A model generated the notes under the pieces. The model saw only the letters and a program-made list of their open reading frames with translations, had not been told where the DNA came from and made no database searches. The position numbers and the translations under genes were made by a program. Positions 1 to 43,952 of a stretch of 43,952 nt of DNA are shown in pieces. The DNA comes from a virus, in IMG/VR virus record IMGVR_UViG_3300021960_000154, positions 1 through 43,952 of that record; one strand, written 5' to 3'. Position 1 is the first letter of the stretch, and each line of letters starts with the position of its first letter.

Positions 1-1032
1 ACTTGCGATCTTAGGTTGACCTGGTGTTTCAATTGGTAGTTTTCTTGCTTTCTTCTCTGCCTTTTTAGTTTCTTTTTCTTCGTCATCTGTATTTTTTTGT
101 TGACTATCTTTAGCAGAATTGATTTCTTCTTCAAAAGAAGAAAAAGATTTTAATTGACTACTATTCTTTTGTAATACTAATTTCTTTTTATCAATATCTT
201 CAACTTGTATTTCGCTGTCAATATTATTTGCTGGAATAATTTCATTCAACCATGCTTTTTCTACACCACCATCTTCCATTTCGTATTGCACATAGTTTGG
301 TCCTCGTTTAATAATTTTACCAACATTTCCATTGTTTGTATTTTCTACCATATCATGTATATTAAATATTTCATTGTTGTGATAATTTTCTCTAATCAAT
401 CGTAATTCATCATCTTCAGGTGCCATCGCTTCATTCACTCCCATACCCTTTTTTAAGTCTTTAAATAATTTCATAGCATCTTTCTCCTTAGTGCCTGTAA
501 TAAGTCCTTGTTTGAAACTGGTAAAGTCATTTCTTGCAGCAAACTCTCTCATCTTACTCGCACTCATTCCTGTAGCGCCAGTAGCGTCTGGATCTCTTTC
601 ACCAGCACTTACAACCTCTGTTGTATCGAAATTATAATCTTTACCGTTATATTGTTTTATTAGCCTTTTAAATTCAGCAACTCGATCACTTCCTGCGATC
701 ATATAAACATCTGTATATCTTTTATCAAATCTATTTTTCAATATTTCCATAAATGTTCGTTCACTTCCAATTGCTGGTAATATCTGTATGCCTCTTGGAT
801 ATAACTTTTTTAAATAATCCACTTTTTGTTTTACTGTTAATGGATTCTTTTTTTTATCCTGACTGGCACTTACATATAGCACAGGTAGGCCTTTAACCCG
901 TTTTGCTACTGTAATAATTCTTTCTATTAGTTTTTGGTGTCCAATGGTAGGTGGATTTAATCTACCAAATGCGAATACCACGGGTTTACTTTTACCTGTA
1001 TTCTTTCTTAATAGTTCTTTAAGTGTTTTCAT
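1..1032 (-). CDS. HIGH-superfamily nucleotidyltransferase (cytidylyl/adenylyl type), C-terminus cut by window edge
   Basis: The reading frame is open from the ATG at 1032 to base 1, 344 codons with no stop, so the C-terminus lies outside the window. Residues 23-32 (GRLNPPTIGH) match the GxFxPxHxGH nucleotide-binding motif, with Thr in place of the first His, and residues 156-162 (MSASKMR) match the ISSTxxR motif. This is the signature of cytidylyltransferases and NMN/pantetheine-phosphate adenylyltransferases. Residues ~225-265 look like a small SH3/KOW-type barrel, followed by a charged, low-complexity K/E/S-rich tail. The start overlaps the end of the upstream P-loop gene by 14 bases. Family membership is well supported; the substrate is unknown. 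Confidence 0.85.
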   Translation of the reverse strand, partial: MKTLKELLRKNTGKSKPVVFAFGRLNPPTIGHQKLIERIITVAKRVKGLPVLYVSASQDKKKNPLTVKQKVDYLKKLYPRGIQILPAIGSERTFMEILKNRFDKRYTDVYMIAGSDRVAEFKRLIKQYNGKDYNFDTTEVVSAGERDPDATGATGMSASKMREFAARNDFTSFKQGLITGTKEKDAMKLFKDLKKGMGVNEAMAPEDDELRLIRENYHNNEIFNIHDMVENTNNGNVGKIIKRGPNYVQYEMEDGGVEKAWLNEIIPANNIDSEIQVEDIDKKKLVLQKNSSQLKSFSSFEEEINSAKDSQQKNTDDEEKETKKAEKKARKLPIETPGQPKIAS

Positions 1033-1843
1033 TTGGTATCCTTACTTTTAGTAGTGGTTTATCATTGAAAGTAATATCGCCTTTTTCATTTTTACCAATC
1101 TTTTTAATTGTAATTCTTTTATTTTTAAACTTACCACCTAATACTGTGTCACCTACTTTAATTGGTATTTTAATATCTTCTTTTATCTTTCTTGCTTCTT
1201 TTTCTTTCTTTAACCACATTTTTGCTGTGTAATTATCAATAGGTTTTTTCACAATCTTTCTTACCATTTTATAAGCATCATCTAAAATATTTTGATTCAA
1301 TTCATTATTATCAATTACAAAAAAATTTTTCATGCCAAATAATCTCTGTAACTTACCCATATTTTGTTGTATCTGTGAATGACTTCTTTTTACAAGGTCT
1401 ATTGGCACTGATCTTGTTCTCTTAGCATTTCTTGCCAAGGCCACATCTAAATTTGTATTTACAAATATCATATAACAATCATAACCTAATCTTTTTAATC
1501 CTGCAAGACCTGTTTCTATTTTTGTTGTATCTCTTGCGGTACTGTCAATCACTAAACCTAATCTACCTTTAATATATAAGTCTAATCTTTTAGATGTTAA
1601 TCTTTTTGATCTAGCACGAAGTAAGTCTCTAAAGTATTCTTCTTCTGGCGGCATGTCTAAAGATAAGTTTGCTTTCTTCAATGCAATTTCAAATGAAGTA
1701 TCTGAATTAACATTTTTTAAACCTAGACCTGGAGTTATTCTCGCATTAACAAATGACTTACCAGAACCTGGACCACCTGCAAGAAAGAATGCCTTGAAGA
1801 TACCTGGGTCATATAAACCTTCTCGTATAATAAATCTTTCCAT
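1019..1843 (-). CDS. P-loop kinase-like protein (AAA_33/zeta-toxin/polynucleotide-kinase type)
   Basis: A protein of 274 residues with a Walker A motif at residues 23-30 (GGPGSGKS) directly after an N-terminal strand. A second strand (LVIDSTARD) sits where kinases of the zeta-toxin/PNK group have their Walker B-like region, followed by a helix and VNTNLDVALARNAKRTR, an Arg-rich segment resembling the lid. Residues ~225-270 (KVGDTVLGGKFKNK onwards) look like a small KOW/SH3 barrel, similar in kind to the tail of the next gene. It begins 3 bases after the upstream structural-like gene ends, so the genes are co-transcribed. A small-molecule, nucleic-acid or protein phosphotransferase role is possible; the substrate cannot be read from sequence. 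Confidence 0.75.
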   Translation of the reverse strand: MERFIIREGLYDPGIFKAFFLAGGPGSGKSFVNARITPGLGLKNVNSDTSFEIALKKANLSLDMPPEEEYFRDLLRARSKRLTSKRLDLYIKGRLGLVIDSTARDTTKIETGLAGLKRLGYDCYMIFVNTNLDVALARNAKRTRSVPIDLVKRSHSQIQQNMGKLQRLFGMKNFFVIDNNELNQNILDDAYKMVRKIVKKPIDNYTAKMWLKKEKEARKIKEDIKIPIKVGDTVLGGKFKNKRITIKKIGKNEKGDITFNDKPLLKVRIPNENT

Positions 1844-1846
1844 TGT

Positions 1847-2560
1847 TTATACCTGCATTGTCCTTGGATTATCTAATATGATTAAATCAAATATTGCACC
1901 AGCACCTGTTGTTGCACCTGCTTTAATTCTTACTTCTAAATCTGTCTTTTCATCAAATTCTAATGGTACAGGATATTCGTATGTTACAGGATCACCAGAT
2001 GAACCAAATTTACCTTTAATATTAAAAGCACCATTTTCTGGTCTTGCCAAAAATTCAAACTCACATTCTTTTGCTTTTTCTAAATTGCCTTGAAATTTAA
2101 TTAGATATCCTTTTTTACCAGCAGGAATTGTATATAATGCCATAAGTGTTTGACCTTTGCCTGCAAGTATTTGTGCAGCAGTTTTACTATCTGCTGTTAT
2201 TGTGAGAACACCCACATTTGATGAGCCTGTATTTGCTGTTACTAATACTGCTCTAAATATTCTAAAAAATTCTACTGATCCAGCAGAACCACCTATTGTT
2301 AAAGTTTCTGAAACTTCGTTGTAACTAGCATCCAATCCTGACACTAAAACTGTACCATCATTATCTGAACTTGTATCACTTGAAGTGACTTGTGCTGTGC
2401 CAGCGCTAGAAATATAAGTATAAACATTTGAAGCGTCTATAACACTTTCAAAACTGGTGCCTACTGTTGGATTGTATCCAAACTTATTAATATGACTTAC
2501 GCCTCTAACAAGACCTCTTGCAATCTGAAAATTTTGTTCGTTAATATATCCTACAGTCAT
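1847..2560 (-). CDS. probable virion structural protein
   Basis: A protein of 237 residues, rich in Ser, Thr, Gly, Ala and short hydrophobic strands, with no enzymatic motif, signal peptide or membrane segment. The composition (TSSDTSSDND, GGSAGS, TGAGAIFDLI) is typical of beta-rich phage structural proteins. The ATG at 2560 shares one base with the stop region of the ligase-like gene upstream, implying translational coupling. I do not recognise a specific T4 counterpart. A structural role is inferred from composition and from comparable proteins in marine T4-like phages; it sits among likely nucleic-acid enzymes, so an accessory role in that module is also possible. Confidence 0.6.
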   Translation of the reverse strand: MTVGYINEQNFQIARGLVRGVSHINKFGYNPTVGTSFESVIDASNVYTYISSAGTAQVTSSDTSSDNDGTVLVSGLDASYNEVSETLTIGGSAGSVEFFRIFRAVLVTANTGSSNVGVLTITADSKTAAQILAGKGQTLMALYTIPAGKKGYLIKFQGNLEKAKECEFEFLARPENGAFNIKGKFGSSGDPVTYEYPVPLEFDEKTDLEVRIKAGATTGAGAIFDLIILDNPRTMQV

Positions 2561-3786
2561 TAACCTTTCTCCCAGTTTTTAGCAGCCGTAAAGTTTTGTA
2601 TAGAAAACTCTAATCTATCTACAAGTTTTACTGCTTTACCTTTTTTATCTACTGCAACATAACCTTCTGGGTTTGTTGCTTGTAATCCATTTGCTGTTCT
2701 TTTAAATGTACCAATACTTTTTGCCTTGTTTAGTTTTGATATAATTACACCTTTTGCTGTCTGCAATGTTTTATATGTAGCACAAGCAAAGTAAATACTT
2801 TCATTATGATTGTCAATAAATTTTAAACCTGTGTCTTGTATTGTTTTGTATTTGTCTTTTGCTTTATCTGTCTTAACACTATCTACTTCTTTTTGTGTTC
2901 TCTCTTTGTAAAACTCTCTAAACTTATTTGCTGTTTCTTTTGTACTTGGTAAATCTGTTGCGGCTCTGATAAATGAATTAAGATATGTTTTTAATTGCAC
3001 ACCTACAGACAAAGTATTTTTTTCTGTTTTAATTTTGTTTAACATCTCTTTTGACTTCTTTAGTGAACCAGACGCCATATTAATAGTCTTTTGTAATTGT
3101 TGACTTTCACCAATTGTCATCAATGCATTACCAGATACATCTTTATAACTTGCATCATCAAACCATACATTAGGTGTTCTTCTTAACTTAGAAACATTGG
3201 CACCAAACTTAGCACTTAACTTATCAAAACTTCTACCTTTATATGTTGTATGAAATATAATACCTAATTTACTACGATCTATCTTCTTACCAAATGGTGT
3301 ATTCTCTGGTACCATGTAAACAATTGTATTAGGTTGAAACGAAATCATTTGTTCTTGTTTACCTGAAGGATCTTTGTATGTTGTTTTCTTTTTACCAGAC
3401 TGAGTAAACATTAGATCACCTTGTAGTATTTCTTTCATACCTAAACCAGAAAGATATTGTAAACAATCTCTTAGTATATTGGCAACAGGACCTTCATGAT
3501 TATTTCTGATATCTTGTATTGAGTAATTTACTTTAGGTGTTTTATTAAAAACAGATTTTGTACCCACAAAGAATTTACCATTCTCTGGACTTGGACCACA
3601 GACTATCGCTGGAGCACCATCCCATTTTGTAGTCACATTGACTTTACTTGTACTGTGACCAGATAACATACCATTCAATGCTTCTAAAAAAGCAATTGCA
3701 TTTTGACCACCTGCATAACCATTGTTAATGATATCATCTTCCAGATGTTCTAAATGAGTATTCTTATCTTCGTTTAATAGTTCCAT
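2560..3786 (-). CDS. putative covalent nucleotidyltransferase (ligase-like) protein
   Basis: A protein of 408 residues. K54-W-D-G57 (context TTKWDGAPAIV) matches motif I of ATP-dependent DNA/RNA ligases, in which Lys carries AMP. Residues ~121-126 (LQGDLM) fit motif III, 174-184 (LGIIFHTTYKG) fit IIIa, E374-G-Y-V fits motif IV and K387-L-V fits motif V. The motifs occur in the right order, but about 190 residues, mostly Lys-rich helix, separate IIIa from IV, far more than in usual ligases. No OB-fold domain is evident after motif V, and the protein ends 18 residues later. The ATG at 3786 shares a base with the upstream gene's stop. The ligase-superfamily fold is inferred from motifs; sealing activity is unproven. 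Confidence 0.6.
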   Translation of the reverse strand: MELLNEDKNTHLEHLEDDIINNGYAGGQNAIAFLEALNGMLSGHSTSKVNVTTKWDGAPAIVCGPSPENGKFFVGTKSVFNKTPKVNYSIQDIRNNHEGPVANILRDCLQYLSGLGMKEILQGDLMFTQSGKKKTTYKDPSGKQEQMISFQPNTIVYMVPENTPFGKKIDRSKLGIIFHTTYKGRSFDKLSAKFGANVSKLRRTPNVWFDDASYKDVSGNALMTIGESQQLQKTINMASGSLKKSKEMLNKIKTEKNTLSVGVQLKTYLNSFIRAATDLPSTKETANKFREFYKERTQKEVDSVKTDKAKDKYKTIQDTGLKFIDNHNESIYFACATYKTLQTAKGVIISKLNKAKSIGTFKRTANGLQATNPEGYVAVDKKGKAVKLVDRLEFSIQNFTAAKNWEKG

Positions 3787-5141
3787 TATTTTACTTTTAT
3801 TCCTGGTGTGTTAATGTATAGTGATTTACCTGCCCAACCACCTGCGGCTCTTGTTCTAGATGTTATTGGTATTGAAACATCTATACCTAATAATTTGTAT
3901 TTGAAATTTAAAGTGAATTGTTGTGACTTACCATCATAGATGTATTTCGTTGCACTATAATTTTTAACATCTTTGTTTAGTAAAAATTCTTTGTATTCTT
4001 CATTACTTGCAACATCTTTTATTGTTGCACTTGATTCTGTTCCTACTAAAAGTTTATATGGACAAGGTGTATCATCAGCACTATCTGGATACATGTATAT
4101 TCCTATTGTGTTTAAAAAATACATTAAGTTTTTTGGTTTCTTTAAATATGAACCAAAACCATCAATCAGATTATTTCTATAACCATAATAAAAGTCATCT
4201 TTATAAAAATTTAATTTATCTTTTGCAAACTCTTTTGCCAATGTTGTAAATGCTTTTTTACTAATACTCTCACTAGGTTTTTCTCTTGAAATATTAAACT
4301 TACTTAATGCCTTCTTTGCATTTTTACCTTTCACAGTTTTTGCTGTATCATTCCATGCTTTGTCCATTAGATCGACTACATTTTTGTATTGTGTAGCATC
4401 ATTTAGTTTTTTATAGAAACTGTGAATTGCAGTATTGAATTTAGGTGTGACATCTTTACCTACTGTTGCTTTGTTAGAATAACCAATATAATCTGTCTTA
4501 CCTATTTGTAAAATAATATCACTAGGATTGTTTTTATTGATACCACCCGGTTTTCCACGAGCAGTCCAATAATACTTGATTGGTTTTTTAGGTAAATCTT
4601 TTCTAACTGCTTTAGACATCTGATAACCTATGTTGATATCGACTTCAGGTGTTTCATCTCTATCAACCATTTGTTTGAGAAATTCAAAAGTGACTTCTTG
4701 ATCTGCACCTTTGACAGTCATGAAGATGCCTGTGCCACCTGTCTTACCACCTATGTCTTTCATAAATGTTTTGGCGTCTGTGAATTTAGGATACTTTGCA
4801 AAATACAAAGAACAAAATTCATTTACATTTGAGGATGCTGTGGAATCTTTTCGTGTCTTCATGCCATAATGACCTATGACATCTTTCATTCGAAGACTTA
4901 CTGAGTATGGTAATTGTTTATCACCATCGAATACTTGAAATGGAAATTTACCCTTATCGCTGATAGATGTGCCTTTAGGCTTATCAACACTTTTAAACTT
5001 TAATTCTTTTTTAGGTTTGACTTCTTTTTTAACAGATTTCTCTATTTCAGGCGTGACAGTATAAAAAGGATTAAACTGACCCTTTTGTTGATAATCTGGC
5101 GATATTGTTAGTTCCCGTAAGTATTCTTTAAACTTTAACAT
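3786..5141 (-). CDS. putative PD-(D/E)XK-like protein of unknown function
   Basis: About 451 residues. Numbering from the ATG at 5153, P210-S-D212 (NNPSDIILQIG) followed by S226-N-K228 (YIGYSNKA) resembles the D...(S/E)xK core of restriction-endonuclease folds, where a variant SxK often replaces ExK. The N-terminus is Lys-rich and probably disordered to about residue 70. Start choice: the ATG at 5153 overlaps the -10 box of a promoter, so it cannot begin the transcript. The ATGs at 5144 and 5141 are the realistic starts; 5141 is chosen because GGAG lies 5 bases upstream. It opens the five-gene set that runs to base 1. Nuclease assignment is an inference from a short motif; otherwise unrecognised. 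Confidence 0.6.
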   Translation of the reverse strand: MLKFKEYLRELTISPDYQQKGQFNPFYTVTPEIEKSVKKEVKPKKELKFKSVDKPKGTSISDKGKFPFQVFDGDKQLPYSVSLRMKDVIGHYGMKTRKDSTASSNVNEFCSLYFAKYPKFTDAKTFMKDIGGKTGGTGIFMTVKGADQEVTFEFLKQMVDRDETPEVDINIGYQMSKAVRKDLPKKPIKYYWTARGKPGGINKNNPSDIILQIGKTDYIGYSNKATVGKDVTPKFNTAIHSFYKKLNDATQYKNVVDLMDKAWNDTAKTVKGKNAKKALSKFNISREKPSESISKKAFTTLAKEFAKDKLNFYKDDFYYGYRNNLIDGFGSYLKKPKNLMYFLNTIGIYMYPDSADDTPCPYKLLVGTESSATIKDVASNEEYKEFLLNKDVKNYSATKYIYDGKSQQFTLNFKYKLLGIDVSIPITSRTRAAGGWAGKSLYINTPGIKVK

Positions 5142-5152
5142 CATTACTCCCA

Positions 5153-5181
5153 TTTATATACTAAAGTAACTATTTAGTCAA
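5153..5181 (-). promoter_or_regulatory. sigma70-like promoter before the nuclease/ligase-like gene set
   Basis: Minus-strand TTGACT at 5176-5181, 17-base spacer, TATAAA at 5153-5158. It lacks the CCTGA spacer motif of the other early promoters. The spacer also contains CTAAATA (5171-5177), one base off the late consensus. The expected start near 5146 leaves only 2-5 bases before the ATGs at 5144 and 5141. Confidence 0.55.
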
Positions 5182-5437
5182 GGAGAAACTTAGGAATACC
5201 ACCATTTACCTTCCATACTTGATTTTTATTTTGAAAATCTGCAACCTTTTGTGCTTCTTCTCTGAATTTAAAAGTTGCAACCGTTTTATCTTTGTTTTCT
5301 ATTACTGAGAAGGTATAACCTCTACCTTTCTTTCGTGTCTTTACAGAATACTCTAGATTAGAACTGGAAGTCTTGGAACTTCTTGTATTTTTCCTCGGCG
5401 CTGTCTTCTTGCGTTTCTTTAAGGGTGTGTTCGACAT
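5174..5437 (-). CDS. small basic protein overlapping the end of gene 41
   Basis: A protein of 87 residues whose first 40 are very rich in Lys, Arg, Ser and Thr (LKKRKKTAPRKNTRSSK) and probably disordered, followed by a compact part with alternating strands (YTFSVIENKDKTVATFKF) and an amphipathic helix. The only ATG is preceded by AAAGGAG with 6-base spacing, a strong ribosome binding site, although the gene begins inside gene 41 and overlaps it by 80 bases in another frame. The basic head suggests nucleic-acid binding. Not recognised by family; its position behind the helicase suggests co-expression with replication genes. Confidence 0.7.
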   Translation of the reverse strand: MSNTPLKKRKKTAPRKNTRSSKTSSSNLEYSVKTRKKGRGYTFSVIENKDKTVATFKFREEAQKVADFQNKNQVWKVNGGIPKFLLD

Positions 5438-6764
5438 ATTTGGTCTCCTTTGGTTGTATTAAGTTTTGTGCTTGTTGTTCTATATCAAACAGTTTCATTC
5501 TTGCACGATCTACACCTATGATAAACTTACGATTAAGTGTTGGATCATTGTATCTGTTCTTTAATTGTTTGACAAGCATCTGCCCTGCCTTTTCTAGTTC
5601 TTCACTAGAGATCAACGCAAACATAAAGTCTGCTGTTGCTGGAAGCCCAAAGGATTCAGAGGTATCTTCTAAACCAATATCACTGGATACGAAACCACCT
5701 CTGGTTGTTTGTGTCGCCGTTACAATAGGAACATCTAATTCAACAGCCAAACCTCTTAGTTCTTCAGCGATTGCTTTGATATAGGTATAACTGTTTACAT
5801 TAGAGCCTGCCTTAAATCTAGACGAAGCACATATATTAATATAATCTACAAAAATAATGTCTGGTTTAAATGTTCGTTTTAATGCTAGTTCATTCACTAA
5901 GGCACGATAGTGATTTGCACCTGCACTTGCAGTTGGATATTCTTTAATAATAAGTGTGCCTGTTGTTTTAGATTGTAATTGTGTAATCTTATCGCTGAAT
6001 AGTTTCTTATTCAACATATGTAAATCTTCCATGGAAATGTTAAGTAAGTTTGCATCTATTCTTTCTGCAATTCTTTCTTCAGCCATTTCCATGGTAATGT
6101 ATAATACATTTTTGTTTTGTGCCAATGCACTTGCGGCTTGATGACACATAAACAAAGTTTTACCAACACCTGTGCCTGCCAATGCGACATTCAATGTTTT
6201 AGTTGGTAAACCACCTTTTGTGACTTTGTTGAAATAGTCTAGATCAAAAGGTATTCGTGTTTCTCTTTTGTGGTAATAGTCAAATCGTTTTTCTATATCC
6301 AGTAAATAATCATGCCCCACAGTATTATCAAAGCTAACAGAGAGAGCATCCCGGAGGATTTCTGGTATAGCTTCTGGAGTGTGTTTTTTATCTTTTCCAT
6401 CTATGATATGTATGCCTTCCATAACAGCATTATGAACAGCACGGTCTTTACAAAATTTCTCAGTCGTATTGACTAACCATTCTAAATCAACCTCTTGTGG
6501 ATCTAATGATGAAATTAAATCAACAATTTTTTTATACTCGTCTTCATTTAGGTCTTTGCGTTTACCTAAATCAATTTGTAAAGTTTCTTTAGTTGGTCGT
6601 TTATTATACTGTGAGACAAATTTTTGTATCTCAGAAAATACTACTCGCTCATTGCGATCTTCAAAATACTCTGGTTTAAGAAAAGGTAATACTTTTCTTG
6701 TGTAGTCTTCGTTATGTAGTAGATTCCTGAGAGCCGTTCTCTCTATCTTCTCTGCTGTTATCAT
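5358..6764 (-). CDS. gp41: replicative DNA helicase (T4 gp41, DnaB family)
   Basis: A protein of 468 residues, close to T4 gp41 (475). Residues 197-203 (GTGVGKT) are the Walker A motif in the RecA-like C-terminal domain. The DIIFVDYINI strand is Walker B and ITMEMAEERIAERI is the DnaB-type motif following H1a. The N-terminal helical domain (1-150) precedes the ATPase core. It forms the hexamer that unwinds ahead of the polymerase. The ATG at 6764 has AAGGA 5 bases upstream. It overlaps the upstream 100-residue gene by 53 bases. The C-terminus (KKFQDFQF) is aromatic and might bind a partner, but that is speculative. Confidence 0.95.
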   Translation of the reverse strand: MITAEKIERTALRNLLHNEDYTRKVLPFLKPEYFEDRNERVVFSEIQKFVSQYNKRPTKETLQIDLGKRKDLNEDEYKKIVDLISSLDPQEVDLEWLVNTTEKFCKDRAVHNAVMEGIHIIDGKDKKHTPEAIPEILRDALSVSFDNTVGHDYLLDIEKRFDYYHKRETRIPFDLDYFNKVTKGGLPTKTLNVALAGTGVGKTLFMCHQAASALAQNKNVLYITMEMAEERIAERIDANLLNISMEDLHMLNKKLFSDKITQLQSKTTGTLIIKEYPTASAGANHYRALVNELALKRTFKPDIIFVDYINICASSRFKAGSNVNSYTYIKAIAEELRGLAVELDVPIVTATQTTRGGFVSSDIGLEDTSESFGLPATADFMFALISSEELEKAGQMLVKQLKNRYNDPTLNRKFIIGVDRARMKLFDIEQQAQNLIQPKETKYVEHTLKETQEDSAEEKYKKFQDFQF

Positions 6765-7014
6765 TCTTTTCCTTGTCTATTTCCAATGTTAATATATCAC
6801 CAATCATGTTAATAAATTCGTCTGAATCTGTGTCCACATCATTTGGGTTCTCATGTACATTGTATTCAAACTTCAGTCTTAACTTATCATCTTCTTCAAT
6901 AGGTTTTACTTTTCCGTAAGTATAGATAACATTCTCGTATTTACCATCAGCAATACGAAACCCTGCTTGTTCAAACCTTGGGTGTTCAACATAACTATAC
7001 TTCGGAATTTCCAT
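6712..7014 (-). CDS. small acidic protein between uvsX and gene 41
   Basis: A protein of 100 residues, strand-rich in the first half ([16 protein letters not shown]) and strongly acidic in the second ([12 protein letters not shown], then [14 protein letters not shown]). It overlaps uvsX by 20 bases and gene 41 by 53 bases, so it is translated as part of the same unit. No known motif is seen. A gene in this position is familiar from marine T4-like phages, without assigned function. The tight overlap with recombinase and helicase genes argues for a role in replication or recombination, or simple compaction. Confidence 0.7.
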
Positions 7015-8020
7015 ATGAATATTCTTTTTTAGCTGCTTCGTCTATTTGTTGTAATATATCGTCTGTAAAATATTTTTCAGGATCAGAATAGATTGTTTTT
7101 GCATATTGTTTAGAGCCATCTGGCAATTCTATTCTTGTTGATACTTGTTTAAAGATACCATACTTACATGCTAAGTCTAGTAATCCATAGTATTTATCTA
7201 AACCTGTATCATAACGCAATCGAACATCAACCATCATATTTTCTTTTGATAATCTACTCTTTTGTGTTTTACAATGAATAATATTACCAACAACCTCTGT
7301 GCCATCTTTTTCTTTTTTCTTAGAAAGATAAACAATTGTAGATGCGGCATACTTCAAACCAGAACCACCACCCATTTCTTTTGTAGGCATATAGGCACCC
7401 ACAACATCATATGTGTGATTGGTAATAACCATTGGCACTTTTGCACGACCAAGTTTTAAAGTTAATACTCTAAACGCAGCCTTTAATACTTGTGCCCTCG
7501 TCATATCTCTCGTTTCTTTTCCGTCTGCTGTGTCTTCTACTTCTTTGGTTGTAGATAACATACCTAAACTATCTAGAACTAATAACAATGGTTTTCTATC
7601 TGCTTCGTTTTGTTCCATGTATTTGTCTAACACAGTTAGGGATTGTGTTCTAAATTCTTGTACTGTGGTCACAGGCATGATAACCATTCTTTCACTATCA
7701 ATACCTCTATCTTCAATTAATTGTTTTGTTAATGCACTTTCACTTTCAAAATAGATAACACCTGCGTCTGGATTATTATCTAAAAAAGATTTACACATAC
7801 CCAAGACAAAGAAAGTTTTACCTGTTGCACTTTCACCTGCAAGAGCAGTAATCTTATTTGACGGTATGCCTCCATGAATACTACCAGATAGTAGAGCATT
7901 AAACATATGAGAACCTGTGTTGATAAATGTATCGACATCACCTGCCTCTACACCCTCACTTACTAATGAGGCATATTCGTTTCCTGTTTCTTTAATTATC
8001 TGTTTCAGAAAGTCTGCCAT
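6995..8020 (-). CDS. uvsX: RecA-like recombinase UvsX
   Basis: A protein of 341 residues, shorter than T4 UvsX (391) and as in other marine T4-like phages. Walker A is at residues 62-69 (GESATGKT), Walker B is [11 protein letters not shown], and MVITNHTY corresponds to the switch region. [13 protein letters not shown] is the usual RecA/UvsX lead-in. It forms the filament on single-stranded DNA for strand exchange and recombination-dependent replication, loaded by UvsY, which is encoded at 31.2 kb. The ATG at 8020 lies inside the preceding small gene (29-base overlap). Confidence 0.95.
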
Positions 8021-8192
8021 TGTCGTTCTCCTTTTGTGTTTTTTGTATCATGTATTGTATTTTTTCATATAGTTTTCCAACAGTTGTACATTCTTCAATA
8101 CGAATAACACCTCGTTGTAAAGATGCTTGTATTATCTTTATAATTGTGTTATAATCTGCTACTGTTAGATTTTGTTGTTCTAGTTTGTCCAT
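7992..8192 (-). CDS. small helical protein upstream of uvsX
   Basis: The frame is open from an ATG at 8204 (70 residues) but that codon directly follows the promoter -10 box, so it lies upstream of the predicted transcription start near 8198. The next in-frame ATG, at 8192, gives 66 residues and is the preferred start, with a leader of only about 6 bases. The protein is predicted helical ([38 protein letters not shown]), with no catalytic motif. It overlaps uvsX by 29 bases. Not recognised; the context suggests it is a partner or passenger of the recombination genes. Confidence 0.65.
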
Positions 8193-8204
8193 AAGTTCTT
8201 TCAT

Positions 8205-8233
8205 ATTATATCAGGTCTCCTATAGTTTGTCAA
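8205..8233 (-). promoter_or_regulatory. early promoter P1 (uvsX-gp41 operon), CCTGA family
   Basis: Minus-strand TTGACA at 8228-8233, a 17-base spacer ending in CCTGA, and TATAAT at 8205-8210. Both hexamers are perfect sigma70 matches. The -35 box lies at the 3' end of the upstream methyltransferase gene, whose stop is at 8220-8222 within the spacer. An ATG follows the -10 box with no gap. Confidence 0.85.
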
Positions 8234-9344
8234 GGACTTTTTCATATATAGAATCCGCTATTGCTTTCATCATTAACGGTGGTACCATTCTACCTATTCG
8301 TTCTGCCCTCTGATTCCATTTACCAGTTAACTTAAAATCGTCTGGCAAAGACATTATTCTTTTCAATTCACCCAAAGTTAGTTTTCGTGGTTCGTTCCAA
8401 TGAAACGCCCCAGCATTTGTTTGCCCATTGCCCATTGCTGTTAGTGTAGGTGCTGGTGCATGTTGTGATACTCGTTTTAAATTGAAGTGATGACCCTTTG
8501 GATGATAGTCACCACCAGTTAAAACTTTGTCTGGATCTTTAGGCATCTTACTACCTGTGTCTTTCCAGTATGCTGTATTCACAAATTTTTCAGTTAGTTC
8601 TTTTACTTCTTCAGAATCATATTCTAATCCTGCTAATGCTTCTTTCAAAGGTATAATCTTATCACTTGGTTCTGGAAATACATTTTGTATTGTCATGAAA
8701 TTTAAACCAACCTTTTCTGTAATATCGTTTCTTATACCAATAAAGATAACTCTTGTTCTTGTTTGAGATACACCATAGTTCTTACTGTTCATTACTTGCG
8801 AACAGACATCATAACCTATCTTCTCAAACTCATTTAATATTTTATTGTAATATTCTTTTGCTTCACCAATCGTTAGACCTGCAACATTTTCTGCAACAAT
8901 GACTTTTGGTCTAATATCATTGGCTACTCGTAGAAACTCAAAGAATAAGTCTTCAATGTTTTCTACCATCATACCATCAGAGTATGATTTAGTTTTACCC
9001 CAACCATCAGAATGTTTACCACCTGATGAATGAGATAGTTTGCCTGCAACACTAAATGCACTACATGGTGGCGAACCATCTAATATATCTATATCAGTTG
9101 TTCCTGCAATATCTGTAAAATCTTTACCAGATAGTTTTTTTATATCACCTGGTAGTATTGGTGTGTCTGGATAATTTTCTCTATATGTATTCTGTGCTTC
9201 TTCAACAAATTCGTTAATACAAAGTATCTTACCACCTGCCAATCTATAACCAGTAGAAGAACCACCGCCACCAGCAAATGTAGAGATAACATTAAATCTT
9301 TCTCTCTTGCTTGATTCTACAACATCTTTTAAATTATACATCAT
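8220..9344 (-). CDS. DNA cytosine-C5 transferase, paralogue 1, with Arg in motif X
   Basis: A protein of 374 residues with the C5-methyltransferase motifs in order: I (FAGGGGSSTG, 23-32), IV (PPCSAF, catalytic C94), VI (E152-N-V), VIII (Q194-T-R-T-R198), a target-recognition region ~225-310, IX (RKLT..ELKRIM) and X. In motif X the near-invariant Asn of IGNxVPP is Arg (I-G-R352-M-V-P-P). Arg or Lys at this site lets an engineered M.MpeI use carboxy-SAM. The enzyme should act on C5 of cytosine in phage DNA, transferring methyl or, as inferred here, carboxymethyl. It overlaps the HNH gene by 4 bases. The paralogue at 23.0-24.2 kb differs mainly in the recognition region. Confidence 0.9.
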   Translation of the reverse strand: MMYNLKDVVESSKRERFNVISTFAGGGGSSTGYRLAGGKILCINEFVEEAQNTYRENYPDTPILPGDIKKLSGKDFTDIAGTTDIDILDGSPPCSAFSVAGKLSHSSGGKHSDGWGKTKSYSDGMMVENIEDLFFEFLRVANDIRPKVIVAENVAGLTIGEAKEYYNKILNEFEKIGYDVCSQVMNSKNYGVSQTRTRVIFIGIRNDITEKVGLNFMTIQNVFPEPSDKIIPLKEALAGLEYDSEEVKELTEKFVNTAYWKDTGSKMPKDPDKVLTGGDYHPKGHHFNLKRVSQHAPAPTLTAMGNGQTNAGAFHWNEPRKLTLGELKRIMSLPDDFKLTGKWNQRAERIGRMVPPLMMKAIADSIYEKVLDKL

Positions 9345-9733
9345 ACAAAAAAACCTTCTAAAGTAAGTTGTGTTTCTTTTTTTATTCCTTTTCGTTGTTC
9401 GTGTAATTCATGACCTTTATGCATTTCTTTATTTTCGTATGTTTCTATAACATGACAATTCTTACAAAGAACTTTACATTTTCGTATTTCGTCTTTCAAT
9501 TCTTTCATTCTTTCTTTGTGTAATGTAGTTCCATATTTTGGTATTCTGCTTACTAACACACCCATACCACTACCAACAGGTCCATTCTTATACATGTAGT
9601 AAGATTTTTGAGTAGGATCTATGTGTGCAAAATCTAGAGCAAGACCGTGTTTATTATAGCCACAAACAGAACAACCTTTTAAAGTTTTATAATGCCAAAG
9701 TTTTCTAGTAAGTCTTTTTCTATATTCCATCAT
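9341..9733 (-). CDS. HNH endonuclease-like protein with a C-terminal clamp-binding (PIP-like) motif
   Basis: A protein of 130 residues. C21xxC24 and C90xxC93 form a zinc-binding pair, H37 in DFAHIDP is the catalytic-type His, and N92/H94 (CKNCH) complete the HNH core. The last residues, Q122-L-T-L125-E-G-F128-F129-V, match the QxxLxxFF PIP box exactly. It is coupled by 4-base ATGA overlaps to gene 43 upstream and to the C5 transferase downstream. It may be a homing-type nuclease, or the nuclease partner of the modification enzyme. Gene 43 is uninterrupted, so there is no intron context. The HNH fold is clear; target and partner are inferred. Confidence 0.8.
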   Translation of the reverse strand: MMEYRKRLTRKLWHYKTLKGCSVCGYNKHGLALDFAHIDPTQKSYYMYKNGPVGSGMGVLVSRIPKYGTTLHKERMKELKDEIRKCKVLCKNCHVIETYENKEMHKGHELHEQRKGIKKETQLTLEGFFV

Positions 9734-12201
9734 GCGAAAAAATCCTCTATTGTATTACTGTCAGAAGCGTCTATCTTCCAATTGATAGCGTCAAGTATAA
9801 ATCGTAAAGGTTCCATAAATGATTTTGTAAACTGTTGTTCGTAATCTATGAGACCGTGCATTTCAAATTCTTTAGGTAATTTTGCCATAAAGGTAATGAC
9901 ATTGGCATTCCACATATTCTTTCGTAAATGTACAAACTTACCTTTATCACCTTCATAGAATTGTTGAAACTTATGTGAAACTTTTTTTGTTTTAAGTAAA
10001 TGATTATATAACAATGCACCTTTCACATGCATTGGTGTGCCTTTCTTGTAGATAGATGTGCTGTCACCATATTTCTTTACACCATTCACACTACGAGGAA
10101 ACGCAATGTCTTCTGGTGGCAATAGTTCAAACTCTCTACGAAAGTTTACAATAAACTCTTTCATTTCTTTTTGATCACCACCCATAATAACTTTAAAACT
10201 TTCTTTGAGTTTATCTCTACATGGTAAAGGTGTTGATGTCTTTACTGCTTCAATGCCCATAATCTTTAGTTTTGGTTCTGGATATTGAACACCCTCTGAA
10301 TTATGAACATTCAGAATATATCTTTTCTTCGCTGTCCAGATACCTTTGTCTGCAATTGCCTCTCGTTTCATAACCATTTTGTGTTCGAATACATTCATAT
10401 ATTTAGCAAGTTCTTGATACGCCTTATCAATAAATGGTTCTAGTTTTTGAGCACAGAATTGATCTAATGCTTTTACAATTTTTTTCTTATCAGTTGCACC
10501 AGACATTTTAACAAGTGGTGCCATGTTGATATAAACGGAATCTGTATCTGAAGCAATAATGTAATCTTCATTATCTGTTTTGTATAGTTTATTAAAATAT
10601 TGATTTAGTTTTTTCTCTATCCAACGAATATTCAATTGACCAGAAGTTGTAATCGCCTCTGCCATTCTGTGATCGTAATATCTAAAGTATTTGTTACCAA
10701 TCGCACCATAGGCACTATTAAGAGAAATCTTTTTGGAATGTTGAACAAGATAATATCGTCTTGCTAGTTTTTCATACTTAGGATCTTTTGTGTTAGCATA
10801 TTGTTGTTCTGCCTCGAGCATTTTCTTTTTATAAACAGTTCTATCGTTATATTCTTTTTGTATGATACGAGGTAAGAAACCTTGTTTATCTGTTTTATAC
10901 ATTGTGCCATTAGCAGCCACACAATTACTATCAGAGGTATCTACTTCTTTATCTAACAAATCATTAATGTCAATATTCTTTTTGTCTGGTAAAATTGTTT
11001 CAGGTGAAATATTATATTGCATAATCAAATGCGGATATAGTGAATTCAAATCAAAAGACACAACCCAATCATGGAAACCTACTTTAGGATCTTTTACATA
11101 AGCGCCAACCAATTCTGGTGAAGTAGGATTCATATCACGCATTGGCACAATGATATTATCTTTTAGTAGTTCATTGAATATAATTGTATCCCACATTCTA
11201 ACTTGTGAGAATACATCTTCATAGTTTGCCTTGGCGTTATATGACATTGTCAATGCCAATTCAATAAGTTGTAATCTGTCTTCTAGTTTATCAACAAGTT
11301 CAACATCTTGTATATTATAATCAATAAAAGATTGTATATCCTGTTGATACCATTCTTTGAAAGTATCATATGGATTATCATCTTTTTGTTCGCCAAGTTC
11401 GACTTTACCAATATGATCTAGTCGATAACTTTCTTGATTCTTAATTGTAAATTTACGATAGAGTTGTAGGTAGTCAAGTTGAGCAATACCTAGTAATCTA
11501 AAATATGTTTGTGTTTTACCTTGTTCGTAAGTTTCATCTTGTTGTATAATATTCCAAGGCGACATGCGTTTCATAGAACCTTCGCCTAGTATTTTGCCCA
11601 TGCGTTTTACTAGATAAGGAATATCAAAGTATTTACTATTCCAACCAGTAAGAACATCTGGAGTATATGTTTGCCAAAATTTTAAAAACTGTTTAAGTAA
11701 ATCTCGTTCATTTTCGCATTTTATATAATGGACATTTTTTTGTTTTATTGTATAGTCTGCCATACCCCAAACTAATATTTGTTTTTTAACTTGATCTTTT
11801 ACAGTAATACAGATCATCTTTTCAGCACAGTCTTCTACATTAGGAAAACCATGTTCACTTTCAACCTCAATATCAATTGTGTAAATACGAATTTTATCTT
11901 TATCGTATTCTACATTACCTGGCCAATAGTCTGCCATGTATTGATATTGAAATCTATCTGTGCCGTGAATGAAGTTTGGATGTTCTTCGTATCGTTTGAT
12001 TGCCTGTCTGGCTTCTTTGATTGATTTATATGATTTAGATTCTAGACCAATGCCTGTTAAAGATTTATAACGACCTTTACCTTTTGTAGGTATGTAAAGG
12101 CGAGGAACATAAGGAACACGATCCTCGCATCTTTTACCATTGTCGATATATCTAACAAGTAACTCATCGCCATAAGGCGACACATTGGTGTAAAAATTCA
12201 T
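9730..12201 (-). CDS. gp43: family B DNA polymerase (T4 gp43)
   Basis: A protein of 823 residues (T4: 898). The exonuclease Exo I motif is D110-I-E112, and polymerase motifs follow in order: A (DLNSLYPHLI), B (KKISLNSAYGAIGN) and C (ASDTDSVY). The enzyme is therefore a proofreading replicative polymerase and appears intact. The C-terminus SNTIEDFFA resembles the short hydrophobic tail by which T4 gp43 binds the gp45 clamp. The ATG at 12201 coincides with the predicted transcription start of promoter P2, with no Shine-Dalgarno, so the mRNA is probably leaderless. The stop overlaps the HNH gene by 4 bases. Confidence 0.97.
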   Translation of the reverse strand: MNFYTNVSPYGDELLVRYIDNGKRCEDRVPYVPRLYIPTKGKGRYKSLTGIGLESKSYKSIKEARQAIKRYEEHPNFIHGTDRFQYQYMADYWPGNVEYDKDKIRIYTIDIEVESEHGFPNVEDCAEKMICITVKDQVKKQILVWGMADYTIKQKNVHYIKCENERDLLKQFLKFWQTYTPDVLTGWNSKYFDIPYLVKRMGKILGEGSMKRMSPWNIIQQDETYEQGKTQTYFRLLGIAQLDYLQLYRKFTIKNQESYRLDHIGKVELGEQKDDNPYDTFKEWYQQDIQSFIDYNIQDVELVDKLEDRLQLIELALTMSYNAKANYEDVFSQVRMWDTIIFNELLKDNIIVPMRDMNPTSPELVGAYVKDPKVGFHDWVVSFDLNSLYPHLIMQYNISPETILPDKKNIDINDLLDKEVDTSDSNCVAANGTMYKTDKQGFLPRIIQKEYNDRTVYKKKMLEAEQQYANTKDPKYEKLARRYYLVQHSKKISLNSAYGAIGNKYFRYYDHRMAEAITTSGQLNIRWIEKKLNQYFNKLYKTDNEDYIIASDTDSVYINMAPLVKMSGATDKKKIVKALDQFCAQKLEPFIDKAYQELAKYMNVFEHKMVMKREAIADKGIWTAKKRYILNVHNSEGVQYPEPKLKIMGIEAVKTSTPLPCRDKLKESFKVIMGGDQKEMKEFIVNFRREFELLPPEDIAFPRSVNGVKKYGDSTSIYKKGTPMHVKGALLYNHLLKTKKVSHKFQQFYEGDKGKFVHLRKNMWNANVITFMAKLPKEFEMHGLIDYEQQFTKSFMEPLRFILDAINWKIDASDSNTIEDFFA

Positions 12202-12207
12202 AATATA

Positions 12208-12236
12208 ATTATATCAGGTTTTGACAATAAAGTCAA
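12208..12236 (-). promoter_or_regulatory. early promoter P2 (gene 43), CCTGA family
   Basis: Minus-strand TTGACT at 12231-12236, a 17-base spacer ending in CCTGA, and TATAAT at 12208-12213. Exactly 6 bases separate the -10 box from the ATG of gene 43, which places the predicted +1 on the A of ATG. Confidence 0.85.
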
Positions 12237-12455
12237 TTAAATTGTAGTGTCTTTGAAATATTTTTCTAGAATTTCTAGTTGGTCATCATATTGAGCAATG
12301 ATGTTTAATTCTTTTTCTATCGTTTCAAGAATATCACCATGTTCACCTATACCAACAGATTGATTAAGATAGATATCCACATTTGCTTTGTGTTTTTCTA
12401 TATGACCTTTGGCATGTGCCACTAAGGCATCATACATTATCTTTTTCATCGCCAT
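12237..12455 (-). CDS. small conserved-type helical protein behind regA
   Basis: The frame extends to a TTG at 12476, but the ATG at 12455 is preferred, because AAGGA lies about 8 bases upstream; this gives 72 residues. The protein is helical with a central GIGEHGDI segment flanked by amphipathic helices (MYDALVAHAKGHIEKHKAN; LETIEKELNIIAQYDDQLEILEKYF). It starts within the end of regA (26-base overlap) and ends one base before the -35 box of promoter P2, so it is the last gene of the gp45-regA operon. Small proteins of this type accompany replication genes in marine T4-like phages; the function is unknown. Confidence 0.7.
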   Translation of the reverse strand: MAMKKIMYDALVAHAKGHIEKHKANVDIYLNQSVGIGEHGDILETIEKELNIIAQYDDQLEILEKYFKDTTI

Positions 12456-12861
12456 TCTCGTTTCCTTTCTTTCCAATATTATATTTTGGTTCTAATACCC
12501 ATTCATGTTTTTCTTTGAAGGGTAAAACTTTGATTTGTGATAGGGGTGCTTTACTTTCCACAATCCCTACCAATTCTATCAAACCCCAATCGCTTAATAG
12601 TTGTGCAATTGTATTTCGTCTCTCAATATCGTTAACAAAAATATTTGCGGTCTTGCCATCTAAAGCAAACAGTTCTTTAAAGTGTACAATAAAGTATCTA
12701 CCTTGTTTGTGTAGTATGTGACACGATTGATAAATCTTTCGTTCTTTTCTACTTGCTACACCTATTCTGGTTAGTGTCTCTCTAATTTTAAGGAAATCAT
12801 CTGGCTCTTTTATCTTTACTTCGAGCATACTGTCTGGTTTCCATTCTATAACTTCACTCAT
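12430..12861 (-). CDS. regA: translational repressor RegA
   Basis: A protein of 143 residues, with about 20 more than T4 RegA (122) in a Lys/Glu/Asn-rich C-terminal tail. The conserved core is recognisable: LTRIGVASRKERKIYQSCHI, then GRYFIVHFKELFALDG. In T4 RegA binds the ribosome-binding region of early mRNAs to switch off translation. Its place directly behind gp45, gp44 and gp62 is the T4 order. The start at 12861 overlaps the end of gene 62 by 4 bases. If early mRNAs here are leaderless, the RegA operator must differ from T4's, which is worth noting. Confidence 0.92.
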   Translation of the reverse strand: MSEVIEWKPDSMLEVKIKEPDDFLKIRETLTRIGVASRKERKIYQSCHILHKQGRYFIVHFKELFALDGKTANIFVNDIERRNTIAQLLSDWGLIELVGIVESKAPLSQIKVLPFKEKHEWVLEPKYNIGKKGNENGDEKDNV

Positions 12862-13250
12862 TTTCTCCCACCTTTATATAATCTCTCTTTTATATAATCA
12901 ATCTGTTTTTTAGTCATTAAAGATAAAGCCTCTTGTGCCTTCTTATTAGAATAACCAAAGTGTTGTTTTACAACATCTAGGTCTTTTATCTTTGAAGACT
13001 TTAACCATTTACTAAATCTTTTTCTAGACTTTATACTATTTAGATAAAATGAGAATTGCATATGCTTCGTAGCATGATGTAACCTATTCATTTCGTTAGC
13101 ATACATGATTGTATCGGAGAAATAAGACAAACCTTTATTAATTATAAAAGGTGGATACTTTTTTTCCCAATCTCTATCATCAGTATCAAGTAGTTTTTCT
13201 TTACTGTAATTGATTGCTGTGAGATACTTTGTTAGGCTGTAGTCACTCAT
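12858..13250 (-). CDS. gp62: clamp loader small subunit (T4 gp62)
   Basis: A protein of 130 residues, shorter than T4 gp62 (187). It is identified by its position between gp44 and RegA with 4-base overlaps on both sides, and by a helical, Lys-rich sequence typical of marine gp62 proteins (SDYSLTKYLTAINYSKEKL; MTKKQIDYIKERL). It has no ATPase motif, as expected. One gp62 joins four gp44 subunits to load the gp45 clamp at primer-template junctions. Sequence conservation in this family is weak, so context carries much of the call. Confidence 0.85.
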   Translation of the reverse strand: MSDYSLTKYLTAINYSKEKLLDTDDRDWEKKYPPFIINKGLSYFSDTIMYANEMNRLHHATKHMQFSFYLNSIKSRKRFSKWLKSSKIKDLDVVKQHFGYSNKKAQEALSLMTKKQIDYIKERLYKGGRK

Positions 13251-14191
13251 TTGAATTTACATTCGGTCATTATCTCGGTGAGACAAGCAACCATGTTTAA
13301 TTCAGGATCTGCTACAAAGGCATTCTTATATTGATACTCTGCCAGAAGAATAACCATAGGTGGAATACTTTGTGGTTGTAATTCTGTATAAAAGTTTTGA
13401 TATAAGTCTTTGTATAAACCAGCAGGGTCTTGGTCAATGTGATCTACAACCCATTTTCTCATATCACCAAAGTGTCTATCTTTTAATGCCTTGTTTAAAG
13501 ACTTGATATTTGCTTCAGCAATATTAACAAGAATACCTGTATCTATTTTACCTGATACAGAATATCTTTGTAGTTCATTGATAGTTCGTCTAAAGTCTGG
13601 ATAAAACTTAATAATAAGTTCTGCCAATACCTTTGGTTCAAACTCAATGTTCTCTTGTTCTAAGATTGTGGATAATCGTTTGTGAAATAAACCTGCTAGT
13701 TTTTCTTTATCTTTTTTCTGAATAGAAAAATTAATTACAGTACATCTAGAATGGATTGCAGGTATAATTTTATTCTTATAATTACATGTAAAAATAAATC
13801 TACAATTATTACTAAATGTTTCTATAAAGTTTCTTAGGGCAGGTTGAACACTCTCAGCATTCATGTAATCTGCTTCGTCAACAATAACCACTTTAGGTTT
13901 ACCTGTCTCATGTAGAGACACAGTTGAAGCAAAGTTTTTGATTTGATTTCTAACGACATCAATGGAACGACCTTCGTCAGAACCATTGATCATCATTACA
14001 TCACAACCAAGTTCATTACATAATGCTTTGGCAACAGTAGTTTTACCAGTGCCGGCAGTACCAGATAATAATAGATTTGGTATTTCTCCTTGTTTGAGTA
14101 TGGACTTAAAAGTCTTTTTTATCTCAACAGGTAGAATACACTCGTCAATTGTGGAGGGTCTATAAGCCTCCACCCATAATAAATTTTCCAT
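13247..14191 (-). CDS. gp44: clamp loader ATPase subunit (T4 gp44)
   Basis: A protein of 314 residues (T4: 319), an AAA+ clamp loader. It shows Walker A at 44-51 (GTAGTGKT), Walker B VVIVDEADYM, and the arginine-finger SRC motif (HSRCTVINF). The C-terminal collar domain follows from about residue 230. It hydrolyses ATP to open and place the gp45 ring. It begins 2 bases after the gp45 stop and overlaps gene 62 by 4 bases, so all four loader and clamp genes are coupled. Confidence 0.97.
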   Translation of the reverse strand: MENLLWVEAYRPSTIDECILPVEIKKTFKSILKQGEIPNLLLSGTAGTGKTTVAKALCNELGCDVMMINGSDEGRSIDVVRNQIKNFASTVSLHETGKPKVVIVDEADYMNAESVQPALRNFIETFSNNCRFIFTCNYKNKIIPAIHSRCTVINFSIQKKDKEKLAGLFHKRLSTILEQENIEFEPKVLAELIIKFYPDFRRTINELQRYSVSGKIDTGILVNIAEANIKSLNKALKDRHFGDMRKWVVDHIDQDPAGLYKDLYQNFYTELQPQSIPPMVILLAEYQYKNAFVADPELNMVACLTEIMTECKFK

Positions 14192-14193
14192 TA

Positions 14194-14862
14194 TTACCCC
14201 TCATACTTAGATGTATTTTCTAGGGCAATCCAATATTCTACTGATTTATTTTTGTGTTTGAAATTAGAAATAAGTTTAGATGATATTGCCACAGTATAAT
14301 CGCCTGGTAACATTTTAAAATGTTCTGTCTTAAAATGAAATTCAAACTTTTTATCTGTCGTGCCTACTTTAACATCATAGGTATTGGCAGTATCGTTTTT
14401 CTTATCAACGGCAGACATAATGATATCTTCACCCACAGATTTGACAGCAATGTCTGGTAGTTGTAACATAGACGCAGCCTTTTTAACTTTTGTTAAATCA
14501 GTTTCTGTCAATGTAAATTCAACCTCAGTTGCAGGCATCTTAACATCTTTTTGGGGAGTTGTAAGAATAGATTCATCAGCAAAGAAGTATTTTGATTTTG
14601 TTGATGTGCCTTCTTCGTTGATTGTCATGTGTTTTTCATCAAAAGAAAACACAGGTTTATTGAATAAAGATAACATACCTAAAAACTCTGATAGATCGTA
14701 GATAGCAATATCTTGTGGAAATTCTTCTTCGACACCAGCAGTTGCGAGTATGTTCTTCATTGTAGAGATAGTTTTAATTTCTTTACCTGAAGTAATCTTT
14801 AAGTTAGGATTAATCTCACTAAAGTTTTTTAGTATCTCTTTTGTATTATCACTCAGTTTCAT
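14194..14862 (-). CDS. gp45: sliding clamp (T4 gp45)
   Basis: A protein of 222 residues (T4: 228). It has no catalytic motif; the repeated strand-helix pattern and segments such as FTLTETDLTKVKKAASMLQL and LPGDYTVAISSKL fit the T4 trimeric clamp. It tethers gp43 and, in T4, activates late transcription through gp55 and gp33. Candidate partners here are gp43, gp55 and the HNH protein, all ending in short Phe-Phe tails. A good AGGAG lies upstream of the ATG at 14862. Confidence 0.93.
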   Translation of the reverse strand: MKLSDNTKEILKNFSEINPNLKITSGKEIKTISTMKNILATAGVEEEFPQDIAIYDLSEFLGMLSLFNKPVFSFDEKHMTINEEGTSTKSKYFFADESILTTPQKDVKMPATEVEFTLTETDLTKVKKAASMLQLPDIAVKSVGEDIIMSAVDKKNDTANTYDVKVGTTDKKFEFHFKTEHFKMLPGDYTVAISSKLISNFKHKNKSVEYWIALENTSKYEG

Positions 14863-14877
14863 TATATAGTTCTCCTG

Positions 14878-15180
14878 TTAGTTGTTTCTAAATTTTTCAC
14901 TAGCGACAGAACCAAGTGGTGGTTCTTGGTAGTGATCTTGGGACAATTGTATAATAGCATAATGAATAACTTTCATAAGGTCTTTCTTATTCTTGCCATC
15001 CTTTTTGCCATATCGTTGAGCATATTTTAAAATATTACCCATACAGAAACCTTCACCATGTCCCTGGTCAATGATGATTTCAGTAGCTTGTTTTTGAGAT
15101 TGTGCGTAATGAGACGAATAGGTTCCGTCTATGTAATCTTTTATATCTTGTAAAATTATATCTTCTTTAAATTTATACAT
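14878..15180 (-). CDS. DUF3310-like small protein (SaV nucleotide-kinase-like)
   Basis: A protein of 100 residues. The stretch GFCMGNILKYAQRYGKKDG followed by KKDLMKVIHYAIIQL matches the GNxxKYxxRxxxKxG...DLxKAxxY pattern of DUF3310 proteins, small helical phage proteins of undetermined role. It is the first gene of the gp45-gp44-gp62-regA operon. Its ATG at 15180 sits on the predicted transcription start of promoter P3, so the transcript is probably leaderless. There is no Shine-Dalgarno, because the upstream bases are promoter. Confidence 0.75.
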   Translation of the reverse strand: MYKFKEDIILQDIKDYIDGTYSSHYAQSQKQATEIIIDQGHGEGFCMGNILKYAQRYGKKDGKNKKDLMKVIHYAIIQLSQDHYQEPPLGSVASEKFRNN

Positions 15181-15186
15181 GTGTCC

Positions 15187-15215
15187 ATTATATCAGGTTT
15201 CAATTCAAAAGTCAA
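15187..15215 (-). promoter_or_regulatory. early promoter P3 (DUF3310-gp45-gp44-gp62-regA), CCTGA family
   Basis: Minus-strand TTGACT at 15210-15215, 17-base spacer ending in CCTGA, TATAAT at 15187-15192. Six bases separate the -10 box from the ATG, so +1 falls on the start codon. Its -35 box abuts and slightly overlaps a hairpin terminator. Confidence 0.85.
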
Positions 15216-15237
15216 GGGCGGAGTGGTTACCGCCCTT
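15210..15237 (-). terminator. hairpin after hsp20, sharing bases with promoter P3
   Basis: On the minus strand an 8-bp stem (AAGGGCGG / CCGCCCTT, arms 15230-15237 and 15214-15221) encloses an 8-base loop, then runs into TTGACTTTTG. The trailing T-rich bases are the -35 box of P3. The hairpin lies 7 bases behind the hsp20 stop and plausibly ends that transcript. The U-run is interrupted, so efficiency is uncertain. Confidence 0.6.
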
Positions 15238-15244
15238 ATCTATT

Positions 15245-15664
15245 TTATGCAATATCAATTGTTCTTGGTTTTTTAGCTTCTGGAACTATTTTTTCCAATG
15301 CGATTGATAACATACCATCTTTCATTTCAGCGCCTCTAACTTCTACATCATCAGCGGTTGTGAATGATCTTGTAAAATGTCTTTTGGCAATACCTCTATG
15401 AATTGTATCTTTATCTTCCTCATCTTTGTGAGTTGATTTAATTGTGATAGTATTGTCGGCATATTTCACCTCAATATCATTTTTATTATAACCAGCAAGT
15501 GCCATTTCAATTGTCCAATTGAGATCGTCTTTACCTTTCACGATATTGTATGGTGGGAATGAATTTGATCTATTATCTACATAATGATCAAACTGTGAGA
15601 ACAGATCATCAAATCCAATTGTAAATGGTCTGAGATCGTTCCAAATAGATAAGTTTCTTGTCAT
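15245..15664 (-). CDS. hsp20: small heat shock protein (Hsp20/alpha-crystallin family)
   Basis: A protein of 139 residues with an alpha-crystallin domain from about residue 40. Landmarks are WTIEMALAGYNKNDIEVKY (A-x-x-G-x-x-K/N-x-D-I core), ITIKSTHK, RGIAKRHFTRSFTTADDVEV and the C-terminal strand DGMLSIALEKIVPEAKKPRTIDI with its PRxIxI anchor. It is an ATP-independent holdase, common in marine T4-like phages and probably aiding capsid assembly or host stress. The ATG at 15664 has AAGGAGG upstream and a 58-base leader from a perfect late promoter (15728-15735), suggesting late expression unlike its neighbours. Confidence 0.93.
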   Translation of the reverse strand: MTRNLSIWNDLRPFTIGFDDLFSQFDHYVDNRSNSFPPYNIVKGKDDLNWTIEMALAGYNKNDIEVKYADNTITIKSTHKDEEDKDTIHRGIAKRHFTRSFTTADDVEVRGAEMKDGMLSIALEKIVPEAKKPRTIDIA

Positions 15665-15727
15665 AGTTTCCTCCTTGTTAGCAAGTTAACTTAATGTTAA
15701 AATTGAGACCCTTACGGCGTCTCATTA

Positions 15728-15735
15728 TATTTATA
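15728..15735 (-). promoter_or_regulatory. T4-type late promoter of hsp20
   Basis: Minus strand TATAAATA, an exact match to the T4 late -10 element recognised by gp55. The predicted start lies about 58 bases before the hsp20 ATG, leaving room for the AAGGAGG site. Confidence 0.65.
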
Positions 15736-15761
15736 TAGTTATTAATCATAAAATTTCAAGT

Positions 15762-15867
15762 GGTAGTTTTTTCTAGGATTCACTATCCAGAGGGAAACTA
15801 CCAAACCCGAAATGTGTTGTCTTTACGAGAGGCAACACTCATAGAGGACTTACGAACCGCCTCTATG
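15762..15867 (-). other. three tandem stem-loops between the winged-helix gene and hsp20
   Basis: Reading the minus strand there are three consecutive hairpins. The first is 15840-15867, an 8-bp stem CATAGAGG/CCTCTATG with a 12-base loop. The second is 15814-15838, GTGTTG/CAACAC extended inward to about 10 pairs with a 5-base loop. The third is 15762-15802, GGTAGTTT/AAACTACC with an inner 4-bp stem GGAT/ATCC. The first two have TCGTAA at or near the loop. None is followed by a clear U-run, so they are not simple terminators. A structured leader, processing site or small RNA is possible. Confidence 0.6.
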
Positions 15868-15869
15868 AC

Positions 15870-15877
15870 TATTTATG
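15870..15877 (-). promoter_or_regulatory. possible late promoter ahead of the three hairpins
   Basis: Minus strand CATAAATA followed by GTCAT, directly downstream of the winged-helix gene stop. It fits NATAAATA. The predicted start (~15864) would fall inside the 5' arm of the first hairpin, which weakens the case for a small RNA beginning there. Confidence 0.4.
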
Positions 15878-15878
15878 C

Positions 15879-16133
15879 TTATGCATAAACTGATGGTTCT
15901 AAAGCGGCAAAACCAGCAGCGATTAGCGCTTTAGATGGAGTACCTATTCTGTAATAAGTACCTGATTTGTTTTTGTTGATATAGACACAATGGCCTTCCT
16001 CACGGATTTTATCAACAACCGCTCTAGGCTTAGAGAGGTTAAATTTAGTCTGTGCTTCTTTCCAAGTCACAGACTGGCCTCTTAACAAAGCGTTAAGAAA
16101 CTTAGTGCTATTAGCAAGAGTTTTTCTACCCAT
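15879..16133 (-). CDS. small winged-helix/HTH DNA-binding-type protein
   Basis: The frame opens at an ATG at 16172, but the ATG at 16133 (MGRKTLANSTKFLNALLRG) is preferred: AAAGGA lies upstream, and 16172 falls inside the bS21 gene. This gives 84 residues. VTWKEAQTKFNLSKPRAVVDKIREEGH reads as helix-turn-helix with a recognition helix, and CVYINKNKSGTYYRI as the beta wing. It may regulate transcription or RNA; small proteins of this kind occur in marine T4-like phages. It is the last gene of the P4 operon, before the hairpin-rich spacer. Confidence 0.75.
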   Translation of the reverse strand: MGRKTLANSTKFLNALLRGQSVTWKEAQTKFNLSKPRAVVDKIREEGHCVYINKNKSGTYYRIGTPSKALIAAGFAALEPSVYA

Positions 16134-16158
16134 AATATAAGGTCCTTTCTTTATTTGG

Positions 16159-16368
16159 TTAGTTGTCATCAAGTCGCTCTTGTAGGCGTCTTAATTTGTT
16201 TACACGCTTGATTGATTCTTTTTTCAAGCGTTGTCTTTTTAACGAAGGCTTTTCATAATATTGCCTTTGTTTTAATTCTTTTAACAAGCCATCTTTCATA
16301 ACTTTCTTTTTTAATTGTCTCATGGCTTTATCTACATTGTTGTTTCTAACTTTAACTTCCAATACCAT
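16159..16368 (-). CDS. rpsU: ribosomal protein bS21
   Basis: A protein of 69 residues, the usual bS21 length. MVLEVKVRNNNVDKAMRQLK aligns with the bS21 N-terminus (V-x-V-x-x-x-x-x-x-x-A-x-R-x-x-K), followed by QRQYYEKPSLKRQRLKKESI and a very basic C-terminus. bS21 sits on the 30S platform near the anti-Shine-Dalgarno and affects initiation. Phage-borne bS21 is known in marine phages and is thought to replace or compete with host bS21. It begins one base after the nuclease-like gene, and GGAG is 10 bases upstream of the ATG. It is expressed from promoter P4. Confidence 0.93.
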   Translation of the reverse strand: MVLEVKVRNNNVDKAMRQLKKKVMKDGLLKELKQRQYYEKPSLKRQRLKKESIKRVNKLRRLQERLDDN

Positions 16369-16369
16369 T

Positions 16370-16933
16370 TTATATTTTCTCCGGTATGTAATCTACTGAT
16401 AAATCATAACCACCGTATGGATTTTCATTCATAGTAACTTTTTTTACACTAGGTTGTTTTTCAAAATATTCTTTCATTGCTTCCTCGCCTAGTGTTCCTT
16501 TTTTAATCATTGTGTTTTTATCAAAATACTTTTTAGTTTTGTAATGTTTATTTTCCCAATTAGTATTACCTAAATGTCTAAATCTTTTTTTCCACACATC
16601 AGATAAAGTACCCACTCTTTTTATCCATGGTAAATTTTGAGGTATGTTATACCATATACCATCTTTAGATTCTTTTACATTATCAGGATTTGTATAATAT
16701 TTTTTACCATCTTTAGTTAACCAGTCATATATTTTTTTTGCAGGTGCTCTTATTATCTCACCTTCTCTAATATGACCAATTGTAGGTTTAACTTTGTAAT
16801 CACCTGTACCTATAAAGTAAACCCAATCTTTATTTAACAAATTATCAATCTGTGATTCTCTTTGAGGAAAACTTACTATGTATTTTGAATACATAAGTGT
16901 TTGAGTTTTAACCTCTACTCTTATAGTCTTCAT
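16370..16933 (-). CDS. nuclease-like protein with circularly permuted PD-(D/E)XK-type motifs
   Basis: The frame extends to an ATG at 17020 (216 residues, with AAGGA 7 bases upstream, inside cobS). The ATG at 16933 (187 residues) begins after a strong hairpin and is given here; both are possible. Numbering from 17020, E36-V-K38 (RVEVKT) looks like the ExK half of the PD-(D/E)XK core, while GTLGEEAMKEYF (175-186) and GGYDLSVDY with D206 look like its usual N-terminal half. They occur in reversed order, at opposite ends. The middle (WVYFIGTGDYKVK; DVWKKRFRHLG) is unrecognised. Nuclease function is an inference. Confidence 0.6.
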   Translation of the reverse strand: MKTIRVEVKTQTLMYSKYIVSFPQRESQIDNLLNKDWVYFIGTGDYKVKPTIGHIREGEIIRAPAKKIYDWLTKDGKKYYTNPDNVKESKDGIWYNIPQNLPWIKRVGTLSDVWKKRFRHLGNTNWENKHYKTKKYFDKNTMIKKGTLGEEAMKEYFEKQPSVKKVTMNENPYGGYDLSVDYIPEKI

Positions 16934-16937
16934 AGAA

Positions 16938-16957
16938 GGTGGGGATTTCTCCCCACC
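16938..16957 (-). other. GC-rich stem-loop before the nuclease-like gene
   Basis: A perfect 7-bp stem GGTGGGG/CCCCACC with a 6-base loop, 4 bases before the ATG at 16933 and 28 bases after the cobS stop. There is no U-run. It would block ribosome access to that ATG or act as a processing site; if translation begins at 17020 it is internal to the gene. Confidence 0.55.
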
Positions 16958-16985
16958 CACGAGGTCTACATTATGAACGATAGAT

Positions 16986-18158
16986 TTAAGCAAGGTCGCC
17001 CTCACTTTCCTCACTATCATTGGAAGGTCCTTGATTTAATTCGCTAATATCGACACCACTGTCAATCTTAGTGTATAGATCAAGGAAACTGTTTTTTGTG
17101 TCTTCGTCAAAACGATTTACACAAACCTCAACCGCTTTAAGTTTGTTCTTAAAGATGGCAAAAGCATTAACGATATGAACCAATCGTCTAGTGGCGATGA
17201 TCTCATCTATACCACCATCGAAGAAAGTCTTACGAATAACCTCTGCCCACTTAACTAGGTTAGTAGTGTATTGAGTATCTTTAAGACCATAATGGCTCAT
17301 TACATTGTCTAAGATTTTTGTTTCAATCTTAGCAGAAGGATATGCCTGTTCAAAAGTCACAGGAAATCTTTCTAGAAATGCCTCGTTAAGAATGTTGGTA
17401 CCAATGAATCTACCGTCATCAGAACCTTTACCCTTAGTATTGGCGGTTGCGAAAATTTGAAACCCGTCTTTAGGTTCAACAAACTGACCTATCTTTTTAA
17501 GAAAGATACCATTACCTTCTAAGATTGGTTGTAAACACATAATCTTATTTGAGGCAAGGTCAATTTCGTCTAACAATAACACGGCACCTTTTTTCATTGC
17601 ATTGATAACAGGACCGTCATGCCAGACAGTTTCACCGTCTTGTAATCTGAAACCACCAAGTAAATCGTCTTCGTCAGTTTCGATTGTAATATTAACCCTA
17701 ATCATTTCTCTAGAGAGTTCGGCACATGCCTGTTGAACACCAAGAGTTTTACCATTACCAGATAGACCAGTAATGAATGTAGGATAAAAGATACCAGACT
17801 TAACAATGTTTTTGATATCTTTGTAATTACCAAAAGGCACAAAGGTGTCTTCTTTGTTAGGCACCAAGTTCTCAGTGGCACTTTCAGTAGTTTGAATTTG
17901 TTTAGAGATTTTTTGTTTAACCTCTGGTAGTGAAATTTCTTGTTTCACATTCTTAGAAGGATTTACAATACCATTCACAGGCAATTTGTAAAGACCTCTA
18001 GATAATCTAAACTGAGGATTTTTGACTAACCACGCAGGTGCGTTTGGAATACCTAACGCAAGAGTGACCTCTCTAATCTGTTGTCTAGTTACCGTGTCGG
18101 TACCAAATTTATCATGTATGGCTTTTACATAATTAATTTGTTTTTCATTTAGTTTCAT
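16986..18158 (-). CDS. cobS: MoxR/CobS-type AAA+ ATPase
   Basis: A protein of 390 residues. The AAA+ core has Walker A GLSGNGKT, the MoxR/CobS pre-sensor stretch DEDDLLGGFRL, Walker B AVLLLDEIDLAS, sensor 1 FQIFATANTKG and an arginine-finger region NEAFLERFPVTFE. The first ~75 residues resemble the small N-terminal domain of CobS. T4-like cyanophages carry a protein called CobS of this type. In bacteria CobS with CobT inserts cobalt, but MoxR-type ATPases generally work with VWA proteins, and the upstream gene here is one. I favour a MoxR-VWA remodelling pair over vitamin B12 synthesis. AAGAAAGG lies upstream of the ATG, with a 21-base leader from P4. Confidence 0.9.
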   Translation of the reverse strand: MKLNEKQINYVKAIHDKFGTDTVTRQQIREVTLALGIPNAPAWLVKNPQFRLSRGLYKLPVNGIVNPSKNVKQEISLPEVKQKISKQIQTTESATENLVPNKEDTFVPFGNYKDIKNIVKSGIFYPTFITGLSGNGKTLGVQQACAELSREMIRVNITIETDEDDLLGGFRLQDGETVWHDGPVINAMKKGAVLLLDEIDLASNKIMCLQPILEGNGIFLKKIGQFVEPKDGFQIFATANTKGKGSDDGRFIGTNILNEAFLERFPVTFEQAYPSAKIETKILDNVMSHYGLKDTQYTTNLVKWAEVIRKTFFDGGIDEIIATRRLVHIVNAFAIFKNKLKAVEVCVNRFDEDTKNSFLDLYTKIDSGVDISELNQGPSNDSEESEGDLA

Positions 18159-18185
18159 AATATAGCCTTTCTTAATTATAGTTCC

Positions 18186-18214
18186 ATGCTATCAGGTCTT
18201 AACCCAAAAGTCAA
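18186..18214 (-). promoter_or_regulatory. early promoter P4 (cobS operon), CCTGA family
   Basis: Minus-strand TTGACT at 18209-18214, 17-base spacer ending in CCTGA, TAGCAT at 18186-18191. Unlike most of the family it leaves a leader of about 21 bases containing AAGAAAGG. It drives cobS, the nuclease-like gene, bS21 and the winged-helix gene. Confidence 0.8.
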
Positions 18215-18259
18215 GGGAATATTTAATTTTTTTTGGTAGGTGCGACAATATTGACCAAC

Positions 18260-18277
18260 TGTTGCAAAAATGCAACA
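18260..18277 (-). terminator. weak hairpin behind the VWA gene
   Basis: A perfect 7-bp stem TGTTGCA/TGCAACA with a 4-base loop, 24 bases after the VWA gene stop and before P4. No U-run follows on the minus strand. It may terminate or stabilise the VWA transcript; weak evidence. Confidence 0.35.
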
Positions 18278-18300
18278 CTTTTGTTCGTATTTTGTTCTCA

Positions 18301-20568
18301 TTACGCAACCCTCTCAATAAATTTGTTTAAGAATATTCTAGACATTTTCTGTTGTTTAAAACCTTTAGAGAATATCTGTTTCATTTTACTTGCCGACATA
18401 TCTGAAGTAATAACTGCCTCTTGACCTTGTATTCTCAGATTAGTTCTAGGCATTACAAATAATTCGTCATAACCAATATTCTGTTGTATCCAAACTTTGT
18501 TTTTTCTGATTTCTGCTTTCGCATCATCATATGCTTGATAACTTTGTTTGTTAGTAAAGTGGTTAATATCCCAATAGTTTAATTTTTTACCTGCGATATA
18601 ATAACCAATCACAGTAGAACCTGTTTTCATTTTAAAGTATTCTAAAAAATGTTTGTGATAAGCGTGGAAATGAGTTTCTTTATGACCACCGTATTTGAAA
18701 GTATGAGTACCGTCTTTGATATTAATATCATACTGGTAAGTTTCTTTACCAACAATTTTACCATCAGTATCTTGAATAGTCATCTTACCAGAAGTATGAC
18801 CAGAGCCATCTGTTAAAAAGATAGTATTCATTTTTTGAATTTTGTGTTTTGATTGAAATTCATTTACTACATTGATTGCTTGATAGATTGCACTATCGAG
18901 TGGTGTGCCACCAAGTCTTAATGAGTGAGGACATTCAAATCTATCAGCAAATGGATCATAAGTACCATCGTTATATTCTTTTCTAGACATAGCATATGGC
19001 ATGTAAGATTTAGCGATACCAAATAGATTTGCCATTGCCTCATTATATTTAACTGTCTTCATATCTGAATTTACAAAGTTTAATAATGATACATCTTCTA
19101 ATATCAATTGACCTTCTTGATCATAATGATAAGGATATCTTTCATAATAGTTTCTAACTTCCCAACGATTGTATTGTTCTTTTTTGTTTGGTGTAAAGTT
19201 TGATCTGTTGTGATCTGAGAAAGCATAAACAGAGAATGGTATGTTTACTGCTTTACAGAACATTACTAGGTTCATAGTCTGAACGATAGTGTCATACATC
19301 TTGTCACCCATAGAACCAGACCAGTCAATGATCATAACCATACCGTGATTTTTTGCACCAGGTTCGATATTCATTCTGGCAAATATATCATCATTGTATT
19401 TGTAAGAGTGTAAAGCATTGGTATTAATTACACCAGTTCTAGCAGTTCTAGTCTTGATATAATTGTCTGCGGCTTTTCGCATCTCAAACTCTTTGACCAT
19501 AAGATTTACAGTTCTCATTTGTTCTTGTTTGAATTGTTTAAACTCTTGTAATCTTTTTTCAAGAGGATAAGAAGTATTTGCTTGATCAATCTTTAGTTTT
19601 AAATGTTCATAAGGAACAACAGCACTTTTACATTTAGGTAATGTCAAATAGATTTGTTCTTTTGTTTTTTCATCTACTTTGGCAATAGATTTCTTTTGTT
19701 GTTCTAATGCTTCGTCAGTAATTGAGATATTACCTTTTGGTTTGTAACCACCTTCACCACTACCTAATGATTTTTGTTTTGCTGCGTGTTCTTGTTTTTC
19801 TTGATCGCCTTCTTCTTGTGAGGCACCCATTGTTTCGTTTTCATCTTCTGATTTATCATTATCAGATTCAGAAGAAGAAGAATTTTGTTGTTCTGGTTCT
19901 TGTTGTTCGTCTTGACCTTCTTGTGATTGTGATTGTTCTTCGTCTTCTCCCTCAACCAAATCACTAGACATATCATTTAATTGTGACTGCATTTCTTCTT
20001 GTTGTTCTTCGTCAAATTCTTCGTTTTCAGAATATGCATAAATGTCTTTTGTTAACTTAACTACATCAGACCAAGTGTTAAGATTATTTGATCTGGTAAT
20101 AAATTCTTGTTCTTGTTCGTTAAATTCTATTTGTTGAGTAGTGCCTGATTTAGAAAAGATATTAAGTCTATCAATAAATCGTAAACCATTAACATCTTTT
20201 TCTTTGATCATAAAGAAATCTTTTTCTACTAATTCATTGTAACCATTGAAATAAGATTTTCTTAAACCAGGATATTTGTTTTTCATTTTCTTATCAATAC
20301 GAATGTCTTCAACAACATTAAAATAAGAATGTGGAATTTTATATTTCTTACTATCGAAATTTTGTGGAGTATATAATGCGTGACCTACTTCGTGACCAAC
20401 TAATAAATCATATAAGTCATTTGACATTTCTTCCCATATTGGAAGACATAATGTTCTAGTCTTAGGAATGAAATATGCTGTCTGTACTTTTTGATGAATA
20501 ACATTAATGTTTTCAGTCGCAAGTAGTTTAGCAAGATTTGATTTTTGTGTTTTTGATATTTTGTTCAT
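18301..20568 (-). CDS. zincin-VWA protein (CobT-like), partner of the CobS/MoxR-type ATPase
   Basis: A protein of 755 residues in three parts. The N-terminus has H59-E60-V-G-H63 and downstream E87 (NVVEDIRID), the ligands of a gluzincin-type metallopeptidase. Residues ~183-265 are a low-complexity Glu/Gln/Ser linker. The C-terminus is a von Willebrand A domain with complete MIDAS: D415-W-S417-G-S419, T555 (GGTPLDSA) and D587 (TDGSG). CobT has the acidic linker and VWA part; the intact HExxH adds likely proteolytic activity. Its own promoter P5 lies 6 bases from the predicted start to the ATG, and the ATPase gene follows under P4. Expected role: substrate remodelling or cleavage with the ATPase; target unknown. 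Confidence 0.88.
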   Translation of the reverse strand: MNKISKTQKSNLAKLLATENINVIHQKVQTAYFIPKTRTLCLPIWEEMSNDLYDLLVGHEVGHALYTPQNFDSKKYKIPHSYFNVVEDIRIDKKMKNKYPGLRKSYFNGYNELVEKDFFMIKEKDVNGLRFIDRLNIFSKSGTTQQIEFNEQEQEFITRSNNLNTWSDVVKLTKDIYAYSENEEFDEEQQEEMQSQLNDMSSDLVEGEDEEQSQSQEGQDEQQEPEQQNSSSSESDNDKSEDENETMGASQEEGDQEKQEHAAKQKSLGSGEGGYKPKGNISITDEALEQQKKSIAKVDEKTKEQIYLTLPKCKSAVVPYEHLKLKIDQANTSYPLEKRLQEFKQFKQEQMRTVNLMVKEFEMRKAADNYIKTRTARTGVINTNALHSYKYNDDIFARMNIEPGAKNHGMVMIIDWSGSMGDKMYDTIVQTMNLVMFCKAVNIPFSVYAFSDHNRSNFTPNKKEQYNRWEVRNYYERYPYHYDQEGQLILEDVSLLNFVNSDMKTVKYNEAMANLFGIAKSYMPYAMSRKEYNDGTYDPFADRFECPHSLRLGGTPLDSAIYQAINVVNEFQSKHKIQKMNTIFLTDGSGHTSGKMTIQDTDGKIVGKETYQYDINIKDGTHTFKYGGHKETHFHAYHKHFLEYFKMKTGSTVIGYYIAGKKLNYWDINHFTNKQSYQAYDDAKAEIRKNKVWIQQNIGYDELFVMPRTNLRIQGQEAVITSDMSASKMKQIFSKGFKQQKMSRIFLNKFIERVA

Positions 20569-20580
20569 AATATACTGCTT

Positions 20581-20609
20581 ATGCTATCAGGTCTTGATCT
20601 ATTTGTCAA
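20581..20609 (-). promoter_or_regulatory. early promoter P5 (zincin-VWA gene), CCTGA family
   Basis: Minus-strand TTGACA at 20604-20609, 17-base spacer ending in CCTGA, TAGCAT at 20581-20586. Twelve bases separate the -10 box from the ATG at 20568, so the leader is only about 6 bases, too short for a Shine-Dalgarno. Confidence 0.82.
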
Positions 20610-20615
20610 GGACAA

Positions 20616-20667
20616 AAAACTCTTATTTTTCAAGGGTTTAAGCAGGGTGCGACAATCCGCACACCCC
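20616..20667 (-). terminator. probable terminator of the DNA-modification operon
   Basis: Directly behind the CmoA-like gene the minus strand has a GC hairpin (GTGCG/CGCAC core at 20647-20651 and 20658-20662, flanked by G-C pairs with one bulge). A weaker imperfect hairpin with a run of six T at about 20616-20621 follows. Together they plausibly separate this operon from P5. Confidence 0.5.
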
Positions 20668-21374
20668 TATTTTATCGCAATAACCCCATAAAAATTGAAG
20701 TTTTGCCAGAAAACATGTAAATCCTTGAAACCTGCGTCTTCACACATTTTAAACATTTCTGTTTTTGTGTTTGGTTTCATCATATGTCGTAATTGGACCT
20801 CTTTGTCTAAAATCTCTGTATCTGTAAAATGTTGTCTTTTATAATCATAATACATAAAAGTCATCATATCTTGAATTTTAGGATTACAACTAAAACTTTT
20901 TTCTGAGAAGATAAACGCACCACCATCATTCAAACCTTGATAAATTTTCCAGATTGTTCCTGCTCGATCTTTAGGTGGCATAAATTGTAATGTAAATAAA
21001 GAAGTCACTAAACTAGCATTTTCTATATCACATTGTCTAATGTCTTCCATTTTATAATAAAGATTATTCCATTCTGATGATACCAGATCCTCTGCGTGAC
21101 CATCAGCAAAATCTGATTCTATCTCTATACCAACATAAGTGGCATATGGCACATGTTCATTATTTTGTTTGATCATTGCCTTAAGCATTTTACCAGAACT
21201 ACAACCTAGATCAACAACATTGGTATGATCTTCAACAAAATACTTAGACATGCTTACGACATCATGCCAGAGATTATTATAACCTCTTACTGATTTTTCT
21301 ATGTGGTTATCAAAACCTTCGCCTGCTGTTGCAAATGTAAATTTCGTCATACTGCCTTTCCCCAATACTGACAT
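20667..21374 (-). CDS. CmoA-like SAM-dependent enzyme (candidate carboxy-SAM synthase)
   Basis: A protein of 235 residues. VVDLGCSSG is SAM motif I. From DIENASLVTSLFTLQF through KIYQGLNDGGAFIFSEK to YYDYKR and FWQNFNF it parallels E. coli CmoA segment by segment, as recalled (ENASMVVLNFTLQF, KIYQGLNPGGALVLSEK, HHDFKR, WFQCFNF). CmoA makes carboxy-SAM from SAM and prephenate. By my gap-free recall alignment, E. coli Arg199, implicated in holding the carboxylate, aligns with Glu (DKEVQLR), so activity needs testing. It is last in the operon C5 transferase, PP-loop, PP-loop, CmoA-like, overlapping the preceding gene by 28 bases. Confidence 0.85.
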   Translation of the reverse strand: MSVLGKGSMTKFTFATAGEGFDNHIEKSVRGYNNLWHDVVSMSKYFVEDHTNVVDLGCSSGKMLKAMIKQNNEHVPYATYVGIEIESDFADGHAEDLVSSEWNNLYYKMEDIRQCDIENASLVTSLFTLQFMPPKDRAGTIWKIYQGLNDGGAFIFSEKSFSCNPKIQDMMTFMYYDYKRQHFTDTEILDKEVQLRHMMKPNTKTEMFKMCEDAGFKDLHVFWQNFNFYGVIAIK

Positions 21375-22147
21375 ATTCCTGCTACGGACTTATATCTGTT
21401 ATTTGGATTTATTCTACTATTATTTAGCAATGTTTCAAATCGCTTGTCTATTCCTGCACCTAATTGTAAATTAATATGTTTCTTGAAATTAAACTTCTTA
21501 AATTCAATAAAGTCATTTACGACATGATGCTTCTGGAATGGTTCATTCAACTCATACCAATTCTTACTGTAAAAGAAATCTCTTACTGCTTTCGATAGAT
21601 ATGGTGTAATAAATTTTTTATTGTGTTTATCTGCAACACCTTTGTGCCATAGATAACCAGCAGACTTATCTGGTAAAAAATAATCATTTCTAAATTCATC
21701 AAACTTTTCTTTTGTCTTGCCTTTTGTGTAATGTAGTATTGCTCTTTTTGATATACCATAATAACCATCAGCTGCCCAACCACTCAATACATCATTTTGT
21801 TTTATCTCTGGATACAAATACATAAATGGAAATACACACTCAAAATGTGTTTTCTTTTTACAGTTATAATCTTTTGCTAATCTAAAAAAGTCTTCTTCTA
21901 AATTATTCGTTGGTACCACTTTCAATGTAAATGGCCACTTAAATATTTGTGCCACCTCAGCAGCCTTATCACTATCATAACTAGAATTTGTATCTAAACA
22001 AAAAGAATAGGCATGAACTTTCTTTCCTAACTCGTGTGCTGCAAAAGCAACACTTAAACTATCTACACCACCAGATAGTAATACAGCAACTTCATCTTCT
22101 TTTGATTGTGCTTCGATAACTCTTTTTAGTATTTGTCTAATCACCAT
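21347..22147 (-). CDS. stand-alone asparagine-synthase-type PP-loop ATPase, second copy
   Basis: A protein of 266 residues. Residues 25-30 (SGGVDS) are the PP-loop that binds ATP pyrophosphate in N-type ATPases. LSGWAADGYYG fits a degenerate form of the GxGADExFGG motif of AsnB, and FITPYLSKAVRDFF its downstream helix. It lacks the N-terminal glutaminase domain of AsnB, so ammonia or an amine must come from elsewhere. The family adenylates a carboxylate and transfers nitrogen to it. It shares one base with the neighbouring PP-loop gene and overlaps the CmoA-like gene. The proposed role is amidating a carboxylate on modified DNA; QueC/TilS-type chemistry is the alternative. Confidence 0.8.
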   Translation of the reverse strand: MVIRQILKRVIEAQSKEDEVAVLLSGGVDSLSVAFAAHELGKKVHAYSFCLDTNSSYDSDKAAEVAQIFKWPFTLKVVPTNNLEEDFFRLAKDYNCKKKTHFECVFPFMYLYPEIKQNDVLSGWAADGYYGISKRAILHYTKGKTKEKFDEFRNDYFLPDKSAGYLWHKGVADKHNKKFITPYLSKAVRDFFYSKNWYELNEPFQKHHVVNDFIEFKKFNFKKHINLQLGAGIDKRFETLLNNSRINPNNRYKSVAGICQYWGKAV

Positions 22148-23040
22148 TAAAACCCTGGAAGTGTTGCTCCACTATTAACTAATTTTTTAACTGCGGCATT
22201 GCGTGAATTTGCACCAGTCATTAACATTAATTTTTCTTCCACAACTTCAAATATTCCTGTGCCGTATTCCATTACTGTTCTTTTTACTTTGTTTGGTTCA
22301 TAACCCATGTATTTTATTACTTCTTTTGGAAAAGTTTTTTTATGTGGTTCTGCATAACTATAATGTAAATCATTAACCCACCTTAATATATCTGGATTTT
22401 TAAAAGCCATAATTGGGTTTGCACCAAGTTCATTAGCAACTTCTAAAAACAAATGTCCTGAACCTTTTTTTGCACCTTTTGATTGTATTGCCTCTGCGTA
22501 ATAATTTTGTTTAAGAATTGTTTTAGCAGTATCTTTATCTACATTATGTTCTTTCATTGCTTGAGGTGTTAATCTATACATAAAGGTTTGTAGAGAACCT
22601 AGCAGTGTATCTGCACCATCGCCTTGAATTAAATCAACACCTTTAACATCAATTTTTTCAAGACACAATTTAAATGTTAAATAATATACTACATTAAATA
22701 GTGTTGTGATACTTTGATGTCCTTTAATTAAATGTAAGTTATCCATTACTTCTTCTAATGTGGTCAAAACAAGTTTATTATTAATACCTAATTTTTCTGC
22801 TGTGTCTTGTGACACTTTAACATCATGAGTATCCTTAACTACACCTACTGTAATTGAATCTTTTAAACCAAAATATTTTTTTGCTATACAACCCAACAAC
22901 ATTGAATCAACTCCACCTGATAACATTAAGACAGGAGGTTTGTTTTTAAATTTTCTATCTCGATTAATAATAAATTTCAAATCATTAATCAACTTTATGG
23001 CACCTTCTTCGTAAGTATCAAATTTAATTATTTCTCTCAT
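22147..23040 (-). CDS. stand-alone asparagine-synthase-type PP-loop ATPase, first copy
   Basis: A protein of 297 residues with the PP-loop at 41-46 (SGGVDS) and G140-D-G-A-D144 (LIQGDGADTLLGS), the GxGADE-type motif of AsnB synthase domains. KRTVMEYGTG near the C-terminus fits the late AsnB region. There is no glutaminase domain. It is distinct from the second copy, and the two may form a heterodimer or act in sequence. It begins 6 bases after the C5 transferase gene ends and shares a base with the next gene, so all belong to one unit. The substrate is not readable from sequence; the neighbours suggest a carboxylate introduced into DNA. Confidence 0.8.
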   Translation of the reverse strand: MREIIKFDTYEEGAIKLINDLKFIINRDRKFKNKPPVLMLSGGVDSMLLGCIAKKYFGLKDSITVGVVKDTHDVKVSQDTAEKLGINNKLVLTTLEEVMDNLHLIKGHQSITTLFNVVYYLTFKLCLEKIDVKGVDLIQGDGADTLLGSLQTFMYRLTPQAMKEHNVDKDTAKTILKQNYYAEAIQSKGAKKGSGHLFLEVANELGANPIMAFKNPDILRWVNDLHYSYAEPHKKTFPKEVIKYMGYEPNKVKRTVMEYGTGIFEVVEEKLMLMTGANSRNAAVKKLVNSGATLPGF

Positions 23041-23046
23041 TTTGTT

Positions 23047-24165
23047 TTATAATCTCCTTAAAACATTCTCATATATGTTGTTAGATAATGCTTTCATCAT
23101 TAGTGGTGCAACCATACGACCAACTCTTTCTGCTTGTTGATCAAAATCCCCTTGTAATTTAAAGTCATCTGGTAAACCCATTACTCTCTTTAATTCTTTA
23201 ATTGTTAATTTACGATTACTGTCATAATGAAACACACCAGACAGACCTTTCTTTTGCCCTGCCTGTGTAAGTGTTGGGCAAGGTAGATCAGGTGCTGGTC
23301 GTATCATATTAAACATAGATTGTTTAGGATTGATATCTATAAATTCAGGATCACTAGGTTTTCTATGTTTGTCTGGACTGAAAGGTAATAACTCAATCCA
23401 CTTCTTTTGAAAACTACCTTGCACAAAATCTAATAACATTTGTACTTCTTCAGGATCGTTTTCTAAATCTTCTATTGCTTCTCTTAATGTTGGTTGTTTT
23501 GATTGTGGTTCTGGATATATGATACTATCCATATTCATAAAGTTAATACCAACTTTCTCCATGATATCATTTCTAACTGCAACGAAGAAACATCTCTTTC
23601 TTGCCTGTGGTGTTCCATAGTCTGCGGCGTTTAACACTTTACCAACTGCTTCATAACCAATACTATCAAATTCATTTACAATACGATTAAAATATTCTTT
23701 TGCCTTACCCATGGTGATACCCGCAACATTCTCACCAATGATAACTTTTGCCTGAACATCTTTTGCAACTCTTGTAAACTCAAAGAATAGGTCTTCAATG
23801 TTATCAACTTGTTTATCGTCTGAATACTTTTTAGTTTTATCCCAACCCTTTTCTCTTTTGCCTGCAACACTAAAAGCACTACAAGGTGGCGAACCATCAA
23901 GTATATCTAACTCGCCTTGTTGTATTCCTGCGGCCTTGAGTAAATCATGACCAGTCAGTTCTTTAATATCGTTAGGTAATATTGGCGTATCAGGATAATT
24001 AGATTTATATGTATCAATTGCACTTTCAACAAATTCATTAACTGCAAGTATATTACCACCTGCAAGTTTATAACCTGTTGAAGACCCACCACCTCCTGCA
24101 AATGTTGATATTACAGTAAATAGTTTGCGATCTGCTGATTTATATACATCTTCTAAAAAATACAT
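23047..24165 (-). CDS. DNA cytosine-C5 transferase, paralogue 2, with Arg in motif X
   Basis: A protein of 372 residues, clearly paralogous to the enzyme at 8.2-9.3 kb. It shows motif I (FAGGGGSSTG), motif IV with catalytic C95 (PPCSAF), E145-N-V, Q187-A-R-K-R191, recognition region ~220-305, RKLT..ELKRVM, and motif X V-G-R350-M-V-A-P with Arg replacing the usual Asn. The recognition regions of the two differ strongly, so the target sequences probably differ. It heads the four-gene modification operon. The ATG at 24165 lies on the predicted +1 of P6, so translation should be leaderless. Confidence 0.92.
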   Translation of the reverse strand: MYFLEDVYKSADRKLFTVISTFAGGGGSSTGYKLAGGNILAVNEFVESAIDTYKSNYPDTPILPNDIKELTGHDLLKAAGIQQGELDILDGSPPCSAFSVAGKREKGWDKTKKYSDDKQVDNIEDLFFEFTRVAKDVQAKVIIGENVAGITMGKAKEYFNRIVNEFDSIGYEAVGKVLNAADYGTPQARKRCFFVAVRNDIMEKVGINFMNMDSIIYPEPQSKQPTLREAIEDLENDPEEVQMLLDFVQGSFQKKWIELLPFSPDKHRKPSDPEFIDINPKQSMFNMIRPAPDLPCPTLTQAGQKKGLSGVFHYDSNRKLTIKELKRVMGLPDDFKLQGDFDQQAERVGRMVAPLMMKALSNNIYENVLRRL

Positions 24166-24171
24166 AATGTG

Positions 24172-24200
24172 AGTATATCAGGTTATTACAGATTTGTCAA
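24172..24200 (-). promoter_or_regulatory. early promoter P6 (DNA-modification operon), CCTGA family
   Basis: Minus-strand TTGACA at 24195-24200, 17-base spacer ending in CCTGA, TATACT at 24172-24177. Six bases separate the -10 box from the ATG. The -35 box lies within the last codons of the MazG-like gene. Confidence 0.85.
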
Positions 24201-24473
24201 GGACGAAAAAGTCTTTAGTTTTTCACGCTTTTTCTTCACCCTTGTCTCAATATCTTCATATTTTACTAACCCCTTTTCTTCAAGTAATTGCAACATACAC
24301 ATAACATCACCTGCTTCTTTTGTAAGATTTTGTAAGGCATCTGTGTCAAATTGAGGTTGAGTACCAAATCTTACGATTTTCATACATTCTTGGGTTAGTT
24401 CACCACATTCTTCAGCCATAATGGCAAGAAGTTCTGTTCGTTCTTGTACTGTCATTTTGGGTCTAAGTTTCAT
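24186..24473 (-). CDS. mazG: MazG-like nucleotide pyrophosphohydrolase
   Basis: A protein of 95 residues, a single all-alpha NTP-pyrophosphatase module. E21-E22-x-x-E25 (AEECGEL) and E53-x-x-D56 (KEAGDVM) are the metal-binding pattern ExxE...ExxD of this superfamily. It should hydrolyse (d)NTPs or alarmone-like nucleotides to monophosphate and PPi. MazG-type proteins are frequent cargo in marine T4-like phages, where alarmone or nucleotide-pool control is proposed. It overlaps gene 46 by 4 bases, making it the last gene of the gp55-gp47-gp46 unit. Confidence 0.85.
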   Translation of the reverse strand: MKLRPKMTVQERTELLAIMAEECGELTQECMKIVRFGTQPQFDTDALQNLTKEAGDVMCMLQLLEEKGLVKYEDIETRVKKKREKLKTFSSLTNL

Positions 24474-26176
24474 TCTACTACCTTTGTAAAGTTTCCTACC
24501 TTTTCATATTTTATTATATTCTTAAATCTATCTGCTATCATATCTGTTTTGTGTGATATAATAAAGACATTCTCATTTTCTAATGTATTCAATATTTTTA
24601 AAAAATCATCTGTGCCTTGACCATCAAGACTACTATCAAATATCTCATCTAACATTAACAGATTACATGATATACTATTTTTCATCTTTGCAATAGCACG
24701 CCATGTAAACAATAATGCTAAATTAATTCTCATCTTTTCACCTTCACTAAAACTTGCATATGTAAATTCATCACGATATCTACTTCTTATTGTTTCTTTA
24801 AACTCATTATCTAATTTAAAATTAACAAAGAAATCCATACTTGCCAAATATTTGTTAATTAATTGATTGATAATTGGTAAGTATTGTTTGATAACTTTTG
24901 TCTTAATACCAGAATCCATTAACATTGTTTTGGCTGCTTGTAAATAATCAAGTTCCTCTGTTTTAATTAATTTGTTTTTTTCTTTTACAGAATGTTCTTC
25001 TTCTAATTGTTTTAGTTTACCTAATGCTTCACCATCTTCACTAGATTGTTTTTTTAGTTCTTCAATCTTATGTGCTAATTTTGTGTTAATATTGTTTAAC
25101 TCAACTTTTGATTGACCAAATTTAGCAATGTCAATTTCTGTTGTTCGTATATCTTGTTCAACGCTTTTAATTTTATTTAATCTGTTAGAAATTACTTGTA
25201 TTTCTTTTTGAACATCTTCCATTGCTTGATTCCATTTCATTAACTCTTTATTGTTTTCTGAAATCAATTTGTCTTTATTTGATAAAACTTGTTGACAGGT
25301 AGGACAGTTATTGTTGTCATCATAAAACTTTTTATGTTTATTACATTCTTTAAGTTTAGTATGAAACTGTGCTTGAAAATTATTAAGTTTGTCTATTTTA
25401 TTGTTTGCGCCATCTTTATCATTTATTGATTCTTTAAGTTTTTGTATTTCGTGTTGTAATCCTTGTATGTGTGTATTATATTTGTCTATGGCACTTTTAT
25501 TATGATCTATTTTTTGTATTTCACTTTGTACTTCTATATCTGATCTATTACTTAAATTATTGATATATTCTTTTTGTGTATCTATTTTATTTTGAACAAT
25601 ATCCAACTCTCTTAATATGTCTTTGACTTGTTCGTCCATTTCTTTTATTCTTATCTTTGTCAGCATACTCATTACAGAGAATACTTTAATGTCAAGTATA
25701 TCTTCAATAATCTCTCGTCTGTGTGCTGTCTTTAATTCCATAAACGGAACAAAGGTAGATGCACCAAGTATAACTACTTGTGTAAAACTACGATAATTAA
25801 ATTTAAGTATTTGTTGTTCTAACTGTTTTTGATAATCAGCAATTGTAGCATCTTGATTAAGTAATTCATCATTTAAATAAATCTCGAATATATTAGGTTT
25901 GATGCCTCGTCTAATTTTATAACGATTAGATGATATACGAAACTCTAACTCAACCTCTGTGCCACCAAGATTGATACTGTTGATTAATTGATCTTTCTTT
26001 ATTTCTCTAAAAGGTTTATTAAACAAAGCAAAACACAAAGCGTCTAGTATAGTAGATTTACCTGCCCCATTGTGACCAACAATTAATGTTGTAGAATTAT
26101 CATTCAAATTTGTTTCAATAAAACTATTACCAGAAGACAAGAAGTTTTTCCATCTTATTTTTTCAAATATTATCAT
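24470..26176 (-). CDS. gp46: recombination endonuclease subunit gp46 (Rad50/SbcC family)
   Basis: A protein of 568 residues (T4: 560). It has the N-terminal ATPase half with Walker A at 34-41 (GHNGAGKS), a long coiled coil broken by the zinc-hook CPTC (NNCPTCQQ), the signature SFSEGEKMRINLAL, and Walker B LLMLDEIFDSSLD. With gp47 it forms the Mre11-Rad50-type complex that processes DNA ends for recombination-dependent replication. The start overlaps gene 47 by 4 bases. Confidence 0.96.
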   Translation of the reverse strand: MIIFEKIRWKNFLSSGNSFIETNLNDNSTTLIVGHNGAGKSTILDALCFALFNKPFREIKKDQLINSINLGGTEVELEFRISSNRYKIRRGIKPNIFEIYLNDELLNQDATIADYQKQLEQQILKFNYRSFTQVVILGASTFVPFMELKTAHRREIIEDILDIKVFSVMSMLTKIRIKEMDEQVKDILRELDIVQNKIDTQKEYINNLSNRSDIEVQSEIQKIDHNKSAIDKYNTHIQGLQHEIQKLKESINDKDGANNKIDKLNNFQAQFHTKLKECNKHKKFYDDNNNCPTCQQVLSNKDKLISENNKELMKWNQAMEDVQKEIQVISNRLNKIKSVEQDIRTTEIDIAKFGQSKVELNNINTKLAHKIEELKKQSSEDGEALGKLKQLEEEHSVKEKNKLIKTEELDYLQAAKTMLMDSGIKTKVIKQYLPIINQLINKYLASMDFFVNFKLDNEFKETIRSRYRDEFTYASFSEGEKMRINLALLFTWRAIAKMKNSISCNLLMLDEIFDSSLDGQGTDDFLKILNTLENENVFIISHKTDMIADRFKNIIKYEKVGNFTKVVE

Positions 26177-27222
26177 ATCTCTAAATCTCCTGCTTCTGTG
26201 TATAATGATTTCATTAATTTTTTCAATCTACTTTTTTCTAAATCTGTTTCAAGTTCATCAATATAATTATCTAATAGTGTAGGTGTATCTTCACTTTTTT
26301 CTGCAATATCATCTGCCACAGTAGAAGCATCTAAATCTGAATAATCTTCAATAATTTTTATATCATGTACATTGGTATGTTTATAGAAACCATCAAGCCA
26401 CTTATCAAACAAATAATAATCTTTTTTCTTTTCTACAATTACTTTGAGATATTTGTCTCTGTGTTCATCATAATTGTAAAGAAGTTTATATTCGTTTTCT
26501 TCATCATTATAATATATCTTCTCGTGTATAGTAAAAGGATTCTTAATATATTCTAATTCTCTTGTTTCTGTATCTAATATGTGAAAACCTTTTTGACAAT
26601 TATAATCATTCCAAATAAATTCATATTGACTACCTAGATAAAAGATATGACCATCATCAGATTTTTTATGAAAGTGACCAGATAATACTTTTTCAAATCT
26701 ACGAAATAGTTTTTTATCTAATCCACTATCTGCAAATGCACCATTAAACATTTCAAAACCTTTGACTTCTAAATGACCTAAAACAATATCAGCACTTTCT
26801 TGTTCTAACATCATTGTCGTTTGTTCTAAGTTTTCTGGCGTGACCCAAGGAATATACAACATTCTCATGCCACCTTTTTCTATGACCGTAGGTTCTGCAT
26901 AAACATTTCCCCAAGACATTAATTCTTGTGGAGCATTTATTTCATTTGTATTTTTATAATAGGTGTCGTGATTACCAATGATAATATCTACATTTAAATT
27001 TTTTATACGATTAACAAACTTATTGTTAAAATCGTTTAATGTTTTAAAGTTTACAAATTTACGCCTATCTAATACATCACCTAGATGTATGACATTTTCA
27101 ATATTATGTTTCTCTAAGTATGGAAAAAATATCTCTTCCCAAAACTTATAGAAATACTTAGCGTAATTTGGGTTATCATTACGAGCACCAAAGTGTGTGT
27201 CGTTAATTAAAGCAATTTTCAT
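26173..27222 (-). CDS. gp47: recombination endonuclease subunit gp47 (Mre11/SbcD family)
   Basis: A protein of 349 residues (T4: 339) with the metallophosphoesterase motifs in order: NDTHFGA (D-x-H), HLGDVLDRR (GDxxD), IGNHDTYY (GNHD), GHLEV and SGHFHKK (GHxH). These coordinate two metal ions for nuclease activity. It partners with gp46, encoded immediately downstream with overlap. It begins 3 bases after the gp55 stop. Confidence 0.96.
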   Translation of the reverse strand: MKIALINDTHFGARNDNPNYAKYFYKFWEEIFFPYLEKHNIENVIHLGDVLDRRKFVNFKTLNDFNNKFVNRIKNLNVDIIIGNHDTYYKNTNEINAPQELMSWGNVYAEPTVIEKGGMRMLYIPWVTPENLEQTTMMLEQESADIVLGHLEVKGFEMFNGAFADSGLDKKLFRRFEKVLSGHFHKKSDDGHIFYLGSQYEFIWNDYNCQKGFHILDTETRELEYIKNPFTIHEKIYYNDEENEYKLLYNYDEHRDKYLKVIVEKKKDYYLFDKWLDGFYKHTNVHDIKIIEDYSDLDASTVADDIAEKSEDTPTLLDNYIDELETDLEKSRLKKLMKSLYTEAGDLEI

Positions 27223-27225
27223 AAT

Positions 27226-27774
27226 TTACATAAAAAATTCTAATTTAGTAATCTTCTTTCTTTTAAGTTTAGGTTTATCTTTCTTTACTGGTTCTTCTTC
27301 TATAATCATATTCTTTCTTAAAAAGTCAGCATATGAATTTTGATATTCTTCGTTATCACCTTCTTGTCTAACTATTTCATCAAGACCTGATTTAAGTATA
27401 AGTTTTTGTTTAATTGTTGTTTGTTTCTTTTCTTTTTGTATTCTTCTTATAAATGCATAATATATAATTTGTGTAAAATATGCAAAAGGATTACTTGATT
27501 TCTCTGGATCAAAATTTGCTACATAAGTTAAACAATTTTCTATACCATCAGATATCATATCTTCTTTGTATGTGTAGTTTATAAAATTTGGTCTGTAAGA
27601 TAAGTGATTTGCAATCTTTAAAAAACATTCACCTATGTAATCGCTAATGGGTGGATCTTTTCTATTTCTATTTCTTGCGGATAATACTTTCTTACGATAC
27701 TTTTTCATTTCTTCTAGAAATTTTTTATTATCTACATAATGCTCTGTCTTTTTTCTTTTCAATTGTACAGTCAT
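27226..27774 (-). CDS. gp55: late-transcription sigma factor (T4 gp55)
   Basis: A protein of 182 residues (T4: 185). ISDYIGECFLKIANHLSYRPNF and MISDGIENCLTYVANFDPE followed by NPFAYFTQIIYYAFIRRIQKEKK form the compact sigma-region-2-like core of gp55. The C-terminus ITKLEFFM is a short hydrophobic tail as in T4 gp55, which binds the gp45 clamp through its C-terminus. It should direct RNA polymerase to the NATAAATA promoters listed here. A TAGGAG site 7 bases from the ATG and a ~17-base leader make it one of the few early genes with normal initiation. Confidence 0.93.
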   Translation of the reverse strand: MTVQLKRKKTEHYVDNKKFLEEMKKYRKKVLSARNRNRKDPPISDYIGECFLKIANHLSYRPNFINYTYKEDMISDGIENCLTYVANFDPEKSSNPFAYFTQIIYYAFIRRIQKEKKQTTIKQKLILKSGLDEIVRQEGDNEEYQNSYADFLRKNMIIEEEPVKKDKPKLKRKKITKLEFFM

Positions 27775-27797
27775 AGTATTACTCCTAAATTTAAATT

Positions 27798-27826
27798 ATT
27801 CTATCAGGATATAGTATATTTGTCAA
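27798..27826 (-). promoter_or_regulatory. early promoter P7 (gp55-gp47-gp46-mazG), CCTGA family
   Basis: Minus-strand TTGACA at 27821-27826, 17-base spacer ending in CCTGA, TAGAAT at 27798-27803, then a leader with TAGGAG. Upstream it faces phased A-tracts shared with a divergent plus-strand promoter. Confidence 0.85.
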
Positions 27827-27854
27827 GGGTTATATACAAGATTTTGTAAAATAA

Positions 27855-27881
27855 TTTTTTTTGATTTTTTTGAATTTTTTT
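27855..27881. other. phased T/A-tracts between divergent promoters
   Basis: Three runs of T (27855-27862, 27865-27871, 27875-27881 on the plus strand) repeat with a 10-base period, the arrangement that bends DNA. They end just before the plus-strand -35 box, where an UP element would lie, and about 30 bases upstream of the minus-strand P7 -35 box. Confidence 0.65.
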
Positions 27882-27882
27882 C

Positions 27883-27911
27883 TTGACAAATGACATTTTG
27901 CCTTGTATAAT
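27883..27911 (+). promoter_or_regulatory. consensus sigma70 promoter on the plus strand
   Basis: TTGACA at 27883-27888, 17-base spacer, TATAAT at 27906-27911, perfect in both boxes and spacing, with T-tracts directly upstream. The predicted start is near 27918, inside CCGG-N5-CCGG (27912-27924), a possible operator or small hairpin. It is the only convincing plus-strand promoter seen; it points into the 3' end of the 151-residue minus-strand gene, so it would make an antisense or untranslated RNA. It lacks the CCTGA motif. Confidence 0.7.
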
Positions 27912-27942
27912 CCGGTATGTCCGGTTTGCAAGAGATATAGTA

Positions 27943-28398
27943 TTAGTGAGACTTAATCTTACCTTTGAGATACTGTATCGTTTGATAGTATTCTTCATCT
28001 GACATTTCATCTAATACTTGTTCAAATGGTTTATCTGATTGACCTTTTGAAGGTAGAGGTTGTAATTCTTTTTTCATTGATGGATATAATCCCATTCTAA
28101 CATTATTATAATATTCTGTCAAGTTATCATTTGGTTTTCCTATTGTCATTATATGAGTTTTATGTAATGAATACACTTTGTCTATTGTTTGAAAAGTCCA
28201 AGGTGTAAGTGACATTCTTTCTTCAACAAAATATGTTTTATCATCAACAGCATTTTCATGTATTCTAATTTTATAAGGTTCATGTAATCTAACAAAATCA
28301 GAGCCTTCTTCGACTGTCATACCAGCAATTACTTGCTGATTGTTTGATAACATGATTACTCTTGGACTAGGTATTGTTGTTGTTTTTGTTTCTGTCAT
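27943..28398 (-). CDS. unrecognised protein, possible Sm-like domain, under a late promoter
   Basis: A protein of 151 residues. RVIMLSNNQQVIAGMTVEEGSDFVRLHEPYKI has the strand-turn-strand rhythm of an LSm/Sm-like barrel, and SLTPWTFQTIDKVYSLHKTHIMTI could supply its later strands, followed by a charged helical tail. That fold call is tentative. The ATG at 28398 falls on the predicted start of a GATAAATA late promoter and lacks a Shine-Dalgarno, so late leaderless translation is expected. If the fold is right it might bind RNA. An antisense promoter fires toward its 3' end. Confidence 0.65.
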   Translation of the reverse strand: MTETKTTTIPSPRVIMLSNNQQVIAGMTVEEGSDFVRLHEPYKIRIHENAVDDKTYFVEERMSLTPWTFQTIDKVYSLHKTHIMTIGKPNDNLTEYYNNVRMGLYPSMKKELQPLPSKGQSDKPFEQVLDEMSDEEYYQTIQYLKGKIKSH

Positions 28399-28403
28399 AT
28401 AAG

Positions 28404-28411
28404 TATTTATC
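28404..28411 (-). promoter_or_regulatory. T4-type late promoter before the 151-residue gene
   Basis: Minus-strand GATAAATA followed by CTTAT and then ATG. It overlaps the uvsW stop region. The predicted +1 is the A of ATG at 28398. Confidence 0.6.
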
Positions 28412-29876
28412 TTATGTCAACATGATCAAGTTCATAGTCAAGTTCTTGTTCAGAGTACACATTTATTCTTTCCATAAAGTGATTAAGGGTAAAGTTTCTT
28501 TGCTCTTTCCATGAGAAATCATCAGCAACATCATACAAAGTTGCTTTAACTTTATTGTCACCAAGACGCAACCCACGACCAAGAGACTGTAAAATTCGTA
28601 CTTTAGATTTGGTAGGACTTGCAAATATAACATTGTGAAGATTCCTAATATTAATACCAGTAGAAAAGGTTCCGTAACTCGCAACGATAATGGCATTGTT
28701 TTCATTTTCTGTAATACTCCTGACTGTTTCACGATCTTTGGTTTCTGTGCCACCATAGACGAAAAACAGTTTTCGTGTTTGATGATCTAAGGTATCACCT
28801 ATGAGACTGTGTAATACTCGACCATGTTTTTCTACATATTGAAATAAAACTAAAGTATTACCAGTTCTTGTTTTTGTTAGATTGCGAATGAATCTATTGC
28901 GTTTCTCATGTGACACTATATAGTCCATTTCTTCTTGGTAGTTTAGTTTCTTCACATGTTTACATTCATCTTGTGAATATTTCAGTATGAGACATTGTAT
29001 TTGTAAGTCCGCTAGTTGTTTCTTATCTATCAGTTCTCGTGTAGAAATTACACTATGCACGGTACCAAACAAACCCTCTAAAACTAACTTATGCACTTTA
29101 CTATCATCTAATGTACCAGTAGTGCCTATACGATATTTCGCATTAACACAAGCACTCATAATTTTTTGTAATTCTTTAGATTTGTATAGATGTGCTTCGT
29201 CACCTATGACACAATCAAACTTTTCAAAATACTTTTTATCAAAGGTGGCAAGTGATTGCCATGTCGATATCACAACAGGTTTACTATCATCTATTTCATA
29301 ACCATAGTATTTTCGTTGTACAAACTTTTCTGCTTCCCAACCATAATCTTCAAAATCTTTATACATTTGTTCTACCAAAGATGTGGTGGGTACGATTAAC
29401 AAACATTGTTTCTCTAATGAGGTAAGTAATCGTATGATACAATAAATGATTAATGACTTACCTGATGCAGTAGGTGATAGTAATATTGCTCGTTTATGAT
29501 TGATCGCATGAGAAAACGCTGAGAGTTGATAATCTCGTATTTTGATTGAATCCTTAATAATTTTGTCTGCGAACTTAGAAAAAGTGTTGCTCAGCACGCC
29601 GCTAAGCGTGTTTTCAAGACCCTCTCGTATGATTGTACCCCCCGTATTTTGCATAAAATGTTCAACATAAGGCAACAGTCCGTAATATAACTTACCAGTT
29701 GCTTTTGAGAATAATCGTATCTGACCATCCCATCGTTTGGCACGAACACTTGGCATAAATGAAGCACCAGGTACTTTGAAAGTAAAAAATTCAGATAGTT
29801 CTTGCAGTAAACCTAAATCTTCACTTGTACACTTGATATAAGATTCATTATACTTTGTTATTTTTAATTCTCTCAT
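28407..29876 (-). CDS. uvsW: RNA-DNA/DNA helicase UvsW
   Basis: A protein of 489 residues (T4: 502-503). An N-terminal domain (1-110) precedes two RecA-like lobes. Motifs visible: I at 134-141 (SPTASGKS), II CVIGDEAHLYK, III GTTGTLDD, IV TLVLFQYVEKHGR, and VI ILQSLGRGLRLG. In T4 it dissolves R-loops at origins and branch-migrates recombination intermediates, switching replication from origin-driven to recombination-driven. The start overlaps the upstream gene by 29 bases. Confidence 0.95.
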   Translation of the reverse strand: MRELKITKYNESYIKCTSEDLGLLQELSEFFTFKVPGASFMPSVRAKRWDGQIRLFSKATGKLYYGLLPYVEHFMQNTGGTIIREGLENTLSGVLSNTFSKFADKIIKDSIKIRDYQLSAFSHAINHKRAILLSPTASGKSLIIYCIIRLLTSLEKQCLLIVPTTSLVEQMYKDFEDYGWEAEKFVQRKYYGYEIDDSKPVVISTWQSLATFDKKYFEKFDCVIGDEAHLYKSKELQKIMSACVNAKYRIGTTGTLDDSKVHKLVLEGLFGTVHSVISTRELIDKKQLADLQIQCLILKYSQDECKHVKKLNYQEEMDYIVSHEKRNRFIRNLTKTRTGNTLVLFQYVEKHGRVLHSLIGDTLDHQTRKLFFVYGGTETKDRETVRSITENENNAIIVASYGTFSTGINIRNLHNVIFASPTKSKVRILQSLGRGLRLGDNKVKATLYDVADDFSWKEQRNFTLNHFMERINVYSEQELDYELDHVDIR

Positions 29877-30675
29877 TTAATTCTTCGTATGAAATGTTTG
29901 ACCAATATTTTCTTTCTAATTTTTCTATCTCTGGTATAGGTTCACCCACATGTATAAACTCGTGATCCGTGTCATATTTGTTTATTAGTTTAATTGTGTG
30001 TTTTATCCAGTTTTGAGGATCAATCGCTTGTGCTTGAGACCCTACATATCCTGTTGTGCCTTTGTAGATGTTGTTCACTTGTTTTGACTTCGAATGATAA
30101 TCGTATCCTATCAGATATATCTTGTTGTCCACATCTGCTGCCATTAACGCAATCAAGACACCTGCGTTTGTCTTCTCTTGTTGGTACTTGCCCAATCCCA
30201 TTACTTTGTCTTTTTTCTTTGTCCATGTTATTTTATATCCTTCTTGATCTTCACCAAAATGTAACTTAAAATCATCTTCATGCCAATCTTTGTGTTTTTC
30301 ACGAAACTGCCTCATTACATCTACATTATTTGCCCAACATGTAAAGAATCTTTTCTTTTCTCCTGGCCATTCATGTTCATCTGTATAATCTTCTATATTA
30401 TCTACATCACCTATAAACTTTTTTATTATCTCTGGTTCAAACAATTTGTCGTACATAGTGTGTGGATTTTTTTCCCATGCTCGTAAATAAACAGTATGAT
30501 CAAATGCATAACCACTACGATATATCTCATGACAGATATTGTAATCCATACCTACTAATACATCTGGTGCAAAATCTCTATACAATCCATTACAACCATA
30601 TATCTTACCAAATGATCTAAGTTGTTCTAAATCAAAGTCTTTTCGACTTTCTCCATTACCTATACAGAATATCAT
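29848..30675 (-). CDS. MptE/GT42-like Rossmann-type protein of unknown function
   Basis: A protein of 275 residues. The N-terminus IFCIGNGESRKDFDL followed by GKIYGCNGLYRDFAPDVLVGMD resembles the GNGPS...GxN...PDxxxxxD pattern of DUF115 (MptE-like) and GT42 sialyltransferase-like proteins. DNKIYLIGYDYHSKS later in the chain matches the family's second strand. Those families transfer pyrophosphate or sugars. Here it lies between UvsW and a 2OG oxygenase, so glycan or nucleotide modification is conceivable. The assignment rests on a short motif; the substrate is unknown. Confidence 0.7.
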   Translation of the reverse strand: MIFCIGNGESRKDFDLEQLRSFGKIYGCNGLYRDFAPDVLVGMDYNICHEIYRSGYAFDHTVYLRAWEKNPHTMYDKLFEPEIIKKFIGDVDNIEDYTDEHEWPGEKKRFFTCWANNVDVMRQFREKHKDWHEDDFKLHFGEDQEGYKITWTKKKDKVMGLGKYQQEKTNAGVLIALMAADVDNKIYLIGYDYHSKSKQVNNIYKGTTGYVGSQAQAIDPQNWIKHTIKLINKYDTDHEFIHVGEPIPEIEKLERKYWSNISYEELNERIKNNKV

Positions 30676-31169
30676 TTTTTTACCTCAAAATTTAAATTAA
30701 TATTTACTCTCATATTTTGATCTGTTTGTGTAACTGATCTATGTGGTGTTCCGCCATCAAAAACTATTGCTTGATTTTCGATAGAATTAAACTTTGTGCC
30801 ATTTTCAAATTCTGTGTAACCATTATTTGTATTAATACTTAATAAACAAACTTTATGTTTTTTGTGTTGATCTATATGATATTCATGTTTAACATGTTTG
30901 TGTTGATTAGTGTACCAATTTGCTTTTGCTCGAATTAAAATATCTTTAGTAATTTTTAGTTTTTTAATTATAGGATCTATTATTCCTTCAAATATCTCTG
31001 GTGTTGTATTCACTTCATAACTGTGATGAAATAAATGAAAAAACATAAACTGTCTATCTGAACGAAGCGCAACAGCATCATTATAATACCAAGGCATTCT
31101 AGGACTTAACATAAAATCTTGTATTTCTTTAAAAGTCTTTTTAGGTAAAAAGTTTTTGTATATTTTCAT
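30672..31169 (-). CDS. 2-oxoglutarate/Fe(II)-dependent oxygenase (prolyl-4-hydroxylase-like)
   Basis: A protein of 165 residues with a double-stranded beta-helix core. H98-I-D100 (EYHIDQH) and H143 (PHRSV) are the iron ligands, and R154 (NMRVNINL) should bind 2-oxoglutarate. AIVFDGGTPHRSV is characteristic of this family. Such oxygenases are among the most abundant accessory genes of marine T4-like phages, with substrates still largely undetermined. The ends overlap or abut UvsY and the MptE-like gene. Confidence 0.88.
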   Translation of the reverse strand: MKIYKNFLPKKTFKEIQDFMLSPRMPWYYNDAVALRSDRQFMFFHLFHHSYEVNTTPEIFEGIIDPIIKKLKITKDILIRAKANWYTNQHKHVKHEYHIDQHKKHKVCLLSINTNNGYTEFENGTKFNSIENQAIVFDGGTPHRSVTQTDQNMRVNINLNFEVKK

Positions 31170-31597
31170 TACATACTACCCATAGTAAACTTTTTCCATT
31201 CTATTGCATTTTTAATTTGAAATGTACGATTGTTTATTTGTTTTAATGTGTTTTCACAATAATTACATATTTGTTTGAGATACTCAATCTTTTGTCTTGA
31301 CTTCATAATATCTTCATCAGCATCAATAAACTTATCTACATCTTGTCGTAATACCTTTAAATCAAAGTTTGTATCTTTGTATTCTTGTGGTTCTGCTTTA
31401 CCAGTATAGAACAACCACTTTTTTAAATGTAGTTGTGAATGATCGCCCTCTGCTTTTTTTAACATAAGAGCATATGTAGAATATGTTTTGAGATATTGAG
31501 AATGTAGTTGTGGGGTCTTTAGACTTTCTAGGTCTAGTTCAGTATCATCAATTTTCAGGTCTTTCTCGACCTGAGCTTGTAGCTCATCAAGTGTCAT
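31169..31597 (-). CDS. uvsY: recombination mediator UvsY
   Basis: A protein of 142 residues (T4: 137), wholly helical. TLDELQAQVEKDLKIDDTEL, LHLKKWLFYTGKAEP and VLRQDVDKFIDADEDI correspond in order to T4 UvsY segments as recalled (ending with a CEN..LKQINNRTFQIKNAI helix). UvsY loads UvsX on gp32-coated single strands. The ATG at 31597 has AAGGAT upstream. Its place directly behind the gp23 region is typical for marine T4-like phages. Confidence 0.88.
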   Translation of the reverse strand: MTLDELQAQVEKDLKIDDTELDLESLKTPQLHSQYLKTYSTYALMLKKAEGDHSQLHLKKWLFYTGKAEPQEYKDTNFDLKVLRQDVDKFIDADEDIMKSRQKIEYLKQICNYCENTLKQINNRTFQIKNAIEWKKFTMGSM

Positions 31598-31625
31598 AAT
31601 TTAATCCTTTGTATTATATAGTAAA

Positions 31626-32225
31626 CTAAAAAGGGGTCGTATATTTGTGTAGTTTATAACCAAATGTTACTGTTGCAGTAAGATATTCTACATCAGTTGC
31701 ACTTTGATTATAATTTAAACCAGATAATGATTTAGGATATGTATCTTCAAAAGTTAACTCAACAATTGGAATATTTCTTGCTGACAATATAATCATTTTT
31801 GCATCTGAAAATATTGCACCATCATTAGTTGCTGTTGTTACTCTACCAGCATCTTGAAGATTTGTTTGTTGAGATAATGGCATACGATCACCGCCATCTG
31901 TAATTAGTTCACGATATTTGTCATCACTATCCATTTGTGCAAGACCAGCCATCCAGTCATGTACACTTCGATAATTTGTCAAATCTTCGTCAACAATAAA
32001 AGTTACAGATAAGTCTTCAAATGTCATATCATTACCAGGTATTCTTACAGGCATTAATCGTGTAGGTTGATTTAATTCTGTAAGTGTAATACCAGGAATA
32101 TTTGCCTGAATAGAGTTAAATTCTACTCTAGGCAGTTTGGTAATTTGAAACTTAAACTTTGTAGGATCTGCATAGTCTAATCCAGACCCACTTGGTTGTT
32201 TACTTGATAATGTTGTATCTGTCAT
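31626..32225 (-). CDS. tail-tube-like protein, probably tail completion (gp3-like)
   Basis: A frame of 205 residues opens at 32243, but that ATG lies at the edge of the late promoter. The ATG at 32225 (MTDTTLSSKQ, 199 residues) fits the predicted start. FKFQITKLPRVEFNSIQANIPG, the TFEDLSVTFIVDEDL strand and the final EYLTATVTFGYKLHKY resemble gp19/gp54-type tail tube folds. In marine T4-like phages the gene between gp23 and UvsY is usually called gp3 (tail completion and sheath stabilisation). The fold class is fairly clear; the exact T4 equivalent is not. Confidence 0.7.
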   Translation of the reverse strand: MTDTTLSSKQPSGSGLDYADPTKFKFQITKLPRVEFNSIQANIPGITLTELNQPTRLMPVRIPGNDMTFEDLSVTFIVDEDLTNYRSVHDWMAGLAQMDSDDKYRELITDGGDRMPLSQQTNLQDAGRVTTATNDGAIFSDAKMIILSARNIPIVELTFEDTYPKSLSGLNYNQSATDVEYLTATVTFGYKLHKYTTPF

Positions 32226-32232
32226 ATAATAG

Positions 32233-32240
32233 TATTTATG
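32233..32240 (-). promoter_or_regulatory. T4-type late promoter of the tail-tube-like gene
   Basis: Minus-strand CATAAATACTATT, matching the extended T4 late sequence TATAAATACTATT at all but the first base. Predicted +1 near 32227, two bases before the ATG at 32225. Confidence 0.7.
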
Positions 32241-32243
32241 CAT

Positions 32244-32278
32244 AAAAAAAGGGGGAGTTTTGACGCCCCCCCCTTTTT
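32244..32278 (-). terminator. strong bidirectional terminator behind gene 23
   Basis: On the minus strand AAAAA then eight G, a 10-base loop, five C and seven T. The stem is GGGGG/CCCCC extended by A-T pairs. It lies 19 bases after the gene 23 stop and immediately before the next late promoter. The symmetrical A/T flanks let it work in both directions. Confidence 0.9.
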
Positions 32279-32296
32279 AATTAAGTTGAAAAAGTA

Positions 32297-33565
32297 TTAC
32301 ATTAAGTTAGTTACTTTAACCATTCTGTAATAGATGTTTGACTGATCAGTTCCAACATCAGTAGCCTGTGCTGAAGACTCAGCGAAAGGATTTCTGATTA
32401 AACCATATCTGGTTTTGAAACCAATTTTTGGTTGGAATGTATCTTCTCCAACTGCTCTCACCATTTGTAGTGGAACATATGGACAATAGAACATACCAGC
32501 GTCATAAGGTGATGTACCTTTATAACCTACAACATAGTATTGAGCAGCAGTATTGTTTGATGCATATGGATCAATATATACTTTGTATCTGCCGTTTAAT
32601 GTACCAGCAAAAGTATTACCAGTATCATCTACATTTAGGCTATTGTTAAGAGCAGGAGTGTAATCTAATACACCAGCCATTTGTAATGCAGAAGCAACAT
32701 CAGAAGAACAGATAATGATGTTACCTTTTCCTCTACGAGTTTCTTGAGCGATTACATTAGCATCTCTCTCTACTTGGAACATTAAACCTTTGAACTTCTC
32801 AACAGACCATCTACCGTTTGAATCAGTATCTAAGTCAAATGTACCTGAAGTTGTAGTGTTAATGTTTGCACCTTTTTTTGCTTTTTCGTAAATTGTTCTT
32901 ACTACTTCTCTGTTGATCTCAGCAAGGATCTCAGCAGATAAGATGTTAGCCAATTCAGTTTCAGCGTCTAAACCGTGGATCGCTTTTAAGTCTTGAGCAA
33001 GTTCCATTGTGTACTCAGCTTTTAACTGTCTAGTTTTAGCTGTTACAGTTGACTTCTCAATACTGAAAGCCATCTCAGCGAATGATGAAGAAGCTTCAGC
33101 AGTTGCTGTTGCAATACCAGTACCAGCTGTTACGCTAGTTGTAGTATCGTTCATTAAACCTGGGTTTAGGGCAGCAGAACTATGAGTACCAGTTCCAGAG
33201 AAATCTGAATCTGCTTCGTTGAATAGCGCTTCTGTGCCTGAGTTTGAAGTAAATCTGGACTTCATTGCAAAGATCAGACCAGTTGGTCCAGTCATTGGTT
33301 GAACGCCACAGATGTCGTATGCGATAAGATTAGGCATTGCTCTTCTTACCAATGAGATTAGGATTGGATCCCAGTTTGCTACAGCACTGTCACCAGTAAT
33401 GTTTGCAATCTCACCGAGGAATGCTTTGTCTTCTTTCGCAGCTTTTTCTTGGTTTTCAAGGATAACAGCAGTTACCGCTTTCTTGTAAGGGTTTTCTATT
33501 TTTGGTAGATCGCCATGCTCAAGAACCGGAGCCCACTTTTCCTGTAAGTTTTGCGAATTAAACAT
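32297..33565 (-). CDS. gp23: major capsid protein (T4 gp23)
   Basis: A protein of 422 residues with the T4 gp23 landmarks ALVRRAMPNLIAYDICGVQPMTGPTG-type N-terminal arm (here SLVRRAMPNLIAYDI) and GTSPYDAGMFYCPYVPLQ near the C-terminus. L50-G-E52 before IANITGDS fits the (I/L)xE cleavage site of the gp21 protease, so the first ~52 residues are probably removed. The codon pattern appears more GC-rich and regular than that of neighbours, as expected of a highly expressed gene. AAGGAGAG precedes the ATG. Followed by a strong terminator. Confidence 0.97.
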   Translation of the reverse strand: MFNSQNLQEKWAPVLEHGDLPKIENPYKKAVTAVILENQEKAAKEDKAFLGEIANITGDSAVANWDPILISLVRRAMPNLIAYDICGVQPMTGPTGLIFAMKSRFTSNSGTEALFNEADSDFSGTGTHSSAALNPGLMNDTTTSVTAGTGIATATAEASSSFAEMAFSIEKSTVTAKTRQLKAEYTMELAQDLKAIHGLDAETELANILSAEILAEINREVVRTIYEKAKKGANINTTTSGTFDLDTDSNGRWSVEKFKGLMFQVERDANVIAQETRRGKGNIIICSSDVASALQMAGVLDYTPALNNSLNVDDTGNTFAGTLNGRYKVYIDPYASNNTAAQYYVVGYKGTSPYDAGMFYCPYVPLQMVRAVGEDTFQPKIGFKTRYGLIRNPFAESSAQATDVGTDQSNIYYRMVKVTNLM

Positions 33566-33586
33566 TGTGTTTATCTCTCCTTAGTT

Positions 33587-34846
33587 TTAATTTCCGTAGA
33601 TATCTCTACTTTTTCCCCTACTGATTGCAGCCGCATATCTAGACATTGAATCACTCATATCAGATACTATGTTACCATCATTGGAATTTTGTTGTACTGT
33701 GTCAACATTTTCTGTTGATTCAGGTGCTTTTGCTTGACCAAAATATGACTCTTTAATAGTTGCCAATTTTTTAGCATAAGCATCAGCGTTCTCGAAAGAT
33801 ACATCTTCAGTTAAAGATTTGATCTTCTCTTTTTCAGTATCAGCTAAGCCTTCTACTGCTTGTTCAAAGATTTCGTCTTTTGTATATCCTTCGATTAACT
33901 TTTTGTCTTCAATAGACTTCTCAGTCATCTCATTGATCTTAGCTTTCATTTCTTCAAGCTCTTTTTCTTTTGCTTCCAGAATGTCATATTTCTCATCTGG
34001 AACATCAATGTAATGATCTTCGAATAACTGTTTTAGACCACCAATAAAGTCTTCAGCGATTTCGCCCTTGATACCTTTTTCGATAGCAAGTTCGTTATCA
34101 GCCATCCACTGTTCTACAATGTAGTTCAGATAGTTGTCGACTTTAGTTGTTAGTTCTTCTTTTACAGTTGCTTTTGCTTCGTCTAATTCTGAAGCGTATT
34201 CGCTTTCTAATCTTTCGATTTCAGATTTTACTTTAGACTTAACAGCAGCTTCAAAGATTGTAGCAGCCTTTGTTTTAAATTCTTCGGATAAAGAATCATC
34301 ACCAGAAACTAAAGCATTAACATCATCTGATACATCAATAGATTTTACTCTTTGATCTACAGCTTCTTTGTTAATTTTTTTGCTTTCTTCTTGCTCTTCC
34401 TCATCATCTGATTCATCGTCACCCTGCATAGCAGACATGATTTTTTTGTAAGAAGCAGCAATATCTGCTTTCTTCATTTTGTTCATGTTGTCATACATTG
34501 CTTGAATCATACCAGATTTTGTCTTTGGCATTTCCATGATTTCGTCTTCGTCTTCTTTATCGTCTTCTTTTTCGTCCTCGTCACCGTTGTCCGCAGCCTC
34601 TTTTACTTTTAGAGGTTTTTCTGCTGGTGCGGCACCTTTTGTAGGAGCAGATGAGTCTTTCTTAACCTTGTCGTCTGCCTTGTCTTGACCTGGTTTTTGA
34701 TCAGGTTTAACAAGTGCGGGTCCAAGATCCTCATAGTCGCCGCCTTTTTCCATCGGATCTGCTTTACCAGCGGATGCCTTTGGTGCGTCTGCGCCCTTAG
34801 GAGCTTCAGAAACGATTTCTTGTTCGTTTTTGATTTCTTCAGCCAT
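33587..34846 (-). CDS. gp22: prohead scaffolding core protein (T4 gp22)
   Basis: A protein of 419 residues, longer than T4 gp22 (269). The first ~170 residues are a highly acidic, low-complexity stretch (Asp/Glu/Lys/Ala). From ~170 on it is long helix and coiled coil (TKVDNYLNYIVEQWMADNELAIEKGIKGEIAEDF), which is the recognisable gp22 segment, and it ends with MSRYAAAISRGKSRDIYG. It builds the core around which gp23 assembles and is then digested by gp21. It follows gp21 in gene order and has its own late promoter. Confidence 0.92.
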   Translation of the reverse strand: MAEEIKNEQEIVSEAPKGADAPKASAGKADPMEKGGDYEDLGPALVKPDQKPGQDKADDKVKKDSSAPTKGAAPAEKPLKVKEAADNGDEDEKEDDKEDEDEIMEMPKTKSGMIQAMYDNMNKMKKADIAASYKKIMSAMQGDDESDDEEEQEESKKINKEAVDQRVKSIDVSDDVNALVSGDDSLSEEFKTKAATIFEAAVKSKVKSEIERLESEYASELDEAKATVKEELTTKVDNYLNYIVEQWMADNELAIEKGIKGEIAEDFIGGLKQLFEDHYIDVPDEKYDILEAKEKELEEMKAKINEMTEKSIEDKKLIEGYTKDEIFEQAVEGLADTEKEKIKSLTEDVSFENADAYAKKLATIKESYFGQAKAPESTENVDTVQQNSNDGNIVSDMSDSMSRYAAAISRGKSRDIYGN

Positions 34847-34890
34847 TTGTAATTACTCTCCTAATTTGATATCAAATTTTTGCGTATAAC

Positions 34891-34898
34891 TATTTATT
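34891..34898 (-). promoter_or_regulatory. late promoter of gene 22-23
   Basis: Minus-strand AATAAATA overlapping the gene 21 stop. It gives a ~39-base leader with AGGAG before gene 22. Confidence 0.55.
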
Positions 34899-35550
34899 AT
34901 TTTGTTAATTTTCGCATAAAGCTTTCAAAGGCATGTGCCTCTGCTTTTGCTTGACGCTCTCTCGTTTCACGCTCAATTTGTTCTTTTATTTCAGAAACAT
35001 CTTGTTCTTTGATGATTCCGTTGTCCCAAATCCACTCTTTTCCTTCCATGACACCGTTGACGAATGCCTGTGGAGCAGAAGGATCTGCGACTATATCGGC
35101 TGCAGTCGCTAAATAAAAATCAGATTTTACATAGTTGGTACCGCCTTTATTCTCTAGAGAACCCATGCCTCTAGAAGAAACTCCTAGTTGTGCGCCTTCA
35201 TCTATTAATGATTTGACGATTTTTCCATATGGAGTATCAGTAATCTTTGCTTCACCGATGTAATTACCTTTACTATCGCCTTCTAATTTAGTAATAATAT
35301 GTGATACTCTTTCTAGATTAACAGTTGGTCCATCAGGATGTCCTAATTCACCAAATGCTCTTTTACGCTCAACAAATTCTTTGTTGTATCTTTTAACTTC
35401 TTTTTCTAATACTTCCATAGGGTAAACACGACCATTACGGTTTTTGATGTTTGCCTGCATGAAAATACCTTTGATTTTATGAGACTTTTTACCATTATCT
35501 TCTTCAACGATATATTGTGCCTCGTTTATTTCTTCTCTAATCAGTTTCAT
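34897..35550 (-). CDS. gp21: prohead maturation protease (T4 gp21)
   Basis: A protein of 217 residues (T4: 212). H71 in AFGELGHPDGP and S125/S126 in LGVSSRGMGS are the catalytic His and Ser region of the herpesvirus-assemblin-like phage protease family. Further conserved parts are NRNGRVYPMEVLEKEV and VADPSAPQAFVNG. It cleaves gp22, gp23 and other head proteins after (I/L)xE. The C-terminal Arg/Glu-rich helix probably is removed. AAAGGGG lies upstream of the ATG. Confidence 0.95.
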   Translation of the reverse strand: MKLIREEINEAQYIVEEDNGKKSHKIKGIFMQANIKNRNGRVYPMEVLEKEVKRYNKEFVERKRAFGELGHPDGPTVNLERVSHIITKLEGDSKGNYIGEAKITDTPYGKIVKSLIDEGAQLGVSSRGMGSLENKGGTNYVKSDFYLATAADIVADPSAPQAFVNGVMEGKEWIWDNGIIKEQDVSEIKEQIERETRERQAKAEAHAFESFMRKLTK

Positions 35551-35574
35551 GTTGCGTATTTTCCCCTTTAGTTC

Positions 35575-35582
35575 TATTTATG
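35575..35582 (-). promoter_or_regulatory. late promoter of gene 21
   Basis: Minus-strand CATAAATA at the end of the upstream small structural gene. The predicted leader is about 19 bases and includes AAAGGGG. Confidence 0.55.
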
Positions 35583-35969
35583 TTACCTAACCTCTAAAAT
35601 GATGCTATAACTGTCATTTGCAACGAAATTGTGTGTCGAAAACAGTATATCACCCGTTGGTGAGGTCGCATTGTTGGCAATCTGTATTGCAGGTGTTTGT
35701 AAATCTATTGTACCTTGACCTGCAAGAAAGAGTGCTGTTGCGTTAGTAGTTCCATCAAATAGAATTTCAACGGACCCCTTAGGATCCGTTGTATTGATAC
35801 TATAAATTACTCTTGCGATTTTAGTAGATGATGACGCATGATTAAGTGCGCTTGCATCTACCTTAGTGACAAGACTTTCTCCTGTGCCGTCTGAGAAGTT
35901 TGTAAACTTCATCACGGTTTTAGAACCGCTTACATCAGTAATTGTTTGACTTGTTACGGTATCAGCCAT
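35583..35969 (-). CDS. small beta-rich head-region protein, paralogue B
   Basis: A protein of 128 residues, beta-rich with many Ser, Thr and Asn, no enzymatic motif. It is clearly related to the neighbouring gene: VDASALNHAS/VDASTLRGHS, VEILFDGTTN/IQLLFDASSN, SPTGDILF/GVTGDILI and the final YSIILEV/GTIIIEV align in order. It lies between the portal/core genes and gp21. Probably a virion component such as a head decoration protein; this is inference from location and composition. It shares one base with the upstream paralogue's stop. Confidence 0.7.
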   Translation of the reverse strand: MADTVTSQTITDVSGSKTVMKFTNFSDGTGESLVTKVDASALNHASSSTKIARVIYSINTTDPKGSVEILFDGTTNATALFLAGQGTIDLQTPAIQIANNATSPTGDILFSTHNFVANDSYSIILEVR

Positions 35970-36373
35970 TATCTTGTTTGTCCTGAGTTATCATAACCTT
36001 TTGATTTAGTTACTTCGATTATGATTGTTCCTGTTGCCGCAGAAGCATTGTTGATCAGTATATCACCAGTCACACCAGAACTCTCTGGGTTTGTGATCAG
36101 TGGTTGTTTGCCATGATATCCATACTCACCACTACCATGTAATGATATTGCGTGATCATTTGAACTTGCATCAAACAATAATTGTATATCACTTGTTGCT
36201 GCGGTTGTATTCCATTTAATACTTCTTATGTGTAATGTTGGGTTAGACGAATGACCTCTTAAGGTACTTGCGTCAACACATACAACATTTGAATTGGTAT
36301 CGTTATTGATTTCGAACATTCTTACTGTTCTAGTCGCACTATCTACCAAATTTCTTGCGTTTACTATAGCCAT
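35969..36373 (-). CDS. small beta-rich head-region protein, paralogue A
   Basis: A protein of 134 residues, beta-rich, with the same strand order as paralogue B plus a short C-terminal tail (KGYDNSGQTR). Conserved landmarks are VDASTLRG, LLFDASS and GVTGDILI. No T4 counterpart is recognised. Tandem duplication followed by divergence is evident. A virion or decoration role is inferred from position between gp20/gp67-like and gp21. AAAGGAGAG precedes the ATG. Confidence 0.7.
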   Translation of the reverse strand: MAIVNARNLVDSATRTVRMFEINNDTNSNVVCVDASTLRGHSSNPTLHIRSIKWNTTAATSDIQLLFDASSNDHAISLHGSGEYGYHGKQPLITNPESSGVTGDILINNASAATGTIIIEVTKSKGYDNSGQTR

Positions 36374-36385
36374 TTTTACTCTCCT

Positions 36386-36637
36386 TTATATGGTTAGGCC
36401 TGTTTCTTTTTCGAAATAAGCTTCTATATCTGTTGGTTGTACTCTATATTTTTTTGCTACATCTTTCATAATCTTAGGAAAGGTAGTCAAAACTTTTTGT
36501 GGTGTCTTTGCCATCATAGCAAAAACATCATCTACGGCCTTCTTAACTTTAGGCGCTAATTTTCGATAATTAAGAGAACGCTTGTGTTCGTCTTTTTCTT
36601 TAATCGTCAATCTCAGCTGGTTCAGCGTTATCGCCAT
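36386..36637 (-). CDS. small helical head-region protein (possible prohead core, gp68-like)
   Basis: A protein of 83 residues, strongly basic and helical (LNYRKLAPKVKKAVDDVFAM, FPKIMKDVAKKYRVQ) with a final helix DIEAYFEKETGL. It overlaps the gp67-like gene by 38 bases. In T4 the genes 67 and 68, coding for prohead core proteins, lie between 20 and 21, and this gene occupies the corresponding place. The assignment is by position and composition only. Confidence 0.6.
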   Translation of the reverse strand: MAITLNQLRLTIKEKDEHKRSLNYRKLAPKVKKAVDDVFAMMAKTPQKVLTTFPKIMKDVAKKYRVQPTDIEAYFEKETGLTI

Positions 36638-36806
36638 CTTGTTCCTCAGGTTCTTTATTCATGATAGTGCCTGCCAAGTCTTTTCTCTTAGCGTCTAACT
36701 CACTACCTACTTTGTCTGCGAGTGCAGCCTTAAATTCTGTTTCTGCTGATACATTATCACCAGCGTCTAAAGCATCAATCATGCTTTTAGTATTTTCTAT
36801 GCTCAT
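36600..36806 (-). CDS. prohead core protein (gp67-like)
   Basis: A protein of 68 residues, acidic, with a helical N-terminal half (TKSMIDALDAGDN; FKAALADKVGSELDAKRKDL) and an Asp/Glu-rich tail. Marine T4-like phages have a similar protein called gp67 behind gene 20. T4 gp67 is a small acidic component of the prohead core, cleaved by gp21. Its start overlaps the gene 20 stop by 4 bases. Confidence 0.7.
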   Translation of the reverse strand: MSIENTKSMIDALDAGDNVSAETEFKAALADKVGSELDAKRKDLAGTIMNKEPEEQDGDNAEPAEIDD

Positions 36807-38335
36807 GCGAATTGTCCTCCTTCGTCATTATCACCTTGATTTGGTGCTTCTTGTTTTTCATTTTCAATTTTTTCTTTTTGTTCTTCTATTTCTTCATCAT
36901 TCATTTTAAGAACATGTTTCATTGCCCATTCTTTAGAATAAACATTACCAAGAATTTCACTATCTTTCATATTACGAAATATTTCCATTCGCTCTTTGAA
37001 TATTTCGTTTTCTTTTATTTCAGAAAAATAACCATCTTCAACATATTCATACTTAATTGTTTGACTTAGTGAATTATCCCAATCCTCGATAGTTATAATA
37101 CCTTTGAGAATAAGTTGTGTTTTAAGTAAGTCATGAAATAAACTATTAAATCTATTTCTTAATCTTTGCACAAACTTTGTAAATTTAAGTTCGTCTCTAC
37201 TTACTTCAGTTGAACGACCTAATTGTAAACCACCAGATGCTTCACTATCAAGTCTGCTGTACGGTACATTCAACGATTGAAACAATTTCTTTTGAAAATA
37301 TTTGATGTCATCTATCTCACCAAGATTAGAACCACCTGGTAATGTAGTGATCTCTGTTCCTCTACCACCCTCTCGTCTAGGTAGCCAGAAGTCTTCGAGC
37401 ATAGACATGTATTGTCTATCATCTCTTATTTCACCTGTACTTGCATCATATACAAGTTTGTTTCGATATCTATTCATTACATCTTTGAGGTATTGTTCTG
37501 CTTTTACTTTTGGTAAATTACCTACATCAATGTAGAATATTCTTCTTTCAGGTGCTCTTGATATACGATAGATAACAACACTATCTTCAATCATTCGCAG
37601 CTGATTAACTGGTTTGATTGCCTTATGTAAATAAGACAATACTAAATTCTTTTGTTGATCTACAAGACCACTTGGACAATATGCAATCGCATCTTTTGTA
37701 ATTTTAAGACCTGATGTTGCACTTGCGCCAGGTTGTACACCTTTTTCATTATAGATAAAAAACTCATCAAATTCAACGACTTGAGGTTTTTTTGGATCTT
37801 TTGGTGCGAACTCTTGACCTGGTTTTTGTTTTGGTGCTCTTACTTTTTTAATTTTTCTTGGGTCAATATAACGCAGCTCTGTTATTCCTGCTTTTGTATT
37901 TTTTGGATCAATAAGTTTGTGATAAACTATTCTACCATCAACATACCATCTACGAAATATGTCATGACCTTTTTGTTCAAATTCCAATAATGAAACAATA
38001 TTTTTAAACTCGTCTGAAATTCTTTTCTTTAGTGTTGATGAAAATGGAACTTTATTCATGTTGAGACGAATAACTTCTTGGTTATCATCTACTACAATTG
38101 ATTCATTAATAATATCTTCAATTGCTTGATCACACTCTGGGTGCATAGCAATTTCTCTGTATCTACGAATTAAATCTGATTCGTTATTTACTTTTCCTTC
38201 GATATCAAGATAAGTTCCAAAGTGTCCTCCACCCATGATAGTCTGTGTGCCGTCATCTGCTGTAGGTGCGGTAAACTGTTGACTGTTAGGTTTGAGGTCT
38301 TTCCTCTTGATTTCGAAACCAAATATTTCTGCCAC
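36803..38335 (-). CDS. gp20: portal protein (T4 gp20)
   Basis: A protein of 510 residues (T4: 524). Recognisable gp20 stretches include LIRRYREIAMHPECDQAIEDI, the FRRWYVDGRIVYHKLIDP segment, LRMIEDSVVIYRISRAPERR and the EGGRGTEITTLPGG/LQLGRSTEVSRDELKF region. Twelve copies form the DNA portal and start head assembly. The C-terminal ~40 residues are Glu/Gln-rich. AAGGAG lies upstream of the ATG. A hairpin precedes the gene. Confidence 0.97.
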   Translation of the reverse strand: MAEIFGFEIKRKDLKPNSQQFTAPTADDGTQTIMGGGHFGTYLDIEGKVNNESDLIRRYREIAMHPECDQAIEDIINESIVVDDNQEVIRLNMNKVPFSSTLKKRISDEFKNIVSLLEFEQKGHDIFRRWYVDGRIVYHKLIDPKNTKAGITELRYIDPRKIKKVRAPKQKPGQEFAPKDPKKPQVVEFDEFFIYNEKGVQPGASATSGLKITKDAIAYCPSGLVDQQKNLVLSYLHKAIKPVNQLRMIEDSVVIYRISRAPERRIFYIDVGNLPKVKAEQYLKDVMNRYRNKLVYDASTGEIRDDRQYMSMLEDFWLPRREGGRGTEITTLPGGSNLGEIDDIKYFQKKLFQSLNVPYSRLDSEASGGLQLGRSTEVSRDELKFTKFVQRLRNRFNSLFHDLLKTQLILKGIITIEDWDNSLSQTIKYEYVEDGYFSEIKENEIFKERMEIFRNMKDSEILGNVYSKEWAMKHVLKMNDEEIEEQKEKIENEKQEAPNQGDNDEGGQFA

Positions 38336-38361
38336 TACTATTTCTCCTTATACTATATTTA

Positions 38362-38381
38362 GGGCGCCTCGAAAGACGCCC
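38362..38381 (-). terminator. stem-loop between gene 19 and gene 20
   Basis: An 8-bp stem with one mismatch and a UUCG loop on the minus strand, behind the gene 19 stop. The T-run (five T) is on the plus-strand side; the minus side continues as CTAAATATAG, so termination in the coding direction is uncertain. CTAAATA (38356-38362) could be a weak late promoter for gene 20. Confidence 0.5.
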
Positions 38382-38391
38382 TTTTTCAACA

Positions 38392-38919
38392 TTATGTTGT
38401 AGTGTTTGATTCCCAGTATTGGTATCTCCAAGTACATTCAAATGTTTCTAGAGTTGTTGCCTGCTCATATGATAGATCAACCTGACCTACAGTAGTTGGA
38501 AACAGTCCTCTGAAAGTGTAAGACTTGATTGTATTACCGTTTCTATCTAAGTGATCGACAAAAGCATCCACTTGATAGTCAACAGGATTTACAAGTCCTT
38601 CGTTATCTGAATGGTTGTTTATACCATTTGACCATCTTTCAATAGCATTTCTGATTAAAAAATCAGTATCGTTAATGATAGTTGTAGTCCAAGTTTGGAA
38701 TGTTCTATCACCTGCCATGTAAATAGGTCTACCACGGAAGTTTACAGTTAATTCACCAATTTCACTTGATGGTAAGTTAGTTGCTTGACATAAAAATGCC
38801 ATGCTCTCTGTCTCACCACCTACTTGTGCAAAACCAGGGAAAGGCATAGTGACTTTAAACTGATTGTTTCTAGCACCTCCGCCTTTAAGTTTAGAGATAA
38901 AATCTGTTACATTAGCCAT
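38392..38919 (-). CDS. gp19: tail tube protein (T4 gp19)
   Basis: A protein of 175 residues (T4: 163). NNQFKVTMPFPGFAQ, FLCQATNLPSSEIGELTVNF, RPIYMAGDRTFQTWTTTIIND and the terminal TFECTWRYQYWE are typical of the gp19 tube fold. It polymerises within the gp18 sheath. AGGAGGT, an excellent binding site, precedes the ATG, and only 10 bases separate it from gene 18, consistent with joint high expression. Confidence 0.93.
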   Translation of the reverse strand: MANVTDFISKLKGGGARNNQFKVTMPFPGFAQVGGETESMAFLCQATNLPSSEIGELTVNFRGRPIYMAGDRTFQTWTTTIINDTDFLIRNAIERWSNGINNHSDNEGLVNPVDYQVDAFVDHLDRNGNTIKSYTFRGLFPTTVGQVDLSYEQATTLETFECTWRYQYWESNTTT

Positions 38920-38929
38920 TTTCTACCTC

Positions 38930-40912
38930 CTATGCCCCAGCCACTTCACTAAATGCCACACCACTTCGTGTAGCGATAAAGTTTAGTTTGATGAAGTTGA
39001 TTGAACGATTTGGTTTGATAAAGATATCAGCAACAAATTCATTTCTATCAATTACTTCCGCTGTGTTATTTGTTTCGTCACAGACTACTGAGAAGTCTGT
39101 AAGTCCCCTTCTACCTTGAATATCTCTTAGGAAAGGTTCTACAAGATTTCTAAATTGTGCTCTAGTGAACTCATCATTGAACTCAAAGAGTTGGAATTTA
39201 GCAGCTGTAGAAACTGCTTTCTCTAAAGTGATAAACAATCTTCTAACATTAATTCTGTTAAATGCAGAAGGTTTGCTTAATGCTGTTTTATCGCCGAATA
39301 ATACAGTACCTTGACCAGGGAATGTTACAACGGGATTCACTCTTGCTTTGTAGAGATCATCTCTTTGTGTCTGGTTAGGGTTAAATGCAAGTTTAACAAC
39401 ACCTCTAATTTGTCCTCTACTGAAACCAGCAGGTGAGAAATGAGGATCTGCTACTGTATCTGTTCTTGCACATAGACCAGCGATATCGCCATTTAATGGA
39501 ACAAATCTATATACATCATTATACTTGTCGTACATATACTTGTAACCACTATCAATAACGGCATATGATGAACTTGCAAGTCCATCAGCAAAAGCTTTAA
39601 CATTTGCTGTTGCAGCAATAGGATCTGATACATTTACAACATCTGCTCTTGCAGGTGAGATAAATGCTACAACATCTTTTCTTTGTTCAGCAATGTCAAT
39701 TATTTTTTCTGCTTTTGTGTCGCCTGTAGCGTCTGAGTTGGTCTGTGAAGGACCAGCGATTAAGAAGTTAATGTCCACTGATTCCGCATCTTGGAATTTT
39801 TCATATGCAGTTGCTAATTCACCATTAGTAGGAACATTATCGTCTGTACCACCACTTAATGAACTTGAAAAGACATCAAATGCATTTGTTGAACTGTTAT
39901 CAAAAGTAGTACCAGTTTTTGTGTTACCAGCAGTTGATAAAGTTGTTTCGTGATCCATCCAATAAACATACTCACTATTTCTGTAAATTACATCTACATA
40001 GAAGTTTGAGTTACCTTGTGCGTCTTTGGCGTCTGAAGCTTGAGACATTCCTTCAAATGTTTCAAGTATAGTTCCAGCAGTACCTGTGATACCACCGTCT
40101 TCGTCAACAACAGCGACATGTAATTCGTCATTTGATCCACCAGCATTTGATACATCATCAGTAGTTGTTGGCGCACCATCAAAATTGAAATAATATTCCC
40201 AATATCTTTTGATGTGTGCGTTGTCAGCTACGGCGTGTCTTAATCCGCCTGTTTGTGTTGTACCAGTCGCAGGATCAAATCTTGCAATGGTTAATAAGTG
40301 TGTTGAGATTGCTGTTATTTTATAGTAATGACCTGAAGGTGCAGCAGTAAAGTTACCACTGATATCACCAAACTCTAGTATGTCACCCACTTGTACCTCT
40401 GTACCGTCATCAATTGTGATAGTTGTATCGCCAATAGCCGCAGTAGCGTCATTGACTAAATTATCACTTGCGATAGACGAAGCAAAAGCAGTTGTGTTTG
40501 TACACATAGAGACTTTTAGGTTATTACCTTTTGTACCAGCTTCTCGAGCAGCCCAGTTGCCAACGGCAGCTTGACCACTTCCATAGTTGTCTAAGTAATG
40601 AGTTGTATTCTTAATCTGTAATCCACTGCCATCGTCAGTAGCATTTAGATTACCAGTAGTTGCTCTCACCACTCTTAAGGCATTTCCGTACTGTAAAAAG
40701 TTGGTTGCACTAAAAAAATATTCGAATGTGTTCGCATCTGGTTTACCAAATCTTTCAACATATTCGTTTTCACTTGAAACCGTTACGATTTCGTCCATCG
40801 GCCCTTTCTCACTAACAACCGCTATCGCACCAATTGAAGTTGATACGGCAGGGATTACATTAGTCAGATCCTTTTCAGTCACTAGAACGCCTGGTGATAC
40901 TAAAAAAGCCAT
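38930..40912 (-). CDS. gp18: tail sheath protein (T4 gp18)
   Basis: A protein of 660 residues (T4: 659). The N-terminus SPGVLVTEKDLTNVIPAVSTSIGAIA-type start (here FLVSPGVLVTEKDLT) and the C-terminal core (RRLFITLEKAVSTAAKFQLFE; RNLVEPFLRDIQGRRGL) are those of contractile sheath proteins. The middle, rich in Thr, Asp, Gly and Ser, is the variable outer part. AAGGAG precedes the ATG after a 46-base leader from a perfect late promoter. Confidence 0.97.
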   Translation of the reverse strand: MAFLVSPGVLVTEKDLTNVIPAVSTSIGAIAVVSEKGPMDEIVTVSSENEYVERFGKPDANTFEYFFSATNFLQYGNALRVVRATTGNLNATDDGSGLQIKNTTHYLDNYGSGQAAVGNWAAREAGTKGNNLKVSMCTNTTAFASSIASDNLVNDATAAIGDTTITIDDGTEVQVGDILEFGDISGNFTAAPSGHYYKITAISTHLLTIARFDPATGTTQTGGLRHAVADNAHIKRYWEYYFNFDGAPTTTDDVSNAGGSNDELHVAVVDEDGGITGTAGTILETFEGMSQASDAKDAQGNSNFYVDVIYRNSEYVYWMDHETTLSTAGNTKTGTTFDNSSTNAFDVFSSSLSGGTDDNVPTNGELATAYEKFQDAESVDINFLIAGPSQTNSDATGDTKAEKIIDIAEQRKDVVAFISPARADVVNVSDPIAATANVKAFADGLASSSYAVIDSGYKYMYDKYNDVYRFVPLNGDIAGLCARTDTVADPHFSPAGFSRGQIRGVVKLAFNPNQTQRDDLYKARVNPVVTFPGQGTVLFGDKTALSKPSAFNRINVRRLFITLEKAVSTAAKFQLFEFNDEFTRAQFRNLVEPFLRDIQGRRGLTDFSVVCDETNNTAEVIDRNEFVADIFIKPNRSINFIKLNFIATRSGVAFSEVAGA

Positions 40913-40963
40913 TTGTTTTTCTCCTTAGATTTATAGGTTTAATTAATTAAATCTTACTGAAAC

Positions 40964-40971
40964 TATTTATA
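40964..40971 (-). promoter_or_regulatory. T4-type late promoter of gene 18-19
   Basis: Minus-strand TATAAATA, exact T4 late -10 match, in the 70-base gap between genes 17 and 18. The predicted start lies ~46 bases before the gene 18 ATG. Confidence 0.75.
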
Positions 40972-40982
40972 AATATCAAGTT

Positions 40983-42614
40983 TTACCAACCTCGTTTGAC
41001 TCTCACAGGCGACCAAGTTGTTCCGTAAGCGTCTTTAAAAGTCTCTGGATCTTCTAGTCCATCATCTATAAATCCAAATGGTGCCATATCTTGTTCTAAC
41101 ATATTTTGTTGTTCATCTACAAGTCTTGCTCTTATGTCTTGATCTGTTAATTCTTTGAAATATGTCTGATTAGATAACCATGCAAACATAACTAAACATG
41201 TAACCAAATCATCACTAGAACCTTCTTCAGCCTCATATTTTTCTTTACCTTTGAGAATATATGTCGATAATTCTGCAATGATATCAAAGTCTTGTATAAT
41301 AAGTTTATCGTGTTCTATTAATGCTTTGAGATTAGAACAACCAATCTTCTTTGTTGCTTTTGTTGTTCGTAATCCTAATTGTGATTGTTTACCACTAAAT
41401 CCTGTACCGGCAATCTGTCCAGAACGACCTCGTTGATTAACCATAATCAGATTATCATATTCTAAATCATATTGCATTGTGTCAGCGACTTGACCACCAA
41501 TGTCATTAACTTCAATTAACACCTCTGCTTGATTATAACTTGTCGCAATTTTATGAATAATTTGCGGAAAGATTAAAGGTTTAATTTCGTTGTTTTTATA
41601 TTTTGCTACAATTTTATATGGTATGCTTGTTGCATCTGTGACAACAAACGCACTATAATCATTTACGGTGCCTCTTGCAACATCAACAGTAATTACATAT
41701 CTGTGACCTTTTTGTGGCATCTCATAAACATCTAAACCTGCGTTAGATTGTGTTGGTATTATATGAGACATTGTTCTTAGTTTAGAACTATTAATAAGTG
41801 TATCAACACTACCAAGAAACTCACATTCAAACTCTGTTCTAAATTGTTGTTCACTTGTATTTTTTATTGTCTCTTGTTTCCACTTTTCGTCACGACCAGG
41901 AACTTCAGACCAATGTACTTCAATTGGTTTATAACTATTACGCTCATGTATGGCATCATTCCATAACTTATAAAACATATTCATTCCATGTGGTGTAGAT
42001 ACAATCATTACTTTAGAACTTTTACCAGAAGAAATTGTAGGATAAACTGAACTAAAAAATTGTTCTGCAATATTATTTGGTACATAAGCAAACTCGTCTA
42101 GAAATATTACATTATAAGAACCACCACGAACAGCACTTGATGATGTGGCAGCTGCAAGTATTCGACTACCATTCTCTAATTCTAAACTACCTTTATTCCA
42201 ATTTATTATACCTTGTTGTAACCACTTAGGTAAATTTTCGTATGCAAGTTGTAGTCTACCCAATAAATCTCTAGCAATTGCAGCTTTGTTAGCAAGTATA
42301 GCTATGTTTACATTAGGATTAAATATGGCATAGTGTAATAGGTATGCAATAATTGTAGTTGATTTACCAGTCTGTCTTGGTAATTTACAAATACTAAAAC
42401 GATTATTATGAAATGTATCAACCATTTCTTTTTGAAAGTTATATAATTTAAATTGTTGTAATCCGTGATCAAGTGTAACGATCTGAATATAATTTGTAAT
42501 AAAGTGAATAGGGTTTTCTTGACAGCGTATAAATTCTTCTACTTGCTTTTTAGTAAACTTTACTTTTTGATTGGCTGCCTTAAGATTAGGATTACCTAGA
42601 TATGTCTTTTCCAT
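40983..42614 (-). CDS. gp17: terminase large subunit (T4 gp17)
   Basis: A protein of 543 residues (T4: 610). Walker A is at 79-86 (PRQTGKST), Walker B is NVIFLDEFAYVPN, and the coupling motif lies in MIVSTPHGMNMFYKLW. The C-terminal RNase H-like nuclease has VITVDVARGTVNDYSAF (first Asp) and EVNDIGGQVADTMQ. It is the ATP-driven packaging motor and headful nuclease. The start overlaps gene 16 by 23 bases. Confidence 0.97.
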   Translation of the reverse strand: MEKTYLGNPNLKAANQKVKFTKKQVEEFIRCQENPIHFITNYIQIVTLDHGLQQFKLYNFQKEMVDTFHNNRFSICKLPRQTGKSTTIIAYLLHYAIFNPNVNIAILANKAAIARDLLGRLQLAYENLPKWLQQGIINWNKGSLELENGSRILAAATSSSAVRGGSYNVIFLDEFAYVPNNIAEQFFSSVYPTISSGKSSKVMIVSTPHGMNMFYKLWNDAIHERNSYKPIEVHWSEVPGRDEKWKQETIKNTSEQQFRTEFECEFLGSVDTLINSSKLRTMSHIIPTQSNAGLDVYEMPQKGHRYVITVDVARGTVNDYSAFVVTDATSIPYKIVAKYKNNEIKPLIFPQIIHKIATSYNQAEVLIEVNDIGGQVADTMQYDLEYDNLIMVNQRGRSGQIAGTGFSGKQSQLGLRTTKATKKIGCSNLKALIEHDKLIIQDFDIIAELSTYILKGKEKYEAEEGSSDDLVTCLVMFAWLSNQTYFKELTDQDIRARLVDEQQNMLEQDMAPFGFIDDGLEDPETFKDAYGTTWSPVRVKRGW

Positions 42615-43008
42615 TTTTCTTTATCAATTTCTGTAATTCTGCTGTTGACCCAACAAATAAATTATTTTCAACCTTGTTGGGTCCTTTAACTACTTCATCA
42701 TTTAGTTTTTTCATTTTCTCTTGTAACACCAAAAGTTTCTCTGTCACTTCACCTACATTTTTAATTAGTGTTCCTGCGACTTCATATGCTCGTGGGTGGT
42801 CGGTGTCTTTTGCCAATTGCACAATACCATCAATGGCATCTTGACCCCTTTCAACAAGATTGTATAGATTTTCACGACTATATTTGTAATCGCTATCTAT
42901 ATCCTCTTTTTCTTTGGGACGAGGTATAACTGGTTTATTCTCAACGGGCACGACATTTTTTTCTGTAATGTCTAGTATCTCGTTGAGTTTATCCTCAACC
43001 TTTTTCAT
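42592..43008 (-). CDS. gp16: terminase small subunit (T4 gp16)
   Basis: A protein of 138 residues (T4: 164), helical. The segment SRENLYNLVERGQDAIDGIVQLAKDTDHPRAYEVAGTLIKNV-type region (YNLVERGQDAIDGIVQLAK then HPRAYEVAGTLI) is the recognisable gp16 central pair of helices that forms the ring. It recognises DNA for packaging and stimulates gp17. It shares one base with the gene 15 stop. Confidence 0.92.
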   Translation of the reverse strand: MKKVEDKLNEILDITEKNVVPVENKPVIPRPKEKEDIDSDYKYSRENLYNLVERGQDAIDGIVQLAKDTDHPRAYEVAGTLIKNVGEVTEKLLVLQEKMKKLNDEVVKGPNKVENNLFVGSTAELQKLIKKNGKDISR

Positions 43009-43826
43009 TAGCTATCTTTATCTGTACCAGAAGCAGGATCATATGTGTCAGCATCTTGGAAAAAAGAATGTTCTTCGTTAAATCCAAAGTTATCATCAGC
43101 ATCTGCTGTTGTTGGATTAGGTGTGACAACCAATCTCTGTTCTCTTTTTGCTTCGTTAACTGCGGTACTGGTATATTGATCAACCTGAACTCTTTTAATA
43201 ATTTTTTGACTTGTGACAGGTCCATACAAATACATTTTTGCTGTAAAGTTTAATGTGTACATAATAACTCGTCTTTCAGTAAATGCACCATCATAACTAT
43301 CTTCATATGAAACATCATTTAATACGATAGGTACATCTCTTACTACTTCTAATGTAGGTAAGACATTGAGTGTTATTGTATAATCTGGTTGAAATGTTGG
43401 AAGTATTTGTTCGACCACTTGTAAAGCATCTTCACTATTTTTTGCCATTGCAAATAAACTAAATCCAACATTATAAGGTACGGGCATGTAAGATTGTTGT
43501 AATGACTTACTATCTGCACCTTTTACTTTTTTAAACTTTTGTATTCTATTTAATTTTCTCGCAGGATCATATTGTAGTGTTGTCATTTCAAAACCTATAC
43601 GAGGTAATGTTAATGCTGTTGATTTTGGATCAGTAGCACTTCTTGCACTATCTTGATCAATACGAGTTAAAAATTTTTGTCTTGGTCCATATGCTAAAGG
43701 TACTTTCATTTTTTGAATTACTTTACCAGTTGAATTTTTACGATAAACATATAAATCGTTAAATAAAGTACCAAATGCAACAACCGTTTTTCTTATCAAT
43801 TCATGGTATTGTGCGTCTTTAAACAT
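43008..43826 (-). CDS. gp15: tail sheath stabiliser / neck protein (T4 gp15)
   Basis: A protein of 272 residues, exactly the T4 length. YRKNSTGKVIQKMKVPLAYGPR and FLTRIDQD followed by LPRIGFEMTTLQYDPARKLNRI are characteristic of gp15, as is PYNVGFSLFAMAKNSEDALQ. It caps the tail end next to the head. The order 14-15-16-17 is that of T4. AGGAG lies 5 bases before the ATG. Confidence 0.95.
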   Translation of the reverse strand: MFKDAQYHELIRKTVVAFGTLFNDLYVYRKNSTGKVIQKMKVPLAYGPRQKFLTRIDQDSARSATDPKSTALTLPRIGFEMTTLQYDPARKLNRIQKFKKVKGADSKSLQQSYMPVPYNVGFSLFAMAKNSEDALQVVEQILPTFQPDYTITLNVLPTLEVVRDVPIVLNDVSYEDSYDGAFTERRVIMYTLNFTAKMYLYGPVTSQKIIKRVQVDQYTSTAVNEAKREQRLVVTPNPTTADADDNFGFNEEHSFFQDADTYDPASGTDKDS

Positions 43827-43834
43827 GATATCTC

Positions 43835-43952
43835 CTAGTTATCTCTTGGGTCACCAAATGGATTTTTTTCTGTGAAATCAAAGATATCATTATTTGGGTT
43901 GAAATCATCAATTCCAGCTGCTGTATCAAAAGCAGAATTACTTGCACCATCT
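43835..43952 (-). CDS. C-terminal end of a neck protein, probably T4 gp14 (partial)
   Basis: Only the last 38 codons are in the window: an open minus-strand frame from the right edge to a TAG at 43835-43837, ending FDFTEKNPFGDPRDN. The tail is acidic and Asn/Phe-rich, with no informative motif. It ends 8 bases before gene 15, and the T4 order places gene 14 there. The identity therefore rests on position alone. Confidence 0.6.
   Translation of the reverse strand, partial: DGASNSAFDTAAGIDDFNPNNDIFDFTEKNPFGDPRDN

Follow-up and report, generated by a model that had tools for sequence, protein, structure and literature searches.

A cluster of four minus-strand genes in a 43,952-nucleotide viral sequence (IMG/VR record IMGVR_UViG_3300021960_000154, referred to in its entirety as the window) is confirmed by sequence homology as a CmoA-CmoX-CmoY system with one extra ligase, designated Lig2. 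The CmoA-CmoX-CmoY core is already known, and the window adds to it a Pelagibacter-type carrier, a second CmoX, and Lig2. The carrier is a Pelagibacter HTVC008M-like myovirus, and the four-gene observation is far beyond chance. The genes are read here, with slightly less than even confidence, as phage DNA hypermodification of the CmoA-CmoX-CmoY kind in which Lig2 acts with or after CmoY.

Relation to the S-B43 system

The core system is that of Synechococcus phage S-B43, described in a paper of December 2025 (PMC12783734): CmoA produces carboxy-SAM, CmoX, having Arg in motif X, forms 5-carboxymethylcytosine, and CmoY adds glycine, the published masses being m/z 286.1 for 5cxmdC and 343.1 for the glycyl product. 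A first-pass annotation made from the window alone had proposed the same succession of carboxy-SAM synthesis, C5 carboxymethylation, and amide formation by an AsnB-type enzyme, and these steps are reported there as shown biochemically for the homologous S-B43 system, whose enzymes are 48–54% identical to those of the window. The accompanying remark that no natural system of this kind is established is out of date given that report. PMC12783734 alone, among the matches listed, treats the core system, and a term search of its main text finds no second or paired ligase, no paralog, and no two copies; the 2,251 unnamed ligases of that paper may include members of the Lig2 family. In PMC7029224, on pelagimyophages, the terms looked up give no match.

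In comparison with S-B43 (PMC12783734; PDB id: 8YF3), CmoX, CmoY, and CmoA of the window are 52%, 48%, and 53.5% identical, respectively, the genes form one cluster in both, and both have Arg in motif X of CmoX and the same Glu in CmoA. In S-B43, CmoX, CmoY, and CmoA each match at a single place and Lig2 is absent, whereas the window carries another CmoX and another ligase; the gene order is CmoA-CmoY-CmoX in S-B43 and CmoX-Lig2-CmoY-CmoA in the window.

Gene organization

The annotated four-gene operon with overlaps or gaps of at most 6 bases is borne out, all four ORFs, their families, and their junctions being found as described. CmoX1 (23047..24165, minus strand, 372 aa), a predicted DNA cytosine C5 carboxymethyltransferase, is separated by a 6-base gap from Lig2 (22147..23040, minus strand, 297 aa), the second stand-alone AsnB-type PP-loop ligase, which in turn shares a TAATG overlap with the CmoY orthologue (21347..22147, minus strand, 266 aa), a predicted ATP-dependent amide ligase. 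The junction of CmoY with CmoA (20667..21374, minus strand, 235 aa), a phage-type carboxy-SAM synthase by homology, is an ATGA overlap if CmoA begins at its second Met near 21350, which is likely. A fifth gene, CmoX2 (8220..9344, minus strand), lies outside the operon and encodes a predicted second carboxymethyltransferase (DNA_methylase, E 1.4e-58).

Carboxymethyltransferases CmoX1 and CmoX2

CmoX1 matches the DNA_methylase family model (E 6.8e-54), its best PDB match is 8yf3 (E 1.7e-114), and it is 51.6% identical to SpCmoX over the full length. As annotated, it carries Arg in motif X: Arg350 aligns with Arg350 of SpCmoX, and the corresponding residue of CmoX2 is Arg352. Both proteins retain the SPPC motif together with the Arg equivalent to SpCmoX R350, and all four Cx-SAM contacts of SpCmoX (F25, E47, F48, and D69) are conserved in each. 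Arg occupies the motif X position in 79 of the 80 CmoX rows readable there, in an alignment of 84 rows. CmoX2 is 62% identical to SpCmoX and 56% to CmoX1; its target-recognition region is similar to that of SpCmoX, whereas that of CmoX1 is dissimilar; the two window enzymes also differ from each other in this region. PMC12783734 gives GC as the target motif of SpCmoX, carboxy-SAM as the only donor accepted by the wild-type enzyme, and resistance to HhaI of the DNA treated with it.

Two CmoX genes are present in 4 of the 12 contigs searched with CmoX2 (G026, G031, G011, and G012), and another (G033) has one CmoX gene and an edge fragment of another. The remaining seven have a single CmoX, and by their coordinates six of these stop short of the place where the second gene is expected; G034 extends past that place and seems to have only one. 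A twin contig of the window likewise has two CmoX genes.

The engineered M.MpeI N374K/R carboxymethyltransferase reportedly also has a basic residue in place of the motif X Asn; unlike that enzyme, the window system is natural and has its own CmoA and ligases. The generic family models that identify CmoX1 and CmoX2 are those of cytosine methylases, and the two could on that account be ordinary methyltransferases yielding 5-methylcytosine. The motif X Arg, the fully conserved Cx-SAM site, an operon that also encodes CmoA and CmoY, and the restriction of wild-type SpCmoX to carboxy-SAM (PMC12783734) make this highly improbable.

Carboxy-SAM synthase CmoA

CmoA belongs to the phage CmoA family phrog_4752 (E 1.8e-60), is homologous over its full length to SpCmoA and to bacterial CmoA, and matches the E. 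coli and Haemophilus CmoA structures with E 2.3e-28 and 3.6e-30, respectively (matches 1im8, 4iwn, and 4gek). It scores below the curated cut-offs for bacterial CmoA in NCBIfam (TIGR00740, 127 bits against 193.3; PRK15451, 103.6 against 285). The fold and full-length homology are shared with CmoA of the bacterial CmoA-CmoB tRNA modification pathway (cmo5U), whereas the window operon pairs CmoA with a DNA C5 transferase, and Glu replaces E. coli Arg199 while Arg stands at the E203 position. The first-pass annotation had noted the missing R199 equivalent correctly and had regarded it as the main weakness of the proposal. That doubt is removed because active SpCmoA, with a kcat of 2.33 per s in PMC12783734, carries the same Glu, as do all 25 readable phage rows.

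The absence of CmoA beside many CmoX genes was considered as counter-evidence and rejected, since 2 of the 15 contigs searched whole carry CmoA farther off, in both cases adjoining a second CmoX. CmoA was not found in the other 13, all of which are fragments.

The CmoY orthologue

The ORF at 21347–22147 is 48.2% identical to SpCmoY across 94% of the SpCmoY length and matches Asn_synthase (E 6.2e-12), as Lig2 does (Pfam, E 2e-10), so that the annotation of two stand-alone asparagine-synthase-type PP-loop enzymes is correct. The claim that both take part in the modification holds by homology for the CmoY orthologue; for Lig2 we can only infer it. The PP-loop of CmoY is intact (SGGVDS), AsnB and beta-lactam synthetase are structural matches to its AF2 model, and a sequence search of the PDB gives no match at E 0.1. 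A wide distance separates CmoY from CmoX at 58 of 80 loci, and in one record of 157.6 kb the two are about 15.6 kb apart; the majority of CmoY loci have no Lig2. One such locus, L007, encodes a CmoY 98.5% identical to that of the window, only four aligned residues being different, none of them in the PP-loop or the GWAADG motif. The window ORF is predicted from homology to add glycine to 5-carboxymethylcytosine, and it is very likely that the CmoA, CmoX, and CmoY steps of S-B43 would apply here.

The second ligase, Lig2

Lig2 forms its own phage family with motifs SGGVDS and GDGADT, and the PP-loop is intact in all 14 Lig2 rows that contain that segment. Its AF2 model matches human ASNS (Z 21.1), beta-lactam synthetase (Z 20.9), and E. 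coli AsnB (Z 19.0), and in a PDB sequence search only AsnB and NAD synthetase are matched, both weakly. Lig2 and CmoY have in common with E. coli AsnB, beta-lactam synthetase, and carbapenam synthetase the PP-loop, a GEGSDE-like motif, and the synthetase-domain fold; unlike those enzymes, both are stand-alone proteins (297 and 266 aa) that match only the synthetase part of the models and have no glutaminase domain, which in glutamine-dependent asparagine synthetase is N-terminal. The position of AsnB Glu348, which we take to be the residue serving ammonia use, is Asp in Lig2 and Trp or Val in CmoY. The two window ligases are distant relations only, BLASTP aligning 17 residues and the profile comparison giving a probability of 92%. 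No full-length match to Lig2 was found among 50,697 phage records, and SpCmoY was not among the matches; scans of cellular genome contigs with two short peptide patterns each, which distant relatives could escape, revealed no relatives of Lig2.

Lig2 immediately precedes CmoY in the window as well as in L087–L089 and L107, in L098–L100, and in L102, with a shared ATGA at the junction in L087, L098, and L102. CmoY is present in all nine contigs showing both Lig2 and CmoX, and in L090/L101 Lig2 is 3.7 kb away from CmoY. At 11 Lig2 loci, some of them adjoining a DsrC-like gene, neither CmoY nor CmoX occurs in the available stretch, the Lig2 contigs without CmoY being 4–17 kb long. Directly before Lig2 there is a DsrC-like gene in L104 and a sulfite-reductase-domain fragment in L091. 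A sulfurtransferase was considered as a first reading on account of the DsrC-like neighbor and was set aside in view of the AF2 model (LarE Z 11.8, against 19.0–21.1 for AsnB, ASNS, and beta-lactam synthetase) and of the Pfam assignment to Asn_synthase.

Proposed chemistry and alternatives

Judging from anatomy and gene order, Lig2 probably acts with or after CmoY, on the carboxylate of DNA-bound glycine, because in several contexts it immediately precedes CmoY and because it stands beside a CmoY almost identical to one that has no Lig2. From SAM and prephenate, CmoA would make carboxy-SAM; its carboxymethyl group would be placed on C5 of cytosine by CmoX1 and CmoX2, which differ in their target-recognition regions, the motif X Arg holding the carboxylate; CmoY would turn this carboxylate into an acyl adenylate and join it to glycine; and Lig2, with or after CmoY, would activate the carboxylate of that glycine to form a second amide with ammonia or another amine. 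Elongation of this kind, giving a two-amide chain on cytosine, is a tentative proposal, put forward with distinctly less than even confidence. The calculated m/z values would be 342.1 for a glycinamide and about 400.1 for a diglycyl product, against 285.1 for a direct amide. By analogy, the probable purpose of the modification is protection from host restriction.

Alternatively, Lig2 might join 5-carboxymethylcytosine itself to a different amine, for instance ammonia, so that DNA would contain two kinds of amide. The AsnB-type fold shared with CmoY, the Asp at the Glu348 position, and the prediction in PMC12783734 of ligase clusters using other amines are in keeping with this; nevertheless, Lig2 accompanies CmoY rather than replacing it in the nine contigs described above, and with a single substrate for both ligases there would be competition between them, which leaves this reading rather unlikely. 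The DsrC-like and sulfite-reductase neighbors and the 11 lone loci may indicate another role for Lig2, such as that of a small-molecule ligase of sulfur or cofactor metabolism travelling with the operon. A role unrelated to DNA is less likely still, given that Lig2 is directly upstream of CmoY with coupled starts in several contexts, that the contigs without CmoY are short, and that CmoY is in any case often distant from CmoX. Adjacency and coupling would also suit a Lig2 with no catalytic step of its own, one that assists CmoY as a partner subunit or supplies its amine, but the PP-loop is retained in every Lig2 row containing it, and the L007 CmoY is nearly unchanged without Lig2; CmoY therefore appears to work with no partner and no new amine, and this explanation is improbable.

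Action of Lig2 with or after CmoY is the reading preferred here, and Lig2 is named as a ligase family with a testable reaction. With the window, a DNA chemistry described only very recently reaches the Pelagibacter-type (SAR11) myoviruses, and the ligase slot is seen to be open both to exchange and to duplication. If elongation is true, a short peptide-like arm would be built stepwise on DNA, at two target sequences by way of two carboxymethyltransferases; such a two-step amide extension would widen the known range of phage DNA hypermodification and might provide tools for putting chemical groups on DNA.

Operon organization and carrier phage

The open reading frames CmoX1 (23047-24165, a predicted DNA cytosine C5 carboxymethyltransferase), Lig2 (22147-23040, a stand-alone AsnB-type ligase), CmoY (21347-22147, a predicted glycine-adding amide ligase) and CmoA (20667-21374, a predicted carboxy-SAM synthase) lie in this order on the minus strand from 24165 to 20667, confirming the four-gene anatomy described in the first-pass annotation. 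The CmoX1 stop and the Lig2 start are separated by 6 bases, TAATG is common to the end of Lig2 and the start of CmoY, and ATGA is common to CmoY and CmoA provided that CmoA begins at its second Met. A MazG-like gene together with genes resembling SbcC and SbcD, in the place of T4 gp46/gp47, is found 5' of the operon, and CobT-like 'peptidase' and CobS-like genes 3' of it. The window comes from a T4-like marine myovirus whose host, judged from sequence, is likely Pelagibacter-type. Its terminase shares 88.4% identity with that encoded by Pelagibacter phage HTVC008M, and the stretch 24186-43952 aligns with that phage over 54% of its length at 78.1% nucleotide identity. Genes for ribosomal protein S21 (16159-16368) and Hsp20 (15245-15664) are likewise present in both.

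Correspondence to the characterized S-B43 system

The core carboxymethylation system is already known. The first-pass annotation knew of no established natural system, but CmoA, CmoX and CmoY of Synechococcus phage S-B43 (here SpCmoA, SpCmoX and SpCmoY) have been published (PMC12783734, Nat Commun, December 2025). That paper reports that CmoA produces carboxy-SAM, that CmoX forms 5-carboxymethylcytosine in GC, the carboxymethyl group being contacted by Arg350, that F25, E47, F48 and D69 are further contacts and C98 the nucleophile, and that CmoY joins glycine, the glycyl product being detected in phage DNA. CmoX1 is 51.6% identical to SpCmoX along its length (PDB 8yf3 match, E 1.7e-114), window CmoA is 53.5% identical to SpCmoA, and window CmoY 48.2% to SpCmoY; every SpCmoX residue named, R350 included, is kept in both CmoX1 and the further transferase CmoX2. 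By homology with these characterized enzymes, window CmoX very likely carboxymethylates cytosine and CmoY performs the first ligation; the chemistry originally proposed was read correctly.

The main weakness seen at first was that window CmoA lacks an equivalent of E. coli CmoA Arg199. Glu indeed occupies this position, but its presence is no argument against activity, because SpCmoA, with a reported kcat of 2.33 per s versus 0.23 for the E. coli enzyme (PMC12783734), also has Glu there. The same holds for 25/25 readable phage CmoA rows (26 rows, one truncated), all of which carry Arg four residues further, at the E. coli Glu203 position, so that the Arg199/Glu203 charge pair is swapped. Since window CmoA falls below the bacterial CmoA equivalog cut-offs, it is assigned to the phage type.

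Two predicted carboxymethyltransferases

CmoX2 (8220-9344, minus strand, Arg in motif X), a further C5 transferase, shares 62% identity with SpCmoX and 56% with CmoX1; in the target-recognition region it is similar to SpCmoX, and CmoX1 falls into another group. A small HNH endonuclease gene (9341-9733) adjoins CmoX2 with a few-base overlap. The pair recurs in the related contigs L007 and L016 (CmoX2 98% and 96% identical), more distant pairs occur in L047 and L048, where CmoA adjoins the CmoX2-type gene, and G034 shows one CmoX only despite sufficient contig extent. In HTVC008M the two positions filled here by CmoX1 and CmoX2 are both occupied by DruA-domain proteins (7117-8259 and 20536-21660), and therefore two genes of one family seem to have been exchanged for two of another.

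Motif X was read in 84 rows, built on the best 80 of 96 CmoX relatives from the first viral scan plus three cultured-phage rows, with the window's twin contig counted twice, and Arg is present in 79 of the 80 readable rows. The sole exception, Leu, belongs to Methylophilales phage Melnitz-3 (4010-5227 and 82-1131), which has a RimK-like ATP-grasp gene nearby and no CmoA match within the 13.2 kb examined; its CmoX homologue may use another cofactor. At L078-L080 and L082-L085, CmoX homologues of 42-44% identity retain the motif X Arg, and the protein encoded after them has a methyltransferase fold but is only weakly CmoA-like (17-34 bits).

Lig2 family and fold

Lig2 and CmoY are both PP-loop proteins, although they are not closely related: BLASTP joins just 17 residues, and profile comparison gives a probability of 92%. 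No match covering 80% of Lig2 occurs in 50,697 phage records, where four Listeria records align with half of the protein at 26.7%, and two scans of genome contigs, each based on two short peptide patterns, yielded no match in cellular genomes. IMG/VR contains 2 Lig2 loci by single-sequence query and 12, 21 and 22 by alignments, mostly the same loci. Lig2 is under constraint, with dN 0.179 and dS 0.794 between the window and L098, dN likewise below dS in three other pairs, and one pair identical.

In structure searches that included Foldseek, the Lig2 AF2 model (built from 17 aligned rows, pLDDT 85.3) matches human ASNS (Z 21.1), beta-lactam synthetase (20.9) and E. coli AsnB (19.0) over nearly its whole length, the next match after this class being LarE (Z 11.8), and the CmoY model (pLDDT 89.1) matches the same class. 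Profile alignments place AsnB GEGSDE against GDGADT in Lig2 and GWAADG in CmoY. AsnB Glu348 aids ammonia use; its position stays acidic in Lig2 (Asp in 17/17 rows) but is Trp (11/14) or Val (3/14) in CmoY and Ile in SpCmoY. In two of 14 CmoY-type rows (L017, L090), Gly replaces the initial Ser of the PP-loop motif SGG.DS.

Gene neighbourhoods and the role of Lig2

Lig2 immediately precedes CmoY in the window and at L087, L088, L089, truncated L107, L098, L099, L100 and L102, with ATGA common to both genes in L087, L098 and L102. The surroundings vary: the pair follows a clamp-loader gene in L089 and DNA polymerase in L099; in L102 it lies between thioredoxin-domain and exonuclease genes, a site where L138 has CmoY alone. 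At L090/L101, 3.7 kb separate Lig2 from CmoY-CmoX-CmoA. L007 carries the same operon without Lig2, its CmoX1, CmoY and CmoA DNA being 95-97% identical to the window's, and the alignment contains a single 912-base gap comprising Lig2 and the last 13 bases of CmoX1. The two CmoY proteins are 98.5% identical, with 4 aligned residue differences that all fall outside the PP-loop and the GWAADG motif; the nearest Lig2 is that of L098 (72.9%), whose CmoY is 59.5% identical to the window's. Lig2 was thus gained or lost independently, with no accompanying change in CmoY. In L011 the ligase has been exchanged in place: a CmoX 92% identical to the window's stands beside a CmoY-type ligase (6479-7315) of 49% identity.

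Because CmoY is its companion at several sites and in 9/9 contigs showing both Lig2 and CmoX, and Lig2 is added beside an unchanged CmoY, Lig2 most likely acts after CmoY, where it would use the glycine carboxylate. The main rival is that Lig2 uses another amine and acts on 5-carboxymethylcytosine directly. It may also work outside DNA, in view of 11 loci (L005, L091, L093, L094, L096, L103-L106, L108 and L109; fragment L115 left out) at which Lig2 has no CmoY or CmoX within the stretch examined; the gene just before it is DsrC-like in one group (L104, 81-1322) and a sulfite-reductase-domain fragment in another contig (L091, 3-1347). The 11 contigs are 4-17 kb each, and such absence says little, because CmoY itself has no CmoX/CmoA within the stretch examined at 58 of the best 80 loci (519 found), yet the 157.6-kb L165 record, in which Lig2 was not found, has both together ~15.6 kb from CmoY. 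Ten CmoY records searched whole, all fragments or of uncertain completeness, contain CmoX and CmoA in 2/10 and neither in 8/10. Relative to the known core, the window contributes a carrier of Pelagibacter type, two carboxymethyltransferases and one additional ligase family.
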